DNA of 64,000 nucleotides from Limonium bicolor (lineage: Eukaryota; Streptophyta; Magnoliopsida; Caryophyllales; Plumbaginaceae): contig CM041779.1 in NCBI GenBank assembly GCA_023374045.1, positions 145,887,485 to 145,951,484 on the forward strand. Reading direction: 5' to 3'. The notes under the pieces are model-generated. The model was not told the DNA's origin. It saw nothing but the letters and a program-made list of their open reading frames with translations, and searched no databases. The stretch's first letter is position 1. Each line of letters begins with the position of its first letter. Shown here piece after piece: positions 1-64,000 of the stretch. Both the position numbers and the translations under genes were made by a program.

Positions 1-254
1 ATAAAGCACGCGATCAGGACTTACTGAATCTCTCTCATTGCTTTATTGCTCTCACTTGCTATTGCGAAAACACTCTCAAACTCGATTTCTTCGGTAACAA
101 GGTAATTCGACAAAGCATTTGGACGTAAATAGTAGGCTAACTAACGGACAGAAGATTAGATCATTAGGGATAGGAAATCTACCTTTTCATTTTCACGCCG
201 TCATCTGACCCTCTAAATTCTTTTAAATTGGAAACACGTTTAACACTGGAGAAC
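1..254. other. Non-coding left edge, probably retroelement-derived
   Basis: No reading frame of interest and no terminal motif can be seen here. The recognisable Tat reverse transcriptase begins just downstream. This could be untranslated or LTR-derived sequence of that element joined to pol by an internal deletion, but nothing in the sequence proves it. Confidence 0.3.
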
Positions 255-1150
255 AGACTACCTAATGAGGTTCTTGGAAAAAAGAAGGGCCATGTTCGCC
301 TGGAGTACAGAGGAAATGCCAAGGATAGACCCAAGCATTATCCAGCATAACCTGTAAGTAGATCCAAAGCCCCAGGCAATTAGACAAAGAAAGAGAATAA
401 TGGGGGTAGAAAGGGACTAATTAAGCCGCCCGGGTAGAGGTCAAGAAGCTGCTCAAAGCAGGGTTCATTAGGGAGGTTTCATACCCCAAGTGGTTGGCCA
501 ACGTAGTCATGGTCAAAATGTCGAATGGGAAATGGAGAATATGTGTGGACTTCACAGATTTAAATAAAGCATGCCCAAAACACTTTGACCCTTTACCATC
601 TATAGACCGGCTGGTCATCTCAACAGCCCAAAGTTTTGTCTTGAGCTTCTTGGACGCATTCTTAGGATACAATCAGATAAAGATAAATGAAGACGACTCA
701 GAAGAGACTTCTTTCGTCACTTCGGCGGGAACTTTCTACTATAAGGTAATGCCCTTCGGGCTAAAAAATGTAGGGGCAACCTTCTAGAGGACGATCGACA
801 AATTATTTCGGGAACAACTGACACGCAACGTAGAAGCATATGTCGATGACATAGTCGTGAGAAGTACGTCAAGAGAATAGCACATGAAAGATCTGGAGGA
901 AACATTCGACATGTTAGACATATTCCAAATCAATTTTGAACCCAGAGAAGTGTGTGTTCAAAGTAACAAAGGGGAAATTCTTCTGCTTCATATTCGACAC
1001 GAGGAATCAAGGTGGACCCAGAAAAGAGCCAAGCCGTCCTCGACCTCTCCCCTCCAAGGAGCATCAAGGATGTTCAAGCCCTCAATTGAAGGCTCACGGC
1101 CCTGAACAGATTCTACTCAAAATTACAAGAAAAGACGATCCCATTCTTTA
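255..1150 (+). pseudogene. Tat reverse transcriptase remnant
   Basis: The frame opens with a Tat-type pre-RT motif near 290 (FAWSTEEMPRIDPS). It continues through WRICVDFTDLNKACPK near 534 and YKVMPFGLKN near 740, and keeps the catalytic YVDD box near 838 (YVDDIVV). Breaks are a stop next to the pre-RT segment, a TAG just after the GLKN-GATF motif near 785, a TAG near 878, and frame changes near 940. RT copies the element RNA into DNA, but this copy cannot encode a full enzyme. Confidence 0.88.
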
Positions 1151-2045
1151 ACATATTAAGGAAAAACAGTAAGTTCCAATGGGGCCAAGAGTGTGTTGAA
1201 GCTTTCGAGAAGACCAAAGAGATGCTCCAAGAGTTGCCCAAGCTAGGTGTCCCAACGCCCGATCAAGATCTCTATCTCTACCTATCTGCTTCTAATTGGG
1301 CAGTAGCGACAGTCCTAATAATGGAAGAAGAAAAGAAAAAGATTCCCGTCTATTACACAGGAAAAATCCTAACGGAAACAGAAGAGTGTTACACCAACAC
1401 CGAGAAAATCCTGTTCACCCTGGTCATTGCATCTCGGAAGCTACGCCCATACTTCCAGTCACATCTAATCTTTATCAGGACCAACTGGCCGTTAAAATAG
1501 ATTGCCAACAACCCGAATGCATCCGGGCACATGGTGTGTTGGACAGTTGAGCTCACCCAATATGAGATCAATTTCCTCCAACTGATAGCAGTCAAGGCAC
1601 AAGCACTAGCAGATTTCATAACCGAGACGAACTTCGACCAAGAAGAGAGAAAGCCTCTCATCCCTTTTCTTGTCCTAGTAGATGGGACCTGATGCAAGAC
1701 AGGGGCAGGAGTGGGGATTGTGGTCCAAACCCCGGATGGGCGAGAACTCAACTATGCTTTCCACCTAGAATTCGAGGTAACCAATAATGAAGCAGAATAC
1801 GAAGCTCCCATCAAAGGACTAGAGGTAGCAACTGCCTTAGGGGAAACAGGTTCTAAAATAAAGAATATGAATATCCATAAGGATCAATTAAAACCTCCTC
1901 CACGAAAAAAGGGGAAATATTATTAGCTTATGGTCTATGCAAATCTAGAAGTATATTCAGATTCCATGCTGGTGGCCAGGCAAAATGATAACATATACGA
2001 AAGTAAAAAGAAAAGCTTTGAAGATATCTGCTCAAGGTCCACGAG
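1150..2045 (+). pseudogene. Tat RNase H and archaeal-type RNase H remnants
   Basis: The first RNase H is seen at 1222-1500 (LYLYLSASNWAVATVL, then VYYTGKILTETEECYTNTEK). It ends at a stop near 1498. The archaeal-type RNase H starts near 1677 with LVDGT followed by a stop, and continues with NNEAEYEA near 1783 and VYSDSMLVARQ near 1951. A stretch of about 90 bases at roughly 1843-1934 separates the last two motifs and fits neither side, so it looks like a small insertion. These domains would degrade the RNA strand during reverse transcription. Confidence 0.82.
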
Positions 2046-2896
2046 GTGAAAGCTAACTTCTTGAAGTGTGAACTAAAACGTCTCCCTCGAGCAAAAAACG
2101 CCGAAGCAGATGCGCTGGCAAAACTAGCAAGTATGGCCGAAAGAATCCCAAGCAGCGTATGGTTCGAAATTAAGACCAATTCAAGTCTCGATGAGACCCA
2201 GGTGCTTGCAGTAGAGCTACTCATGTCGGTAGAATCATGGATGACCCCAATTATTGAGTATGTGCTTGAAGGGAAGTTGCCCCTAGAAGATAAGAAAGCC
2301 AAAACAATAAAAAGAAGAGCCACGACGTTTTTCCTTGAAGGCGGATACCTGTACAAACGGTCATTTGCGAGACCTGCCCTCAGGTGTGTCACCAAGGAAG
2401 AAGGAAATAAGCTCATAAAAGAAGTACATGAGGGAGTTTGCGGGAATCACCAGGGTGGAAGAACTACAACTCACAAACTCATGAGGCTTGGTTACTTTTG
2501 GCCAAAAATGAAAGAGCATGGTAAAGTGTACATCAAGAAGTGTAGTAAGTGCCAGGAGCATGACAACAAAATACACAACCCCCCAACCGTGCAAAAAGCA
2601 ATCCTATCCCCAATCACCTTTGCTATGTGGGGGTTAGGCATCGTTGGTCCTTTTCCGAAAGCATCTCCCGGGAGGTTCAGGTTCATATATGTAGCCATTG
2701 ATTACTTCACCAAGTGGGTAGAAGTTATGTCAACAGTATCTATCACAACTAAGAGGTCATAGGAATTCATTTGGAAGTACATCGTATGCAGATTTGGCCT
2801 GCCAAAAATAATAATAACAGACACTAGGATGCAGTTTAATTGTGACCACTTTTGAACATTTTGTGAGGAATGGAAGGTCGAGCTAAGGTTCACATC
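2046..2896 (+). pseudogene. Tat integrase, N-terminal and core part
   Basis: The segment contains the HHCC zinc-binding region (HEGVCGNH ... CSKC, about 2428-2555) and the start of the catalytic core. The first catalytic aspartate, normally in a WG-D-IVGPFP context, is replaced by glycine (WGLGIVGPFP near 2629). The second aspartate region reads TDTRMQF near 2820 instead of the usual SDNG-type motif. TAG codons occur at about 2759 and 2853. The reading stops at the hAT insertion and resumes at 5386. The damaged active site and stops mean this integrase is not functional. Confidence 0.88.
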
Positions 2897-2985
2897 CAGT
2901 GGCGGAGCCACATTGTATGTTAGGAGGGCCCGACCCCCCCAATTGTCCCGATGACATCATTTTTTTATTATTAGTTTTATATAAT

Positions 2986-4747
2986 TGTTATACCCAAAAT
3001 TTCAACCCCCCCGGAAGAGAGTCTCTACTAATATGCTAGTAGCGAGGGTTCCCAGTTCGATCGACACATTTCAGAGTACTAGGGACAGCTTAGTCATCTC
3101 CAGGGGCATTTTCATAATTTTTTAAGGCTCCTATGCCCCCTATAGGATTTCTCTCTCCTCCAAATAAGGGTCAAACAAATTCAAAATGCTTTGAAATTTT
3201 AATCCATGATAGAGGATGACATTAGAAGCGTAATGGCGTTGGAATTTTGATTTTTTGAATTTCCAATAATTTTCTAGCAATTTCTGATTGAATCTGACGA
3301 GAAATTGAATTTAAAAATATTCCATATCCAAAAAATTCGATTCCACTTTAGAAAAATCAGAAATATCATCCTTTACCCATGTGTAAAATTTCATAATCAA
3401 ATTCCTTTTGGAAGCCCTTGAGCTAAAACGTCGGTAAATCTTGGTTTTTACCGGATTTTTCTATCTTTAAGAAAGCCTATATAAGGAACCTTATCCCATG
3501 ATCAAATCAGAACCTCAAGAACCCTAGACTCTCAAAGAAGGCATCCGTCTCATTCTCTTCACGATTTGAACTCCAAAGCAACAATCAAACACCGAAATCT
3601 CACCAAAATCAACACCAAAACATTTTTCAACTCCCACAACATCATCCATCATCAAACCCTCACCAAAACAGCACCAAAACGTGAAGAACATCAAGAACAA
3701 CAAGAAGTCAGAAGCTCGGTTCGAAGTTCTTCCGGATCCGCCATCAACGAGGCCTCTAAAGCATCCCGACGTCAAGAAACACCACGAATCTGAAGGTAAA
3801 ACAGGTTATAATTCTTCTTTTCTAACTCCCCACAACCTTATAAACTCTCAGTTAAATTTTGGGCTCGAACCAACCCTTTTCGGCTTCCGTATTGCTAATT
3901 ACTTTTGCTTCTGTCTTGTTACTTGTTTGTCAAGTTTCATGCATAATTCGACTTCAAACTGAGATCTTTCCATTACTAACATATTGTATACCTTTCAGGC
4001 TACACGTACATAATTTTTTAGCCGAAAACACTGTCGGGAACCACCAGAAAACCCCTGTCCGTGGGTGGTCCGGGACCTCGGACCTATGGTCCATGACCAC
4101 GGACGGGTTGTCCGTGGCCACGGACACCCACGGACGGCGGCGGGATTTAAAAATTTTAAAAATTTAGGTTTTGCTAAACTATGTCCGGGCCTATGGACAT
4201 CCTGTCCGTGGCCCCGGACTTTTAAAATTTTCGTTTTCTGTTTAATTCGACTTTTATTTTCACATAGGTTAACTAGGGTCCGTGGTTACGGACATTAGGT
4301 CTGTGGCCACGGACGGAAACACAATTTGACCAAATTCTGCCTCCGAAACCCTAGTTTAGGTAATTGTAATTTTCACTTTTATTTTCTGTCAAAAAATGCT
4401 AAAAAACACCAAAAAAAAAACAGAAGCTCGCGCACTTAGGTTAAAACAACTCGCAATAAGCCGTAATTAAACTAAGTAGAGGAAAAACGACTTCTAGGGG
4501 TAATGAAAGTAATTGAACCCTAAAAAAGTCAAATACCAAGCCCTCGAACCCGAACTCTCCTTTCCTAATTTACCCTAAGTCAAAATTAGGTGGCGACTCT
4601 AATTAGGTTCCAGTGAGCTAACTTAGGGTTTAGTAATTAATGTTATATGACATAGTTGTTAATCTTAGGTTATAAGTGGACCTAAAACCCGACTAGATCC
4701 TAATCAACCTAATCAACGTAGGATAGGGTTTAAAATCGAGGCTCACA
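2986..4747 (+). mobile_element. Solo LTR of the element E family, inside the hAT element
   Basis: The segment begins TGTTATACCC and ends GGCTCACA. It is flanked on both sides by ATAAT (2981-2985 and 4748-4752), a 5-base target duplication. It matches, in opposite orientation, the LTRs at 26071-27843 and 32809-34604, for example the closing GGTTTAAAATCGAGGCTCACA region. No internal sequence remains, so it is most simply an LTR-LTR recombination product. It holds a cluster of GTCCGTGG/CCACGGAC inverted repeats at about 4058-4315. Confidence 0.92.
4058..4315. repeat. GTCCGTGG/CCACGGAC palindrome cluster in LTR
   Basis: Short inverted motifs around the core GTCCGTGGCCACGGAC recur many times with variation. 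The same cluster occurs in both LTRs of element E (about 26500-26765 and 33240-33500), so it is an inherited part of this LTR family. Confidence 0.8.
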
Positions 4748-4752
4748 ATAAT

Positions 4753-5377
4753 ATAGTTTATTTTGTTACAAAATTAAGTTGAATTTATTAAAATTATCTA
4801 AAAGTATCTATGATACTTATTATTTTTAATTAACATGAGTCCATTTTAAATTGTTTAGTGTTATAAATAGAAATACTAAACTATCCTTAAAACATTTGTT
4901 GTTGTTATTAAGTGTCTTATATTTTATACATTATTATTTTTATAACCATAATTTAGACTGAAACATGCTTTTAAAATATTAATTGTGTTTATTAAATTTT
5001 AGTTTAAAGTTAAGCCGATGAGTCTTGTAATTGTCACTATGTAGTACCTTCTGTTCTTAATAAACAATGCTTTGAAATTAAGTGGCCATTTTTTCAAAAT
5101 ATAAGATGTTTTGGACTTTTATCACCACTCAATTTTCATATGCCCTATTACTGTTTTCTCTTATTCACAACTTCTCTATTCCATATGAAAAATTAAGGAT
5201 AGAGTATATTTTAGTGAGTTATATCTATATTTAAAATATAAATTTTAAACCATATTTTAAATATTTTTATTTTAAAATTTTATTATTTATTTTCAGAATA
5301 TATTTAGTATTGATATTAAATATATAGCTAAAAATATTTTTAGCCCCCCTAAGTTTGAAATTCTGGCTCCGCCCCTG
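4753..5377. other. AT-rich interior and 3' end of the hAT element
   Basis: This is the right part of the hAT-like element after the solo LTR. It is very AT-rich with no frame longer than background and no transposase motif. Only the terminal GGCTCCGCCCCTG is informative. Confidence 0.7.
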
Positions 5378-5385
5378 TTCGCATC

Positions 5386-5495
5386 GGTAGCGCACCCACA
5401 GGCTAACGGCCAGGTGGAGAATGTGAATGGAAAAATTGACAAAGCATTGAAAAGGAAATTAGATGACAAGAAAGGAAGATGGGCGGAACTGTTGC
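5386..5495 (+). pseudogene. Tat integrase, middle fragment
   Basis: Directly after the hAT element the frame reads VAHPQANGQVENVNG, the conserved region carrying the catalytic glutamate of the D,D-35-E triad, followed by KALKRKLDDKKGRWAE. It ends at the GTTGC target duplication (5491-5495) of the next insertion and resumes at 7765. Confidence 0.9.
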
Positions 5496-7764
5496 TGAAA
5501 CATTTTTGGCATAGTGGTTATCATAATTATGAAACACCACTTGGAGAAACTAAGGAGAAAACAATATAAGTATTAGGAATTTGGTAAGAAAAGAGTAAGT
5601 GTTTAAGGAGTTATAAAATGAGTTTTATGGATGTTATATGAAGGGTTAAATGTGCCGAATGATGTTAGAACACATTAGGAGGCTTGAGGAAAAGTTTGGA
5701 GAAAGTTTGACAAGTTTTGGACAAGTTCTGATGTTGTCCGACCCAGTGGTCCGACCCAGGGTGGGTCGGACAGCCCCAGTTAATTCACCCGTTGATGTTT
5801 CTGGAATGGTCCGACCCAGAGGTCTTGGGTCGGACATGGGTCGGACAGTTGGATTTGAAAGACGGAAAAGTTTCTGGAACGGTCCGACCTAGTTGTGGGT
5901 CGGACGGTGGGTCGGACGACCCAAAACATGTAAAAAAAACAAACTAAGTGTGGTTTAAGTAGTAAACCCTAGTGAGCTATAATGACAATTTAGTGGGGGA
6001 AAAGTTGTATTAAAATGTAAAAGTAAAACAAGTTAAAATGTGAAGTTATTTAACTAAGTTAACGGGGGATAAGTTATGAGCATTAGACTTTAAACAATCA
6101 TGTTACCCCGGTATTAATAAAAGTACATGTAATGTTACCAGTTGTTCGAGAATTGTTCGAGGAACATAAGTGGACATGATAGAGTGGACTCCGGTGACAG
6201 GTATGGTTTTCTTCCAACCTGTGTCCTACCGGATTACACCGGCTTGTATGCCAATGTGTTTTTCTGTATGCTTGCCACGTTGTAAGATAAAACATGTAAT
6301 GAGTTTACAGTAATTCATTTATGTGGCGTGTTCAACTCCGATACCATTTAACCTCGGAAGTGTTAAACCTTAGTTAACTGAGTCTAGGAGCACATGGGAG
6401 TTCGGTATTCTGATTAAACGACCCGAACCATGGGACGTTCTAACCACGGCTATGCATGTGTTAATTGTGTGATATTTGTGTGTATGTAGGGACCTCCCTT
6501 GTATGTGTAACCCAGTTGTAATACTGTATGATGTGTGGATGTGATAGACTCCATATTGGGGTTCTAACTAGTATCTAAAAGTGAGTATGTACTAACAGGG
6601 GTGAGGAATCCGGTTAGGCCGGTCGCGCGTTGTTTGGGAGTGGGTATCCTTTTTAGCCTTACCCTTCTCTCTGTTATGGTTGTTTCCCTCACGGGTTATG
6701 ATCTCCCATTAGCTTACTCCAAAGCTTTACTATTCTTACTTATGATCGGTTTAGGGGGAACATGTGTTTGTGTGGTGTGTTCGGGTCACAAAACCCGAAC
6801 CATCTTAACTTAAGTTACTCGTCCGACTATTGGGACGGTAATGAGTGTTGTATAACGAGTTTATCATGAGGGTGACATCATTCTCTAGGCTCACCAGTGA
6901 ATTACTTGTTAGGGTCGGTTCCTAAGAGAACCGTTCCCGTTATGTTATGTAATGTTGTTGTACTGCAATTCCCATTGCGATGTTATTATGTGCACGTTGA
7001 AACATGAAAAGTGTGTTATGTGATGTATGTTATATGTTGTAAAATGTGGAGTATGTGGATCATGGATATGAATCCCAGTTTGTGATAAGAGGCGTTTAAG
7101 GATAACCCGATTAATGGGTAAGTGTCATCTATTAAGGAATTAGCTCCATTAGAGGAGGAACACTCTAGGGGTAATGAACACCATGAGTGACTTATCAAGT
7201 AAGGTGGTGTTATCTATTTGTTGAGCCCATTGAGGTGGAATGTTATGTGTTGTGTGTTTAAGTTTACATGCATGATTCAAATAAAATCAACCGCATGCTA
7301 AGACGACAATTAGTTGTGCGTGGCCCGGTAGCATGCGGGCTGCGGGATTACCATACCAGCAAAGGTGTTGAGCCCCTTGGGGGCCACCCTTTCTCTTCTT
7401 TCCTTTCAGGTACAAGGAGCTGGAAGCCGTTCGAGAGTAGGACGGGGTAGTCGTTTGTACCTGGGTAATCATTTAAGTTATTAATGTACAGTAGGTGTAG
7501 TAAGACCAAAATTGTTATCGGCATCAGTTGGTAAATACTCGGTACAGTTGGAAGGTGTATGTTTTGTTGTTAATGAAAAAGGGATAGCAATGTGTAGTCG
7601 CTCGGGAATCTAGTCCATCAGACCGATACAATGTATATGTAATAGCCTTGTTAGCCACGTGGGTGGTTAACGGCGTGTAACACCAATGAGTTAAGTAATG
7701 TGATGAAGTACATTTTCCGCTGCAGATTGTTGTTAAGTGTGTTGTTGTTGGATGGGGTGTTACA
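5496..7764 (+). mobile_element. Solo LTR of a Tekay-like chromovirus
   Basis: The segment starts TGAAACATTTTTGG and ends GGGGTGTTACA. It is flanked by GTTGC at 5491-5495 and 7765-7769. Its last 60 bases resemble the LTR end of element A (TTTCCGCTGC, then TTAAGTGT, then a GGGGTGTTACA terminus), so it is a distant relative rather than the same family. No PBS, coding sequence or second LTR is present, as expected for a solo LTR. At about 5733-5915 it carries a cluster of GGTCCGACCCA/TGGGTCGGAC inverted repeats. Confidence 0.9.
5733..5915. repeat. GGTCCGACCCA/TGGGTCGGAC palindrome cluster in LTR
   Basis: At least eight alternating copies of TCCGACCC and GGGTCGGA lie in about 180 bases. The open frames crossing this stretch on both strands are a by-product of the repeats and show no protein-like composition. 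Confidence 0.8.
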
Positions 7765-8213
7765 GTTGCCTTAAGTCCTTTGGTCCTATCGGACACAGAA
7801 AAAGGTCCTACCGGCGAAACACTGTACATGTTAGCATACGGTTTGGAAGCAGTCATCCCGACCAAAATTATTGTCCCTTCAGTTCGCTGGGAATCCTATG
7901 ATGAACAGCTTAACAGCGAAGGAATAAAAGACCACCTCGACCTGCTTGGGCAAACAAGAGCCATGGCAATAGCTAGAATGGGGAAGACAAAAATAAAGTG
8001 GAAAAGTATTTCATCCGTAGAGTAAAAGAGCGAAGCTTCATCCTGGGAGAGCTAGTCTTAGGAGAAGCAAAGCAGCCTAAGAAACTCGAACCCCCAGTGG
8101 GAAGGTCCATACGTCGTTCATCAAAAAACTGGGCGAGCTTCATATCGCTTAAAGAATGTCGAGGGGTATGAATTGCCGCATTCCTGGCTCGCGGAGTGTT
8201 TAAAGGAGTTCTA
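7765..8213 (+). pseudogene. Tat integrase, C-terminal part and end of pol
   Basis: After the solo LTR the integrase resumes with VLWSYRT preceded by an in-frame TAA and followed by a one-base frameshift. It continues with GPTGETLYMLAYGLEAVIP and ends with the typical Tat tail: WEGPYVVHQ-type, LKNVEGYELPHSWLAECLKEF, near 8095-8213. Stop codons and frameshifts occur near 7772, 7800, 8024 and 8070. Confidence 0.85.
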
Positions 8214-8889
8214 AGTGTAATACTATATGTAAAGCATCAATTGCATCAATAAAAGAAGTCATTTTTTGAAATGCCTTGAAAGAAACACCCGAGCTATGTC
8301 CCACAGGCTATCATGCTTAGAAATACAAGCTATCGTGCCTTGAAATACAGCCTATCGTGCCTTGAAATAAAGGCTATCGTGCCTTGAAATACAAGCTATC
8401 GTGCCTTGAAATACAGGTTATCGTGCCTTGAATAACACCACCTTGGTTTGGGCTATTGCGCTCGGCCAAGCGTACAAAACGAAAAAACCCATTTATGGAT
8501 CCATCAGGAGCTCTGGTCACCTGTAATGGGTGAATCACTAGGTGTGGGACGCCACACCATACCTTGATCAAAGCATTCAAAAAAACTCTTTTAAGGTGTG
8601 ATCACAAGTACCGTTGTTTGGCTACCAAAAGCGAAGATGGGAAAACAAAAGAGGGCACGACCGGTTGTTATTCACGACCGGTCCCCTTTTTTAAAAAAAG
8701 AAAATAAGTAACGAACGGTCGTTAATGACCGGTGACCCCTTTTCCTTAAAATTCAGCAACCGGTCACAGACGACCAGTCATGGCATAAAGCAATGGCCGG
8801 TCATGGCACAAAGCGATGACCGGTCATGCCATAAAGCAACGACCTATCATCGATCACAGCATAAGACAACGACCGTCTTTAGCAACTGG
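8214..8889 (+). repeat. 3' region of the Tat element with tandem repeats
   Basis: Between about 8306 and 8430 a unit of roughly 23 bases (GCTATCGTGCCTTGAAATACA) is repeated five to six times. Between about 8655 and 8880 GACCGGTC-like inverted motifs recur. Variable tandem repeats downstream of pol are a known habit of Tat-lineage elements. No coding sequence is visible in this stretch. Confidence 0.7.
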
Positions 8890-10145
8890 TGCAACTACAA
8901 TAAATAAAAGGCAAGGATTCAAAGTAACAAGAACAAGCCACTTTTAACAATCTTCTTAAACTCAAACTCCTTGTATAGATTGTCGTCCAGAAACTCACCT
9001 TTGTCCACAAAATACTTCGAGACAACCTTGTGGCATGAGCTGGCAATATTTCCACATTGAGAGGCAAAAAACTCCTTCAGGTAAGCAATTGTAGTGCTAT
9101 GTTTCTGCAAGTCCTCTCGAGTTTTCAGGGAGTAGGCCACATGGTTGGAAACCTGATCCTCGAGATCTTAAGCCAAGGCCCACTACCGGTCCAGATTCGT
9201 GTTGGCAAAAATAAACTCTTGATCAATACTGTCGACCCGAAGACTGAGTTTCTCCATATGCTTCAGGAGACTCTCTGAATTTGGCCCTGACAAGGAGCCA
9301 AATTAGCAACAAAGAAAATATAATAAAAAATAATTATAAGCAAATTGTGAGAAAGGGGAGAATACCCTTCGCCGCCAATTTAGAGTTTTTGGATCGCAGC
9401 AGGGCCACATTTTCCTCCAGCATCATCACCTTCTTCTCAAAAGCCACTCGCTCACCAAAGAAAGCATTGATTTTTCGAGTCAGTCTCTCCTTATCAGCAA
9501 CAAGAGCGACATTCTCCTGTGACATTGTCTTTATCTTCCCCTCAGATGAGGCCCGCTCCTTCTCAAAAGATGTTCTCTCATCAGAGATATCACTGAGCTC
9601 TTGGATCAGCTTTGCTTTCTCTCAACAAGAGCGGCGTTCTCCCGCTTAAGAGCAACCTTCTCCTGCTCAATAATTGGTGCTCCTTTTCAAAAGCGGTCTT
9701 CCACTCAGACAAGATAGACTTGTCATGTAAGAGACCGCTTACCTCTTGTTTTGAGTAGCTACAGCCTGTCCCAGCAATACCTCCAAGTCAGAAAGATCAT
9801 ACAACTGGGCACCACCCCTCCCAACAAATTGACTTTTTACTTTTCTCAAGGAAGCAACCTTGATCTCCAAATTTTGGACTTGGCCCCTCAAAGAGAAGTT
9901 CTCCTCCCTCAACTTCTTCAGCTTAGCCTCGTATTCGTCGCTCCGCTTCGTACACAGTGAGCGGGCGTTGTCAAGCTCCCTCTTCAATGTCAGAGTTCGC
10001 GCATGCACCTGTTTAGATATCTCCATCTGAATGGTATCTATATAATTACTATGAGACAATCGCTCCACTTCAAATTCCTCCCGGACGTTGTTAGCTTGAC
10101 TCTCTTCAAACCAGAGCTTGGAACGCAAGGTCCGTGTGTGCACAT
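8890..10145 (-). pseudogene. Antisense additional ORF (coiled-coil protein) with intron
   Basis: On the strand opposite to the Tat pol, frames at 10143-9739, 9525-9366 and 9286-8919 encode lysine/glutamate-rich heptad-like sequence such as LKRELDNARSLCTKRSDE, consistent with a long coiled coil. A canonical intron fits 9287-9365 (79 bases, GTATTC...CTTGTCAG): the exons join in phase (KLAAK|GPNSES). Stops occur near 9175 and frames shift near 9600-9740. Some Tat elements are known to carry an extra antisense ORF between pol and the 3' LTR, which is the best explanation. Its biochemical role is unknown. Confidence 0.7.
9287..9365 (-). other. Intron in the antisense ORF
   Basis: On the - strand the sequence GCGAAG|GTATTCTCC opens the intron and CTCCTTGTCAG|GGCC closes it, with a T-rich tract in between. 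Splicing joins two coiled-coil exons in frame. Confidence 0.65.
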
Positions 10146-11396
10146 CTACACTTTATGCAAACACCACCGTCTGAAAAACAAAATCTCACATGTACGGATG
10201 TAGTCATCCTCAAAATCATAAAAATTCTCAATTAAATCAGTAGAGAAAACAGCATGAGAAGAAGTATTTTTCTGCATCATTTTATTAATATCAAAGCTTA
10301 ATTCTTCATCATGAAATTTCAAGGTAATCTTTCCCTTGTCAACATCTATAACAGTCTTTGCAGTTCTAAGGAAAGGTCTACCAAGAATCAGAGGTATCTC
10401 AACATCCTCATCCATGTCGAGGATCACAAAATCAGCTGGGAAGAAAAATTTACCCACACTAACAACTACATTTTCTACCATACCTCTTGGTGTGATCGAT
10501 GATCTATCAGCTAACTGGAGTCTAAAATGAATGGGAACGAGCTCACCCGCATGAAGCTTTTTGAACATATTGTATGGCATCAGGTTGATGCTCGCTCTTA
10601 GATTGCAGAGACCGTATCCGCAATCCATGTCTCCAATCGAGCAGGGGATAATGGGCTGACCAGGATCACCACGCTTTGGAGGCAGCTTTTGTAGGATAGC
10701 TGCTGAACAGGTTTCGGTCAGCTGAATGGTGTCCTTCTCCTTGTATTTCCTCTTGTTCGAAATCAGATCCTTCACAAATTTAGCATAATTTGGCATCTGT
10801 TTAATCGCATCAGTAAGAGGAATATTGATAGTCAGCTTTCGAAAGACGTCTAAAAATTTTCCAAATTGTTCATCGAGCCCTCGCTCTTTGAGACGGTTTG
10901 GAAAAGGCAATTCTTTTGCAGATGTCTTTCCTTTTGTATTTTTAACAACAGTTGTATGAGAGGAAGAAGGAATAGGAGCCTGGATCTCCTCATGTTCTAC
11001 CTCAGGAGGGGCGGGATGCCCTGATGGTGCACCGGCGGTATTAGAAAGGGGCTCGGTCTCCTCATCAGTATGGTCTCCTGCCACTTTGTCTTTGATTAAG
11101 TTCCTTCCATTTCTTAGGATAACTGCTGCCACTTCTCCAGAATCCTCACAGTCTGAGACCGATACTGCCTTCAACTGCTCCTTAGGATTGGTTTCTGCTT
11201 GGGAAGGCAGTGATCCAGAAGGTCTCTGCTGTAAGAAGAACTGAGTCAACTGGCTCATTGTTCCCTGCATCTCGACCATGGCATTCTCTAATTTCTGCCG
11301 ACTAGCTGTCAGACTCTGATTGATTGCAGTTTGCTGCTCTTGAGAAGCCATCAATTTATCCACCATTTCCTTCAGACTGGCATTTTTTGAGCTCAA
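10146..11396 (-). CDS. Athila gag C-terminus and aspartic protease (truncated)
   Basis: The 416-residue frame has a glutamine-rich coiled start, a low-complexity linker with ELPFPNRLKERGLDEQFGKF, then a retropepsin-like domain: LPPKRGDPGQPIIPCSIG, CNLRASINLMPYNMFKKL, RSSITPRGMVENVVV and ILGRPFLRTAKTVIDVDKG. In Athila the active-site segment normally reads DLGASINLMP; here the Asp-Leu-Gly is changed to N-L-R, so the catalytic aspartate is lost. The frame then runs into a short unrelated tail at the truncation point. Confidence 0.88.
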   Translation of the reverse strand: MSSKNASLKEMVDKLMASQEQQTAINQSLTASRQKLENAMVEMQGTMSQLTQFFLQQRPSGSLPSQAETNPKEQLKAVSVSDCEDSGEVAAVILRNGRNLIKDKVAGDHTDEETEPLSNTAGAPSGHPAPPEVEHEEIQAPIPSSSHTTVVKNTKGKTSAKELPFPNRLKERGLDEQFGKFLDVFRKLTINIPLTDAIKQMPNYAKFVKDLISNKRKYKEKDTIQLTETCSAAILQKLPPKRGDPGQPIIPCSIGDMDCGYGLCNLRASINLMPYNMFKKLHAGELVPIHFRLQLADRSSITPRGMVENVVVSVGKFFFPADFVILDMDEDVEIPLILGRPFLRTAKTVIDVDKGKITLKFHDEELSFDINKMMQKNTSSHAVFSTDLIENFYDFEDDYIRTCEILFFRRWCLHKV

Positions 11397-12703
11397 TGAC
11401 GGTTGCTGAGCCTGAGACTACTGTGGCCTGAATTGATTATACTGAGGCCTAGCAAAGCCTGGTGGTCCCCCCTAGTTCGTCCTTTGAGGCTCCATCTGAT
11501 GTGAATTTAGTGCATTGTTCAGATTACCGTACCTGAGATTTTGGTGTTGATTCTGCACCCAGGGTTGCTTGTTGTTGAATTGTCCTATGACATTGGCCTC
11601 CTCAGTTTGCTTCATTTCGGCTACCAGTGGGCAGTCCTCATATTCATGTGCATCCCCACACTGAGAACAACAGACTTCATGACACTTGTAGAAATTTGCT
11701 TGGTGGATTGCCTAGGGGTTGGCCCATTGTGAGCTGTTCGAGCATTTTTGCCATGCTTCCCATCGTGGTTTTCAGCTGTGCTTGCTCGGCGGCTATCTGT
11801 TCTATCATCGGGTCTGGAGCTCGGGAAGAACTGTGACCTATTGAGAATACTCTGCCCCCATTGCTGCTCCATTGGCGAAGCTCCTCACAGTAGGACTCCA
11901 TAGATGCCATAAAATCTTCACCGCTTTTTGCTAGTAGGTTCCCTCCTAGGGCAGCTCTTATCTCGCCTCTGTTTTCCTCTTTTATCCCTTGGAAGAATCC
12001 CTGAGCCAATGAAGTGATATCCTGACCATGGTGAGGGCACTGGCGGAGTAGTTCTTTGAATCGGTCCCACGCCTCGCAGACTGTCTCGCTACCCATCTGT
12101 CTGAATGCCATCAGGTCGTCAATCATCTGTAGTGTCCTGGAGATGGGAATGTACTTCTCATAGAATTTCTCCGTCATCTGCTCCCAGGTGGTAATGATGC
12201 CTGGCGGTAGTCGATGGAACCATTTCGAAGCTTCTCCAGATAGGCTGTGCTGGAACAGGCTCAGTCTGGCATACTCCTCCAATCCTTGTGATAAACCCAG
12301 GGAGTCCAAGTGCACTAGAAATCGATGTACGTGGTCTAATGCATCCCCTGGGTCGGCACCTGAAAAGGTTCCTGCAGGGTGGTTTCGAACAGCATTGGAT
12401 TGATGGGGGGTTTTATCCTCTGCCAATCTGTCACTAGCTCTGCAGTTAGATGAGGTAAAACCACTGTGCCTCTTCTCGGTGTGGCTGGTGGTCTGTTTAT
12501 TCTTCCCATCGTGTACTGGGCGATTGGGCCTCCTCCAAGCTGGTCATGGTTTGCTGCCATGTTGAAATCAAGCTGTCTTCTTGCTCTCAAAGCTTGGAGG
12601 TAAAGTCTCTCGATTTCGGGGTCGAAGTCTGTATCCGGAGTACTAGTTGAACACGTTCTGCGCATCCACTAGGTGCCTATAATCAGCCAGAGAGAAAGGA
12701 ACA
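11397..12703 (-). pseudogene. Athila gag with zinc knuckle
   Basis: The 12665-12336 frame gives the gag N-terminus and overlaps the 12426-11677 frame (GDALDHVHRFLVHLDS, WEQMTEKFYEKYIP), so one frameshift lies between them. A zinc knuckle follows at about 11625-11690 (CSQCGDAHEYEDC, a CX2CX3HX4C spacing). A TAG near 11420 and another near 11475 separate it from the protease frame. Gag forms the virus-like particle and binds element RNA. The knuckle closely resembles the one in element D (near 38820). Confidence 0.85.
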
Positions 12704-12962
12704 AAATGCGTGGAATTTAGAACTAAAGTAAACAAGGAAATAAAATTTAAATAACCAAGACAATGAGCTTATAGTACTTGAAAATTAAATGACAGAAAAA
12801 TTATAACTGAAATTAAATGACAGTAATGAAAAACAATTGTATAAAATGGCACACAAAATAAATTAAACTTAAAACAAAATAAATTACAAAACAAATAATC
12901 ATAAACAGGGTGTTGCAATAAAGTAACGAATTAACCAAGGCTAGGGACTAGACAAATTCAAG

Positions 12963-12980
12963 TCCCCGACAACGGCGCCA
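12963..12980 (-). promoter_or_regulatory. Primer binding site, tRNA-Asp type (Athila)
   Basis: Three bases inside the LTR end the - strand reads TGGCGCCGTTGTCGGGGA. This is complementary, with one mismatch, to the 3' end of plant tRNA-Asp and is the usual Athila primer site. Confidence 0.88.
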
Positions 12981-12983
12981 TTT

Positions 12984-14459
12984 TGCAAATGATTTATTTG
13001 ATATATTAAATACTAAGAAATAATCCTAGAAATCAACAAATCTATAGATCGTCGGGTTGCAAAAATCCCGGTTGCAGTAGTATAGTAATTATGAAGCGAC
13101 CAGGTGTCAATCCTCGGGAATTGAGGTAAATAAGCCTAGCCTAAGACAGTGGGTAATTCAAAAGGGGTTTGTTTTGGTTTTGGGGTTTAATTAGATAACA
13201 AGAAAGTAAATAGCAGGTAAATTAAAGTGATAGATTTGGGAGTGTGAACGGTACTCTAGGTTCAGGGAGTTGTTTTACTAGCTAAGTTCTGCATATTCTA
13301 CTACTTAAACGGAGACCTTGGATTGGCTTGTAATTCTCAATTGTCTATTCTATATTAAGTCCTAATTCCAGATAGCTCATCTAGACAGGTCATGTAGTTC
13401 TAGTCTAGACTTAGCAAGTATATCTAGATGGTTTTATTGCACAAAATTACTAGTCTGGTTTGGTCCGGACTAAAGCTCCTAGTGGCTAATCTAATCTATC
13501 CGATTGCAATTATCACAGGTAACTGGTTAATAGGACAATCAATGCTAATCACCTTATCTGATCATAACATGATTCAAGGGCTTATAATAAATTCATGACG
13601 TTTATTAAAAGCAATTAAAAAGCATTAACCTGAACAATCCAAATAGTCTCAATAAAGCAGTAAAATAATGCAGAGTTTAACTAATTACAACATCCCTTCC
13701 CCTAGAGTATATCCTCTTAGCTAGACATAGCGATTAAAATCATAAATGAGAGAGAGTTGAGAGAAATCATCTGTTACAAGATCTTCTCGCTCGCTCCGCC
13801 CTTTGTCCTTGCGCTATGCCGGCTGAGAGGTTGGATTTGGTGATAATGGAGTGAATTTGGTGAAATGGAGTGAAAATGGAAATTTCGGGCAAGTTTGTGA
13901 GACGTCCGGATGGGGTGGGCCGGACACAAATCCGGCCGTGATATTTTATGTGGCGTGTGTGCGGAAGCTTATTTGTGAATTTTGGGTGAAGAAATTGGGA
14001 TAAAAACGTGAGTGATGTGAAGTGTATTTGTGTTTGAGTGTAGGTATGGAGATGGAGTACGGAGGAATTAATATGAGGATGAGCAGATGAATGGAATGAG
14101 AGATGGAGGAGGATGGAGAGAGATGTAGACGAATGTCCGGTGCGAATTGAAATGAAGGCTGAGGAGGGGTTTAAATAGGCTTAGCAGTAAACATAGGTTA
14201 GTGGAGAGTTGGGTAGGCGATTGATTGAGCATGGGAACTGGCTTAATTTAGACGGAGTATGGGCTTAATCGACTGACAATTGCGCCGAAAGCACAATTAT
14301 CAGTGCGCATGATTTTTATTTTTCATCTCTGTGTGACGTCCGCGTTTGAGTCCGCATACGGATAGGGGTGTCCTTACGAGATCTACACGCGTCCGCATTT
14401 CTGTCCGCGTGCGGACATGGGCGTCCTAGCGAAATTAACTCCTGTCCGCGTTTGAGTCC
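12984..14459 (-). repeat. Athila 5' LTR, truncated by element A
   Basis: In + orientation the LTR starts TGCAAATGATTTATTT next to the PBS. Its other end is not present because the LTR of element A begins at 14460. Inverted GTCCG motifs occur at about 13900-13940 and 14335-14459 (for example GTCCGCGTGCGGAC), so this LTR also has a palindromic cluster. The five bases before 14460 are AGTCC; the matching duplication is lost with A's far end. Confidence 0.8.
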
Positions 14460-17400
14460 TGTAACACCCCGTCCAAAGCCAATCGTGGTTGTCGCAAAAC
14501 TTAACACTTAATCGAATTCGTCGCAGCGGAAATAACATACACCGGGACCTTGCCTCGGTCTGATCGTTAGAATATACCGGCCTTATCAATTTACAACACT
14601 TATCCAAAGTAAACAACCGACCAAAACATCACCATCCAAAATACCACCAACCAACCGAGTTTAAGTATCTAAGTCATAGCCACAAACTTACATCAATTTT
14701 AATATAAACAGACGGGAGCACAAGCGCAACCCGTACTCAAAATAAACAACCCATCCTAAGTCTAACCGCTCCTACTCTCGTGGTGCGACTTCATGGGCCT
14801 CTTACCTGCAAGTGTAAAAACAGCCCCCAAAGGGGGTCAGCACGAATGCTGGTACTCCCTCTCATGGCCCCCAAGCTAACGGGGCTACGACGACTAATTG
14901 TCGATAGCATGGAAATTGATTAAGTACACAAGCATGATATGAAGTGCAATAAACAACAATCCACAGATGAACATACATAGTTCACACACAATGAACGACA
15001 CAAGCGTTCCCTTAACAAGCGGGTTAGTAACCCCCTCCTTAGTTCTGAATTCCTTAACCTCAGTTCCTTATCATACCTCAGTCTTAACCTTTTCTTAATC
15101 TCAGTATACAAACCGTTCCTAGAAAGGGAATGGTTGTAGATTAATCTCAAACCTAGGATTTAGGTGATCCTACCGCACCATCTTAATGCCACCTACCTTG
15201 GACGGGAGTCCAGCGTAGCTGAGCCGGCAACCGGCCCTAGGCAACAAGTCCGAAGACAAGTCCTTAAGCGGAGGGCGGATCTGATTCAGATACCGTCCCC
15301 CTTTCCTTAGCATGCATGACCAGAGTCAGTCCCGGGTTTCCTCACTCAAGTTCCAGTTAGTAAAGATCTTACCCACCATGTGTTAGTTAAACCTTAACGG
15401 GTATTAACCAACAATCACCAATACTTAACTCTTATCCTTAACTCAGTAAGTACTAAACTTGGTTAGTAACAGTCTCAAGTCTCGTGGGTTAGTGTAAAGA
15501 AAACACATACACAACGAGAACAAATATAACCGGTTGCATGCTTTATCTTGTCTTAGACATAGCAAGTAAACAGATAGCACACAAGCCGAGGGACACCTCG
15601 TTAGCAAGCAGGTCACAAGAAAGATTGTACCGTTCACCGTCGCCTGTCGTTTGTTTAACCTTCTCCAGGGTCCCAATTCACAAACCTAAAACATTGATTC
15701 ATTTTTAGGCCATTAGTTATTTGCACCTTACTTAACTCACTTAGTCCCTAAAGATTCCCATTCGATACCCTCTTAAGTCTTTGCCACTTAACCTTATAAA
15801 CTTAACTTTAAACATTAAGGTTTATACTTAACTTAACTTATTCCCTTAGGCTCTTAGGGTCCTAATCATTACTACCCTACCAATGTCATACCTTACTACC
15901 CATTAACATCCTTAGAATTTAAAATTTCTTTTTTTTTTGGTTTTGGCTCGACCGATCTTACCGACCGACCTTACCCAAGGTCGGTCCATTCCAGAACATA
16001 TTACCGTTTGAAAATTCTACCCCAACCGACCTTGCAATTCCGGTCCCCAAGGTCGGTCCATTCCCGAGAGTTTTCCCCGTGGGAAATTTAAGCCCGACCG
16101 AACTTGCCAAGTCCGGTCCCAAGTTCGGTCGATTCCAAAGACCAATTCCCGTACAAAATTATAGGCATGACCGACCTTGCAAGTTCGGTCCCAAGGTCGG
16201 TCCATTCCAGAGACTTAATTCGTACACAAAATACAAGCCTGACCAAACTTGTAAGTCAGGTCCCCAAGTTCGGTTGGTTCCAGAAACTCCTTCCGGTAGG
16301 GTAAACTGAGCTCGACCGACCTTGTAGGTCCGGTCCCTAAGGTCGGTCGGCTCTAGAACCTTGTTTTAAAATTCCCATTTGACTCCAAACTTCTCCTCTT
16401 ACTCCCTAGTATGTTCTAACCTCATTTGGGCACCTCAAATACACCTTAAGCCTTCCACTAAACCCATTAAATCCCTCTCCAACATCCACCTTAGTCATTA
16501 TGCATTTTCCTTGTAATCATGCCAACACTTGTAATGTTTTTCACTAGGTTTCTAGGTGGTGGTTCATACCTAATATAACCACTATGCCAAATGCTTCCTC
16601 ACCACCATAACATCATCTCCCAAGCATCTTTCACCATCTAAAACTCTTTTATGCAACTACTTAAAGTTTCTACACAAGTTTGTGCCTCCATCCATCAACA
16701 CATCATTTCCCTCCTAGTTGTTTACCAACATTTGCCTAAGTCCTAAATACACTAGTACATTCATTTGATTCCTAAATCCTCCATGATCATGTCTAGGTCA
16801 TTCTAACTCATTATACACCTTAAACTCACCCTTTTTCATCAAGACAACCTCTAAAACTTCCTAGTACTTCCTTAGTCATGAAATCTCCTTAGAACATCTA
16901 AAACACTTAGGTTCTTCACTAAATTTTGCAATGGGTTCCCTAGTATATTGTTACACCCAAACACTTGGTTTTTCACCATCAAGCAACCAAGATCACTCAA
17001 ATTCTCATTACAACATCTTAACACACAATTTACACCAAAACTACACCATATCATCATATAGTGTATAAACTTAAAATGCTTGGCACTTAGGCCCTTAAAT
17101 GACAATAATCTTAACCACTGAATTTCCACATATATTTGCCTTTAACCTGCAAATACACACAACAAGGCTCCCATTGAAATATAATGCTTCTTGTAATTCA
17201 TCTCAACATTGTTTGACTATCTCTTTTCTCATTGGCTCCTTAGTCACAAGTTCTCAAACATAGTCATTGTTTCTCCTAGGTTATATATAGCCCTTTTCTA
17301 CTGTAAACTCTACATTAAACTCATCACATATCTAAATCACATTCCCTTAAACAATAAAACACCTTAAGGTAAGTAATTTACCTTGTTCTTTTACAAGCTC

Positions 17401-18680
17401 ACAAACTTTCCTCCTTAGACTTTTTCCTTGAACAATCTCGGTCACCAACCAAGTTCTCCATGTCAATGTTCTAACCAATATCCAATGACTCCAATGAGTG
17501 CTAGATAATACATTAACCCTAAGGAACAAACCCTAGGTTAAAATGTGCTTTAAGGTATTAAGGTGGTTGTTTTACCTTGGTTTCTCAAGACAAGCTTGGA
17601 TATGAAGCAAGAAGGACCTCCTTTTTCCTTTGGAGAGTAGAAAACAAGCTAGAACAAGGCATAAACATGGAGTCCCATGAGTACAAATTTTCGGACAAGG
17701 GAAGAAATGATGGAAACCTAGATTTTCTTACATATTCTTTACCTTAAGAGAATGGAGAAGCTAATGGAGTCTCCAAGCATGAGTTTCCTCCTCTAATGGT
17801 GATTTGCCTTGGCTCCAAAATGAGGCTCTTGAAGTTTTGAAAAGATAGAAAGAAAGAGCTTGAGCTGACTAAGAGATATATGTGCTTGGTTTTGATTTTG
17901 GAGCTTAAATGAGCAAGATGTGGGCAAAAGAAGATGAAGCTAGCATGGAGGTTGCTTCTTACGTGAGAGAGAAGAAAGAGAGCAAGAGAAATTGATGAAG
18001 AAGGTGAAGAATGAAGAAAGGAGGAGAGAGATGGCATATAAGATATTTGATTCCTTAAAAGCAAATAGTAATAACTTGTTTTTCTCTTTTTCTTCTAGCA
18101 TTAATTGGCTACTCTTGGTGACTCACACCCTTAGAAAACCGGCCCCCTTCATTAATTAGGCTGGTCATGGTCTTGTTTGACCAATTAATTAGACTTAATT
18201 GATTAAAGACTAAACTAAGCACTATTTGGTTACTATTCACAAATTAGTGCACATATTTGTGAAATTTTTGATTTCCCATTGATTTAGACTTCCTAATATG
18301 ATACTAATTAGCACACATGTTAATTAAGGAGTAATAATGGGCATTTAGCCACTTAAAACCCCTTTCTAAGACAATTTTTCAAAAATGTGCTTTAAGACTC
18401 CTTAAAGCACATTTTGTGTTTTAACTTGTTTTCAAGCTTGGTTTTCTTTGGTAATTAACTTAAAATTACCATTAGGATATTACTATGGTCTTAGAATGAT
18501 ATTTGGGTGCTCACCCAAGTCTCTCCAAGCTTAGAGCATGTTTTTGGCTTAAACTGCTCTTTTGGTGTTTCCTTATATTTTCTTTGATTAAAATGGTTTC
18601 TTAATGTTTCTAAGGCATTATTTAGCCTTCTTATACCTTAGTTTTTCAGTTAAAACCATATCTAAGTTTGGGGTATTTCA
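14460..18680 (-). repeat. 3' LTR of element A (4.2 kb)
   Basis: In + orientation it starts TGTAACACCCCGTCC and ends GGGGTATTTCA, next to a purine-rich tract on the - strand. Bases 14460-15538 match 24994-26070 and 15539-16045 match the piece at 34610-35123. No convincing coding region is present; short frames on either strand are composition artefacts. It has a palindrome cluster at about 15945-16350. Confidence 0.9.
15945..16350. repeat. GACCGACCTTG/AAGGTCGGTC palindrome cluster in LTR A
   Basis: Five to six units of about 65 bases each contain GACCGACCTT followed by AAGGTCGGTC. The beginning of the same array is present at 35025-35123 in the other LTR, which stops inside it. Confidence 0.8.
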
Positions 18681-18991
18681 ATCTACCCCGCTTAAAAGAA
18701 CTTTGTCCCCAAAGTTCACATATATGCTTAACCATTCACGGTACTCAATTCTCTTAATCTTAACACCACATCTTATATTCTCATACACACATCTCAAGAC
18801 TCAAAGGTCAATCACAAATACAATACATAAGTATTATACATAACTCAAACTCATCACCAAAGTGTAGCAACTTACACAAAATCACATCTTAAACAACCAA
18901 ACAAATGACAACAAGTTCGTTTCCTAACTCAAAAGTGAGGAAGCTCTACCCCCCTTAAAAAGGGGTACGCCCCGTACCCTATACAGACGAT
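18681..18991 (-). promoter_or_regulatory. Polypurine tract and 3' untranslated region of element A
   Basis: On the - strand the bases immediately before the 3' LTR read TTTTAAGCGGGGTAGAT, a plausible polypurine tract for plus-strand priming. The rest, up to the end of pol at 18992, has no coding content. Confidence 0.65.
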
Positions 18992-20450
18992 CTAGTCAGT
19001 AAACAAAGAAGGGTACTTCGCCCTCATTTTATCCTCTAATTCCTACGTGGCCTCTTCAACATCCTGGTTAGACCAGAGAACCTTCACCAGTCGCGCTGAC
19101 TTATGGCGAGTGTCCCTAGTCTTACTATTCAAGATTCTCTGAGGAATCAACATGGATCTCATATTCGGTTCTAATGTCAACCTCTCAGGTTCTAACACAT
19201 GGGAGGGGTGGTACATGTATTTCTTTAGCTGTGAAACATGAAAAACATCATGCACTTTACCCAGTTCAACAGGTAAATTCAACCTGTAAGCAACCGGGCC
19301 CCCCGCTCCGTTATCTCATAAGGACCAACAAACTTCGGGCTTAATTTGCCCTTCTGACCAAATCTGAATACACCCTTCATTGGTGAAACTCGCAGAAATA
19401 CCCGGTCGCCCACTGCGAACTCCAGGTCTCGTCGTCGAACATCAGCATACGACTTCTGCCTATCTTGAGCAGCTTTCATGTTCTCCCTGATTTGCTGAAC
19501 TTCAGCCTTAACTTGTTCTAAATATTCTGGTCCTATAATGACCGTCTCACTCGACTTATCCCAGCAGAGCGGTGTACGACATGGTCTACCGTACAACGCT
19601 TGAAAAAGTGCCATCTTGAACGAAGCGTGATAGCTGTTGTTGTATGAAAACTTGATCAGATGCAATTTGTCAATCCAACTGCCCTGGAAGTCTAAGGCAC
19701 ATGCCCTCAGCATGTCCTCGAGTGTCTGAATAGTACGCTCAGTCTGACCATCTGTCTGAGGATGGAACGCGGTACTCAGCTTCAATTCTGTACCCAACGC
19801 TTCCCTGGTAGCTCTCTAGTACCTCGAAAGGAATCTGGTATCTCTATCTGACACTATGGTCTTCGGTATCCCGTGCTGCCTCATAATTTCCTTCTCAAAC
19901 AACTCAGCCAATTTGGTCACCTTCCAAGTATCCTTCATCGGTATGAATCGGGCTACTTTGGTAAGGCGATCCACCACCACCCATATCATGTTGAGACCTC
20001 CCCTAGCAGGTGGGAGTCCAACTACAAAGTCCATGGAGATATCATGGAACTTCCACTCCGGAACTGGCATCGACTGTACCATTCCGCCCGGTCGTCGGTG
20101 CTTGAATTTCACCTTTTGGCATGTGAGACACCTTAAGACGAACTCGGTAACATTTGTCTTCATCCCCGACCACCAGAAGTATCTCTTCATGTCTTTATAC
20201 ATCTTAGAGGCTCCCGGATGGATGGAAACTGAAGAACAGTGTGATTCCCTAAGTATACGGTCTTTCAGATCCGTGTTGCCCCGTGGTATGCATAACCGGC
20301 CCTTAAGTCTGATCAGATCATCGTCGTGAAGTCTGAAGTCATATTTCTGACCCTCAAAAGTACCATCTGTCAGCTTCTGTCTGACCTCTCTCATATACTC
20401 ATCTTTCCTCTGAGCTTCTCGCACCTCATTAACCAAGCTGGAGAAAGAAA
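18992..20450 (-). pseudogene. Integrase and chromodomain-like tail of element A
   Basis: Frames at 20436-19816, 19797-19279 and 19282-19043 cover the zinc-binding region (HPGASKMYKDMKRYFWW ... CLTCQ), the catalytic aspartates (ISMDFVVGLP and IVSDRDTRF) and the glutamate region (FHPQTDGQTERTIQTLE). The tail (DVFHVSQLKKYMYHPSHVL, then VKVLWSNQDVEEAT) is the chromodomain-type module typical of Tekay-like chromoviruses. Breaks are a TAG in the SRYW region near 19816, a frame change near 19280, and TGG-to-TAG after EEAT near 19040. The final stop is at 18992-18994. Confidence 0.9.
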
Positions 20451-22340
20451 CTAGCGAATGGAGTGAGTGTGCTCCTTCTGAGTAAATATGTATTGGAGGT
20501 CAATGTCATAGTCTTTCAAGAATTCTAACCATCTCCTCTGTCTGAGATTCAACTCCTTCTGAGTAAATATGTATCTTAAACTCTTATGATCGGTGTAGAT
20601 CATCACACTAACCCCGTATAAATAGTGGCGCCATATCTTCAATGCGAAGACTACAGCTCCCAGCTCCAAATCATGTGTGGGGTAGTTCTCCTCATGTTTC
20701 TTCAACTGGCGTGAGGCATATGCCACCACCTTGCCATGTTGCATGAGCACGCAACCCAGCCCTCTGCCGGATGCATCACAGTAAACCTCAAATCCCTCTG
20801 TACCGTCTGGAATGGTCAGAACCGGTGCAGTGGTCAGTGAGTCTTTCAAACTCTGAAATGATCTCTCACAGTCAGCCGTCCATAAGAACGGTGCATCTTT
20901 CTTCATCAGACTGGTCATCGGTTTCGCGACCTTGCTGAAATCCCTAACAAACCTCCTGTAGTAACCTGCCAGACCGAGGAAGCTCCGGATGTCGGTAACA
21001 GTCTTCGGCCTTGGCCAAGTACGTACGGCATCAATCTTTGTTGGATCCACTGAGATCCCACCATCTGAGATGACATGACCTAGGAAAGAGACCTGGTCAA
21101 GCCAAAACTCACACTTGGAGAACTTAGCATATAGCTGGTTCTCCCTCAATATCTCAAATACTCTCCTCAAGTGTTCCTCATGTTCAACCTTAGATCTCGA
21201 ATATATCAATATCATCAATAAACACCACAACCGACTTGTCCAGCTGCTCCCGGAACAAGCGGTTCATCAAATCCATAAACTTCGCCGGTGCGTTCGACAA
21301 ACCGAACGGCATCACTGTAAACTCATAGTGGCCGTATCGTGTCTAGAATGCCGTCTTCTCAATGTCTCCCTCCTTAATGGCTATCTAATGATACCCCGAT
21401 CTGAGATCAATCTTGGAAAACACAGATGCTCCCTTCAACTGATCGAACAGATCGTCAATGCGGGGTAGTGGATACTTATTCTTCACTGTCACTGCATTCA
21501 ACTCTCTGTAGTCGATGCAGAGGCGGAGACTACCATCCTTCTTCTTCACGAAGAGAACTGGCGCTCCCCATGGTGATAGACTGGGTCTTATGAACCCTTT
21601 GTCTAACAAGTCCTTCAGTTGTTCCTTTAACTCATTCATATCTGCCGGAGCCATGCGGTATGGTGCCTTGGCTATCAGTCCGGTACCAGGGAGCAGCTCG
21701 ATGGTGAACTCTACCTCCCGAGTGGGTGGCATGCCGGGCAGTTCCCGTGGAAATAGATCGGGGAACTCCGACACTACCGGTAAGTCGGGGTCGAACTCGG
21801 GGTCTCTCTCTATGTCTTGTACATAGCAGAGGTACACTTCTTCCTTTCTCCTCAACTCCTTATACATTGCCATCGCGGTGATGATCTTAGTCGAAGGCTC
21901 TCTGGGCCTCTGGCGGTATGATATTGTTACCCCAAACGGGCTCCTGAGCAGCAATCTATGCTCGGCGCAGAGGATACGACCCTTGTGCCGCTCCAACCAG
22001 TTCATCCCGAAGATAACATCAAATCCTAACTCACTGAACTCAATAAAACTGACTGGAAAGTCTTCCCCCTTAATTCTGACAATGGCTCCTCGGTAGTAGC
22101 GAGTGCAACGAACCTTCTCCTTAGATGGGAGCGTAGCCATGAAGTCGGGTAGCTCATCAGCGTCTAGCCCCAACCTGCTCGCGAAAGATGCCGGGACAAA
22201 GGTATGCGAGGCCCCTGAGTCGAAGAGAACTGATGCCTCAATCCCATTAATCGGAAAGGTGCCGGTGAGGATAGTGCCGCTGGCATCGGCCTGTGCCTCT
22301 GTAAGTATGCTTAACGCACCTTCCGTACCGAGTCCATGAC
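20451..22340 (-). pseudogene. Protease, reverse transcriptase and RNase H of element A
   Basis: The protease has its DSGAS active site near 22215. RT follows with [21 protein letters not shown] near 21540, the FIDDI catalytic region near 21215 (one-base frameshift there) and [13 protein letters not shown] near 20960. RNase H has [14 protein letters not shown] and [10 protein letters not shown]. In-frame TAGs are seen after RSGYH (21384) and in the AF-TRYG segment (near 21342). The RNase H end is rearranged: a 22-base stretch around YIFTQKE is duplicated at about 20470-20570 and the usual [15 protein letters not shown] segment is missing. Confidence 0.9.
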
Positions 22341-22417
22341 CTAATTGTGTTCACAAGCTTCATGAGTATTGATGGTATAACAAGAGTCGTAACAATTTAT
22401 ATGAACAACACTGTTAT

Positions 22418-22423
22418 TTTATT
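22418..22423 (-). terminator. AATAAA polyadenylation-like signal after AlkB
   Basis: On the - strand AATAAA occurs about 75 bases after the AlkB stop codon, inside the long intron. It could end a short Gag-AlkB transcript. The motif alone is weak evidence in plants. Confidence 0.4.
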
Positions 22424-22497
22424 CATAACCATCCTGTTTACAACATGTGCTTCAATCTTACATCTCATTCCTTATCCCATACCAAAGCGTTACATAA

Positions 22498-23235
22498 TTA
22501 ATATTGTCTAAAGGTTAGGTTTAACCGTCCTGGTTTCATATGCGTCGCATTAACCACTGCTGACGGTGTGTATTCAGCTTGATTCTCTTAACCCCATGGT
22601 ACAACATCCTTGATTCTCCTCCCATAACTAATACATCTCCAGACTTAAGTACCAACTAATTTGCACGGTCCGCACGCTTCTGCTCGCCGTATAAAAACTT
22701 TGCATCATCCCCAATGGACCAAGACACTACAGGTATCCCTCTTTCGAGAGACTCCATTGTCTCGTCCTTATCCTGGTGTAGTCCAAGTCGCCCATCTTTC
22801 TCGTAGAAGTTCACAATGCAAATGTCTGCTTGTATGTCTGGAATCGGTTCAGCTTCCAACTGCTGAGCGATCTCCACGACTTGTGTAATAACTGGATGGA
22901 ACTCTTCGGGTATTCCCGGTGGTGAGACTCCATCCTGCATCCTCGTGGTTTGGTAGTTCTTGGCATACGGATTCCAATCCTTGCCTAAGCTCATCATTTT
23001 TAATTTCACCCTTGCCCCCCTATGTACTCCGGGGTATAAAAACCTCCCGGTCCCATTCCTAGTTGGTTGCATTTCCTGATGATGGCTATTTGCGCTTCGG
23101 GCGTCAGGTATCCCCTTAATAAAATCATACCTGGGCGGATAACCTGACATTGTTCGGTCGGAAAGTCTATGGTTTCGATGTCGGTGTACTCCGGGTTAGG
23201 TGTAGATGGTATTGGATAGCAGATGTTGAAGCTTC
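22498..23235 (-). pseudogene. Captured AlkB-type 2OG/Fe(II) dioxygenase exon
   Basis: The translation resembles plant ALKBH1-like proteins. It has the AlkB core KLKMMSLGKDWNP, DICIVNFYEKDGRLGLHQDK with the iron ligands H and D, VVSWSIGDDAKFLYG, SGDVLVMGG, the distal iron histidine in MLYHGVKRI and the 2-oxoglutarate-binding RLNLTFRQY (R-x-N-x-T-x-R). The family oxidatively removes methyl groups from nucleic acids. The exon starts in phase with the gag zinc-knuckle exon when the 23236 acceptor is used, and ends with its own TAA at 22498-22500. It is broken by a one-base loss in a G run near 23015, a TAG near 22656 and a frame change near 22560. It lies inside intron 3 of element A on the same strand. 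Confidence 0.85.
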
Positions 23236-23367
23236 CTAAAGTGGTAGTAGGTTATATCTTACTTAAGTTCTAATCTCATCTCATTTTCACTTAACTCAAT
23301 TATTCACCAATCATGCATGATAATGCGGTAAGCAGGTAATTTTATTACTAAATGGTTATAGCGGTAC
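23236..23367 (-). other. Alternative intron 3a joining gag to AlkB
   Basis: It uses the same donor as intron 3 (GTACCG at 23367) with acceptor ACTACCACTTTAG|GAAGC. The 132-base intron joins CCA G to GA AGC and keeps the AlkB frame (PG|SFNICYPIP). A CCTACTAC sequence about 15 bases before the acceptor could serve as branch site. Confidence 0.55.
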
Positions 23368-23709
23368 CTGGCCGCGATGAGGGTTCAGGCTCATCGTCCC
23401 GGTCCACCAAGTGTAGTGTGGGTCCCGACTTCTGGGTCACCCGTGGGTTCTTGTCTGCAGCTTGCTGCACTCTCTTCTGACTATCAGATCCAGCTCCCTG
23501 AACAGTCTTGCCCTTGCCCCTAGTCTCGGGTCTATAGGCTCTACTAGCGGGGTTACGGAAGCACTCATATGCTCGGTGTCCGTAAACCCCACAATAATTG
23601 CATTCCACCTTATTCCCCTTGCAATCGAGCCCGGGGTGGTCCTTGTGACACCACCTACAAATGTAGCGTTGCTGGTAGCCACCACCGGCTCCCTTTTCAG
23701 TCTCAGATC
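23368..23709 (-). CDS. Element A gag exon 3 with two zinc knuckles
   Basis: The exon is open throughout (114 codons). It encodes CRWCHKDHPGLDC and CNYCGVYGHRAYEC, the paired knuckles found in Tekay-like gag proteins; element C has the equivalent pair near 42910-42990. The tail is rich in K, R, S and P and ends DDEPEPSSRP at the intron 3 donor. The knuckles bind element RNA during packaging. In a Gag-AlkB isoform they would sit directly in front of the dioxygenase domain. Confidence 0.8.
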
Positions 23710-23788
23710 CTGATCATTCACAATATTAGTACTCATATCTCAAACGGTTACTAGTTGTCTCATATCTCACTCAATATCAACCCCTTAC
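23710..23788 (-). other. Intron 2 of element A gag
   Basis: The - strand donor is CCAAAG-G|GTAAGG and the acceptor is GAATGATCAG|GATCTG, with a TACTAATA branch-site match about 25 bases before the acceptor. The 79-base intron joins PKG to SETEKG in frame. Confidence 0.7.
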
Positions 23789-24043
23789 CCTTTGGCACCC
23801 TTGAGCGCAGGGGTGTAGCTGCATACGCATATGCCAACTTCAGTGGCTCTTCCGGAGCCTTCTTTTCCTTTTCCTCCTTCCCTTTTGGTTCTGATTATTC
23901 TGGGACTGAGGCTGGTACTTCTGTTTCTTGTACCCACCTTGCCCTTGGTTCTCCGTGCTCTTACCGACACTCTTCCTCTTAGCATTCTCCTCGTCCCTCA
24001 GCTGGACGGTTATCTCAACCTTAGCAGCGGCATGATAGCACTC
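23789..24043 (-). pseudogene. Element A gag exon 2
   Basis: It reads ECYHAAAKVEITVQLRDEE, then a glutamine-rich segment, then after a one-base deletion near 23880 a lysine/glutamate-rich segment and LKLAYAYAATPLRSRVPK. The 255-base length plus the one missing base gives exactly the phase needed at intron 2. Confidence 0.7.
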
Positions 24044-24129
24044 CTGCTTTCCACAGTATTAGTCACTCTTATTTTCCATAATCTAAATCTTACTCATTTA
24101 CTTACTCAAATCTCAACCATTCTTATTAC
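24044..24129 (-). other. Intron 1 of element A gag
   Basis: The donor is TTGCAG|GTAATAAG and the acceptor TGTGGAAAGCAG|GAGTGC, with GACTAATAC as a branch-site match about 20 bases upstream of the acceptor. The 86-base intron joins TTLQ to ECYHAA. The homologous gag of element C reads STLQEAYDKAA without interruption at 45979-46642, so this is an extra segment in A. Confidence 0.78.
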
Positions 24130-24760
24130 CTGCAAGGTAGTGTATCTCGTCGGCCCCATGTCGTAGCGGAGTCGATGGCTAAGCCCGCCATAGAAGCGGT
24201 CCACCAGGATCTGGTCTGAATATCCAAGACCTGGCAGAAGACAGAGCAAGGCGGTGAACTCTGAGTAATACTCGTCCACCATCATCTTGTCGGTCTGCTT
24301 AAGCTCATCCAACTGCAAGCGCTTCTTCGTCTGGACATGGGTGGGGTAGTACTTTGCTCGTAGCAATGCGGTGTACTGCTCCCCCGAACTCTGGATTGGC
24401 CACATGCTCGGCCCTCACCAGCTTCCACCAATCGCCTGCTGCCCCATTCAGATAGAAAGCAGCCAGACGCACCTTGATCCCAGCAGGGATGTCAAGGGTC
24501 TCGAAGGCGGTCTTCAGCTCGGAGATATACGCCTCAAGCTTGGCGGGATCGGTCTCCCCCTTAAAGTGTGCGGGTCGAAGGTCTGCAAGGCTCTTCACCC
24601 AATTCGGTTCCCGGGGTTGTGGTGGTGGAGGTGGTGCACCCACACCAGGCTGATAGCCCATATGCCCTAAGGCGGCAGCTACGATCTCTGCGATCGTCTG
24701 CCCTTCCGGTATCTCAGTCTCGTCGCCTCTGGGACGGCCTCGGCCTCTCCTTCCTGACAT
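24130..24760 (-). pseudogene. Element A gag exon 1
   Basis: It starts MSGRRGRGRPRG and includes the gag core motifs HFKGETDPAKLEAYI, FYLNGAAGDWWK and, after a frameshift near 24385, VDEYYSEFTALLCLLPGLG. It ends at TTLQ at the intron 1 donor. The start codon at 24758-24760 is chosen because the arginine-glycine-rich head follows directly; a second ATG 12 bases upstream is possible. Gag would assemble the particle. Confidence 0.85.
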
Positions 24761-24960
24761 CTGAACAATCACAACTCACATTAGATTCGTATCCACCTCT
24801 GTTTGGTTAACGAATTTATGACGTCCATAGACTGTAAAGACGATCCACACTTAGTAGTGGTCATCTGACTCTACTCACTCTAACTTCTCACACCCTTAAC
24901 CCATCACTTATTTCTTAACTTATATCCTAACTCGGTGGTTCCTTATGTCCGGTATTTCTT

Positions 24961-24993
24961 GATCAGAGCGTAACTACGCTCTGATACCACTTT
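24961..24993 (-). promoter_or_regulatory. tRNA-iMet primer binding site inside a hairpin (element A)
   Basis: A few bases inside the 5' LTR the - strand reads TGGTATCAGAGC (24989-24978), the standard plant initiator-Met primer site. It overlaps a near-perfect inverted repeat, TATCAGAGCGTAGTTACGCTCTGATC. The same hairpin recurs behind LTR G at 45826-45850 and in its copies. Confidence 0.85.
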
Positions 24994-26070
24994 TGTAACA
25001 CCCCGTCCAAAGCCAATCGTGGTTGTCGCAAAACTTAACACTTAATCGAATTCGTCACAACGGAAATAACATACACCGGGACCTTGCCACGGTCTGATCG
25101 TTAGAATATACCGGCCTTATCAATTTACAACACTTATCCAAAGTAAACAACCGACCAAAACATCACCATCCAAAATACCACCAACCAACCGAGTTTAAGT
25201 ATCTAAGTCATAGCCACAAACTTACATCAATTTCAATATAAACAGACGGGAGCACAAGTGCAACCCGTACTCAAAATAAACAACCCATCCTAAGTCTAAC
25301 CGCTCCTACTCTCGTGGTGCGACTTCATGGGCCTCTTACCTGCAAGTGTAAAAACAGCCCCCAAAGGGGGTCAGCACGAATGCTGGTACTCCCTCTCATG
25401 GCCCCCAAGCTAACGGGGCTACGATGACTAATTGTCGATAGCATGGAAATTGATTAAGTACACAAGCATGATATGAAGTGCAATAAACAACAATCCACAG
25501 ATGAACATACATAGTTCACACACAATGAACGACACAAGCATTCCCTTAACAAGCGGGTTAGTAACCCCCTCCTTAGTCCTGAATTCCTTAACCTTAGTTC
25601 CTTATCATACCTCAGTCTTAACCTTATCTTAATCTCAGTATACAAACCGTTCCTAGAAAGGGAATGGTTGTAGCTTAATCTCAAACCTAGGATTTAGGTG
25701 ATCCTACCGCACCATCTTAATGCCACCTACCTTGGACGGGAGTCCAGCGTAGCTGAGCCGGCAACCGGCCCTAGGCAACAAGTCCGAAGACAAGTCCTTA
25801 AGCGGAGGGCGGATCTGATTCAGATACCGTCCCCCTTTCCTTAGCATGCATGACCGGAGTCAGTCCCGGGTTTCCTCACTCAAGTTCCAGTTAGTAAAGA
25901 TCTTACCCACCATGTGTTAGTTAAACCTTAACGGGTATTAACCAACAGTCACCAATACTTAACTCTTATCCTTAACTCAGTAAGTACTAAACTTGGCTAG
26001 TAACAGTCTCAAGTCTCGTGGGTTAGTGTAAAGAAAACACATACACAACGAGAACAAATATAACCGGTTG
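24994..26070 (-). repeat. 5' LTR of element A, PBS-proximal part
   Basis: It starts TGTAACACCCCGTCC and matches 14460-15538 almost base for base. It ends at the target duplication GGTTG (26066-26070) of element E. The remainder resumes at 34605. Confidence 0.9.
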
Positions 26071-27843
26071 TGTGAGCCTCGATTTTAAACCCTATCCTAT
26101 GTGGATTAACTTGATTGGGATCTAATCGGGTTTTAGGTCCACTTATAGCCTAAGATTAATAACTATGTCATATAACAATAATTATTAAAACCTAAGCTAG
26201 CTCACTGGAACCTATTATGAGTCGCCACCTAATTTTAACCTAGATCAAATTAGGAAAGGAGAGTTCGGGTTCGGGGGCTTGATATTCGACTTAACTAGGG
26301 TTCAAATTACTTTCATTACCCTTCCTAGGTCGTTTTTCATCTACTTGGTTCAATTACGGCTTTCTACAAAGTTGTTTTTAACCTAGGTGCTCGCTTCTGT
26401 TTTTTTTTTTTTTTAACGTTTTTTTTTGACAGAAAATTAAAGTGGAAATTAAAATTACCTAAACTAGGGTTTCGGAGGCAAAATTAGGTCAAATTTTGTT
26501 TCCGTCCGTAGCCACGGACCTAATGTCCGAGACCACGGACCCCAGTTAACCTATATGAAAATAAAAGTCGAATTAAACAGAAAACAGAAAATTGTAAAGT
26601 CCGGGGCCACGGACAGGCTGTCTGTGGGCCGGACATTATTAGAAAACCTAAATTTTTAAAATTTAAAAATCCCGCCGCCGTCCGTGGGCGTCCGAGCTTA
26701 CGGACAAGGAGTCTGGGACCCCGGACATGACGTCCGTGGGTGCGGACCGCCCTCGGACGGCGGCGCTGAGGCTGTTCCCGAAGGTGTTTTGGCTCAAATT
26801 TTGTGGGTGTGTAGCCTGAAAGATGTACAAGACGTTAGTGATTGAAAGTTTTCAATTTGAATTCGAATTAAGCACGAAACTTGGTAAACACGTTATTGGA
26901 CAGAAGCTTAAACAAACAGCAATACAGAAGCGCACGAATGTTAGTTTGAACCCAAAATTTGACAGAGAGTTAATAAGGTCGTGGGGAATTAGAAAAGTAG
27001 AGTTGTAACCTGTTTTACCTTCGAATTCAAGATGATTCTTCACACCGGGATTCGTTGAGTGCTTCGTTGATGGCAGACCCGAAAGGATTTCGAACCAAGC
27101 TTCTGGTTGTTGGTTGTTCTTGCTGTTCTTCACGTTTTGATGACTATTGGTGCTTTGGGGATTGGAAAACGTGTTTAGATGGTGATTTCGAGGGATCTTC
27201 TGTATGATTTGGGTGGCCGGGTGTTGGAAAACGTGAGAGAGAGAGAGAGAGGAGGCTGTGTTTTCTAACTCTCTAGGGTTCTTGAGCATATGAGGTTCTC
27301 CTTTTATCCAAAAACCTATCCCCTTATATAGACTTTCTTAAAGATAAAGAAAATCTAGTAAAAGTAAGATTTTTTGGTATTTTAATTAAAAGACTTCCCA
27401 AAGGAATTTTGCTGTGAAATTTTAACCACATGTCAAGGATGGATATTATGAATTTCCTGAGGTGGAACCGAATTTTTTAAATGTTGGAATATTTTTAAAT
27501 TGAATTTCTTGTCAAATTCAGTCAGAAATTGCTAGAAAATTATTGGAAACTCGAAAAATAAAATTCCAACGCCATTATGCTTAGAATGTCATCCTCTATC
27601 ATGGGTTAAAATATCAAAGCGTTTCAAGCTGATTTGGGCATCCTTTGGAGGAGAGAAAAAGCTTATAGGAGGTCTGAGGAGCCTTTAAAGATTACCAAAA
27701 CGCCCCTGAAAATGACGAAGATGTTCCCCATGCCATGGAACACGCTGATCGAGCCGGAATCCCTCACTACTTGATTAAAATGCCTTTCACAACACCAGCA
27801 CCCCGTAGACCCTAACCCAGGGGGTCAAAATTTTGGTATAACA
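26071..27843 (-). repeat. 3' LTR of element E
   Basis: In + orientation it runs from TGTGAGCCTCGATTTT to TTTGGTATAACA. It matches 32809-34604 and, in opposite orientation, the solo LTR at 2986-4747. The GTCCGTGG/CCACGGAC cluster is at about 26500-26765. A short GAGA run sits near 27235-27252. The frames on both strands are not protein-like. Confidence 0.93.
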
Positions 27844-27870
27844 GATTGCCCCCCGTCAACTAGACTTTGT
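27844..27870 (-). promoter_or_regulatory. Polypurine tract of element E
   Basis: On the - strand GACGGGGGGCAATC directly precedes the TGTTATACC start of the 3' LTR. This is the expected position of the plus-strand primer. Confidence 0.75.
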
Positions 27871-27969
27871 AGTGGATGTGAAAAGTCTGGTTGATGCTTG
27901 AGTGATGCCCCAAAATTTTGGACTTCACGAAATTCTCCATGTTGTGCGAAACCGCGTTGATTGCGTGCA

Positions 27970-28440
27970 GCTATTCGGAGGCGCTGACTACCTATGCAAC
28001 AAAAACGCTGTCGAGCTATTCTAAGGTGCTGACTACCTATAAGTGAAAATGTGTCAAGCTATTCTAAGGCGCTGACTACCTAGGTGACGAAAACGGAATA
28101 ATGTCAAGCGGTTCTAAGGCGTTGACTACCTATAATACATGAAATGATGCGATGCCAAGCGATTCTAAGGCGTTGACTACCTATAAGTAAAATGAAGTAA
28201 TGTCAAGCAATTCTAAGGCGTTGACTACCTATAATGATGATATGATGTCAAACTATTCTAAGGTGTTGACTGCCTGTGACGAATGAGATGATGTCAAGCT
28301 ATTCTAAGGCGTTGACTACCTATAAGTAAAGTGAAATGAAGTAATGTCAAGCGATTCTAAGGCGTTGACAACCTAAAATGTGGAAATGAGATAATGTTAA
28401 GCGATTCTAAAGCATTGACAACCTATAATGATGATAACTG
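27970..28440 (-). repeat. Tandem array, TTCTAAGGCGTTGACTACCTA unit (about 10 copies)
   Basis: Ten diverged copies of a 38-50-base unit share the core ATTCTAAGGCGTTGACTACCTATAA. They lie between the gag-like ORF and the 3' LTR, where Tat-lineage elements are known to accumulate satellite-like repeats. Confidence 0.85.
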
Positions 28441-28790
28441 GGTGGTATGCAAATGCAAGAATGCTGAAATGTTGATGATGCTAATGATGCTGACGATGTT
28501 GATGATGTTGATGATGTTGATGATGTTGATGTGATGTTTGATGATGCTGATGATAATGCTGATGATGCTCGGATGCTTCTGGGGACCGAAACCCGTGCCA
28601 ATGCTCCTGGCTGGACCCAATGTGGACTTATTGCCATCGCCCCCCAAGCCGGTGTGCAGGGATAACTCCTGGTAAAAACCTTGGGGACTTATTGCCTTTG
28701 CCCACCATTCGTTGATCCCGAAAATAAGTTGACATCGCAAAAGGAGGATTTATTGCTATCACCTCGCCAACTTTTCTGTTGCCAGGTCTT
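28440..28790 (-). repeat. GATGATGTT-rich run and degenerate repeat stretch
   Basis: From 28470 to 28570 the sequence is nearly pure GAT/GCT/GTT triplets. It is followed by two related segments containing GGACTTATTGCC. The translated poly-Ser/Ile frames are repeat artefacts. Confidence 0.75.
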
Positions 28791-29225
28791 GTGACGCGCC
28801 TGGATAATGCAACTAGGTCTTATGACGAGCCTATATGAATGAGATGAATGCAATGTGTTTGGTGAGAGTGGGTAAGCTAGAGGGTAACGCTAGGTCTTAC
28901 TACGAGCCTAAGGGAATGCAACTAGGTCTTATGACGAGCCTAAGGGTTGGATCTAGGTCTTATGACGAGCCTAAAGGATGGATCTAGGTCTTATGACGAG
29001 CCTAAAGGTTGGATCTAGGTCTTATGACGAGCCTAAAGGTTGTTTTAAGTGAAAGTGAGTAAAATGTATGATGGGTCTAAATGGATGTAGAAAGATTAGG
29101 GTTTATGTCAAATCTGAAGATGGTAGGGCTCAAGATGGGCCTACGGATGTTTGGGTGTGAAGGTAGGGCTTAGGACGGGCATGTGGGAATTTGATGTGGA
29201 GGAAGGGCTTAGGACGGGCCTATGA
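28785..29225 (-). repeat. Tandem array, CTAGGTCTTATGACGAGCCTA unit
   Basis: About seven copies of a 25-31-base unit occur at 28785-29040. They are followed by three copies of a related GTAGGGCTTAGGACGGGCC unit up to 29225. It is a second array in the 3' region of element E. Confidence 0.85.
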
Positions 29226-31010
29226 ATGTTTGGATGATTTGAACCTTTGGGTTTTGGACTTTTGGGCCTCAATCGGTGTCGTTGTTGCAATTGTTGGAAC
29301 CAACAATTGCCCCCAGTATTCTTTCTTAAGGCAATCTGAGATAGAGTTCATGGCGATCGATCGGAACGATCGATTGCCCCCAGTATTTTCTTTGATTAAT
29401 TGCGCAAGAACAAATCTCATCCTCACAAGGTCAAGGTTTTTTTGGTGTGGTGCCTTCTATCCTACACTCAACGTGTTTGGTGTTTGCACTCATTTCTCAC
29501 TTACGGTCACAACTTCTCAACCATTGAATTCGACATTTGTTAGATTTACGTGTTCAACCTGTTACTTTCACTCGATTGGATACACAACTACTAAGTCGAA
29601 GTCTTTTAAGCTTATAACGTGACTATGGGGTGTGTGAATGATAACAGGACAATGGAGGAATGTTTAGGATATGTGGAGCTATAAGGGTGACCAAATCTGC
29701 AACTTGCACCGTCTCTCGGACTTGTCTTCTTTGCCTTGAAGTCGTTTGGCTACTTCGTGATGACTTCGCTCATGAACTTGGGACTTGGAACTTTTGGATT
29801 GTTCCTTGCATCTTCTTTCTTTTTTCCGATTCTGGGTTTCTTTGAGGCTTTTCAGGTTTTCCTTTCTTTGAATCTCCTTTCCTTCGGGGTTCTTGTGTTT
29901 CCCGGTTTTGAACTTTGGAAGCTGTTTTTGATGTCAGCTCATTTGGATCCTGTGTCACTTTGGGACCATTTGCGGATCATTTTGTTATGCTGGTAGCAAA
30001 TTTACTTCTCTGGACTTGTGAAGTTGCCGTTCGGAAGTCGGGCTCCTTGCTTCCTTTGGTCACCGGGTCGGTTATTCATCATTGGCTGGCTTGTTTGTGG
30101 AGCTTGTAATATTGTGAAAGAGGTCATATATGAAAAGCTCAGCGGGGGTGCCTAGGGTGTAATGTCAGGGTTCACAAGCTTTTGGCTGTGTGGTGCTGTA
30201 CCTAGGTGCTTCGTCATCCCTGGTAGTTGTGTATCTGTTCTTTGTTACTTTTCATAGGTTAAAGCATAAATTTACAAATTATCTCCTTCGGTTGGAGTCA
30301 TGCCGTTTACCTTACCTTCGAATGTGACCTCTCTAGAGTCGTGTAAAAATGACACGCTCGTTCTCTCTTGGTTTTTCCACTTAAGACACTCTCGCGAAGT
30401 GTACCCTCAGAGACTTGTTTGCACAAAAGAAATAAACATTATCGTTCCTTAACTCAGATTGCCCCCAGTATTATTGTGGGGTTTTTCGACAAGCCTTTTG
30501 AGTACCCAGGTTATTTGTGGAAGGTGGTTGTGTGGAATAATGATGGTGAGTGGTGATGGAGTGGTCTTGTGAACGAATGATGGATGATGTGGTGACTGAC
30601 CAATATATCTTTTTCTGGAGTTTTTCTTGGTTTTGCTTTGGATGAACTGGTGGATTGTGGTAAACGTAGGTGAAATGAGGAGTCGATCTTGTTCATGGTG
30701 TGAGTGATGGCTATGGATGTGGCAAAGCTTGCTCATGGTGGTCGCAAGGGGATACTTCTTTTTGTTTTTTATTGTTGAATTTATGAATGACTAAATGCAT
30801 GCATAAATGAGAACTTACACAGAATGAAAATCCTCATTTCATGATTGAATGCAAATAACAAAGTTAACTGTAATTTCAAAAGACAAGGACTATCTAGAGA
30901 GATAAAATTGAACTACTGAGAAAGTTGAAAACAGTAATTAAATGAAAACATAAGAACTGTACAATATCTAACGGCGCCCGAACATAGGATTCATGTAGAA
31001 GTTGTTGTCT
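29226..31010 (-). other. Non-coding 3' interior of element E
   Basis: No conserved protein is recognised. AATTGCCCCCAGTATT recurs three times (near 29306, 29378 and 30460). The block 30003-30480 is conserved in inverted orientation at about 62760-63205, so it is a family-specific non-coding region. Confidence 0.6.
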
Positions 31011-31769
31011 TCAAGGGAATCGGAAGCCTCGGTCGATAAGATCTTGAATTTTATGCCTCAGATTCCTGCAATTGGTGCTATGTCCTGGTAGCTTGTGAAA
31101 TTGGCAGAATTGATTGAGGTGTTCCCCTGCTTGAATAACCCCGGGATGAGATGCAATAGGCCATAGTAGATTCAGTTCCTGCAGTTCCATGAGGGCTTGA
31201 CTGAGAGGTCGGCCAATGCTGGTAAACTGTCTCGGTGTAGAGAAATGCCTAGGTCGAGCTGATTCTTTGGTTTTTAGTTTTGAGACTGGGATTGCTACAT
31301 CTGGCTTTGCCTTCAAAGTCTTGTTGTCCACTCCCCGAGCTTTGAGCTGTCCTACTTGTAACCTGGCACTGTAGGTCTGCGGGCACATGAAACTCTCGCC
31401 CAGGGCGGGTGTTGATAATCCCGACTTAGTGCAAAATCTCAAGGAATTTAAACTGGACGTTTTGGGAGTTTCTTCTGGTTGTCTGCTCACCCTCTCGTGT
31501 TCTGCAGCAATTTCCTCGATATTCCCTTGTGAACCTTGGGCCGTAATAGAGCTAACTTCAATGCATTTGTGAAGAGAACTAAGAAGCCTGTTCACTAGTT
31601 CATTTTGGACTTGACGTCCGGCCTCAAGGGAAAGGGTCTTCGTTTTCAATTCTTCAATTGTGGCAATGTAGTTAGACTCCATGGCGTTCCTGACGGCACT
31701 ATGTCTCTGCTCCATGGCATTAATGGTGTCCATGTACTTTTGTTCCAAAGCCGCGAGATGGATACCCAT
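31011..31769 (-). CDS. Gag-like protein of element E
   Basis: The frame has 252 codons. Its N-terminal third is helical and charged (KYMDTINAMEQRHSAVRNAM) and likely coiled coil. The C-terminus has a CQFHKLPGHSTNC motif, a CX2HX4HX3C knuckle-like cluster seen in Tat-lineage gag proteins, followed by RNLRHKIQDLIDRG. It is the only plausible protein of this element and may help package its RNA. It could instead be the remnant of a longer gag. Confidence 0.65.
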   Translation of the reverse strand: MGIHLAALEQKYMDTINAMEQRHSAVRNAMESNYIATIEELKTKTLSLEAGRQVQNELVNRLLSSLHKCIEVSSITAQGSQGNIEEIAAEHERVSRQPEETPKTSSLNSLRFCTKSGLSTPALGESFMCPQTYSARLQVGQLKARGVDNKTLKAKPDVAIPVSKLKTKESARPRHFSTPRQFTSIGRPLSQALMELQELNLLWPIASHPGVIQAGEHLNQFCQFHKLPGHSTNCRNLRHKIQDLIDRGFRFP

Positions 31770-31879
31770 GTTGATCGGATTTCCTCCTTCACCAATCCTA
31801 GGATTTGGATTTACCTGTTTCCGAAGCGCCGTCTGCTAGAAAACAAAAGAGGACAGAACTGAAATTCTAGGTCGCGAAG

Positions 31880-32790
31880 ATGCCTTAGGTTAAAACTTGT
31901 TCGGGCCGCAGAAACAGTACATGAGCTGGAATGGTCCCTAAATCACAAATGGGCCTAGCTTTCTTCAGGCCAGAGAAGATGGTTGCTAAACCGAAAAAGA
32001 TTATATTTTCAGGACTTGTGAGTTATTTGAAGTTCAGGTGGATTTCTTTTTTATGGGCCTAGAACTAATTGGATAATTCAAAATTGGGCCAGAAGAGAAA
32101 TCACCTAAGTCTAGGCTTTTGGGCCGAAGCCCGAACGACTCACATGTTAAACCAAACAGGGTCTCTGGGCCGCAAACAAATAGAGCTGCCAATTCGTGTT
32201 GGGATAGGTTGATGTAGGAGGAGTTCCTATCAATCTCTAGGCTGGGTAGTGGGCCAATCGTACAAGCAAACAGGGCCCACACAAATTCAACATGTCCTCA
32301 CTAGACGTTTAAACCAAACCGGGTATGGGCCAATCCGGAGAGGTGCTTGGGGCATGGGCCCAGGTCACCACAAAGGAATAGGGCATGCACGCTATTCTCT
32401 TTGGGCTTCCCCACTCTTTTCACATCACCTGAAGGTGTGCGTCTACGGTCGGGTCATTGACTGACCAAACAATGGGCTAGGTAAGGGCACTGCCAGGAAA
32501 ACGCTTGGGGCTAAGGCCCAGGTATTAAGGGGGTGTGGTTAGACGACACCCTCCTCTTTTCCCCCATTTATTCACATAACCTAAAAGGTGTGAGTCCCTG
32601 ACAGGGGACCCCCAAACGGGTCCCGGGGTGAAATTGGTTTGCGTGGACCCTCGCTCTCATATGATGCAAGGGTACAAAAATTAAAGTGCGCACGAAAGTA
32701 AACAAGCAGAGTAAATAAAGCCATAAATAAACATTTTCAAGTTAAGCCCTCTTTCCTAAAATTTAACAAGTTAATATTAAAAAGTTGTCC
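31880..32790 (-). promoter_or_regulatory. 5' untranslated region of element E with TGGGCC cluster
   Basis: This stretch between PBS and gag holds roughly ten copies of TGGGCC/T or its complement between about 31940 and 32520. TGGGCY is the known plant site II (TCP factor) motif. No coding content is visible. Whether the sites act is unknown. Confidence 0.45.
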
Positions 32791-32808
32791 CCAGCAGAGT
32801 CGCCAGTC
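32788..32808 (-). promoter_or_regulatory. Primer binding site of element E
   Basis: Just inside the 5' LTR the - strand reads TGGCGACTCTGCTGGGGA. The initial TGG matches a tRNA CCA end. Tat/Ogre elements have been reported with TGGCGACTC-type sites, but I cannot confirm the tRNA from memory. Confidence 0.65.
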
Positions 32809-34604
32809 TGTGAGCCTCGATTTTAAACCCTATCCTATGTGGATTAACTTGATTGGGATCTAATCGGGTTTTAGGTCCACTTATAGCCTAAGATTAATAA
32901 CTATGTCATATAACAATAATTATTAAAACCTAAGCTAGCTCACTGGAACCTATTATGAGTCGCCACCTAATTTTAACCTAGATCAAATTAGGAAAGGAGA
33001 GTTCGGGTTCGGGGGCTTGATATTCGACTTAACTAGGGTTCAAATTACTTTCATTACCCTTCCTAGGTCGTTTTTCCTCTACTTGGTTCAATTACGGCTT
33101 TCTACAAAGTTGTTTTTAACCTAGGTGTGCGCTTCTATTTTTTTTATTTTTTAACGTTTTTTTTTACAGAAAATTAAAGTGGAAATTAAAATTACCTAAA
33201 CTAGGGTTTCGGAGGCAGAATTAGGTCAAATTTTGTTTCCGTCCGTAGCCACGGACCTAATGTCTGAGACCATGGACCCCAGTTAACCTATATGAAAATA
33301 AAAGTCGAATTAAACAGAAAACAGAAAATTGTAAAGTCCGGGGCCACGGACAGGCTGTCCGTGGGCCCGGACATTATTAGAAAACCTAAATTTTTAAAAT
33401 TTAAAAATTCCGCCGCCGTCCGTGGGCGTCCGAGCTTACGGACAGGGAGTCCGGGACCCCGGACATGACGTCCGTGGGTGCGGACCGCCCTCGGACGGCG
33501 GCGCTGAGGCTGTTCCCGAAGGTGTTTTTGGCTCAAATTCTATGGGTGTGTAGCCTGAAAGATGTACAAGACGTTAGGGATTGAAAGTTTTCAATTTGAA
33601 TTCGAATTAAGCACGAAACTTGGTAAACAAGTTATTGGACAGAAGCTTAAACAAACAGCAATACAGAAGCGCACGAATGTTAGTTTGAACCCAAAATTTG
33701 ACAGAGAGTTAATAAGGTCGTGGGGAATTAGAAAAGTAGAGTTGTAACCTGTTTTACCTTCGAATTCAAGATGATTCTTCACACCGGGATTCGTTGAGTG
33801 CTTCGTTGATGGCAGACCCGAAAGGATTTCGAACCAAGCTTCTGGTTGTTGGTTGTTCTTGCTGTTCTTCACGTTTTGGTGGTGTTTTTGTGGGGTTTTG
33901 ATGACTATTGGTGCTTTGGGGATTGGAAAACGTGTTTAGATGGTGATTTCAGGGGATCTTCGGTATGATTTGGGTGGCCGGGTGTTGGAAAACGTGAGAG
34001 AGAGAGAGAGGAGGCTGTGTTTTCTGACTCTCTAGGGTTCTTGAGCATATGAGGTTCTCCTTTTATCCAAAAACCTATCCCCTTATATAGACTTTCTTAA
34101 AGATAAAGAAAATCTAGTAAAAGTAAGATTTTTTGGTATTTTAATTAAAAGACTTCCCAAAGGAATTTTGCTGTGAAATTTTAACCACATGTCAAGGATG
34201 GATATTATGAATTTCCTGAGGTGGAACCGAATTTTTTTAATGTTGGAATATTTTTAAATTGAATTTCTTGTCAGATTCAGTCAGAAATTGCTAGAAAATT
34301 ATTGGAAACTCGAAAAATCAAAATTCCAACGCCATTATGCTTAGAATGTCATCCTCTATCATGGGTTAAAATATCAAAGCGTTTCAAGCTGATTTGGGCA
34401 TCCTTTGGAGGAGAGAGAAAGCTTATAGGAGGTCTCAGGAGCCTTTAAAGATTACCAAAACGCCCCTGAAAATGACGAAGCTGTTCCCCATGCCATGGAA
34501 CGCGCCGATCGAGCCGGAATCCCTCACTACTTGATTAAAATGCCTCTCACAACACCAGCACCCCGTAGACCCTAACCCAGGGGGTCAAAATTTTGGGTAT
34601 AACA
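32809..34604 (-). repeat. 5' LTR of element E
   Basis: It is 1796 bases, TGTGAGCC...GGTATAACA in + orientation, almost identical to 26071-27843. It carries 23 extra bases near 33880. The palindrome cluster is at about 33240-33500. Confidence 0.93.
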
Positions 34605-35123
34605 GGTTGCATGCTTTATCTTGTCTTAGACATAGCAAGTAAACAGATAGCACACAAGCCGAGGGACACCTCGTTAGCAAGCAGGTCACAAGAAAGATTG
34701 TACCGTTCACCGTCGCCTGTCGTTTGTTTAACCTTCTCCGGGGTCCCAATTCACAAACCTAAAACATTGATTCATTTTTAGGCCATTAGTTATTTGCACC
34801 TTACTTAACTCACTTAGTCCCTAAAGATTCCCATTCGATACCCTCTTAAGTCTTTGCCACTTATCCTTATAAACTTAACTTTAAACATTAAGGTTTATAC
34901 TTAACATAACTTATTCCCTTAGGCTCTTAGGGTCCTAATCATTACTACCCGACCAATGGAATACCTTACTACCCATTAACATCCTTAGAATTTAAAATTT
35001 CTTTTTTTTTGGTTTTGGCTCGACCGATCTTACCGACCGACCTTACCCAAGGTCGGTCCATTCCAGAACATATTACCGTTTGATAATTCTACCCCGACCG
35101 ACCTTACAAGTCCGGTCCCCAAG
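34605..35123 (-). repeat. 5' LTR of element A, distal fragment cut off at 35123
   Basis: After the second GGTTG the sequence continues the A LTR, matching 15534-16050. It stops inside the GACCGACC cluster at GGTCCCCAAG. About 2.6 kb of LTR is missing; the next base belongs to element C pol. Confidence 0.9.
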
Positions 35124-35538
35124 ATATCGAATCCCATTTCCACATGGGTATATCCAATGGTTGCAACATGCCTCCAGCTTTCTTGTGCTAAAATTTAACC
35201 TTTTGACATGTTAAGCACTTCGACACATGTTCAGCTATCTCCTTTTTCATGCTTGGCCACCAAAAATGTTTCTTCAAATCTTTATACAACTTGTTTCCTC
35301 CTGGATGTATGGAATAAGCAGAGTTATGAGCTTCCTGCATCAACTTCCTTTTAATATCGCCACATGAATCTGGTATACACCATCTCCCACGAAACCTCAA
35401 ACTACCATCGTCATCAATCTTAAAATATGGGGCTTCTCCTTTTTCCACTTTTCCCTTTATTTTCCGTAGTTTCTCATCCTCTTGTTGATGATGCAAAATT
35501 TCCTTGTAAATGTCGAGGAATACGTTCATACTAGCCAA
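35124..35538 (-). pseudogene. Element C integrase, N-terminal fragment
   Basis: It contains HPGGNKLYKDLKKHFWW and CLTCQKVKF of the integrase zinc finger. An in-frame TAG follows, then the GGMLQPLDIP segment, and it stops at KWDSIS at the junction with element A's LTR. The catalytic core is absent. Confidence 0.88.
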
Positions 35539-36066
35539 TTTCTCTATCCACCTCCCCCGTTGTTACCACCTCGAGGCTCAACCTCTTGAAATCTTGTACC
35601 AACTCATCAGGTAATATCCAATTAGCCTCTCCCTCGTGACTCCGCTTTTGACTTAAGGCGTCTGCCACCACGTTGGCTTTGCCTTCATGGTATAGGATCT
35701 CTAGATCATAATCTATAATAAGTTCCAACCATCTCCTTTGCCTCATATTAAGCTTTTTTTGAGTGAAAATATATTTCAAGCTCTTGCGATCCGTGTAAAT
35801 CTTACAAGAAGTTCCATACAAATAATGCCTCTAAATTTCAAGGCAAAAACAGCTGCAAGTTCCAAATCATGAGTAGGGTATCTTGTCTCATAGCTCTTCA
35901 ACTGTCGAGAGGCATAGGCGATGACCTTGCCATTCTGCATCAACACACACCCTAATCTATATTTAGACGCATCACTATATACTTCGAACCCTTCTGCGCC
36001 ACAGGGCAACGTGAGAATTGGTGTTGTGGTTAACCTCTCCTTCAAAATCTGAAAAGCTTTCCACAA
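35531..36066 (-). pseudogene. Element C RNase H
   Basis: Two overlapping frames cover [26 protein letters not shown] and, after a frameshift near 35820, [11 protein letters not shown] and [15 protein letters not shown]. Unlike element A the C-terminal spacer is intact. Confidence 0.87.
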
Positions 36067-37003
36067 TCTTCATCCCACTTATACCACACTTCCTTCTTCA
36101 TTAGATTCGTGAGCGGTCTCGCAATTTTAGCGAAATCTTGAACAAACTTCCCATAGTATCCAGCTATCCCAAGAAAACTTCGAACTTCTCGAACATTCGT
36201 TGGCCTGGGCCAATCCTTAACAGCCTGAATTTTAGCCGGGTCAACCGAAATTCCATCTCCGGTTACCACATGTCCTAAAAACGATACTTCCTTGTGCCAA
36301 AAATCACACTTAGATAATTTGGCGTACAGTTTCTTCTCCCTCAAAACCTGTAGAACTTGCCGCAGATGATCAGCATGTTGCTCCTCATCCTTTGAGTACA
36401 CCAATATGTCATCAATAAATACCACTACAAACTTGTCAAGGAATTGGCTGAAAATCCGATTCATTAAATCCATAAATACTGCCGGTGCATTTGTTAGCCC
36501 AAATGGCATAACCACATACTCATAATGACCATACCTAGTTCGAAAGGCTGTCTTTGGTATATCCTTCTCTGCTATCTTTAACTGATGATAGCTGGATCTT
36601 AAATCAATCTTAGAAAATACTTTAGCTCCTTGTAGCTGGTCGAACAAGTCATCAATCCTAGGCAGAGGATATTTATTCTTGATTGTGATGTTATTTAATT
36701 CCCTGTAATCAATGCAAAGACGCAAACTTCCATCCTTCTTTCTTACAAACAATACTGGGGCTCCCCACGGAGAAGCACTCGGTCGTATATAACCTTTCTC
36801 TAAAAGTTCCTCCAACTGTTTCTTTAACTCATTCATCTCATTCGGGGCCATCCTATAAGGATGCTTAGAAATTCGAGTTGTTCCTGGTACCAAATCTATA
36901 GTGAACTCAATCTCACGGTCGGGTGGAAGCCCGGGAATTTTTTCTGAAAAAACATTCGGAAACTCCCTGACTACTGGAAGATCCTCAAGTGTGGATGACT
37001 TAT
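36042..37003 (-). CDS. Element C reverse transcriptase
   Basis: A long open frame with all RT motifs: [45 protein letters not shown] and the catalytic [13 protein letters not shown]. It then runs into the connection domain ([12 protein letters not shown]). The first 22 bases of the open frame (37004-37025) belong to the LTR of element D. The frame is intact here, which makes C better preserved than A in this domain. Confidence 0.92.
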
Positions 37004-38555
37004 TGATAAGTGTCCAAATGAGCATGATTTATAGGTGTATTCCATATATAATATTAGCACTTTTCTTGCTCATTTCTCCACTTCGGTTAGTTTTCCTCTA
37101 GTTTATGTTTTATTGTTTATCTCACAAATTTATTGGTTTAACATGAGGAAAACCAAGCTGGAAGTAAAGTAGACGAAGAGACGAACACATAGACGCAAAC
37201 GGCTCAAAAACGGAGCCCAAACGAAGAATCTAGAGCCGATCGAAGTTGGAAGGAATAAGTCACGACTGCGACGTCGAGATAACAAGCGGACAACACATAT
37301 GGGGCAACCGCCCCCTAAGTGGCGGACAAGAGAGGGGTAACCGCCTGGCGGACAAGAGAGGGGTAACCGCCCCCTAAGTGGCGGACATGAGAGGAGGAGA
37401 CCGCCTCCTAATGAGCGGTTCCTCAGTCGCGACCAGTTTCTTCTTCGCCCCTCGTCTGCAACTTATCTGCAACTCGCCCACTCGTCCACTGTCTGCGCCT
37501 ACCTTAATTCACGCCGTGTTCAGCTGTCTGTCCCCTGCAATAAATGAGCAATCAGTAAAATCAAGCCGCCTCAATCAATTGCTCACGCGTCTGTTATCTC
37601 CTTTGCTGCTTCTTCCTTTTTCTATATAAACCCACGAGCTTCACCCAATAAATCATTCATGAATTCACCAATCCATCCACGACCACTTCACCACACGCCA
37701 TCTCATTTCTCTTCTCTCGCCTTCTCCATTTTATTTATTTTACAGTCCACCAAATTCACCTCTAGCCCTACGTATACAAATAGCAGAGTGAGCCGGAGTG
37801 ATTACGGATGATTTCTATTACTCTTGTCTCTGTCTTTCTATTTAATATGTTAGGCTAGTTTACGTACGCTCTGGGAATGGTTATTATATATTTGTATTAA
37901 TTATGCTATATTTTTACTGGTTTAATTTATATACAGTTGTTACGCTTAAAGGTTATTACGCACCTTTTAATAAATGTCATGAGTTTATTAAATTGCTTTC
38001 CTAAGTCTATTTTGATCAGACCAGGTGATAAATAGACAGGTTAATTAAGGCGTAAAACTGGAGGAAACTTGTTATGATTTAATAAGTTAGTATTCAGTTG
38101 CAAATGTAATTCCTCAATACTCCTCTGCCGTTCGCAGGCTTTTGCTTGAACCTTGATTAGAACCTTGCATTACAGGTGAACGAGTTCTTATGAGGCTATG
38201 ACTTAGTCCTTAAGATAATTACAGGAACCTTGCCAAATTATTAAACCAGTAGAGATAGCTTAATTATGCAGATTATATTAACCTGACCCAGAGTTCCATT
38301 TTATTTATCTGTCAACTTAGTTTATTTTATCTTTTCTTTTTTTTATTTTACAAGTCAATTAATCCACCCCCCTCTTGTGACACGCTTAGGTACTATTATA
38401 TGTACATTACTCCCACGGTTCGACATCCGGTTCCTTACATTTTCACTATACTACTGCGACCGGGATTTATTTGCAGCCCGACGTTATTTTGGGTTTTAAT
38501 TTCTTTCTTTTATGTTAATTACACCTGTTCTAACCACTCATTTATAACGTCTGCA
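37004..38555 (+). repeat. 5' LTR of element D
   Basis: It is 1552 bases and matches 40560-42112. A cluster of GGCGGAC/GGTAACCGCC motifs lies at about 37285-37430. The sequence TCTATATAAACCC near 37622 is a plausible TATA box for the element promoter. Confidence 0.92.
37285..37430. repeat. GGCGGAC/ACCGCC palindrome cluster in LTR D
   Basis: Three units of about 35 bases carry GGCGGACAAGAGAGGGG and TAACCGCC, which can pair. The copy in the other LTR is at about 40850-40975. Confidence 0.75.
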
Positions 38556-38558
38556 AAA

Positions 38559-38576
38559 TGGCGCCGTTGCCGGGAA
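38559..38576 (+). promoter_or_regulatory. Primer binding site, tRNA-Asp type (element D)
   Basis: Three bases after the LTR, TGGCGCCGTTGCCGGGAA matches the complement of the plant tRNA-Asp 3' end with one mismatch. It is the same primer type as the Athila element at 12963-12980. Confidence 0.9.
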
Positions 38577-38786
38577 CTAGTTTATTCTAGTCCCTAAGCC
38601 CCGGATTATTCACTTGTATTATTAGAATATTTTGTTTATATTATTTTTGTTTGTTGTTTATATTTATTATCTTTTATATTTTGTTTATATTATTATTATG
38701 TTTGTTTCTAATCATTTTATTTTCTAATCTGTTTCAGTAATTTTGTTTTATATACAAAAACACAAAAAAAAATCTGTACACGGCAA

Positions 38787-38930
38787 ATGGAAGAAGCGTT
38801 TGAATTTTGGCAGGATTTATACTGCTCCGTATGTGGAGGAGCTCATGATTATGAGGATTGTCTCATATTTCAAGAGCAACTCTGGTTAGAAGATCAACCA
38901 GACTACCTGGGAGAATCGCTCAACTACTAG
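38787..38930 (+). CDS. Small zinc-knuckle protein of element D
   Basis: This 47-codon frame starts ATGGAAGAAGCG and encodes CSVCGGAHDYEDC (CX2CX3HX4C). It closely resembles the Athila gag knuckle CSQCGDAHEYEDC at about 11630. It ends with TAG at 38928-38930. A second frame at 38858-39370 overlaps it and continues with acidic sequence (for example NDK-free DIYILENEEKELPPPPTK); a frameshift may link the two. The element seems to have kept only the RNA-binding knuckle of gag. Confidence 0.6.
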   Translation: MEEAFEFWQDLYCSVCGGAHDYEDCLIFQEQLWLEDQPDYLGESLNY

Positions 38931-39370
38931 AGCAATCAATGAGCGAAACAGTTCAAGAGGTAGAACACCCCACTACAAACGAGCCATTCATAGAGACTCC
39001 TCCCTCTAAAATCAATTACCGCTATTTTCCATCCTTCTCTATAATATACCCAGACAATAAGGATATTTACATCCTCGAAAATGAAGAGAAGGAATTGCCA
39101 CCACCTCCCACCAAAATATCCAAACAAAACGCCACTATCACTTTCAAAGAATCAGTTCTCTCTGAAGATGATATCAAGCGTTCATTCTACAAGCCTCACC
39201 TACAAGAGGAGGAAGTTTACATCCTCCAATTTGACGAAGACATAGCATCACCGCCGGGTCTTCTGTTAGAACTACGTTCCCGGCATTACCTCCTCAAACA
39301 CCTGATTTTGTGGAGTATTAATTTTCTTATTTTATATGCCGAGGTAACGTTTTGTTTTGATCCAGGATAA
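38858..39370 (+). CDS. Acidic, proline-rich ORF of element D
   Basis: It has 170 codons; from about 38935 the sequence is acidic with repeated YIL(E/Q)-type motifs. The last 30 residues are hydrophobic (LKHLILWSINFLILY). I do not recognise a domain. It may be a decayed or frameshifted continuation of the knuckle ORF, or chance. Confidence 0.4.
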   Translation: MSHISRATLVRRSTRLPGRIAQLLEQSMSETVQEVEHPTTNEPFIETPPSKINYRYFPSFSIIYPDNKDIYILENEEKELPPPPTKISKQNATITFKESVLSEDDIKRSFYKPHLQEEEVYILQFDEDIASPPGLLLELRSRHYLLKHLILWSINFLILYAEVTFCFDPG

Positions 39371-40559
39371 CGAGCAGGCGTCTAGCCAAAGACGTTAAAG
39401 AAGGGCAGCTTCCTGGGAGGCAACCCGGGTGTACTTTAATTTTATTTTGCTTTTTAGCTCTTTTTAATTTCCAGGTTCTCTTTAAATTTTATTTTTTGCT
39501 AAACTTTAAACCCCGTTTTCAGTATGGTTGCTTCTAGTGTTTTATGCAGGTGCACCTTCATGTGGACACCGCAACCAAGCTACGCTACTTGAGGCTGAAG
39601 CTCAAGTGTGGGGGAACTCCTTTAACGACTAGCAAGAATAATATCAGGGGAGTACCAGATTCTTTAATTATGCTTTTATTTAAATAAAAATTGCAGAGGA
39701 GCGTTTATGTGCTTAAATGTTTATTTGTGACCTTTGTGTTTTCTCTATTTTATCTACTTACCGAAAAGGTCTTCTGAAACCTTCCCTTGTTTTTCTGGTG
39801 AACAATGAGGACATTGTTCAATTTAAGTGTGGGGGAGTGTGCCCTTTTCGGTGACACTTTGTGCTTAAATATTTAATCTCTCTCCTTATCTTTCGTTTGT
39901 CCAATTCAATATTATGGACCCTTTATATGTAGGTTGTTCTCTTTAAGAATAAATAATGTTATGAATTGTAGGATAAATGGTACAAATTTTAAAATTTTGA
40001 TTACTTTCGAGGAGCATTTTATATGCGGTGTGACCAAATAATCTGCAAATGGTTGGATTTTATTGCTCAGGGTTTCTTTCTGTCTTCTCTCTTAGGGATT
40101 GCTAAGGGGTGCTTTTCTGTTAAAAAAAAAAGAATACAAAAAATAAGAGACTTGCGAGACACCATTGGTAACCAACAAAGAGAGTTGAGTGTTCTTAAAT
40201 ACAAAGGCGTAATGCCTACATTTTCTCATCCCTTATGCAAAAGTGAAACAAATGCATAAATCTATTTTTCCTTTTGTTTTCTCCTGAATGCCCATTCTTG
40301 AGAAAAGTTGGCCGTGGTAAAAGTTCTCAGAGTCACCTAAAAGAAACATTGAAGTACCTTGGATCATACCCCGAAACTCTATATTTTATTTTTACCCTGA
40401 GCACACCTATGCCACCAGCAGTTAATTTTTCACACTCCTCAATAAGTTTAAAGATCATGTTTATCCTACCCTTCATAATAATATTTGTTAGTATTGAGCA
40501 TTCCCTACTTGGGTACGTAGTTTTGCTTGAGGACAAGCAAAAAGATAAGTGTGGGGGTG
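39371..40559 (+). other. 3' interior of element D with polypurine tract
   Basis: It has GGGAGGCAACCCGG near 39418 and three copies of AAGTGTGGGGG (near 39605, 39825 and 40547). The last one abuts the 3' LTR at 40560 and fits the polypurine tract. TTGAGGACAAGC precedes it, as in many Athila-type ends. No gene is visible. Confidence 0.75.
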
Positions 40560-42112
40560 TGATAAGTGTCCAAATGAGCATGATTTATAGGTGTATTCCA
40601 TATATAATATTAGCACTTTTCTTGCTCATTTCTCCACTTCGGTTAGTTTTCCTCTAGTTTATGTTTTATTGTTTATCTCACAAATTTATTGGTTTAACAT
40701 GAGGAAAACCAAGCTGGAAGTAAAGTAGACGAAGAGTCGAACACATAGACGCAAACGGCTCAGAAAACGGAGCCCAAACGAAGAATCTAGAGCCGGTCGA
40801 AGTTGGAAGGAATAAGTCACGACTGCGACGTCGAGATAACAAGCGGACAACACATATGGGGCAACCGCCCCCTAAGTGGCGGACAAGAGAGGGGTAACCG
40901 CCTGGCGGACAAGAGAGGGGTAACCGCCCCCTAAGTGGCGGACAGGAGAGGAGGAGACCGCCTCCTAATGAGCGGTTCCTCAGTCGCGACCAGTTTCTTC
41001 TTCGCCCGTCGTCTGCAACTTATCTGCAACTCGCCCACTCGTCCACTGTCTGCGCCTACCTTAATTCACGCCTGTGTTCAGCTGTCTGTCCCCTGCAATA
41101 AATGAGCAATCAGTAAAATCAAGCCGCCTCAATCAATTGCTCACGCGTCTATTATCTCCTTTGCTGCTTCTTCCTTTTTCTATATAAACCCACGAGCTTC
41201 ACCCAATAAATCATTCACGAATTCCCCAATCCATCCACGACCACTTCACCACGCGCCATCTCATTTCTCTTCTCTCGCCTTCTCCATTTTATTTATTTTA
41301 CAGTCCATCAATTTCACCTCTAGCCCTACGTATACAAAATAGCAGAGTGAGCCGGAGTGATTACGGATGATTTCTATTACTCTTGTCTCTGTCTTCTATT
41401 TAATATGTTAGGCTAGTTTACGTACGCTCTGGGAATGGTTATTATATATTTGTATTAATTATGCTATATTTTTACTGGTTTAATTTATATACAGTTTGTT
41501 ACGCTTAAAGGTTATTACGCACCTTTTTAAAATGTCATGAGTTTATTAAATTGCTTTCCTAAGTCTATTTTGATCAGACCAGGTGATAAATAGACAGGTT
41601 AATTAAGGCGTAAAACTGGAGGAAACTTGTTATGATTTAATAAGTTAGTATTCAGTTGCAAATGTAATTCCTCAATACTCCTCTGCCGTTCGCAGGCTTT
41701 TGCTTGAACCTTGATTAGAACCTTGCATTACAGGTGAACGAGTTCTTATGAGGCTATGACTTAGTCCTTAAGATAATTACAGGAACCTTGCCAAATTATT
41801 AAACCAGTAGAGATAGCTTAATTATGCAGATTTATTAACCTGACCCAGAGTTCCATTTTATTTATCTGTCAACTTAGTTTATTTTATCTTTTCTTTTTTT
41901 TATTTACAAGTCAATTAATCCACCCCCCTCTTGTGACACGCTTAGGTACTATTATATGTACATTACTCCCACGGTTCGACATCCGGTTGCTTACATTTTC
42001 ACTATACTACTGCGACCGGGATTTATTTGCAGCCCGACGTTATTTTTGGGTTTTAATTTCTTTCTTTTATGTTAATTACACCTGTTCTAACCACTCATTT
42101 ATAACGTCTGCA
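40560..42112 (+). repeat. 3' LTR of element D
   Basis: It is 1553 bases and matches 37004-38555 with only scattered differences, including the GGCGGAC cluster at about 40850-40975. Confidence 0.92.
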
Positions 42113-42720
42113 CTTATGTTCTAGTGCTGATTTTTCTTCTTGAACATAACACATATAAACTGACTCCCCTTTTCGCAACTCCTTTAAGAACTTTAAGGCA
42201 GGAATGACCTTTACCCTTTGCTTAGCTCCTTCACATGTGTGTGACACTCTCTTCCCCTTCTTCCAACATAAGCTAATCTTTTGTTTTTCACAATCTATGC
42301 GTCCCTTGTGTTTACTCAACCAATCCATCCCCAAGATTATACTGAAATCTTTCAAATCAAACTCTATCATATCCATCTCAAATTCTCTACCCTCTATGGT
42401 TATTTTTACTCCTTCTATCTTCCTAGTACACCCTACCACTCTTCCCGTAGGTGTAGAAACAGAAATTTCAACTTCTATATCAGGGACTACTCCTACCTTC
42501 TTTAAGAACTCAGAGGATATAAAAGAACAGGTTGCACCGGAATCAAATAATACTTTAGCACTAGTTCCAAGAACTGGAAAAGTACCTGTAATGACGCCCC
42601 CTTCTTGTTGAGATTCAGCCTCCGTCTTGCTAATTACGTTGATATATCCCTGATTCTTATAGCCTCCTCCTTTTAGTACCTCCACTTTCATATTGTATTG
42701 ACTTCCCCTGATTATTCCCT
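42113..42720 (-). CDS. Element C protease
   Basis: The frame has the retropepsin active site VLFDSGATCSF near 42540 and SIILGMDWLSKHKGRIDC near 42310, the usual Tekay-like layout. It ends at EHK, where element D is inserted, and continues in frame into RT after D. A frameshift near 42700 separates it from the gag knuckle frame. Confidence 0.88.
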
Positions 42721-43077
42721 TGTCCACCCATATTACCTCTTGGACCATTATAATTATTCCTCTGTCCATTTTGATTATTCAGCTGTACTCCACCTTGGTT
42801 GCCATGGTTGTTCTGGTTATTGAAATTCCCAGTTATAGCAGGTCTGGCTACTTGATCAGTACCTCCTTCCATTCTTCTTACCTTACACTCGTAGGCTCTA
42901 TGGCCTAGCTTCCCACAGTTAAAACACTTTACCAACCTTCCTTCACAATCTTCACCCGGATGATTCCTTCCACAAATCTTGCAATAAAAGTATCTAGTTC
43001 CTTTATCGTTGAATCGCCGTCCCGGGTAATTGGGTCTGGCTCCCCCACTTGGTCTAGCTTCTACTTTAGTCCTCTTA
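42657..43077 (-). CDS. Element C gag, zinc-knuckle part
   Basis: It encodes CKICGRNHPGEDC and CFNCGKLGHRAYEC, followed by an asparagine/glycine/glutamine-rich tail. Upstream it begins RTKVEARPSGG right at the TCTTA duplication of the TRIM. Its continuation is the gag core at 45979. Unlike element A there is no intron between the gag segments. Confidence 0.87.
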
Positions 43078-43533
43078 TGTGATACCCCATCCCACATCGG
43101 GATATGAGTAGTAATATGAATGGTTTATAAGGATACATATGGGTTGACTACAACAACAAGACCTTCCACTTTTAAGCCCAAGTGAGGATTGAGGACCTAA
43201 AGTGGCTAGTTTTCAAGCCTGAATGGTTTGAAAGCAAGGTTGTTGGACAGTTACCCATATGGGGTGTTACAAATGGTATCAGAGCGGACTCGGGACCGTG
43301 TCGGGATGGGCTACCTGATACCTACCGAGGAGGTCCATGGGACTTGGATGTTAGGCTTGCGACGAGGACGTCACATTCTTTGAGTGGGGGAGTATGTGAT
43401 ACCCCATCCCACATCGGGATATGAGTAGTAATATGAATGGTTTATAAGGATACATATGGGTTGACTACAACATCAAGACCTTCCACTTTTAAGCCCAAGT
43501 GAGGATTGAGGGCCTAAAGTGGCTAGTTTTCAA
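43078..43533 (+). mobile_element. TRIM (miniature LTR retrotransposon)
   Basis: LTR 1 is 43078-43271 (194 bases, TGTGATACCCC...GGGTGTTACA). A PBS TGGTATCAGAGC (43274-43285) follows, then a 123-base interior ending in GAGTGGGGGAGTA. LTR 2 begins at 43395 and is broken at 43533 by LTR G; its last part is at 45862-45978. The whole is flanked by TCTTA (43073-43077 and 45979-45983). It has no coding capacity, as expected for TRIMs. Confidence 0.88.
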
Positions 43534-43698
43534 ATGTTTTGGGTAATATCTTTTAAGAGAGGTGAAATTACTTACATATATGTGTATATACTTATTTAAG
43601 TAGAAACTTATGTTAAATCAAGGAATTTAATTATTTTACGTGTTATTTATTATATTATATGGGAGTTAATATTTTAATTAAAACTAAGGAAAATATAC

Positions 43699-43708
<10 letters not shown>

Positions 43709-43750
<42 letters not shown>

Positions 43751-44110
43751 CACATATATAAAAGGGAATAAAGTAGTAACTTAGGGTAAAGCAGGGAGCT
43801 AATAAATTTACACTTATATTAACTAAATATTATAAGAGCTAGTATCCTACGATATAGTAAAAGAAATACTTTATGAGACATACTTGGAATGCAGTTAAAG
43901 GTTGTAGTAATAAGATAGTTTAAATATAATAAGTTACATAGGGGATGTCTTAATTAAATTCTAATACAGGTATACTATATATAAATAAATAGAGGAAAAC
44001 ACTTTATTTTATAAACCGTATATCGGTTGTGGTTATGCCTAGAAGTTATTAAACATAATTAAATACAATAAAATTTCCTAAAATTGTTATGGATAAATCT
44101 TAATACATAA

Positions 44111-44146
<36 letters not shown>

Positions 44147-44219
44147 TAAAATAGATGAGGGAAATAACATTCCTTGTGATAGTTATAATAAGGAGGATAT
44201 ATATATATATATATATATT
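43709..44219. repeat. Three (TA)n microsatellites
   Basis: Pure TA/AT runs are present at 43709-43749, 44112-44144 and 44196-44219 inside LTR G. Confidence 0.95.
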
Positions 44220-44994
44220 AAACCTTAGGTTTTAATCGGTGTGTAATTAAATAGTCACTATTAACTTAAGGGTTTAGTTACACAACATAATCGTAACACG
44301 GTCTTGGGCTAACCTACTAAGCCCAAGTCTATGAACTCCAAAAGCCCACTTAAACAATTCAAAGAGAGTTTGGGTCACTCTCAGGAATAAATTTTAAACC
44401 GTTCCAAACTAACGAAATGGGCCTAACAAAGGATTTAGTTAACAAGTCAAGCCCAAATCTTTGTGAGGGAATAATGGTAAACCTGGAACTATTAATCAGT
44501 AAGAAAAGAAGGTTGTTTAGTTTATAAGTCCCTTAACTAATCGACACTTGGAACACCTTAATTATAGGTTACTATTGGGGAATCACTTATTCGAGCTATT
44601 TATTGTTCTTCACATACCAGGTACGATTTCTCGTACTCCGATACTTTTGCTGATTGACTTATGGGATGTTTTTGACAAACGCTAACTGAGTTTAAGAGGA
44701 ATTTCTAAAAGGAAATAGTTGTGTGACTAACTCATCTTGTGTGACTAACTGAGCCTTGAATGTGAAACTCACATGGGTATTGGTTCCTTCTATTTAGCTG
44801 TTCCATTAGACATTGACTGCTTAGGGTTTACGCTTCTGCACTCTGTAGGACTGATTGTTTTAGTATTGCTCTGGGTAGTTAGTGATCTAGTGGGAACTTG
44901 GAAAAGGGTGAATTTTGGTAAATTCTTCTTTTGACTCTGGATATCGTTTCATCCATGAGCTGGTTCTTGATGTTTTGACGTGCGTGCGTCTTCA

Positions 44995-45190
44995 ATGGTA
45001 ACAGTGACAGGCTGTATATCCCCTGTCCCAAAAGGGACGTAGTAGACAGTGAGGGGCTGTATATCCCCTGTCCCAAAAGGGACGTGGTAGACAGTGAGGG
45101 GTTGTATATCCCCTGTCCCAAAAGGGACGTAGTAAACAGTGAGGGGCTGTATATCCCCTGTCCTAAAAGGACGTACTTGGCGGTGGGGGC
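44995..45190 (+). repeat. 45-base minisatellite in LTR G
   Basis: About four copies of a 45-base unit containing TATATCCCCTGTCCC and AAAAGGGACG are present. Each unit holds GTCCC/GGGAC and AGGGG/CCCCT inverted pairs. The open - strand frames with repeated LLGQGIYSPSLSTTS are produced by the 15-codon period. One breakpoint of the large tandem triplication lies in this array. Confidence 0.9.
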
Positions 45191-45978
45191 CATCTCTCCC
45201 AGTTGAATTATTCCACTCTTGAGTCATTGGTTCTTGGATCTATCTTATCATTCCTAGTCCTTTGTGACTATCTGAGTCTTTCTACTCCTAACGGGAATTG
45301 GGTTTAACTAAGGCATTGGATGTTCACTAACACATGGTGTGGTTTTGTTTCACTAACTTTACCTTCCAATTATTTATCTTTATCCTTAACTTGTTATCTT
45401 TGGCTTGGTGATTTTAAAGTGCCTTATTTCCCTGTTTTACTTTCAAGAGTTTAATTTCAAGTTACTGTTTATTTTGAAGAGTTATGTTTTAAAGATTGCT
45501 TTGGAGAATCGTACCAGTTCCATTCCAGGGAACTGATCCACCCCTCTCGGGGTGGGCTGCTTGATTTTATCTTGCAGGTACGAGTTATTTTACAGGTGGC
45601 CACGAAGAGAACGAGTGATTGGGATGGGATTAGGTTTTGAGAGTTTATGTGTTTTATTACTGTTTTACTTTTGTTAAGTTTTCTCGAGGTTCAGGCCGTG
45701 ACAGTTGTAATCTTTAAGTTGTAATTTGGTGAGGTTTGGTGCCGGGTGTTTGGAACCCGATGGTCTGTACGCCTTTAGTATTTTATTTCCGCTATAAATA
45801 TGTTAAATAGGGGCGTTACAGAAATTGGTATCAGAGCGTAGTTACGCTCTGAACCCGAGGAAACAAGACCTTCCACTTTTAAGCCCAAGTGAGGATTGAG
45901 GGCCTAAAGTGGCTAGTTTTCAAGCCTGAATGCTTTGAGAGCTAGGTTGTTGGACAGTTACCCATATGGGGTGTTACA

Positions 45979-46642
45979 TCTTATAAAAACTCTCAGCCTT
46001 ACGTGACTCCGTTCTCCTTTTCTGCCCCGTTGGTACTTCCTTCCTCCTTTGTTGTACCATATAAAGATTAGCAGCTTTATCGTATGCCTCTTGTAAAGTA
46101 CTTATAGGTATTATACTCAGAGCTTCTTGTAAATCCCAATTTAACCCCTCCAGGAAACGTTGAACCTTAGCAGTCTCATCAGGTACCACATGCGGAGCAA
46201 ATCTAGCAAGCTCCACAAACTTAGCATGATAAGTTTTAACATCATCTGTTTGTTGCCTCAATCTGGTAAATTCCTGATATTTCTGCAACCTTACATGCTC
46301 CGGATAAAATCTTTTCCTCATCGCATCTTTCAACATATTCCATCCAAAACCCGGATTTCCTTTGAGTCTCTCCTCCTCTGCAGTCCACCACAAATCAGCC
46401 TCTCCTTTAAAATAAAATACAGCCCCACTTTCCTTCTTTTCTTCAGGGCAATCAATGATATCAAATATTTTGTCAAACTCTCTGATCCCCTCCTCCAGAA
46501 TCACTGGATCCTCTTCTCCCGAATAAGTACTTGGTTTCATAGCTGCTATCCTCCGAGAGAAATCCTTAGGTATTTCAGCTCTAGCCTCATGTTGTTCCAA
46601 GATTCTTCCCATGCTCAGTGCCAACTCCCTCAGTTCATCCAT
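45979..46642 (-). CDS. Element C gag core, copy 1 (intact)
   Basis: The 222-codon frame starts MDELRELALSMG. It has STYSGEEDPVI, the AVFYFKGEADLWW motif and KTYHAKFVELARFAP, typical of Tekay-like gag. It ends at KAESFYK where the TRIM inserted. STLQEAYDKAA aligns with element A across A's first intron. This is the best-preserved of three copies. Confidence 0.9.
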
Positions 46643-46863
46643 CTGTCCTCTCCCTTCTCCATTACTCTGCCCTCTCCCCTCTCCGTTATTCTACACACAG
46701 ATATGTTAGTTGCAATATAATCAATCAAGCACATAAATATCACAGCAAATAGTATTTTCAGAACCACATGGTTCTGCCTACTCCTAAACCTAAGCCTGGG
46801 TCACCTTGCTTCCTAGACAAACTCGAATTTTCCCCTCCAGCCAACCCGGCTCTGATACCACCC

Positions 46864-48787
46864 TGTAACTCCCCGGTTTACCACCACCGTATACTTAACC
46901 ATTTTTTCCCTTTTTTTAAGACATGCTATAACTGAAATAACATCATTAGCTTGTATTATACATGCGTCAGTTTTTTTTACATAAGGTCCCCTAATACTAT
47001 CCCCGGGGGTTACCGCCACACTTACTAAAGACCAGTAAGTGTAAGCCTACTTACCACCACCACCCCTACGTTAGCTATCTTACAACGCTGTTCTACTACC
47101 AAAAGAGTGACACAACCAACCCGTCACTTTACACCTTAGTACCAAAAGACCCCTTTCCAGCCAACCACTAAGTTAGCTCCTACTCCTATTTTACACCAAA
47201 AGTAAAGGGGTATCAAAAGGCTATTACATCGCTAGCATCTTAGCCTGGGACTACTTCCATGTACTCATAAACAGTGGAAACATCATGAGTTATAGACTGA
47301 CTGCTGCCATTCTTCGGGTGCCTAAAACCCTGTATCTTCTTGTTCCACTCCTCAAATACTATCTCGGTGACCCCAGGCTGAATACTTCTACGATAGGTGA
47401 CAAACATGAAAATATAGAAAGTATCGGTGGACTCGTCCTCAGTGCAGAGAAGGTGACCATCCCAGTTACCCTGAATTCACAGAATTCATATACACAGGAA
47501 AACACAAACAAATAAAATCAGTAAAAACTGAGTAACACTACCACACCCCGTAAAAACTTATTTTCTCTTTAAAACCTTTGTTTCCAGTAAATATTAACAA
47601 TTATAACAAATCAGGAAAGATCACACACCATTTACCTGTACCAAGAATTATCAAGAGATAATTAATATCATATACAAGATATTTCCAAATGAAGTCCACC
47701 ACCACCACCACCCACCCTATGTCCTTAAGTGTGCACACCCCCTATTGAAAACTTCTACCCAATAGGAGTAGATCATAGTGGCAGCTCCAATTCATTAGTA
47801 GGAGCTTATATTGTTGCCGGAACATCAGCTTGGCCTTTAAGGCTCTCACAAGAGGCATAGCCTTCGGATAACCATGATACCAACATCACACAATACTTTC
47901 CACCACCACCACAAGAGGTTGTCCTTAAACACATTTACAAACCATGAGTAAGATATCATAAACCATCTTAAGCACAAGCAACACAAGTAGTAATTCACAC
48001 ATCAAGCTCAACTACTTGTAAAATCACCTTAATAACATCATAAAATACCATTCAAGCTTCAATAAATCAGAAAGTCAAACAAATTCCAAGAAAGAACCTT
48101 AGAAAGCTTGAAAACTCATTTTTGACCAAAATCACTATTTACCAACTTAGATAATAACGTCCCAAAGGAGTATCGGCCTAAAATTTTAACCATGCTCCTA
48201 GGTCCTCAACACGAGTATCTCCATAAAATTTCAGCTCAAGATCAATTCGGAAACCCATTTAACCATTCAGAAAGGCTTAAAGCACATTTTCTCATTTTTA
48301 GCTTCCTTGCCATGTCTAACCAACTTAAATATCTCCATTCGACTTGATTGTTCAACCATAACCATATATTCACAATTCAAGACTACCCTCAAAATGTAAG
48401 CTCAAAATCATGTGGGAAACCCATCTAAACAATTCCTAAAGCTTAAAGCATATTTTTCTCCATTTTCAAAGTTCCTTAGAGTTTTCCTACTTCCCAACCT
48501 TATTTCGACTTGACTTTCTAGTATGTTCACTAAGCATTCATCCCTAGTTTACTGTAAAAATGTTAAGAAAATATAAGATATGATTCATAGGTAACCAAAT
48601 AGAATGACTTAAGAAAGAAAATAAGATTTAAAGGTGAAAGTGATGTGCATAGATGTTACATGTCCTCTCCTAGCCATTTTGGTGTTCTTCTACCTTGATT
48701 ATAGGTTTCTTGAACTCAAAATCCCCACCAACCAAGTCACCCACCTTGGAGTGTGGCTTCCACTCCTTAAACTTGCCTTTTTCCTTG
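46864..48787 (-). repeat. Element C LTR, copy 1 (truncated)
   Basis: It starts TGTAACTCCCCGG next to the PBS (- strand TGGTATCAGAGC at 46860-46849) and is cut at the unit boundary. It matches 50520-52434 and 54178-55985. Small ORFs near 47285 and in the other copies are LTR sequence, not genes. Confidence 0.9.
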
Positions 48788-51700
48788 TCCCAAAAGGGAC
48801 GTAGTAAACAGTGAGGGGCTATATATCCCCTGTCCTAAAAGGACGTACTTGGCGGTGGGGGCCATCTCTCCCAGTTGAATTATTCCACTCTTGAGTCATT
48901 GGTTCTTGGATCTATCTTATCATTCCTAGTCCTTTGTGACTATCTGAGTCTTTTTACTCCTAACGGGAATTGGGTTTAACTAAGGCATTGGATGTTCACT
49001 AACACATGGTGTGGTTTTGTTTCACTAACTTTACCTTCCTATTATTTATCTTTATCCTTAACTTGTTATCTTTGGCTTGGTGATTTTAAAGTGCCTTATT
49101 TCCCTGTTTTACTTTCAAGAGTTTAATTTCAAGTTACTGTTTATTTTGAAGAGTTATGTTTTAAAGATTGCTTTGAAGAATCGTACCAGTTCCATTCCAG
49201 GGAACTGACCCACCCCTCTCGGGGTGGGCTGCTTGGTTTTATCTTGCAGGTATGAGTTATTTTACAGGTGGCCACGAAGAGAACGAGTGATTGGGATGGG
49301 ATTAGGTTTTGAGAGTTTATGTGTTTTATTATTGTTTTACTTTTGTTAAGTTTTCTCGAGGTTCAAGCCGTGACAGTTGTAATCTTTAAGTTGTAATTTG
49401 GTGAGGTTTGGTGCCGGGTGTTTGGAACCCGATGGTCTGTACGCCTTTAGTATTTTATTTCCGCTATAAATATGTTAAATAGGGGCGTTACAGAAATTGG
49501 TATCAGAGCGTAGTTACGCTCTGAACCCGAGGAAGCAAGACCTTCCACTTTTAAGCCCAAGTGAGGATTGAGGGCCTAAAGTGGCTAGTTTTGAAGCCTG
49601 AATGCTTTGAGAGCTAGGTTGTTGGACATATGGGGTGTTACATCTTACAAAAACTCTCAGCCTTACGTGACTCCGTTCTCCTTTTCTGCCCCGTTGGTAC
49701 TTCCTTCCTCCTTTGTTGTACCATATAAAGATTAGCAGCTTTATCGTATGCCTCTTGTAAAGTACTTATAGGTATTATACTCAGAGCTTCTTGTAAATCC
49801 CAATTTAACCCGTCCAGGAAACGTTGAACCTTAGCAGTCTCATCAGGTACCACATGCGGAGCAAATCTAGCAAGCTCCACAAACTTAGCATGATAAGTTT
49901 TAACATCATCTGTTTGTTGCCTCAATCCGGTAAATTCCTGATATTCTGCAACCTTACATGCTCCGGATAAAATCTTTTCCTCATCGCATCTTTCAACATA
50001 TTCCATCCAAAACCCGGATTTCCTTTGAGTCTCTCCTCCTCCGCAGTCCACCACAAATCAGCCTCTCCTTTAAAATAAAATACAGCCCCACTTTCCTTCT
50101 TTTCTTCAGGGCAATCAATGATATCAAATTTTGTCAAATCTCTGATCCCCTCCTCCAGAATCACTGGATCCTCTTCTCCCGAATAAGTACTTGGTTTCAT
50201 AGCTGCTATCCTCCGAGAGAAATCCTTAGGTATTTCAGCTCTAGCCTCATGTTGCTCCAAGATTCTTCCATGCTCAGTGCCAACTCCCTCAGTTCATCCA
50301 TTGTCCTCCCTTCTCCATTACTCTGCCCTCTCCCCTCTCCGTTATTCTACACACAGATATGTTAGTTGCAATATAATCAATCAAGCACATAAATATCACA
50401 GCAAATCGTATTTTCAGAACCACATGGTTCTGCCTACTCCTAAACCTAAGCCTGGGTCACCTTGCTTCCTAGACAAACTCGAATTTTCCCCTCCAGCCAA
50501 CCCGGCTCTGATACCACCATGTAACTCCCCGGTTTACCACCACCGTATACTTAACCATTTTTTTCCCTTTTTTTAAGACATGCTATAACTGAAATAACAT
50601 CATTAGCTTGTATTATACATGCGTCAGTTTTTTTTACATAAGGTCCCCTAATACTATCCCCGGGGGTTACCGCCACACTTACTAAAGACCAGTAAGTGTA
50701 AGGCTACTTACCACCACCACCCCTACGTTAGCTATCTTACAACGCTGTTCTACTACCAAAAGAGTGACACAACCAACCCGTCACTTTACACCTTAGTACC
50801 AAAAGACCCCTTTCCAGCCAACCACTAAGTTAGCTCCTACTCCTATTTTACACCAAAAGTAAAGGGGTATCAAAAGGCTATTACATCGCTAGCATCTTAG
50901 CCTGGGACTACTTCCATGTACTCATAAACAGTGGAAATATCATGAGTGATAGACTGACTGCTGCCATTCTCCGGGTGCCTAAAACCCTGTATCTTCTTGT
51001 TCCACTCCTCAAATACTATCTCGGTGACCCCAGGCTGAATACTTCTACGACAGGTGACAAACATGAAAATATAGAAAGTATCAGTGGACTCGTCCTCAGT
51101 GCAGAGAAGGTGACCATCCCAGTTACCCAGAATTCATATACACAGGAAAACACAAACAAATAAAATCAGTAAAAACTGAGTAACACTACCACACCCCGTA
51201 AAAACTTATTTTCTCTTTAAAACCTTTGTTTCCAGTAAATATTAACAATTATAACAAATCAGGAAAGATCACACACCATTTACCTGTACCAAGAATTATC
51301 AAGAGATAATTAATATCATATACAAGATATTTCCAAATGAAGTCCACCACCACCACCACCCACCCTATGTCCTTAAGTGTGCACACCCCCTATTGAAAAC
51401 TTCTGCCCAATAGGAGTAGATCATAGTGGCAGCTCCAATTCATTAGTAGGAGCTTATATTGTTGCCGGAACATCAGCTTGGCCTTTAAGGCTCTCACAAG
51501 AGGCATAGCCTTAGGATAACCATGATACCAACATCACACAATACTTTCCACCACCACCACAAGAGGATATCCTTAAACACATTTACAAACCATGAGTAAG
51601 ATATCATAAACCATCTTAAGCACAAGCAACACAAGTGGTAATTCACACATCAAGCTCACCTAATTGTAAAATCACCTAAATAACATCATAAAATACCATT

Positions 51701-52434
51701 CAAGCTTCAATAAATCAGAAAGTCAAACAAATTCCAAGAAAGAACCTTAGAAAGCTTGAAAACTCATTTTTGACCAAAATCACTATTTACCAACTTAGAT
51801 AATAACGTCCCAAAGGAGTATCGGCCTAAAATTTTAACCATGCTCCTAGGTCCTCAACACAAGTATCTCCACAAAATTCAGCTCAAGCTCAATTCGGAAA
51901 CCCATTTAACCATTCAGAAAGGCTTAAAGCACATTTTCTCATTTTTAGCTTCCTTGCCATGTCTAACCAACTTAAATATCTCCATTCGACTTGATTGTTC
52001 AACCATAACCATATATTCACTATTCAAGACTACCCTCAAAATTTAAGCTCAAACTCATGTGGGAAACCCATCTAAACAATTCCTAAAGCTTAAAGCATAT
52101 TTTTCTCCATTTTCAAAGTTCCTTAGAGTTTTCCTACTTCCCAACCTTATTTCGACTTGATTTTATAGTATGTTCACTAAGCATTCATCCCTAGTTTACT
52201 GTAAAAATTTTAAGAAAATATAAGATAGGATTCGTAGGTAACCAAAGAGAATGACTTAAGAAAGAAAATAAGCCTTAAAGGTGAAAGTGATGTGCATAGA
52301 TGTTACCTGTCCTCTCCTAGCCATTTTGGTGTTCTTCTACCTTGATTATAGGTTTCTTGAACTCAAAATCCCCACCAACCAAGTCACCCACCTTGGAGTG
52401 TGGCTTCCACTCCTTAAACTTGCCTTTTTCCTTG
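48788..52434. repeat. Tandem unit 2 of 3 (3.65 kb)
   Basis: It has the same order as unit 1: LTR G end (48788-49492), PBS, TRIM fragment to 49642, C gag copy 2, C PBS (50506-50517), C LTR (50520-52434). Both junctions read CCTTG|TCCCAAAA, so the units are joined at the identical point. Confidence 0.93.
49643..50300 (-). pseudogene. Element C gag core, copy 2
   Basis: It is the same gag as 45979-46642 but with small deletions that shift the frame near 50130 and 49945, leaving two partial frames. The upstream ATG region is also disrupted near 50270. Confidence 0.88.
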
Positions 52435-55400
52435 TCCCAAAAGGGACGTAGTAAACAGTGAGGGGTTGTATATCCCCTGTCCTAAAAGGACGTACTTGGC
52501 GGTGGGGGCCATCTCTCCCAGTTGAATTATTCCACTCTTGAGTCATTGGTTCTTGGATCTATCTTATCATTCCTAGTCCTTTGTGACTATCTGAGTCTTT
52601 CTACTTCTAACGGGAATTGGGTTTAACTAAGGCATTGGATGTTCACTAACACATGGTGTGGTTTTGTTTCACTAACTTTACCTTCCTATTATTTATCTTT
52701 ATCCTTAACTTGTTATCTTTGGCTCGGTGATTTTAAAGTGCCTTATTTCCCTGTTTTACTTTCAAGAGTTTAATTTCAAGTTACTGTTTATTTTGAAGAG
52801 TTATGTTTTAAAGATTGCTTTGAAGAATCGTACCAGTTCCATTCTAGGGAACTGACCCACCCCTCTCGGGGTGGGCTGCTTGGTTTTATCTTGCAGGTAC
52901 GAGTTATTTTACAGGTGGCCACGAAGAGAACGAGTGATTGGGATGGGATTAGGTTTTGAGAGTTTATGTGTTTTATTACTGTTTTACTTTTGTTAAGTTT
53001 TCTCGAGGTTCAGGCCGTGACAGTTGTAATCTTTAAGTTGTAATTTGGTGAGGTTTGGTGCCGGGTGTTTGGAACCCGATGGTCTGTACGCCTTTAGTAT
53101 TTTATTTCCGCTATAAATATGTTAAATAGGGGCGTTACAGAAATTGGTATCAGTGCGTAGTTACGCTCTGAACCCGAGGAAACAAGACCTTCCACTTTTA
53201 AGCCCAAGTGAGGATTGAGGGCCTAAAGTGGCTAGTTTTCAAGCCTGAATGCTTTGAGAGCTAGGTTGTTGGACCGTTACCATATGGGGTGTTACATCTT
53301 ATAAAAATTCTCAGCCTTACGTGACTCCGTTCTCCTTTTCTGCCCCGTTGGTACTTCCTTCCTCCTTTGTTGTACCATATAAAGATTAGCAGCTTTATCG
53401 AATGCCTCTTGTAAAGTACTTATAGGTATTATACTCAGAGCTTCTTGTAAATCCCAATTTAACCCCTCCAGGAAACGTTGAACCTTAGCAGTCTCATCAG
53501 GTACCACATGCGGAGCAAATCTAGCAAGCTCCACAAACTTAGCATGATAAGTTTTAACATCATGTTTGTTGCCTCAATCCGGTAAATTCCTGATATTTCT
53601 GCAACCTTACATGCTCTGGATAAAATCTTTTCCTCATCGCATCTTTCAACATATTCCATCCAAAACCCGGATTTCCTTTGAGTCTCTCCTCCTCCGCAGT
53701 CCACCACAAATCAGCCTCTTCTTTAAAATAAAATACAGCCCCACTTTCCTTCTTTTCTTCAGGGCAATCAATGATATCAAATATTTTGTCAAACTCTCTG
53801 ATCCCCTCCTCCAGAATCACTGGATCCTCTTCTCCCGAATAAGTACTTGGTTTCATAGCTGCTATCCTCCGAGAGAAATCCTTATGTATTTCAGCTCTAG
53901 CCTCATGTTGCTCCAAGATTCTTCCCATGCTCAGTGCCAACTCCCTCAGTTCATCCATCTGTCCTCTCCCTTCTCCAATACTCTGCCCTCTCCCTCTCCG
54001 TTATTCTACACACAGATATGTTAGTTGCAATATATCAATCAAGCACATAAATATCACAGCAAATCGTATTTTCAGAACCACATGGTTCTGCCTACTCCTA
54101 AACCTAAGCCCTGGGTCACCTTGCTTCCTAGACAAACTCGAATTTTCCCCTCCAGCCAACCCGGCTCTGATACACCCTGTAACTCCCCGGTTTACCACCA
54201 CCGTATACTTAACCATTTTTTTCCCTTTTTTTAAGACATGCTAACTGAAATAACATCATTAGCTTGTATTATACATGCGTCAGTTTTTTTTTTACATAAG
54301 GTCCCCTAATACTATCCCGGGGGTTACCGCCACACTTACTAAAGACCAGTATGTGTAAGGCTACTTACCACCACCCCTACGTTAGCTATCTTACAACGCT
54401 GTTCTACTACCAAAAGAGTGACACAACCAACCCATCACTTTACACCTTAGTACCAAAAGACCCCTTTCCAGCCAACCACTAAGTTAGCTCCAACGCCTAT
54501 TTTACACCAAAAGTAAAGGGGTATCAAAAGGCTATTACATCGCAGCATCTTAGCCTGGGACTACTTCCATGTACTCATAAACAGTGGAAACATCATGAGT
54601 GATAGACTGACTGCTGCCATTCTCCGGGTGCCTAAAACCCTGTATCTTCTTGTTCCACTCCTCAAATACTATCTCGGTGACCCCAGGCTGAATACTTCTA
54701 CGATAGGTGACAAACATGAAAATATAGAAAGTATCGGTTGGACTCGTCCTCAGTGCAGAGAAGGTGGACCATCCCAGTTACCTTGAATTCACAGAATTCA
54801 TATACACAGGAAAACATAAACAAATAAAATCAGTAAAAACTGAGGTAACACTACCACACCCGTAAAAACTTATTTTTCTTTAAAAACCTTTGTTTCTAGT
54901 AAATATTAACATTATAACAAATCAGGAAAGATCACACACCATTACCTGTACCAAGAATTATCAAGAGATAATATTAATTCATACAAGATATTTCCAAATG
55001 AAGTCCACCACCACCACCACCCACCCTATGTCCTTAAGTGTGCACACCCCCTATGAAAAACTTCTGCCCAATAGGAGTAGATCATAGTGGCAGCTCCAAT
55101 TCATTAGTAGGAGCTTATATTGTTGCCGGAACAAGCTTGGCCTTTAAGGCTCTCACAAGACGCATAGCCTTAGGATAACCATGATACCAACATCACACAA
55201 TACTTTCCACCACCACCACAAGAGGTTATCCTTAAACACATTTAAAACCATGAGTAAGATATCATAAACCATCTTAAGCACAAGCAACACAAGTAGTAAT
55301 TCACACATCAGATCACCCACTTGTAAAATCACCTTAATAACATCATAAAATACCATTCAAGCTTCAATAATCAGAAAGTCAAACAAATTCCAAGAAAGAA

Positions 55401-55985
55401 CCTTAGAAAGCTTGAAAACTCATTTTTGACCAAAATCACTATTTACCAACTTAGATAATAACTTCCCAAAGGAGTATCGGCCTAAATTTTACCCATGCTC
55501 CTAGGTCCTCAACACAAGTATCTCCACAAAATTTCATTCGACTTGATTGTTCAACCATAACCATATATTCACTATTCAAGACTACCCTCAAATTTAAGCT
55601 CAAACTCATGTGGGAAACCCATCTAAACAATTCCTAAAGCTTAAAGCATATTTTTCTCCATTTTCAAAGTTCCTTAGAGTTTTCCTACTTCCCAACCTTA
55701 TTTCGACTTGATTTTCTAGTATGTTCACTAAGAATTCATCCCTAGTTTACTGTAAAAATGTTAAGAAAATATAAGATAGGATTCGTAGGTAACCAAATAG
55801 AATGACTTAAGAAAGAAAATAAGCTTTAAAGGTGAAAGTGATGTGCATAGATGTTACCTGTCCTCTTCTAGCCATTTTGGTGTTCTTCTACCTTTATTAT
55901 AGGTTTCTTGAACTCAAAATCCCCACCAACCAAGTCGCCCACCTTGGAGTGTGGCTTCCACTCCTTAAACTTGCCTTTTTCCTTG
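52435..55985. repeat. Tandem unit 3 of 3 (3.55 kb)
   Basis: It has the same composition as units 1 and 2 with more small indels. After CTTTTTCCTTG at 55985 it continues into the rest of the C LTR, so this copy retains the original right flank. The PBS in this unit lost a base (near 54173). Confidence 0.93.
53297..53958 (-). pseudogene. Element C gag core, copy 3
   Basis: It is the same gag, starting MDELRELALSMG at 53958. A deletion near 53562 shifts the frame so that two partial frames (132 and 80 residues) remain. Confidence 0.88.
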
Positions 55986-56856
55986 ATTTGAGCTTAATTA
56001 ACACCTTAAACTTGTGTTTCTAATGAAGGAGTGTTGTTGCCTAAGCTCCAATGGTGTTTTGTAGCTTATGAGAAGCAGGGTAGATGAAGAAGAATGGGCA
56101 CCTTGCTCACCTACCATGGCCGACCTCCACCCCCCCCCCTTTTATACTAAAATTTCATCCTTATCTTTAAATTTGTAATCATTAGTTCTAGAATTATCCC
56201 TAACCATTGATTGGTGCCAAGTGTCCAAAACCAATCCTAACCATCTATATGTAACTGCCCTTGAATGGATAAGGAGGGAGCAACTTGCTTAGATAATCAT
56301 TACAAATAGTAAGGAGGTGTGAATAGTTGTGAATAGTAACTGAGATATTTTTCTCCTCCTTTCCTTGATATTTTCGGCCACCACCTTAGGCCATGTTTGG
56401 CTTGAGCTTTTCATGGGTATTAGGACTATATATGTAGGTATGTTAATACTAGTATGGGTTATCAAGTCTCAGGAATTTCCTCGGGTTACTTATGAGCCCT
56501 TCCGAAGCCTCGTTTGCCCAGAACCACTTAATACTGAAAAATGTAACTGGATTGTCTTATATTAAAAGAAGAAAGATATGATTGTTTCTTCCCTCAAAAC
56601 ACTCTCAAAAGTATCTAACACTCTTATTAAGGTTGATAACCATTCTCAGATCTTGAGGAATTTAGTAATTTTCAGGAATTTCAGGAATCCCGCGGAACTA
56701 AGGTTTACCGGGTGATTCCCGGGAAACTAGAGTTTCTAATGTTCACCATTCACTTCCAACTAATTAGAACCTTCTCCATCCTTAGAAATTAGGATTTTCT
56801 AAGGTTTACAGCTAAGTAGGGTCCTAATCACAGTTTAAGAAATTTGGGTTATTACA
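54178..56856 (-). repeat. Element C 5' LTR, full-length copy
   Basis: It is 2679 bases, TGTAACTCC...GGGTTATTACA in + orientation. It is the only copy with its outer end, because the tandem duplication excluded the last 870 bases in units 1 and 2. No coding region is visible. Confidence 0.88.
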
Positions 56857-58746
56857 GTAACAATACAACGAAGAAGCAAAAATCCCAACATAAATTAAAA
56901 GACGACCTGGATGCTCAAAAATGTTTGGGGGAAAGGTGCGAAAGAAGTTAGTTCAGTAAGTCAAGGAAGAGGTAAAAGTAGGGTCACACACGCAGACTTG
57001 CTTCCTCCCCATGGGCTAAGATTGAGGTTTGATCCCGATATAAGAGGAAGAAACACCTGGCGACCGGAATTGGGACTCGTACAGCAACTACCTAGCTAAT
57101 TGGTAACATCAGGTGACCGGGCCTCTAGTGTTTTCGGAGACTCCTCCTATCTTAAAGACTCTTCTCTTTTTTGCCTCTTCAATGCACTCTCGATTTCTTT
57201 CTCAGGTCTTTTCCTACCAGAAGAAGCCCCCTCCACTAGACGCCGAGCCGCTTCCTCCGTGGCATCCATAGAAGCGTAGTAATCTACCTTCTCATTTACG
57301 ATCTTGAATGAGACAAAATGTCAGCTGCAGAAAGGACAAACTTTCGACCCAAGCTGAGGAAAGTCTACAAAATAAGCAAAACAATTAAAGAAAGAAAATC
57401 AAGAATATAGAGCCAAGAGGGAAAGAGTGAAAGACCCTTACTCTCTGAATACGCCAGCGAGGCCAGACGAGAACTCATAAAGAAGTATTCTACATATCCA
57501 CGTTTCTCGCTTGCCTTCTTCAGAACTCGAGATATTGGAAGGTCGGATTTTGGCGACGGAACCCCATAAAGCGAACCCCTAACGATCGAAGGGCAGTAGG
57601 GGGCCCCACAAAAGTGACCAGGCGGAGGAACAACAACGAACCACCGAGTATTCCACCGATGACCAAGTTTTTGTACTAAAAAGGGGAGTACCCAGAATGA
57701 CTCGTGATAGTTAAGCTATTGGCATTGACCCGACTGGTGAATAATTGAATAAACTCGGTAGCGTTGGGTAGAATTTACTTCTCGGCACAGAGGGCCACGT
57801 AGGCGTGAAGTTGGGCGATAGCTTTAGGATGAAGATGAGCAAGGGTACAACATCTTCGAATTAAAAAGCTGAGGATGAAGGGATGTGAAGGAATAATCAT
57901 CCCTTGGAAGAAAAAATCAGAATAGACAACGTAGCTAGAGCCAAAATCGTCGAAAGGATGAGAAACGGAAGAAGGAAGGTAAATTTGGGTCCCAAGTGGG
58001 ACTTTGACATTAGAGATAAGAGAATCAAGGGTTTTGACATCAGTATTGGGAAATGGTTCCCGATTTTCCGGAAAAGAATTTTTGGGCTTTAGGTACGATG
58101 GGAGAATTTTATCACCTGTTTCGTACCTTGAACAGCGTCGAATGTTGGGGAAAGAGCGATCTTTGATCTCGATGAACTTGCGGAAGCCATTGAGAAATAA
58201 AGTAAAGGCAAGCACGAAAGGAAGAAGGAAGACGAACGAGTGTTGTCTTTCATAGAAGGAAGAAAGAAATTGATGGTTGGAAGAAAGAGCGAAGAGAGAG
58301 AAAATTCAACGCCTTCAAAATCCATAAAAAGCGGTAAAAAGCTCTCCCCCAAAAAATTAATTAAAATTTCAATTGCAAACAAAAAAGCACTTGTTGCAGG
58401 AAAGGTGCAGCAACTCTGTAAATTCTGCAATAGTGCAACTGTACACGCGAGACTCTGCGCATTCCGCAGTACTAATCACGCGCGCAAACAGCGATAGGAG
58501 CACGAGCACGGCATGGACCAGTAGAAGTTCTCCTTTTCGCTGGAGCTAAAAGAGAACTTGTGGGGCTAAGGGAGAAGGAAAGAATAGAAGAACGGAGATA
58601 GACGTCGCCCTCAGCATACGAAAGCCTCAACAAAAGTCAAAATTATTCTCGAACAAACCATGTCGATTGCAGGAAGTTCTACTTTCTTCATCAAAATTTC
58701 CAAAAGTAGAACTTATGGGACTGATGAAGAGGGGAAAATATGGTCA
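56857..58746 (-). pseudogene. Antisense Tat-associated ORF remnant (gypsy-type transposon domain)
   Basis: On the - strand 58215-57775 encodes sequence ending FFFQGMIIPSHPFILSFLI, then LHPKAIAQLHAYV. This resembles the plant 'putative gypsy-type transposon' domain found at the start of coiled-coil proteins annotated in plant genomes. A canonical intron fits 57365-57441 (- strand AGAGA|GTAAGG ... TATTTTGTAG|ACTT). A basic segment near 57190-57250 suggests a later exon. It may be the same kind of gene as 8890-10145, but I could not align the two directly. Boundaries are uncertain; C is inserted on its left and the CACTA end lies on its right. Confidence 0.55.
57365..57441 (-). other. Intron in the antisense ORF remnant
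   Basis: The donor GTAAGGGTC and the acceptor TTGCTTATTTTGTAG with a long T-rich tract are textbook plant splice sites on the - strand, 77 bases apart. Confidence 0.6.
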
Positions 58747-59300
58747 CACTGCTGGAAAAAAAAGAATAAACAACACCCCTTTAACAACGGTTATACTGTA
58801 AATCGTTTTTTTATTATAGGCCGGACATCTTAAACAATGGTTTGTAAACAAAGCGTTGTTTATGTTATCACGCCCAAAGTTAAAAACAACGCTTTGCTAC
58901 AAAGCGTTCTTTAAAGAGACATGTATAAAAAACGTTTCAGGAAAGAAGCGTTTTTTATGTGTTTGGGCGCGATAACATAAAAAACGCTTCACTTAAGAAG
59001 CGTTCTTTATGCTAGCATAAAGAACGCTTCTTAAGTGAAGCGTTTTTATGTTAACTAAATTAATACACTCTTTTTGCCCTCCCACCCAGTTTTCTCATCA
59101 ATCAAATCGTGACTGTTCCCCTACCACTCTCTGTAAACGCTCTATAAACACGCTAGCTTCTCAATCCAAACCATCCCAGAAATTAAATTCATTTCGATTC
59201 CTCCGCGGCGCCTCTTCAATCTCTTCCCCTTTCTTCCGATATCTCTCGCCATCTTCATCAATATTCTAGCTTCTAACACTCTCTAGATCTGCAACCCGGC
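58747..59300. mobile_element. Terminal part of a CACTA (En/Spm-like) transposon
   Basis: It starts CACTGCTGGAAAAAA, a CACTA-type terminus, preceded by TCA as possible 3-base duplication. Over the next 300 bases AACGCTTTG/AAGCGTTTTT motifs recur about ten times in both orientations, as expected for the subterminal repeats bound by the transposase. The other end was not found, so the extent is unknown. Confidence 0.72.
58974..59052. repeat. 79-base near-perfect palindrome in the CACTA end
   Basis: The arms AACATAAAAAACGCTTC... and ...GAAGCGTTTTTATGTT meet at GCTAGC (59011-59016) with only a one-base length difference in the A run. Each arm holds two AAGCGTT-type motifs. Confidence 0.9.
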
Positions 59301-60660
59301 GGCCAAACTGTTGATGCATGCGTCGATATAGATCCGTCGGCGCCTCGAGCTCTCTCGCTATCGGTAATATTGAGCTGCGAACACATATATATGCCTATCG
59401 ATCCTTATTTTTCATATGTATACTCTTGGGTAATTAACTTTGATTATGCAAATCGCACAAACAGAGAACATACATACCCTGTCGCACGCACGGCGGTGCC
59501 TTAGATTACAACCGGCCCCAACTAGCGAAAGGAACAACATACATGCGCGCTAGATCTATCAGCTCTATTCTTGTGCTGATGATGAGGTAATTTTGCAAAC
59601 TGAACTTCAGAAAAATACATGCTCTGTTTGTTTGGGATTAAGCTAGGCGTCTGTTTGTTTGGGATTAAGGCGTGAAATATATTGTGTATGTTGTTTGGGA
59701 ATATATTTTGCATGCAAACCAAACTATGGCGCGCGCATTTGTTGTTAACCTATGTGTTTGCAAACCAAACTTGTTAATCAAACATATATCTACTCTTGTT
59801 GTTTGAGGCGTGAATAAAGTGTACGTGTGTTTGGGAATAATTTTGCATGCAGACCAATGGACTTGCGCGCTGGTTTTTACTATGTGCTATGTGCTGATTG
59901 TTATTGATCAGATGTGCATATTGTTATACTATATATGTGCTGATTTTACTTGCAATTAATGGACTTGGGAATTAATGTGTAATATAATGCCTTTCGGCAT
60001 GCATACAAATATAGCCACCTGGTTATAATGGTGAAATTAATTGGTTAGATGATTATAGGGTGTATTAATTAATGATATATATTATATTATAGTATAACCT
60101 AGGGTGCAAATATTAGATGACCATGGGATGTATTAATTAGTTACAAAGACATAGCATTACGACAGCTTGCCTGACGTCCCCTTCCCCATATTGCTTTTAC
60201 CTTAACATCCACCCAGAAGTTTATCTACGTTTCTACCAATACCAACATCAAAAACTTTTAAGTTCCTTCACATTCTTCTCAGATTTGTTATCCGGTCAAG
60301 CTAGACATTCCAATTAACCCTCTAATGTTTTGGAAATCTATATGACCACCATTGGCCATATAGAGACCTCTAGCTACTTACAGCTTCTTAATTTCTTGTA
60401 GTTATTATTTTAGTATCCCTTTACATTTTTTGGCCAGCGCCTATGACCTTCGATCGTCATCAACCTATAATAAAAAAATTGAACTCAAACGGGCCCACCA
60501 ACTTTATTTTCCTTCACGATCTTTCTTCTCTCCTTTTCGATTCCTTTAGTCACCTCTGATTAGTATATATGTTGTGGAAGCTTCAGTAGATCAAACAATC
60601 AGCACTGGATAGCACTGAAACATCACAGAGAAAATCGGATAAAAAGTACTCAGACGAATT
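59301..60660. other. AT-rich stretch without recognisable gene
   Basis: It may be CACTA interior. GTTTGTTTGGGATTAAG occurs twice near 59625-59670 and TTTTGCATGC(A/A)GACC-like phrases recur to 59860. No domain or terminal motif was found. Confidence 0.4.
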
Positions 60661-60669
60661 TGGCCGCTG

Positions 60670-61071
60670 GAGACGGTTTCTGCCTCTGTTGAAGATGAAA
60701 GTACCGACGATCATGATGATTCTTCTACTGATACAAAAGAGACAGAAGAAGAAAAACATGGTACAAAAGAGACAAAGGCAGATATAGATAAAAGGATGAA
60801 TGAGAACTCAGAAACAGAGAGGTTGAAGAAATTGGCTAAAAAGTTAAGTGAGGCTGCCACGAAGTAGAGTCCGGTGCAGATTAACGAATTACCGGCATAC
60901 TTCATGACCTTGAATGAAGAAAACGATTTTCTAGAATAGTTATATGAGGATGATAGGAGGAAAATTAGTCGATTATATGGTGGCATGGGGGACTATATGA
61001 AGATAAAGTGGTACCAAATCGCCCGGTTGATGAGCTTCATGTCTTATGGATGGAGATGGAGGTGGAGAAGA
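60670..61071 (+). pseudogene. Decayed acidic ORF of unknown function
   Basis: One frame of about 134 codons, starting VSASVEDESTDDHDDSS, is interrupted only by two TAG codons (near 60865 and 60937). The first part is acidic and threonine-rich with a short helical basic segment (RLKKLAKKLSEAATK). The second part includes INELPAYFMTLNEENDF and RKISRLYGG. I do not recognise the family. It may belong to the CACTA element or be a host gene fragment. Confidence 0.4.
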
Positions 61072-61340
61072 TAGGCACTTCTCCATCTTTAGTTTCGATT
61101 GGATTCGCATCTTCTTTAAGTTTTGAACATCGATAGGTCTGAGAAATCTTTAAACACTAGGACATGAGTGTCTCTAGATTGCATGTAGTCATTTGGAATA
61201 CTAGCCACACACTATTGATGTGGGGTGCATCGTATCTTTTAAAAAAACTAGATGAAGGTCCCTTGGCAATTAAAAAGATTTAGAGATTCCCCCTAAGTAT
61301 GATTCCCCCTAAGTTTGCATGTTAAGCGACTTTAACAAAT

Positions 61341-61580
61341 GATAGCAATAAGTGACAGTTTTTATGCACAATAAGTGACAAGCTTTTATGTTATACTGTA
61401 ACCTTAGTAGAAAACTTTCCACTATGGTTAAAGTATAACATAAAAGCTGTCATTTATTGTGCATAAAAGTTGTCACTTATTGCTATCAAGAAACAAATGA
61501 TAGCAATAAGTGACAACTTCTATGCATAATAAGTGACAGCTTTTATGTTATACTTTAACCATAGTAGAAAGTTTTCTACA
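61341..61580. repeat. Foldback hairpin with an extra direct copy
   Basis: Bases 61341-61412 and 61414-61487 are nearly perfect inverted copies (GATAGCAATAAGTGACA...). They can fold into a hairpin with stems of about 65 bases. A third copy in direct orientation follows at 61498-61575. It has no coding content. It looks like a small foldback element or MITE. Confidence 0.8.
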
Positions 61581-61599
61581 GGTGCTTTCCCTTTCATCC

Positions 61600-63210
61600 C
61601 AATTTGAATTATTCATTTAGTTCTAGGACCACAAAAAGGGAATTCACTAAAACTTGAAGTAATCAATAAGACATGAAATCAATCAGGCCTTTCCATTTAA
61701 GAACTTTTCGGCTCAAAGGACCATTCTAGTTTTTGCAAACTTTTTGTTCGGGCCCTGGCCCAAAATCCTTGATCAAGATATCATTTTAGGCCCAATCAGA
61801 ACCATTCATTTAGGTTTTGGCTCAAATTCCAATTCACATCTAGAATAAGGTTTAGAAATCATTTCGGCCCACAATGCCTCATTTCTAGCCCAATCACTTT
61901 CCGGCCTAAGTGCCACCCTTTTACAACACTCCGGCCCAAGTGATACATTCTCACAACACTCCGACCCAAGCGCCACATCTTCACAACATGTCGGCCCTAG
62001 TGCCATATCTTCACAACATTCTGGCCCAAGTGCCACTTTCTCACAACACTTCGGCCCAAGCGCCACATCCTTGAAGTATTTCCGGCTCAAGTTCCAACTC
62101 ACTTATGAATCATTCTAGTAGATGTTCTCACTTTTAATTCATCCAGGCCCGAGTGCCTATCCACATTCATGAAACTATTTCAGCCCATGCACCTCACTCT
62201 CATTTTGAAAAAGATTCAGGCCCAAGTTCCTCATGAATAGCCTATAGGCATTCCTAGTTCGAACTTTCCACAGAGCTTACTCAGAGTCCAAAAAGAAGAC
62301 AGTCACAGACATCTCAGTGACATCCCAACTGTCAAGAGCTTGACTTCAACATGTCAGCATCAAACGGTTCGATAGAGTCCGAATTCTATAAAGAGTCTAA
62401 GATTCATACGTATCTCACTGCATAACATTCATCTCCATCACTCAATGTTTTTAGAGATGATTGTTTTTCAAATCACTAATAAGAAGCATCAGTTTTGTTC
62501 AATCATCTTCTTCTTCATATTCATTAATAAGTGACTTTTTCGAGTCCAAATAAAAAAACATATTTTGTTTCACACAAATTTCTTCTAGCAAAACAGTTCG
62601 CGAAATAATCATCTCCTGGCAAGGGAAAATGACTTATCTTTTTCTTCCAAATGGGTGAACATGTCCATCCAAACACCACAGCTTACCACAAAATCATCCA
62701 AAACCCATTAAGTTGTTTCAAGTACACACTTGCTAAAATTGATGCCATAAACCCCAAGTCAATACTGGGGGCCATCTGAGTTTAAGACCGATGATATTTA
62801 GTTCTTCTGTTTAAATGCGTGAACAAGTCTCTGAGTGAAAATTTTGTGAGATTTCCTTGAGCGGTAAAACCAAGAGAGTTTGAGCATGTCATTTTTACAC
62901 GACTCCGGTGAGGTCACACACGAAGGTGAGGTAAACGACATAACTCCGACTGAAGGAGATAATTTGTTGATTTACTCTTAGACCTGTGAAAAGAAACAAG
63001 AAACGGATACACAACTACTAAGAATGACGAAGCACCTAGGTACAACACCACATAGCCAAAAAGCTTGTGAAACCAGATGTTAAACCCTAGGCACCCCCGC
63101 TGAGCCTTTCATATATCTCTTGTTGATATTAGAAAGCTCCACAAAATAATCCAGCCAATGGTAAGCAACCGACCCGGTGACTAAAGGAAACAATAAGCCC
63201 AGCTCTCAGA
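61600..63210 (+). mobile_element. Tat-type retrotransposon remnant related to element E
   Basis: Bases 62760-63205 match the reverse complement of 30003-30480 in element E, including AATACTGGGGGC, GTCATTTTTACACGACTC, GACGAAGCACCTAGGTAC and GGCACCCCCGCTGAGC. Upstream is a GGCCCAAG-rich tandem region. No LTR or coding domain was recognised, so it is a fragment. Confidence 0.7.
61860..62100. repeat. 30-base tandem repeat, CGGCCCAAGTGCCAC unit
   Basis: About six to seven copies of a unit such as CTCACAACACTCCGGCCCAA are present, period near 30 bases. The - strand frame with repeated CCEDVALGPE is a direct consequence of a period divisible by three. Confidence 0.8.
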
Positions 63211-64000
63211 CAATGATGCCACAAATACCAATAAAAGTTAAATTTTTGGGTGATAGTCTTTGTGAGTATTTAGAACACTAAGCCTGATGATAACCTCAAG
63301 AATTTTGTTGCTCAAAGTTGTTCGATGGTATCATTTTCTTCAAATCAAATTTATTTTCACAAAAAACTCGGTGGTTTAGCTAATTGTGGAAGCTAACCGG
63401 TTTCACACGGCGATCTTGGGAATGATACGAATGCTCAAAATGAATGATAAGACAGGTACTTCTCTTATCGTTAATTTTTTTGAAATAAAACATGCCTCGT
63501 TTATTCGATTATTAAGCCCCTGGTGCTTTATGACCTATCTACCTAAGATCCTAAGATCTGGGATAGTTGGCCCAACACCGCTATAGGGATAAAAAGAAAA
63601 GTCTGAGTGATAGAATAATCATGCAATCTACCATGAAATCATTTGTTATGAAATTCCTAAGGGAAGAAAAGTTTTTGCATGCGAAAAAGGTTAATTGCTG
63701 TTTTTATCATGAGTACATGGTGTTGAAAGGTATTGCAGAACAAGGCATTACTTCACACCCCTTGTAACCCAAAAGAAAATGGAAAAAGGAATGAAACTAG
63801 TGAAAGGAAGCTATATCGTGTTTAGTTTCTACAATTAAACTTCTCCATGCTTTTAATAAAATTATTCTTTTTCACTGTTTACGAAAACTGACAGCCAAAA
63901 GCTACTTGATTATTTTGATTATCATTTTTCTTGATTTCCTGATGTGCTTGTTTGATCCCAAAAGTTCAATACTACGGCTTTAGAGAAAAAGTAAATACGA
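63211..64000. other. Right edge without recognisable gene
   Basis: Short frames at 63386-63586 and 63567-63767 have no recognisable domain or codon bias. No terminal repeat or RNA gene is visible. Confidence 0.4.

Follow-up and report, generated by a model that had tools for sequence, protein, structure and literature searches.

A chromovirus-type lineage of LTR retrotransposons has, on balance, probably captured a plant ALKBH1-type dioxygenase and kept it as an alternative terminal exon inside gag-pol. This reading, which includes the first four steps of the splicing scheme described below, stems from a decayed chromovirus-type LTR retrotransposon, here called element A, carried on the minus strand of a 64,000-nt stretch of Limonium bicolor DNA (GCA_023374045.1, CM041779.1:145,887,485-145,951,484, forward strand; hereafter the window). 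The gag of element A is made of three exons, and an AlkB exon is located between those encoding the zinc knuckle and the protease. Junctions are in phase, and one donor (23367) faces two acceptors, located before 23235 and 22340, respectively. The copy is dead, AlkB, gag and pol being broken by frameshifts and stops; the sequence-only reading had already called it decayed.

Organization of element A

All features described are on the minus strand. The 3' LTR (14460..18680, TGAAATACCCC...GGGGTGTTACA) is probably about 4.2 kb long, and extends beyond what is suggested by the 1,077-nt match between 14460-15536 and the 3' part of the 5' LTR (24994..26070, 98.7% identity). Pairing with the 5' copy confirms the interval 14460-16051 only, and the start of the LTR was deduced from the terminal inverted repeat. 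The 5' LTR continues at 34605..35123 (97.7% identity to 15525-16051) and its remaining part lies beyond the 64-kb window, LTR pairing spanning about 1,600 nt only. The two tracts are separated by a nested LTR element B (26071..34604, TGTTATACC...CTCACA), which sits inside the 5' LTR, has an LTR pair 96.8% identical and is flanked on either side by the 5-bp target duplication CAACC. Element B is extraneous to the AlkB system, and merely splits the LTR.

The primer binding site TGGTATCAGAGC (24978..24989) adjoins the 5' LTR, just past its end, and is one we take to be of the tRNA-Met type. Paired LTRs, a primer binding site and gag and pol domains identify element A as an LTR retrotransposon, which may be Tekay-like. 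The pro-RT-RNaseH-integrase-chromodomain region (18992..22340) was aligned by tblastn to the protein P0124, with identities of 56-80%, three frame changes and up to five in-frame stops. Matches to the Chromo domain PF00385 are weak and below the cut-off both in P0124 (E 0.0031) and in the element A piece (E 0.026). Primer binding sites of the tRNA-Met type are reported for most chromoviruses and not for non-chromoviruses (PMC6317226).

Exons, introns and predicted splice sites

Exon 1 of gag (24130..24760) encodes the capsid (Retrotrans_gag, 1.4e-10; Ty3_capsid, 4e-4, below its cut-off), and is interrupted by one frameshift near 24385. Intron 1 (24044..24129; 86 nt, phase 0, GC 30%) reads CAG/GTAATA...ACTAAT...GCAG/GA, slashes denoting splice sites, and has stops in every frame. 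Exon 2 (23789..24043), marked by a change of frame and carrying one frameshift near 23860, is followed by intron 2 (23710..23788; 79 nt, phase 1, GC 35%), reading GG/GTAAGG...TACTAAT...TCAG/GA. Exon 3 (23368..23709) encodes the zinc knuckle (zf-CCHC, E 0.0019, below its cut-off), ends in RP-G, and was aligned by tblastn to gag-pol relatives. Intron 3, from gag to pro (22341..23367), houses the AlkB exon; if unspliced, the reading stops after TAITI. Its donor, CAG/GTACCG at 23367, is weaker.

The AlkB exon (22498..23235) starts at 23235 after the acceptor TTTAG/GA, and ends in GRLNLTFRQY followed by the stop TAA (22500-22498). The exon is damaged by frameshifts near 23015 and 22568, and by one stop (TAG 22658-22656). 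An AATAAA poly(A) signal (22418..22423) is located 3' of the AlkB stop, and the distal acceptor AATTAG/GT opens the pro exon at 22340. Another pro acceptor, the AG at 22300-22299, is also in phase, but was rejected, since the alignments of 9 of 10 gag-pol relatives begin before the exon start that it would create. Much of this structure had been claimed from the letters alone. The coordinates and GT...AG ends of the three intron-like segments check out, phase is kept at every junction (phase 0 at intron 1, phase 1 at intron 2 and at both intron 3 acceptors), and the AlkB exon has, inside the third intron, the acceptor, stop and AATAAA attributed to it. The ACTAAT-type branch sites hold in part, being clear in introns 1 and 2 while none is clear in intron 3.

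Base composition switches at the predicted exon edges. The GC content is 30-35% in introns 1 and 2 and in both segments bracketing the AlkB exon, 52-58% in the gag and pro exons, and 46.5% in the AlkB exon. Alignment breaks were monitored by tblastn with 10 gag-pol relatives, picked from 52 pol matches. At the intron 1 donor, the alignments of four relatives end exactly at 24130. That of P0130 overruns this position by two residues and picks up again at 24037, 6 nt past the acceptor. The other five end elsewhere (one reaches 24109) or show no good match there, and a weak match of P0127 (E 0.003) begins 15 nt ahead of the intron 1 acceptor. On the pro side, the alignments of all ten begin past the distal acceptor (22338 to 22275). 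The AlkB stretch found no good match by tblastn in the ten relatives (best E 0.023). The splice-like string is by itself weak evidence, because at least two matches were found in 129 of 2000 shuffles. In the whole 64-kb window the string occurs 8 times on the minus and 12 times on the plus strand; five of the eight minus-strand occurrences fall in this region, overlapping, at two acceptors.

AlkB could alternatively be part of one long Gag-AlkB-Pol polyprotein, produced by stop suppression or frameshifting, and the gag-AlkB-pro order does resemble the betaretroviral gag-dUTPase-pro order, as partly described (PMC4531489). We regard this as improbable: element A and its relatives P0002 and P0003 have the AlkB C-terminus GRLNLTFR(Q/E)(Y/F) in common, 157 nt of AT-rich DNA separate AlkB from the pro exon, pro-frame stops are found before 22350, and gag is also broken by introns 1 and 2.

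The AlkB exon and its relatives

The AlkB identity claimed for the exon was borne out by profile search, two of three pieces matching PF13532 (E 1e-18 and 6.2e-10); the same search found no match for the third, N-terminal piece. In the PDB, the best match of the element A AlkB is OsALKBH1 (5xeg/5xoi; 117.6 bits, E 2.8e-33). OsALKBH1 is also the top Foldseek match of an AlphaFold model of P0003 (pLDDT 84.0; TM 0.91-0.93 by target, 50-51% identity). E. coli AlkB comes next, and neither animal ALKBH1 (E 4e-11) nor ALKBH5 (E 1e-8) comes close in the fold search. By sequence and modelled fold, the predicted enzyme is of the plant ALKBH1 type, and not an ALKBH5. All five residues of the HxD...H iron site and of the RxxxxxR motif are encoded in element A, where they are spread over broken frames, as well as in P0002 and P0003. 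Plant ALKBH1, as described in part (PMC10469495), resembles the element A AlkB in fold, catalytic residues and an identity of about 50%; it differs in being a host protein, the N-terminal region of which is usually longer. The putative substrate of the element A enzyme is assigned by homology only.

P0002 and P0003 are the nearest AlkB relatives among the public proteins listed, with identities of 70% and 64%, respectively; P0003, the second-best match, is an intact ORF. In the AlkB tree the three sequences form one clade (support 100/99) apart from host genes, with a long shared stem (0.98) separating them from 68 other rows. The nearest host row is that of Cryptomeria (98/89), but a tree placing the clade next to monocots is also accepted by the AU test (p-AU 0.17), and the donor lineage of the captured AlkB is not fixed by the tree. 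Changes concentrate at variable positions in all three branches. On that of element A they hit 1 of 58 host-conserved vs 18 of 76 variable columns (Fisher p 2.5e-4), on that of P0002 0/57 vs 15/73, and on that of P0003 3/60 vs 31/89. The avoidance of host-conserved sites, with the catalytic H, D, H, R, R unchanged in all three, points to selection, and the presence of intact AlkB in related sequences suggests that such elements use the enzyme.

Many host fragments found in transposons are passengers, and a host ALKBH1 fragment or retrocopy could similarly have landed by chance, devoid of function, in one dead element broken in AlkB, gag and pol. Of the readings weighed here this is the least probable. 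AlkB sequences of the same clade are found as ORFs on two other contigs and their changes avoid conserved sites; such conservation in related sequences therefore answers the main doubt, that of a one-off capture. Moreover, phase is kept, and neither a poly(A) tail nor direct repeats mark the AlkB edges. Retrocopy insertion was rejected, as the longest word common to both flanks measures 9 nt and is not at the edges.

Conservation would say little about the element if P0002 and P0003 were cellular genes, a gene of their kind having been recently captured by element A. This is quite improbable too, even if the donor is left loose by the tree, as noted for the monocot grouping. P0124, the best of the 52 pol matches (285 bits, the next scoring 225), and P0003 probably lie in one element, since the contig of each measures 26,561 bp. 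The stem shared by the three AlkBs also argues against cellular genes, as does the FDIC-RPGM interval, which is occupied by the same shorter segment in element A and P0003. P0124 begins within the protease and no gag domain is seen in it; gag-less pol ORFs are common, as 18 of the 52 pol matches, P0124 included, lack a gag domain in their Pfam lists. The contig of P0002 (26,621 bp) is absent from the 52 pol matches. A protein search with gag exon 1 gave 11 candidates, none passing, and hence no relative; none was found either by scanning viral_contigs with P0002, P0003, P0124 and the AlkB piece, or genome_contigs with P0003.

The start of AlkB similarity bears on how the exon is read. Between element A and P0003, similarity begins at the AlkB acceptor and is ungapped (16/37 identical), while upstream only 2 of 26 residues match. 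The first ATG in the element A AlkB frame, which encodes the methionine of MILL, comes 36 codons after this start; no ATG was found in element A between the preceding stop and the conserved start stretch. It is fairly unlikely that AlkB is a separate ORF translated alone, either by internal initiation at the methionine of MILL or from its own transcript, and that the nearby splice-like sites are incidental. The predicted ORF of P0002 starts exactly at this methionine, from which the domain is nearly complete (PF13532 profile positions 2-194). In P0003 an ATG precedes the conserved stretch by 27 codons, and the ORF could therefore be read without a Gag fusion. The orchid element discussed below, as partly described, carries AlkB as a separate ORF2 (PMC9289625). 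Such a reading leaves unexplained coding similarity that extends upstream of the MILL methionine, in a stretch that lacks an ATG in element A, and ends at the acceptor. Furthermore, the AT-rich AlkB flanks resemble introns, and the gag start and further ATGs come first on any LTR-driven transcript.

Splicing scheme and comparison with known elements

If AlkB is an alternative terminal exon, four RNA forms are likely, as judged from the predicted sites. Unspliced RNA would have to be the packaged form, because genomic copies keep the introns, and would be unable to make full Gag, because intron 1 brings a stop. Splicing would therefore by itself separate translated from packaged RNA. Removal of introns 1 and 2, with intron 3 retained, would yield Gag alone; use of the near acceptor and poly(A) signal would yield Gag-zinc-knuckle-AlkB, and use of the far acceptor Gag-Pol. 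In the fifth and least certain step, the Gag part would carry AlkB into the particle, where it may demethylate element RNA or single-stranded cDNA, removing 6mA/m6A marks or 1-methyladenine/3-methylcytosine damage. The complete proposal, a chromovirus three-way splice switch (Gag, Gag-nucleocapsid-AlkB, Gag-Pol) packing an ALKBH1-type demethylase via the zinc knuckle in order to clean or unmark RNA or cDNA, is put forward tentatively, as a possibility falling a little short of an even chance.

The sequence-only reading knew of no LTR retrotransposon with this layout. The capture of AlkB is in fact known, since Gypsy_Pa_2799 of Phalaenopsis, an Ogre/Tat element published in 2022, features an ALKBH5-like domain as a separate ORF2 (PMC9289625); the alternative-exon layout was not found in the literature, as judged from titles and abstract openings. 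Both are plant Ty3/gypsy elements with a captured AlkB-family dioxygenase, and for that of the orchid element demethylase activity was shown in vitro. They differ in that Gypsy_Pa_2799 is sister to Ogre and has an Arg-tRNA primer binding site, a dual RNase H and a single gag-pol ORF besides the separate AlkB ORF. Element A falls outside the Gypsy_Pa_2799 family, its AlkB being ALKBH1-type and its gag being broken by intron stops. Novelty lies in the chromovirus-type lineage, in the ALKBH1-type source of the enzyme, and in its placement as an alternative terminal exon that joins the Gag zinc-knuckle exon in phase.

Splicing sets Gag-only RNA apart from Gag-Pol RNA also in EVADE, in which production of shGAG couples splicing to early polyadenylation (PMC8892269), and in BARE1, which makes a spliced subgenomic Gag mRNA (PMC3735527). 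As described in the portions considered, these are Ty1/copia elements with one intron, and their short RNA has no captured enzyme, unlike that predicted for element A, where putative splice and poly(A) sites fitting an EVADE-type process are present. Ogre, like element A, is a Ty3/gypsy element of plants whose coding region is interrupted by an intron, spliced in Ogre and predicted to be so in element A; in the passages considered this intron lies between ORFs and an AlkB exon is unmentioned (PMC3735527, PMC12786077), whereas intron 3 of element A holds one. The betaretroviral NC-dUTPase (MMTV p30) also serves nucleic-acid quality; its coding sequence lies at the gag-pro border, and the enzyme is fused to nucleocapsid and found in the particle (PMC4531489). 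It is a dUTPase made by ribosomal frameshift, whereas AlkB would be made by splicing; the likeness is one of analogy, not of kinship.

If the proposal is true, element A would represent a second, independent AlkB capture by a plant retrotransposon, involving a different AlkB branch and a different retrotransposon branch. Packaged nucleic acid would be the target of AlkB, just as it is that of the nucleocapsid-dUTPase of betaretroviruses, and the splice switch would show one element balancing Gag, an accessory enzyme and Pol. That AlkB was captured more than once would speak for these elements being under real pressure from methylation or alkylation of their nucleic acid, an idea that the layout of element A makes testable.

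Layout and decay of element A

The window, which the relatives found mark as plant DNA, is densely packed with nested LTR retrotransposons. Element A, the decayed chromovirus-type element hosting the AlkB exon, runs on the minus strand. The pairing of its LTRs is confirmed for 14460-15536 and 24994-26070 (14 mismatches in 1,077 nt); a second stretch pairs 15525-16051 with 34598-35123 (11 mismatches and one gap in 527 nt). The 3' LTR probably extends to 18680, for about 4.2 kb in all, since TGAAATACCCC found there mirrors the LTR end GGGGTGTTACA. Imperfect tandem repeats of the GACCGACCTTGGGGACCGG type are located in this LTR at 15946-16361. A primer binding site, which we take to be of the tRNA-Met type, lies directly 3' of the 5' LTR. 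The domain order is Gag, zinc knuckle, protease, RT, RNase H, integrase and chromodomain, the last being a weak match. The 5' LTR is interrupted by element B, another LTR element (26071-34604) with target duplication CAACC and LTRs 96.8% identical; tandem repeats are found in its interior at 28.0-28.4 and 28.8-29.1 kb.

The paired LTR stretches, about 1,600 nt together, differ at about 25 positions; this divergence of about 1.6% suggests that the insertion is fairly young. Frameshifts and stops at 18992-24760 exceed what this divergence would predict: gag has two frameshifts, the AlkB exon two frameshifts and one stop, pol three frame changes and up to 5 stops. Either element A was broken before being copied in trans, or the damage is partly assembly error, as one break located in a run of six G may indicate.

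Other elements are found nearby. A further LTR pair within 35122-42112 (37004-38555 and 40560-42112, 98.7% identical) lies near a second related pol (35.1-37.0 kb) and pro (42.1-42.6 kb); no AlkB match was found at this locus. At 45111-55985, three units of about 3.65 kb with 97% identity are arranged head to tail. Each has gag ORFs, a 452-bp block is common to all unit ends, and a search for pol gave no match, which suggests gag-only elements repeated in tandem.

Gag-pro introns and the AlkB exon

The three intron-like segments with GT..AG ends proposed in the sequence-only reading are present on the minus strand. Introns 1 (24129-24044) and 2 (23788-23710) interrupt gag, and intron 3 (23367-22341) occupies the gag-pro interval. 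Junctions are in phase as claimed, the two sides agreeing in phase 0 at intron 1, 1 at intron 2, and 1 at intron 3 with either acceptor. The ACTAAT branch sites also invoked were found about 20 nt before the 3' end of introns 1 and 2, and no clear one is seen in intron 3, the donor of which (GTACCG) is weak.

A GT-branch-AG pattern is by itself too common to convince. GC content drops at the intron edges: exons have 52-58%, introns 30-35%. The two segments of 132 and 157 nt that bracket the AlkB exon are intron-like in base composition. Read unspliced, the exon 1 frame is closed by a stop at the 8th intron 1 codon; that of exon 3 stays open for five full codons of intron 3 before its stop. Ten gag-pol proteins, chosen from the 52 matches of a protease-RT search, were aligned to element A by tblastn. 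The alignment ends exactly at 24130, the intron 1 donor position, in four; that of P0130 overshoots by two residues and restarts at 24037, that of P0153 continues past the donor to 24109, and the remaining four end earlier or lack a good match there. The weak match of P0127 begins 15 nt ahead of the intron 1 acceptor. On the protease side all ten alignments start within 22338-22275, which fits an acceptor before 22340.

The AlkB-type identity of the exon (23235-22498) held in profile searches: two of its three pieces matched Pfam 2OG-FeII_Oxy_2 (E 1e-18 and 6.2e-10), and the nearest solved protein is OsALKBH1. The intact relative P0003 was modelled with AlphaFold from 20 aligned rows (pLDDT 84.0, pTM 0.82). 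Among PDB chains the model is closest to OsALKBH1, with E. coli AlkB next; animal ALKBH1 and ALKBH5 chains rank far lower.

Between the acceptor and the first methionine, the alignment of the window and P0003 is free of gaps (16/37 identical), and the likeness ends upstream of the acceptor (2/26). No ATG is found in the window from the preceding stop through the conserved AlkB start stretch. The conserved coding stretch therefore begins at a splice acceptor and not with a start codon, which is what an internal exon would show. P0003 has a candidate start, an ATG 27 codons upstream of the conserved start, in sequence unlike that of the window. AlkB ends with a common motif in the window, P0002 and P0003, so Pol must be reached in some other way, with the far acceptor as the natural candidate.

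Relatives and constraint

A protein search with AlkB scored 403 candidates, 313 of which passed E 1e-15; the best 120 of these were taken. Among them P0002 (210 aa, contig of 26,621 bp) and P0003 (273 aa, contig of 26,561 bp) rank first and second, with 70% and 64% identity. The other 118 do not exceed 53%, and many are named plant proteins. In the protease-RT search, 52 of 1,937 scored candidates passed E 1e-30, the best by a wide margin being P0124, an intact pol of 1,095 aa. Since P0124 and P0003 both sit on contigs of 26,561 bp, there is strong though indirect evidence that they belong to one element. P0124 starts within the protease and has no gag domain, unlike P0125 and P0130, which carry gag and pol in a single ORF; the lack of gag proves little alone, because it is shared by 18 of the 52 matches, P0124 included. 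None of the 52 lies on the contig of P0002, and a gag protein search found no relatives.

In a tree of 71 rows (the window and 70 of the 120 matches), the window, P0002 and P0003 form one clade with a long stem (support 100/99). The nearest host row is Cryptomeria (98/89), but an AU test does not reject placement with monocots (p-AU 0.17). Taking the other 118 matches as the host set, the window has the majority residue at 60/64 conserved and 65/161 variable columns, and all iron and 2-oxoglutarate residues are retained. Changes on the window branch hit 1/58 conserved versus 18/76 variable columns (p 2.5e-4); the figures are 0/57 versus 15/73 for P0002, and 3/60 versus 31/89 for P0003. Such avoidance of conserved columns would not be expected for a neutral passenger. 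If P0002 and P0003 are cellular genes, part of the constraint is cellular.

A putative splice switch

A screen of 121 angiosperm genomes reportedly detected the 2-ODD domain in two Phalaenopsis species only, in Ogre-type elements with a separate ALKBH5-like ORF active in vitro as m6A demethylase (PMC9289625). In contrast, element A is of the chromovirus type, its enzyme is ALKBH1-type, and the layout is that of an alternative exon in the gag-pro interval. Neither an AlkB in a chromovirus nor one used as alternative exon was found in the titles and abstract openings covered, in result lists partly incomplete and leaving out preprints and most paywalled papers.

The arrangement probably works as a splice switch, in which a single donor could be joined to either of two acceptors and the near, AlkB exon is followed by a poly(A) signal. 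The mechanism has plant precedents: EVADE couples splicing to early polyadenylation to produce its short Gag RNA (PMC8892269), and BARE1 produces a spliced Gag RNA (PMC3735527). Fused to Gag, AlkB would travel on the nucleocapsid into the particle. The putative Gag-AlkB fusion may be likened to the NC-dUTPase of betaretroviruses, a precedent for an enzyme carried on the nucleocapsid (PMC4531489). As to the putative target and benefit to the element, ALKBH1 reportedly favours single-stranded or unpaired DNA with 6mA (PMC10469495), a preference that would fit single-stranded cDNA in the particle.
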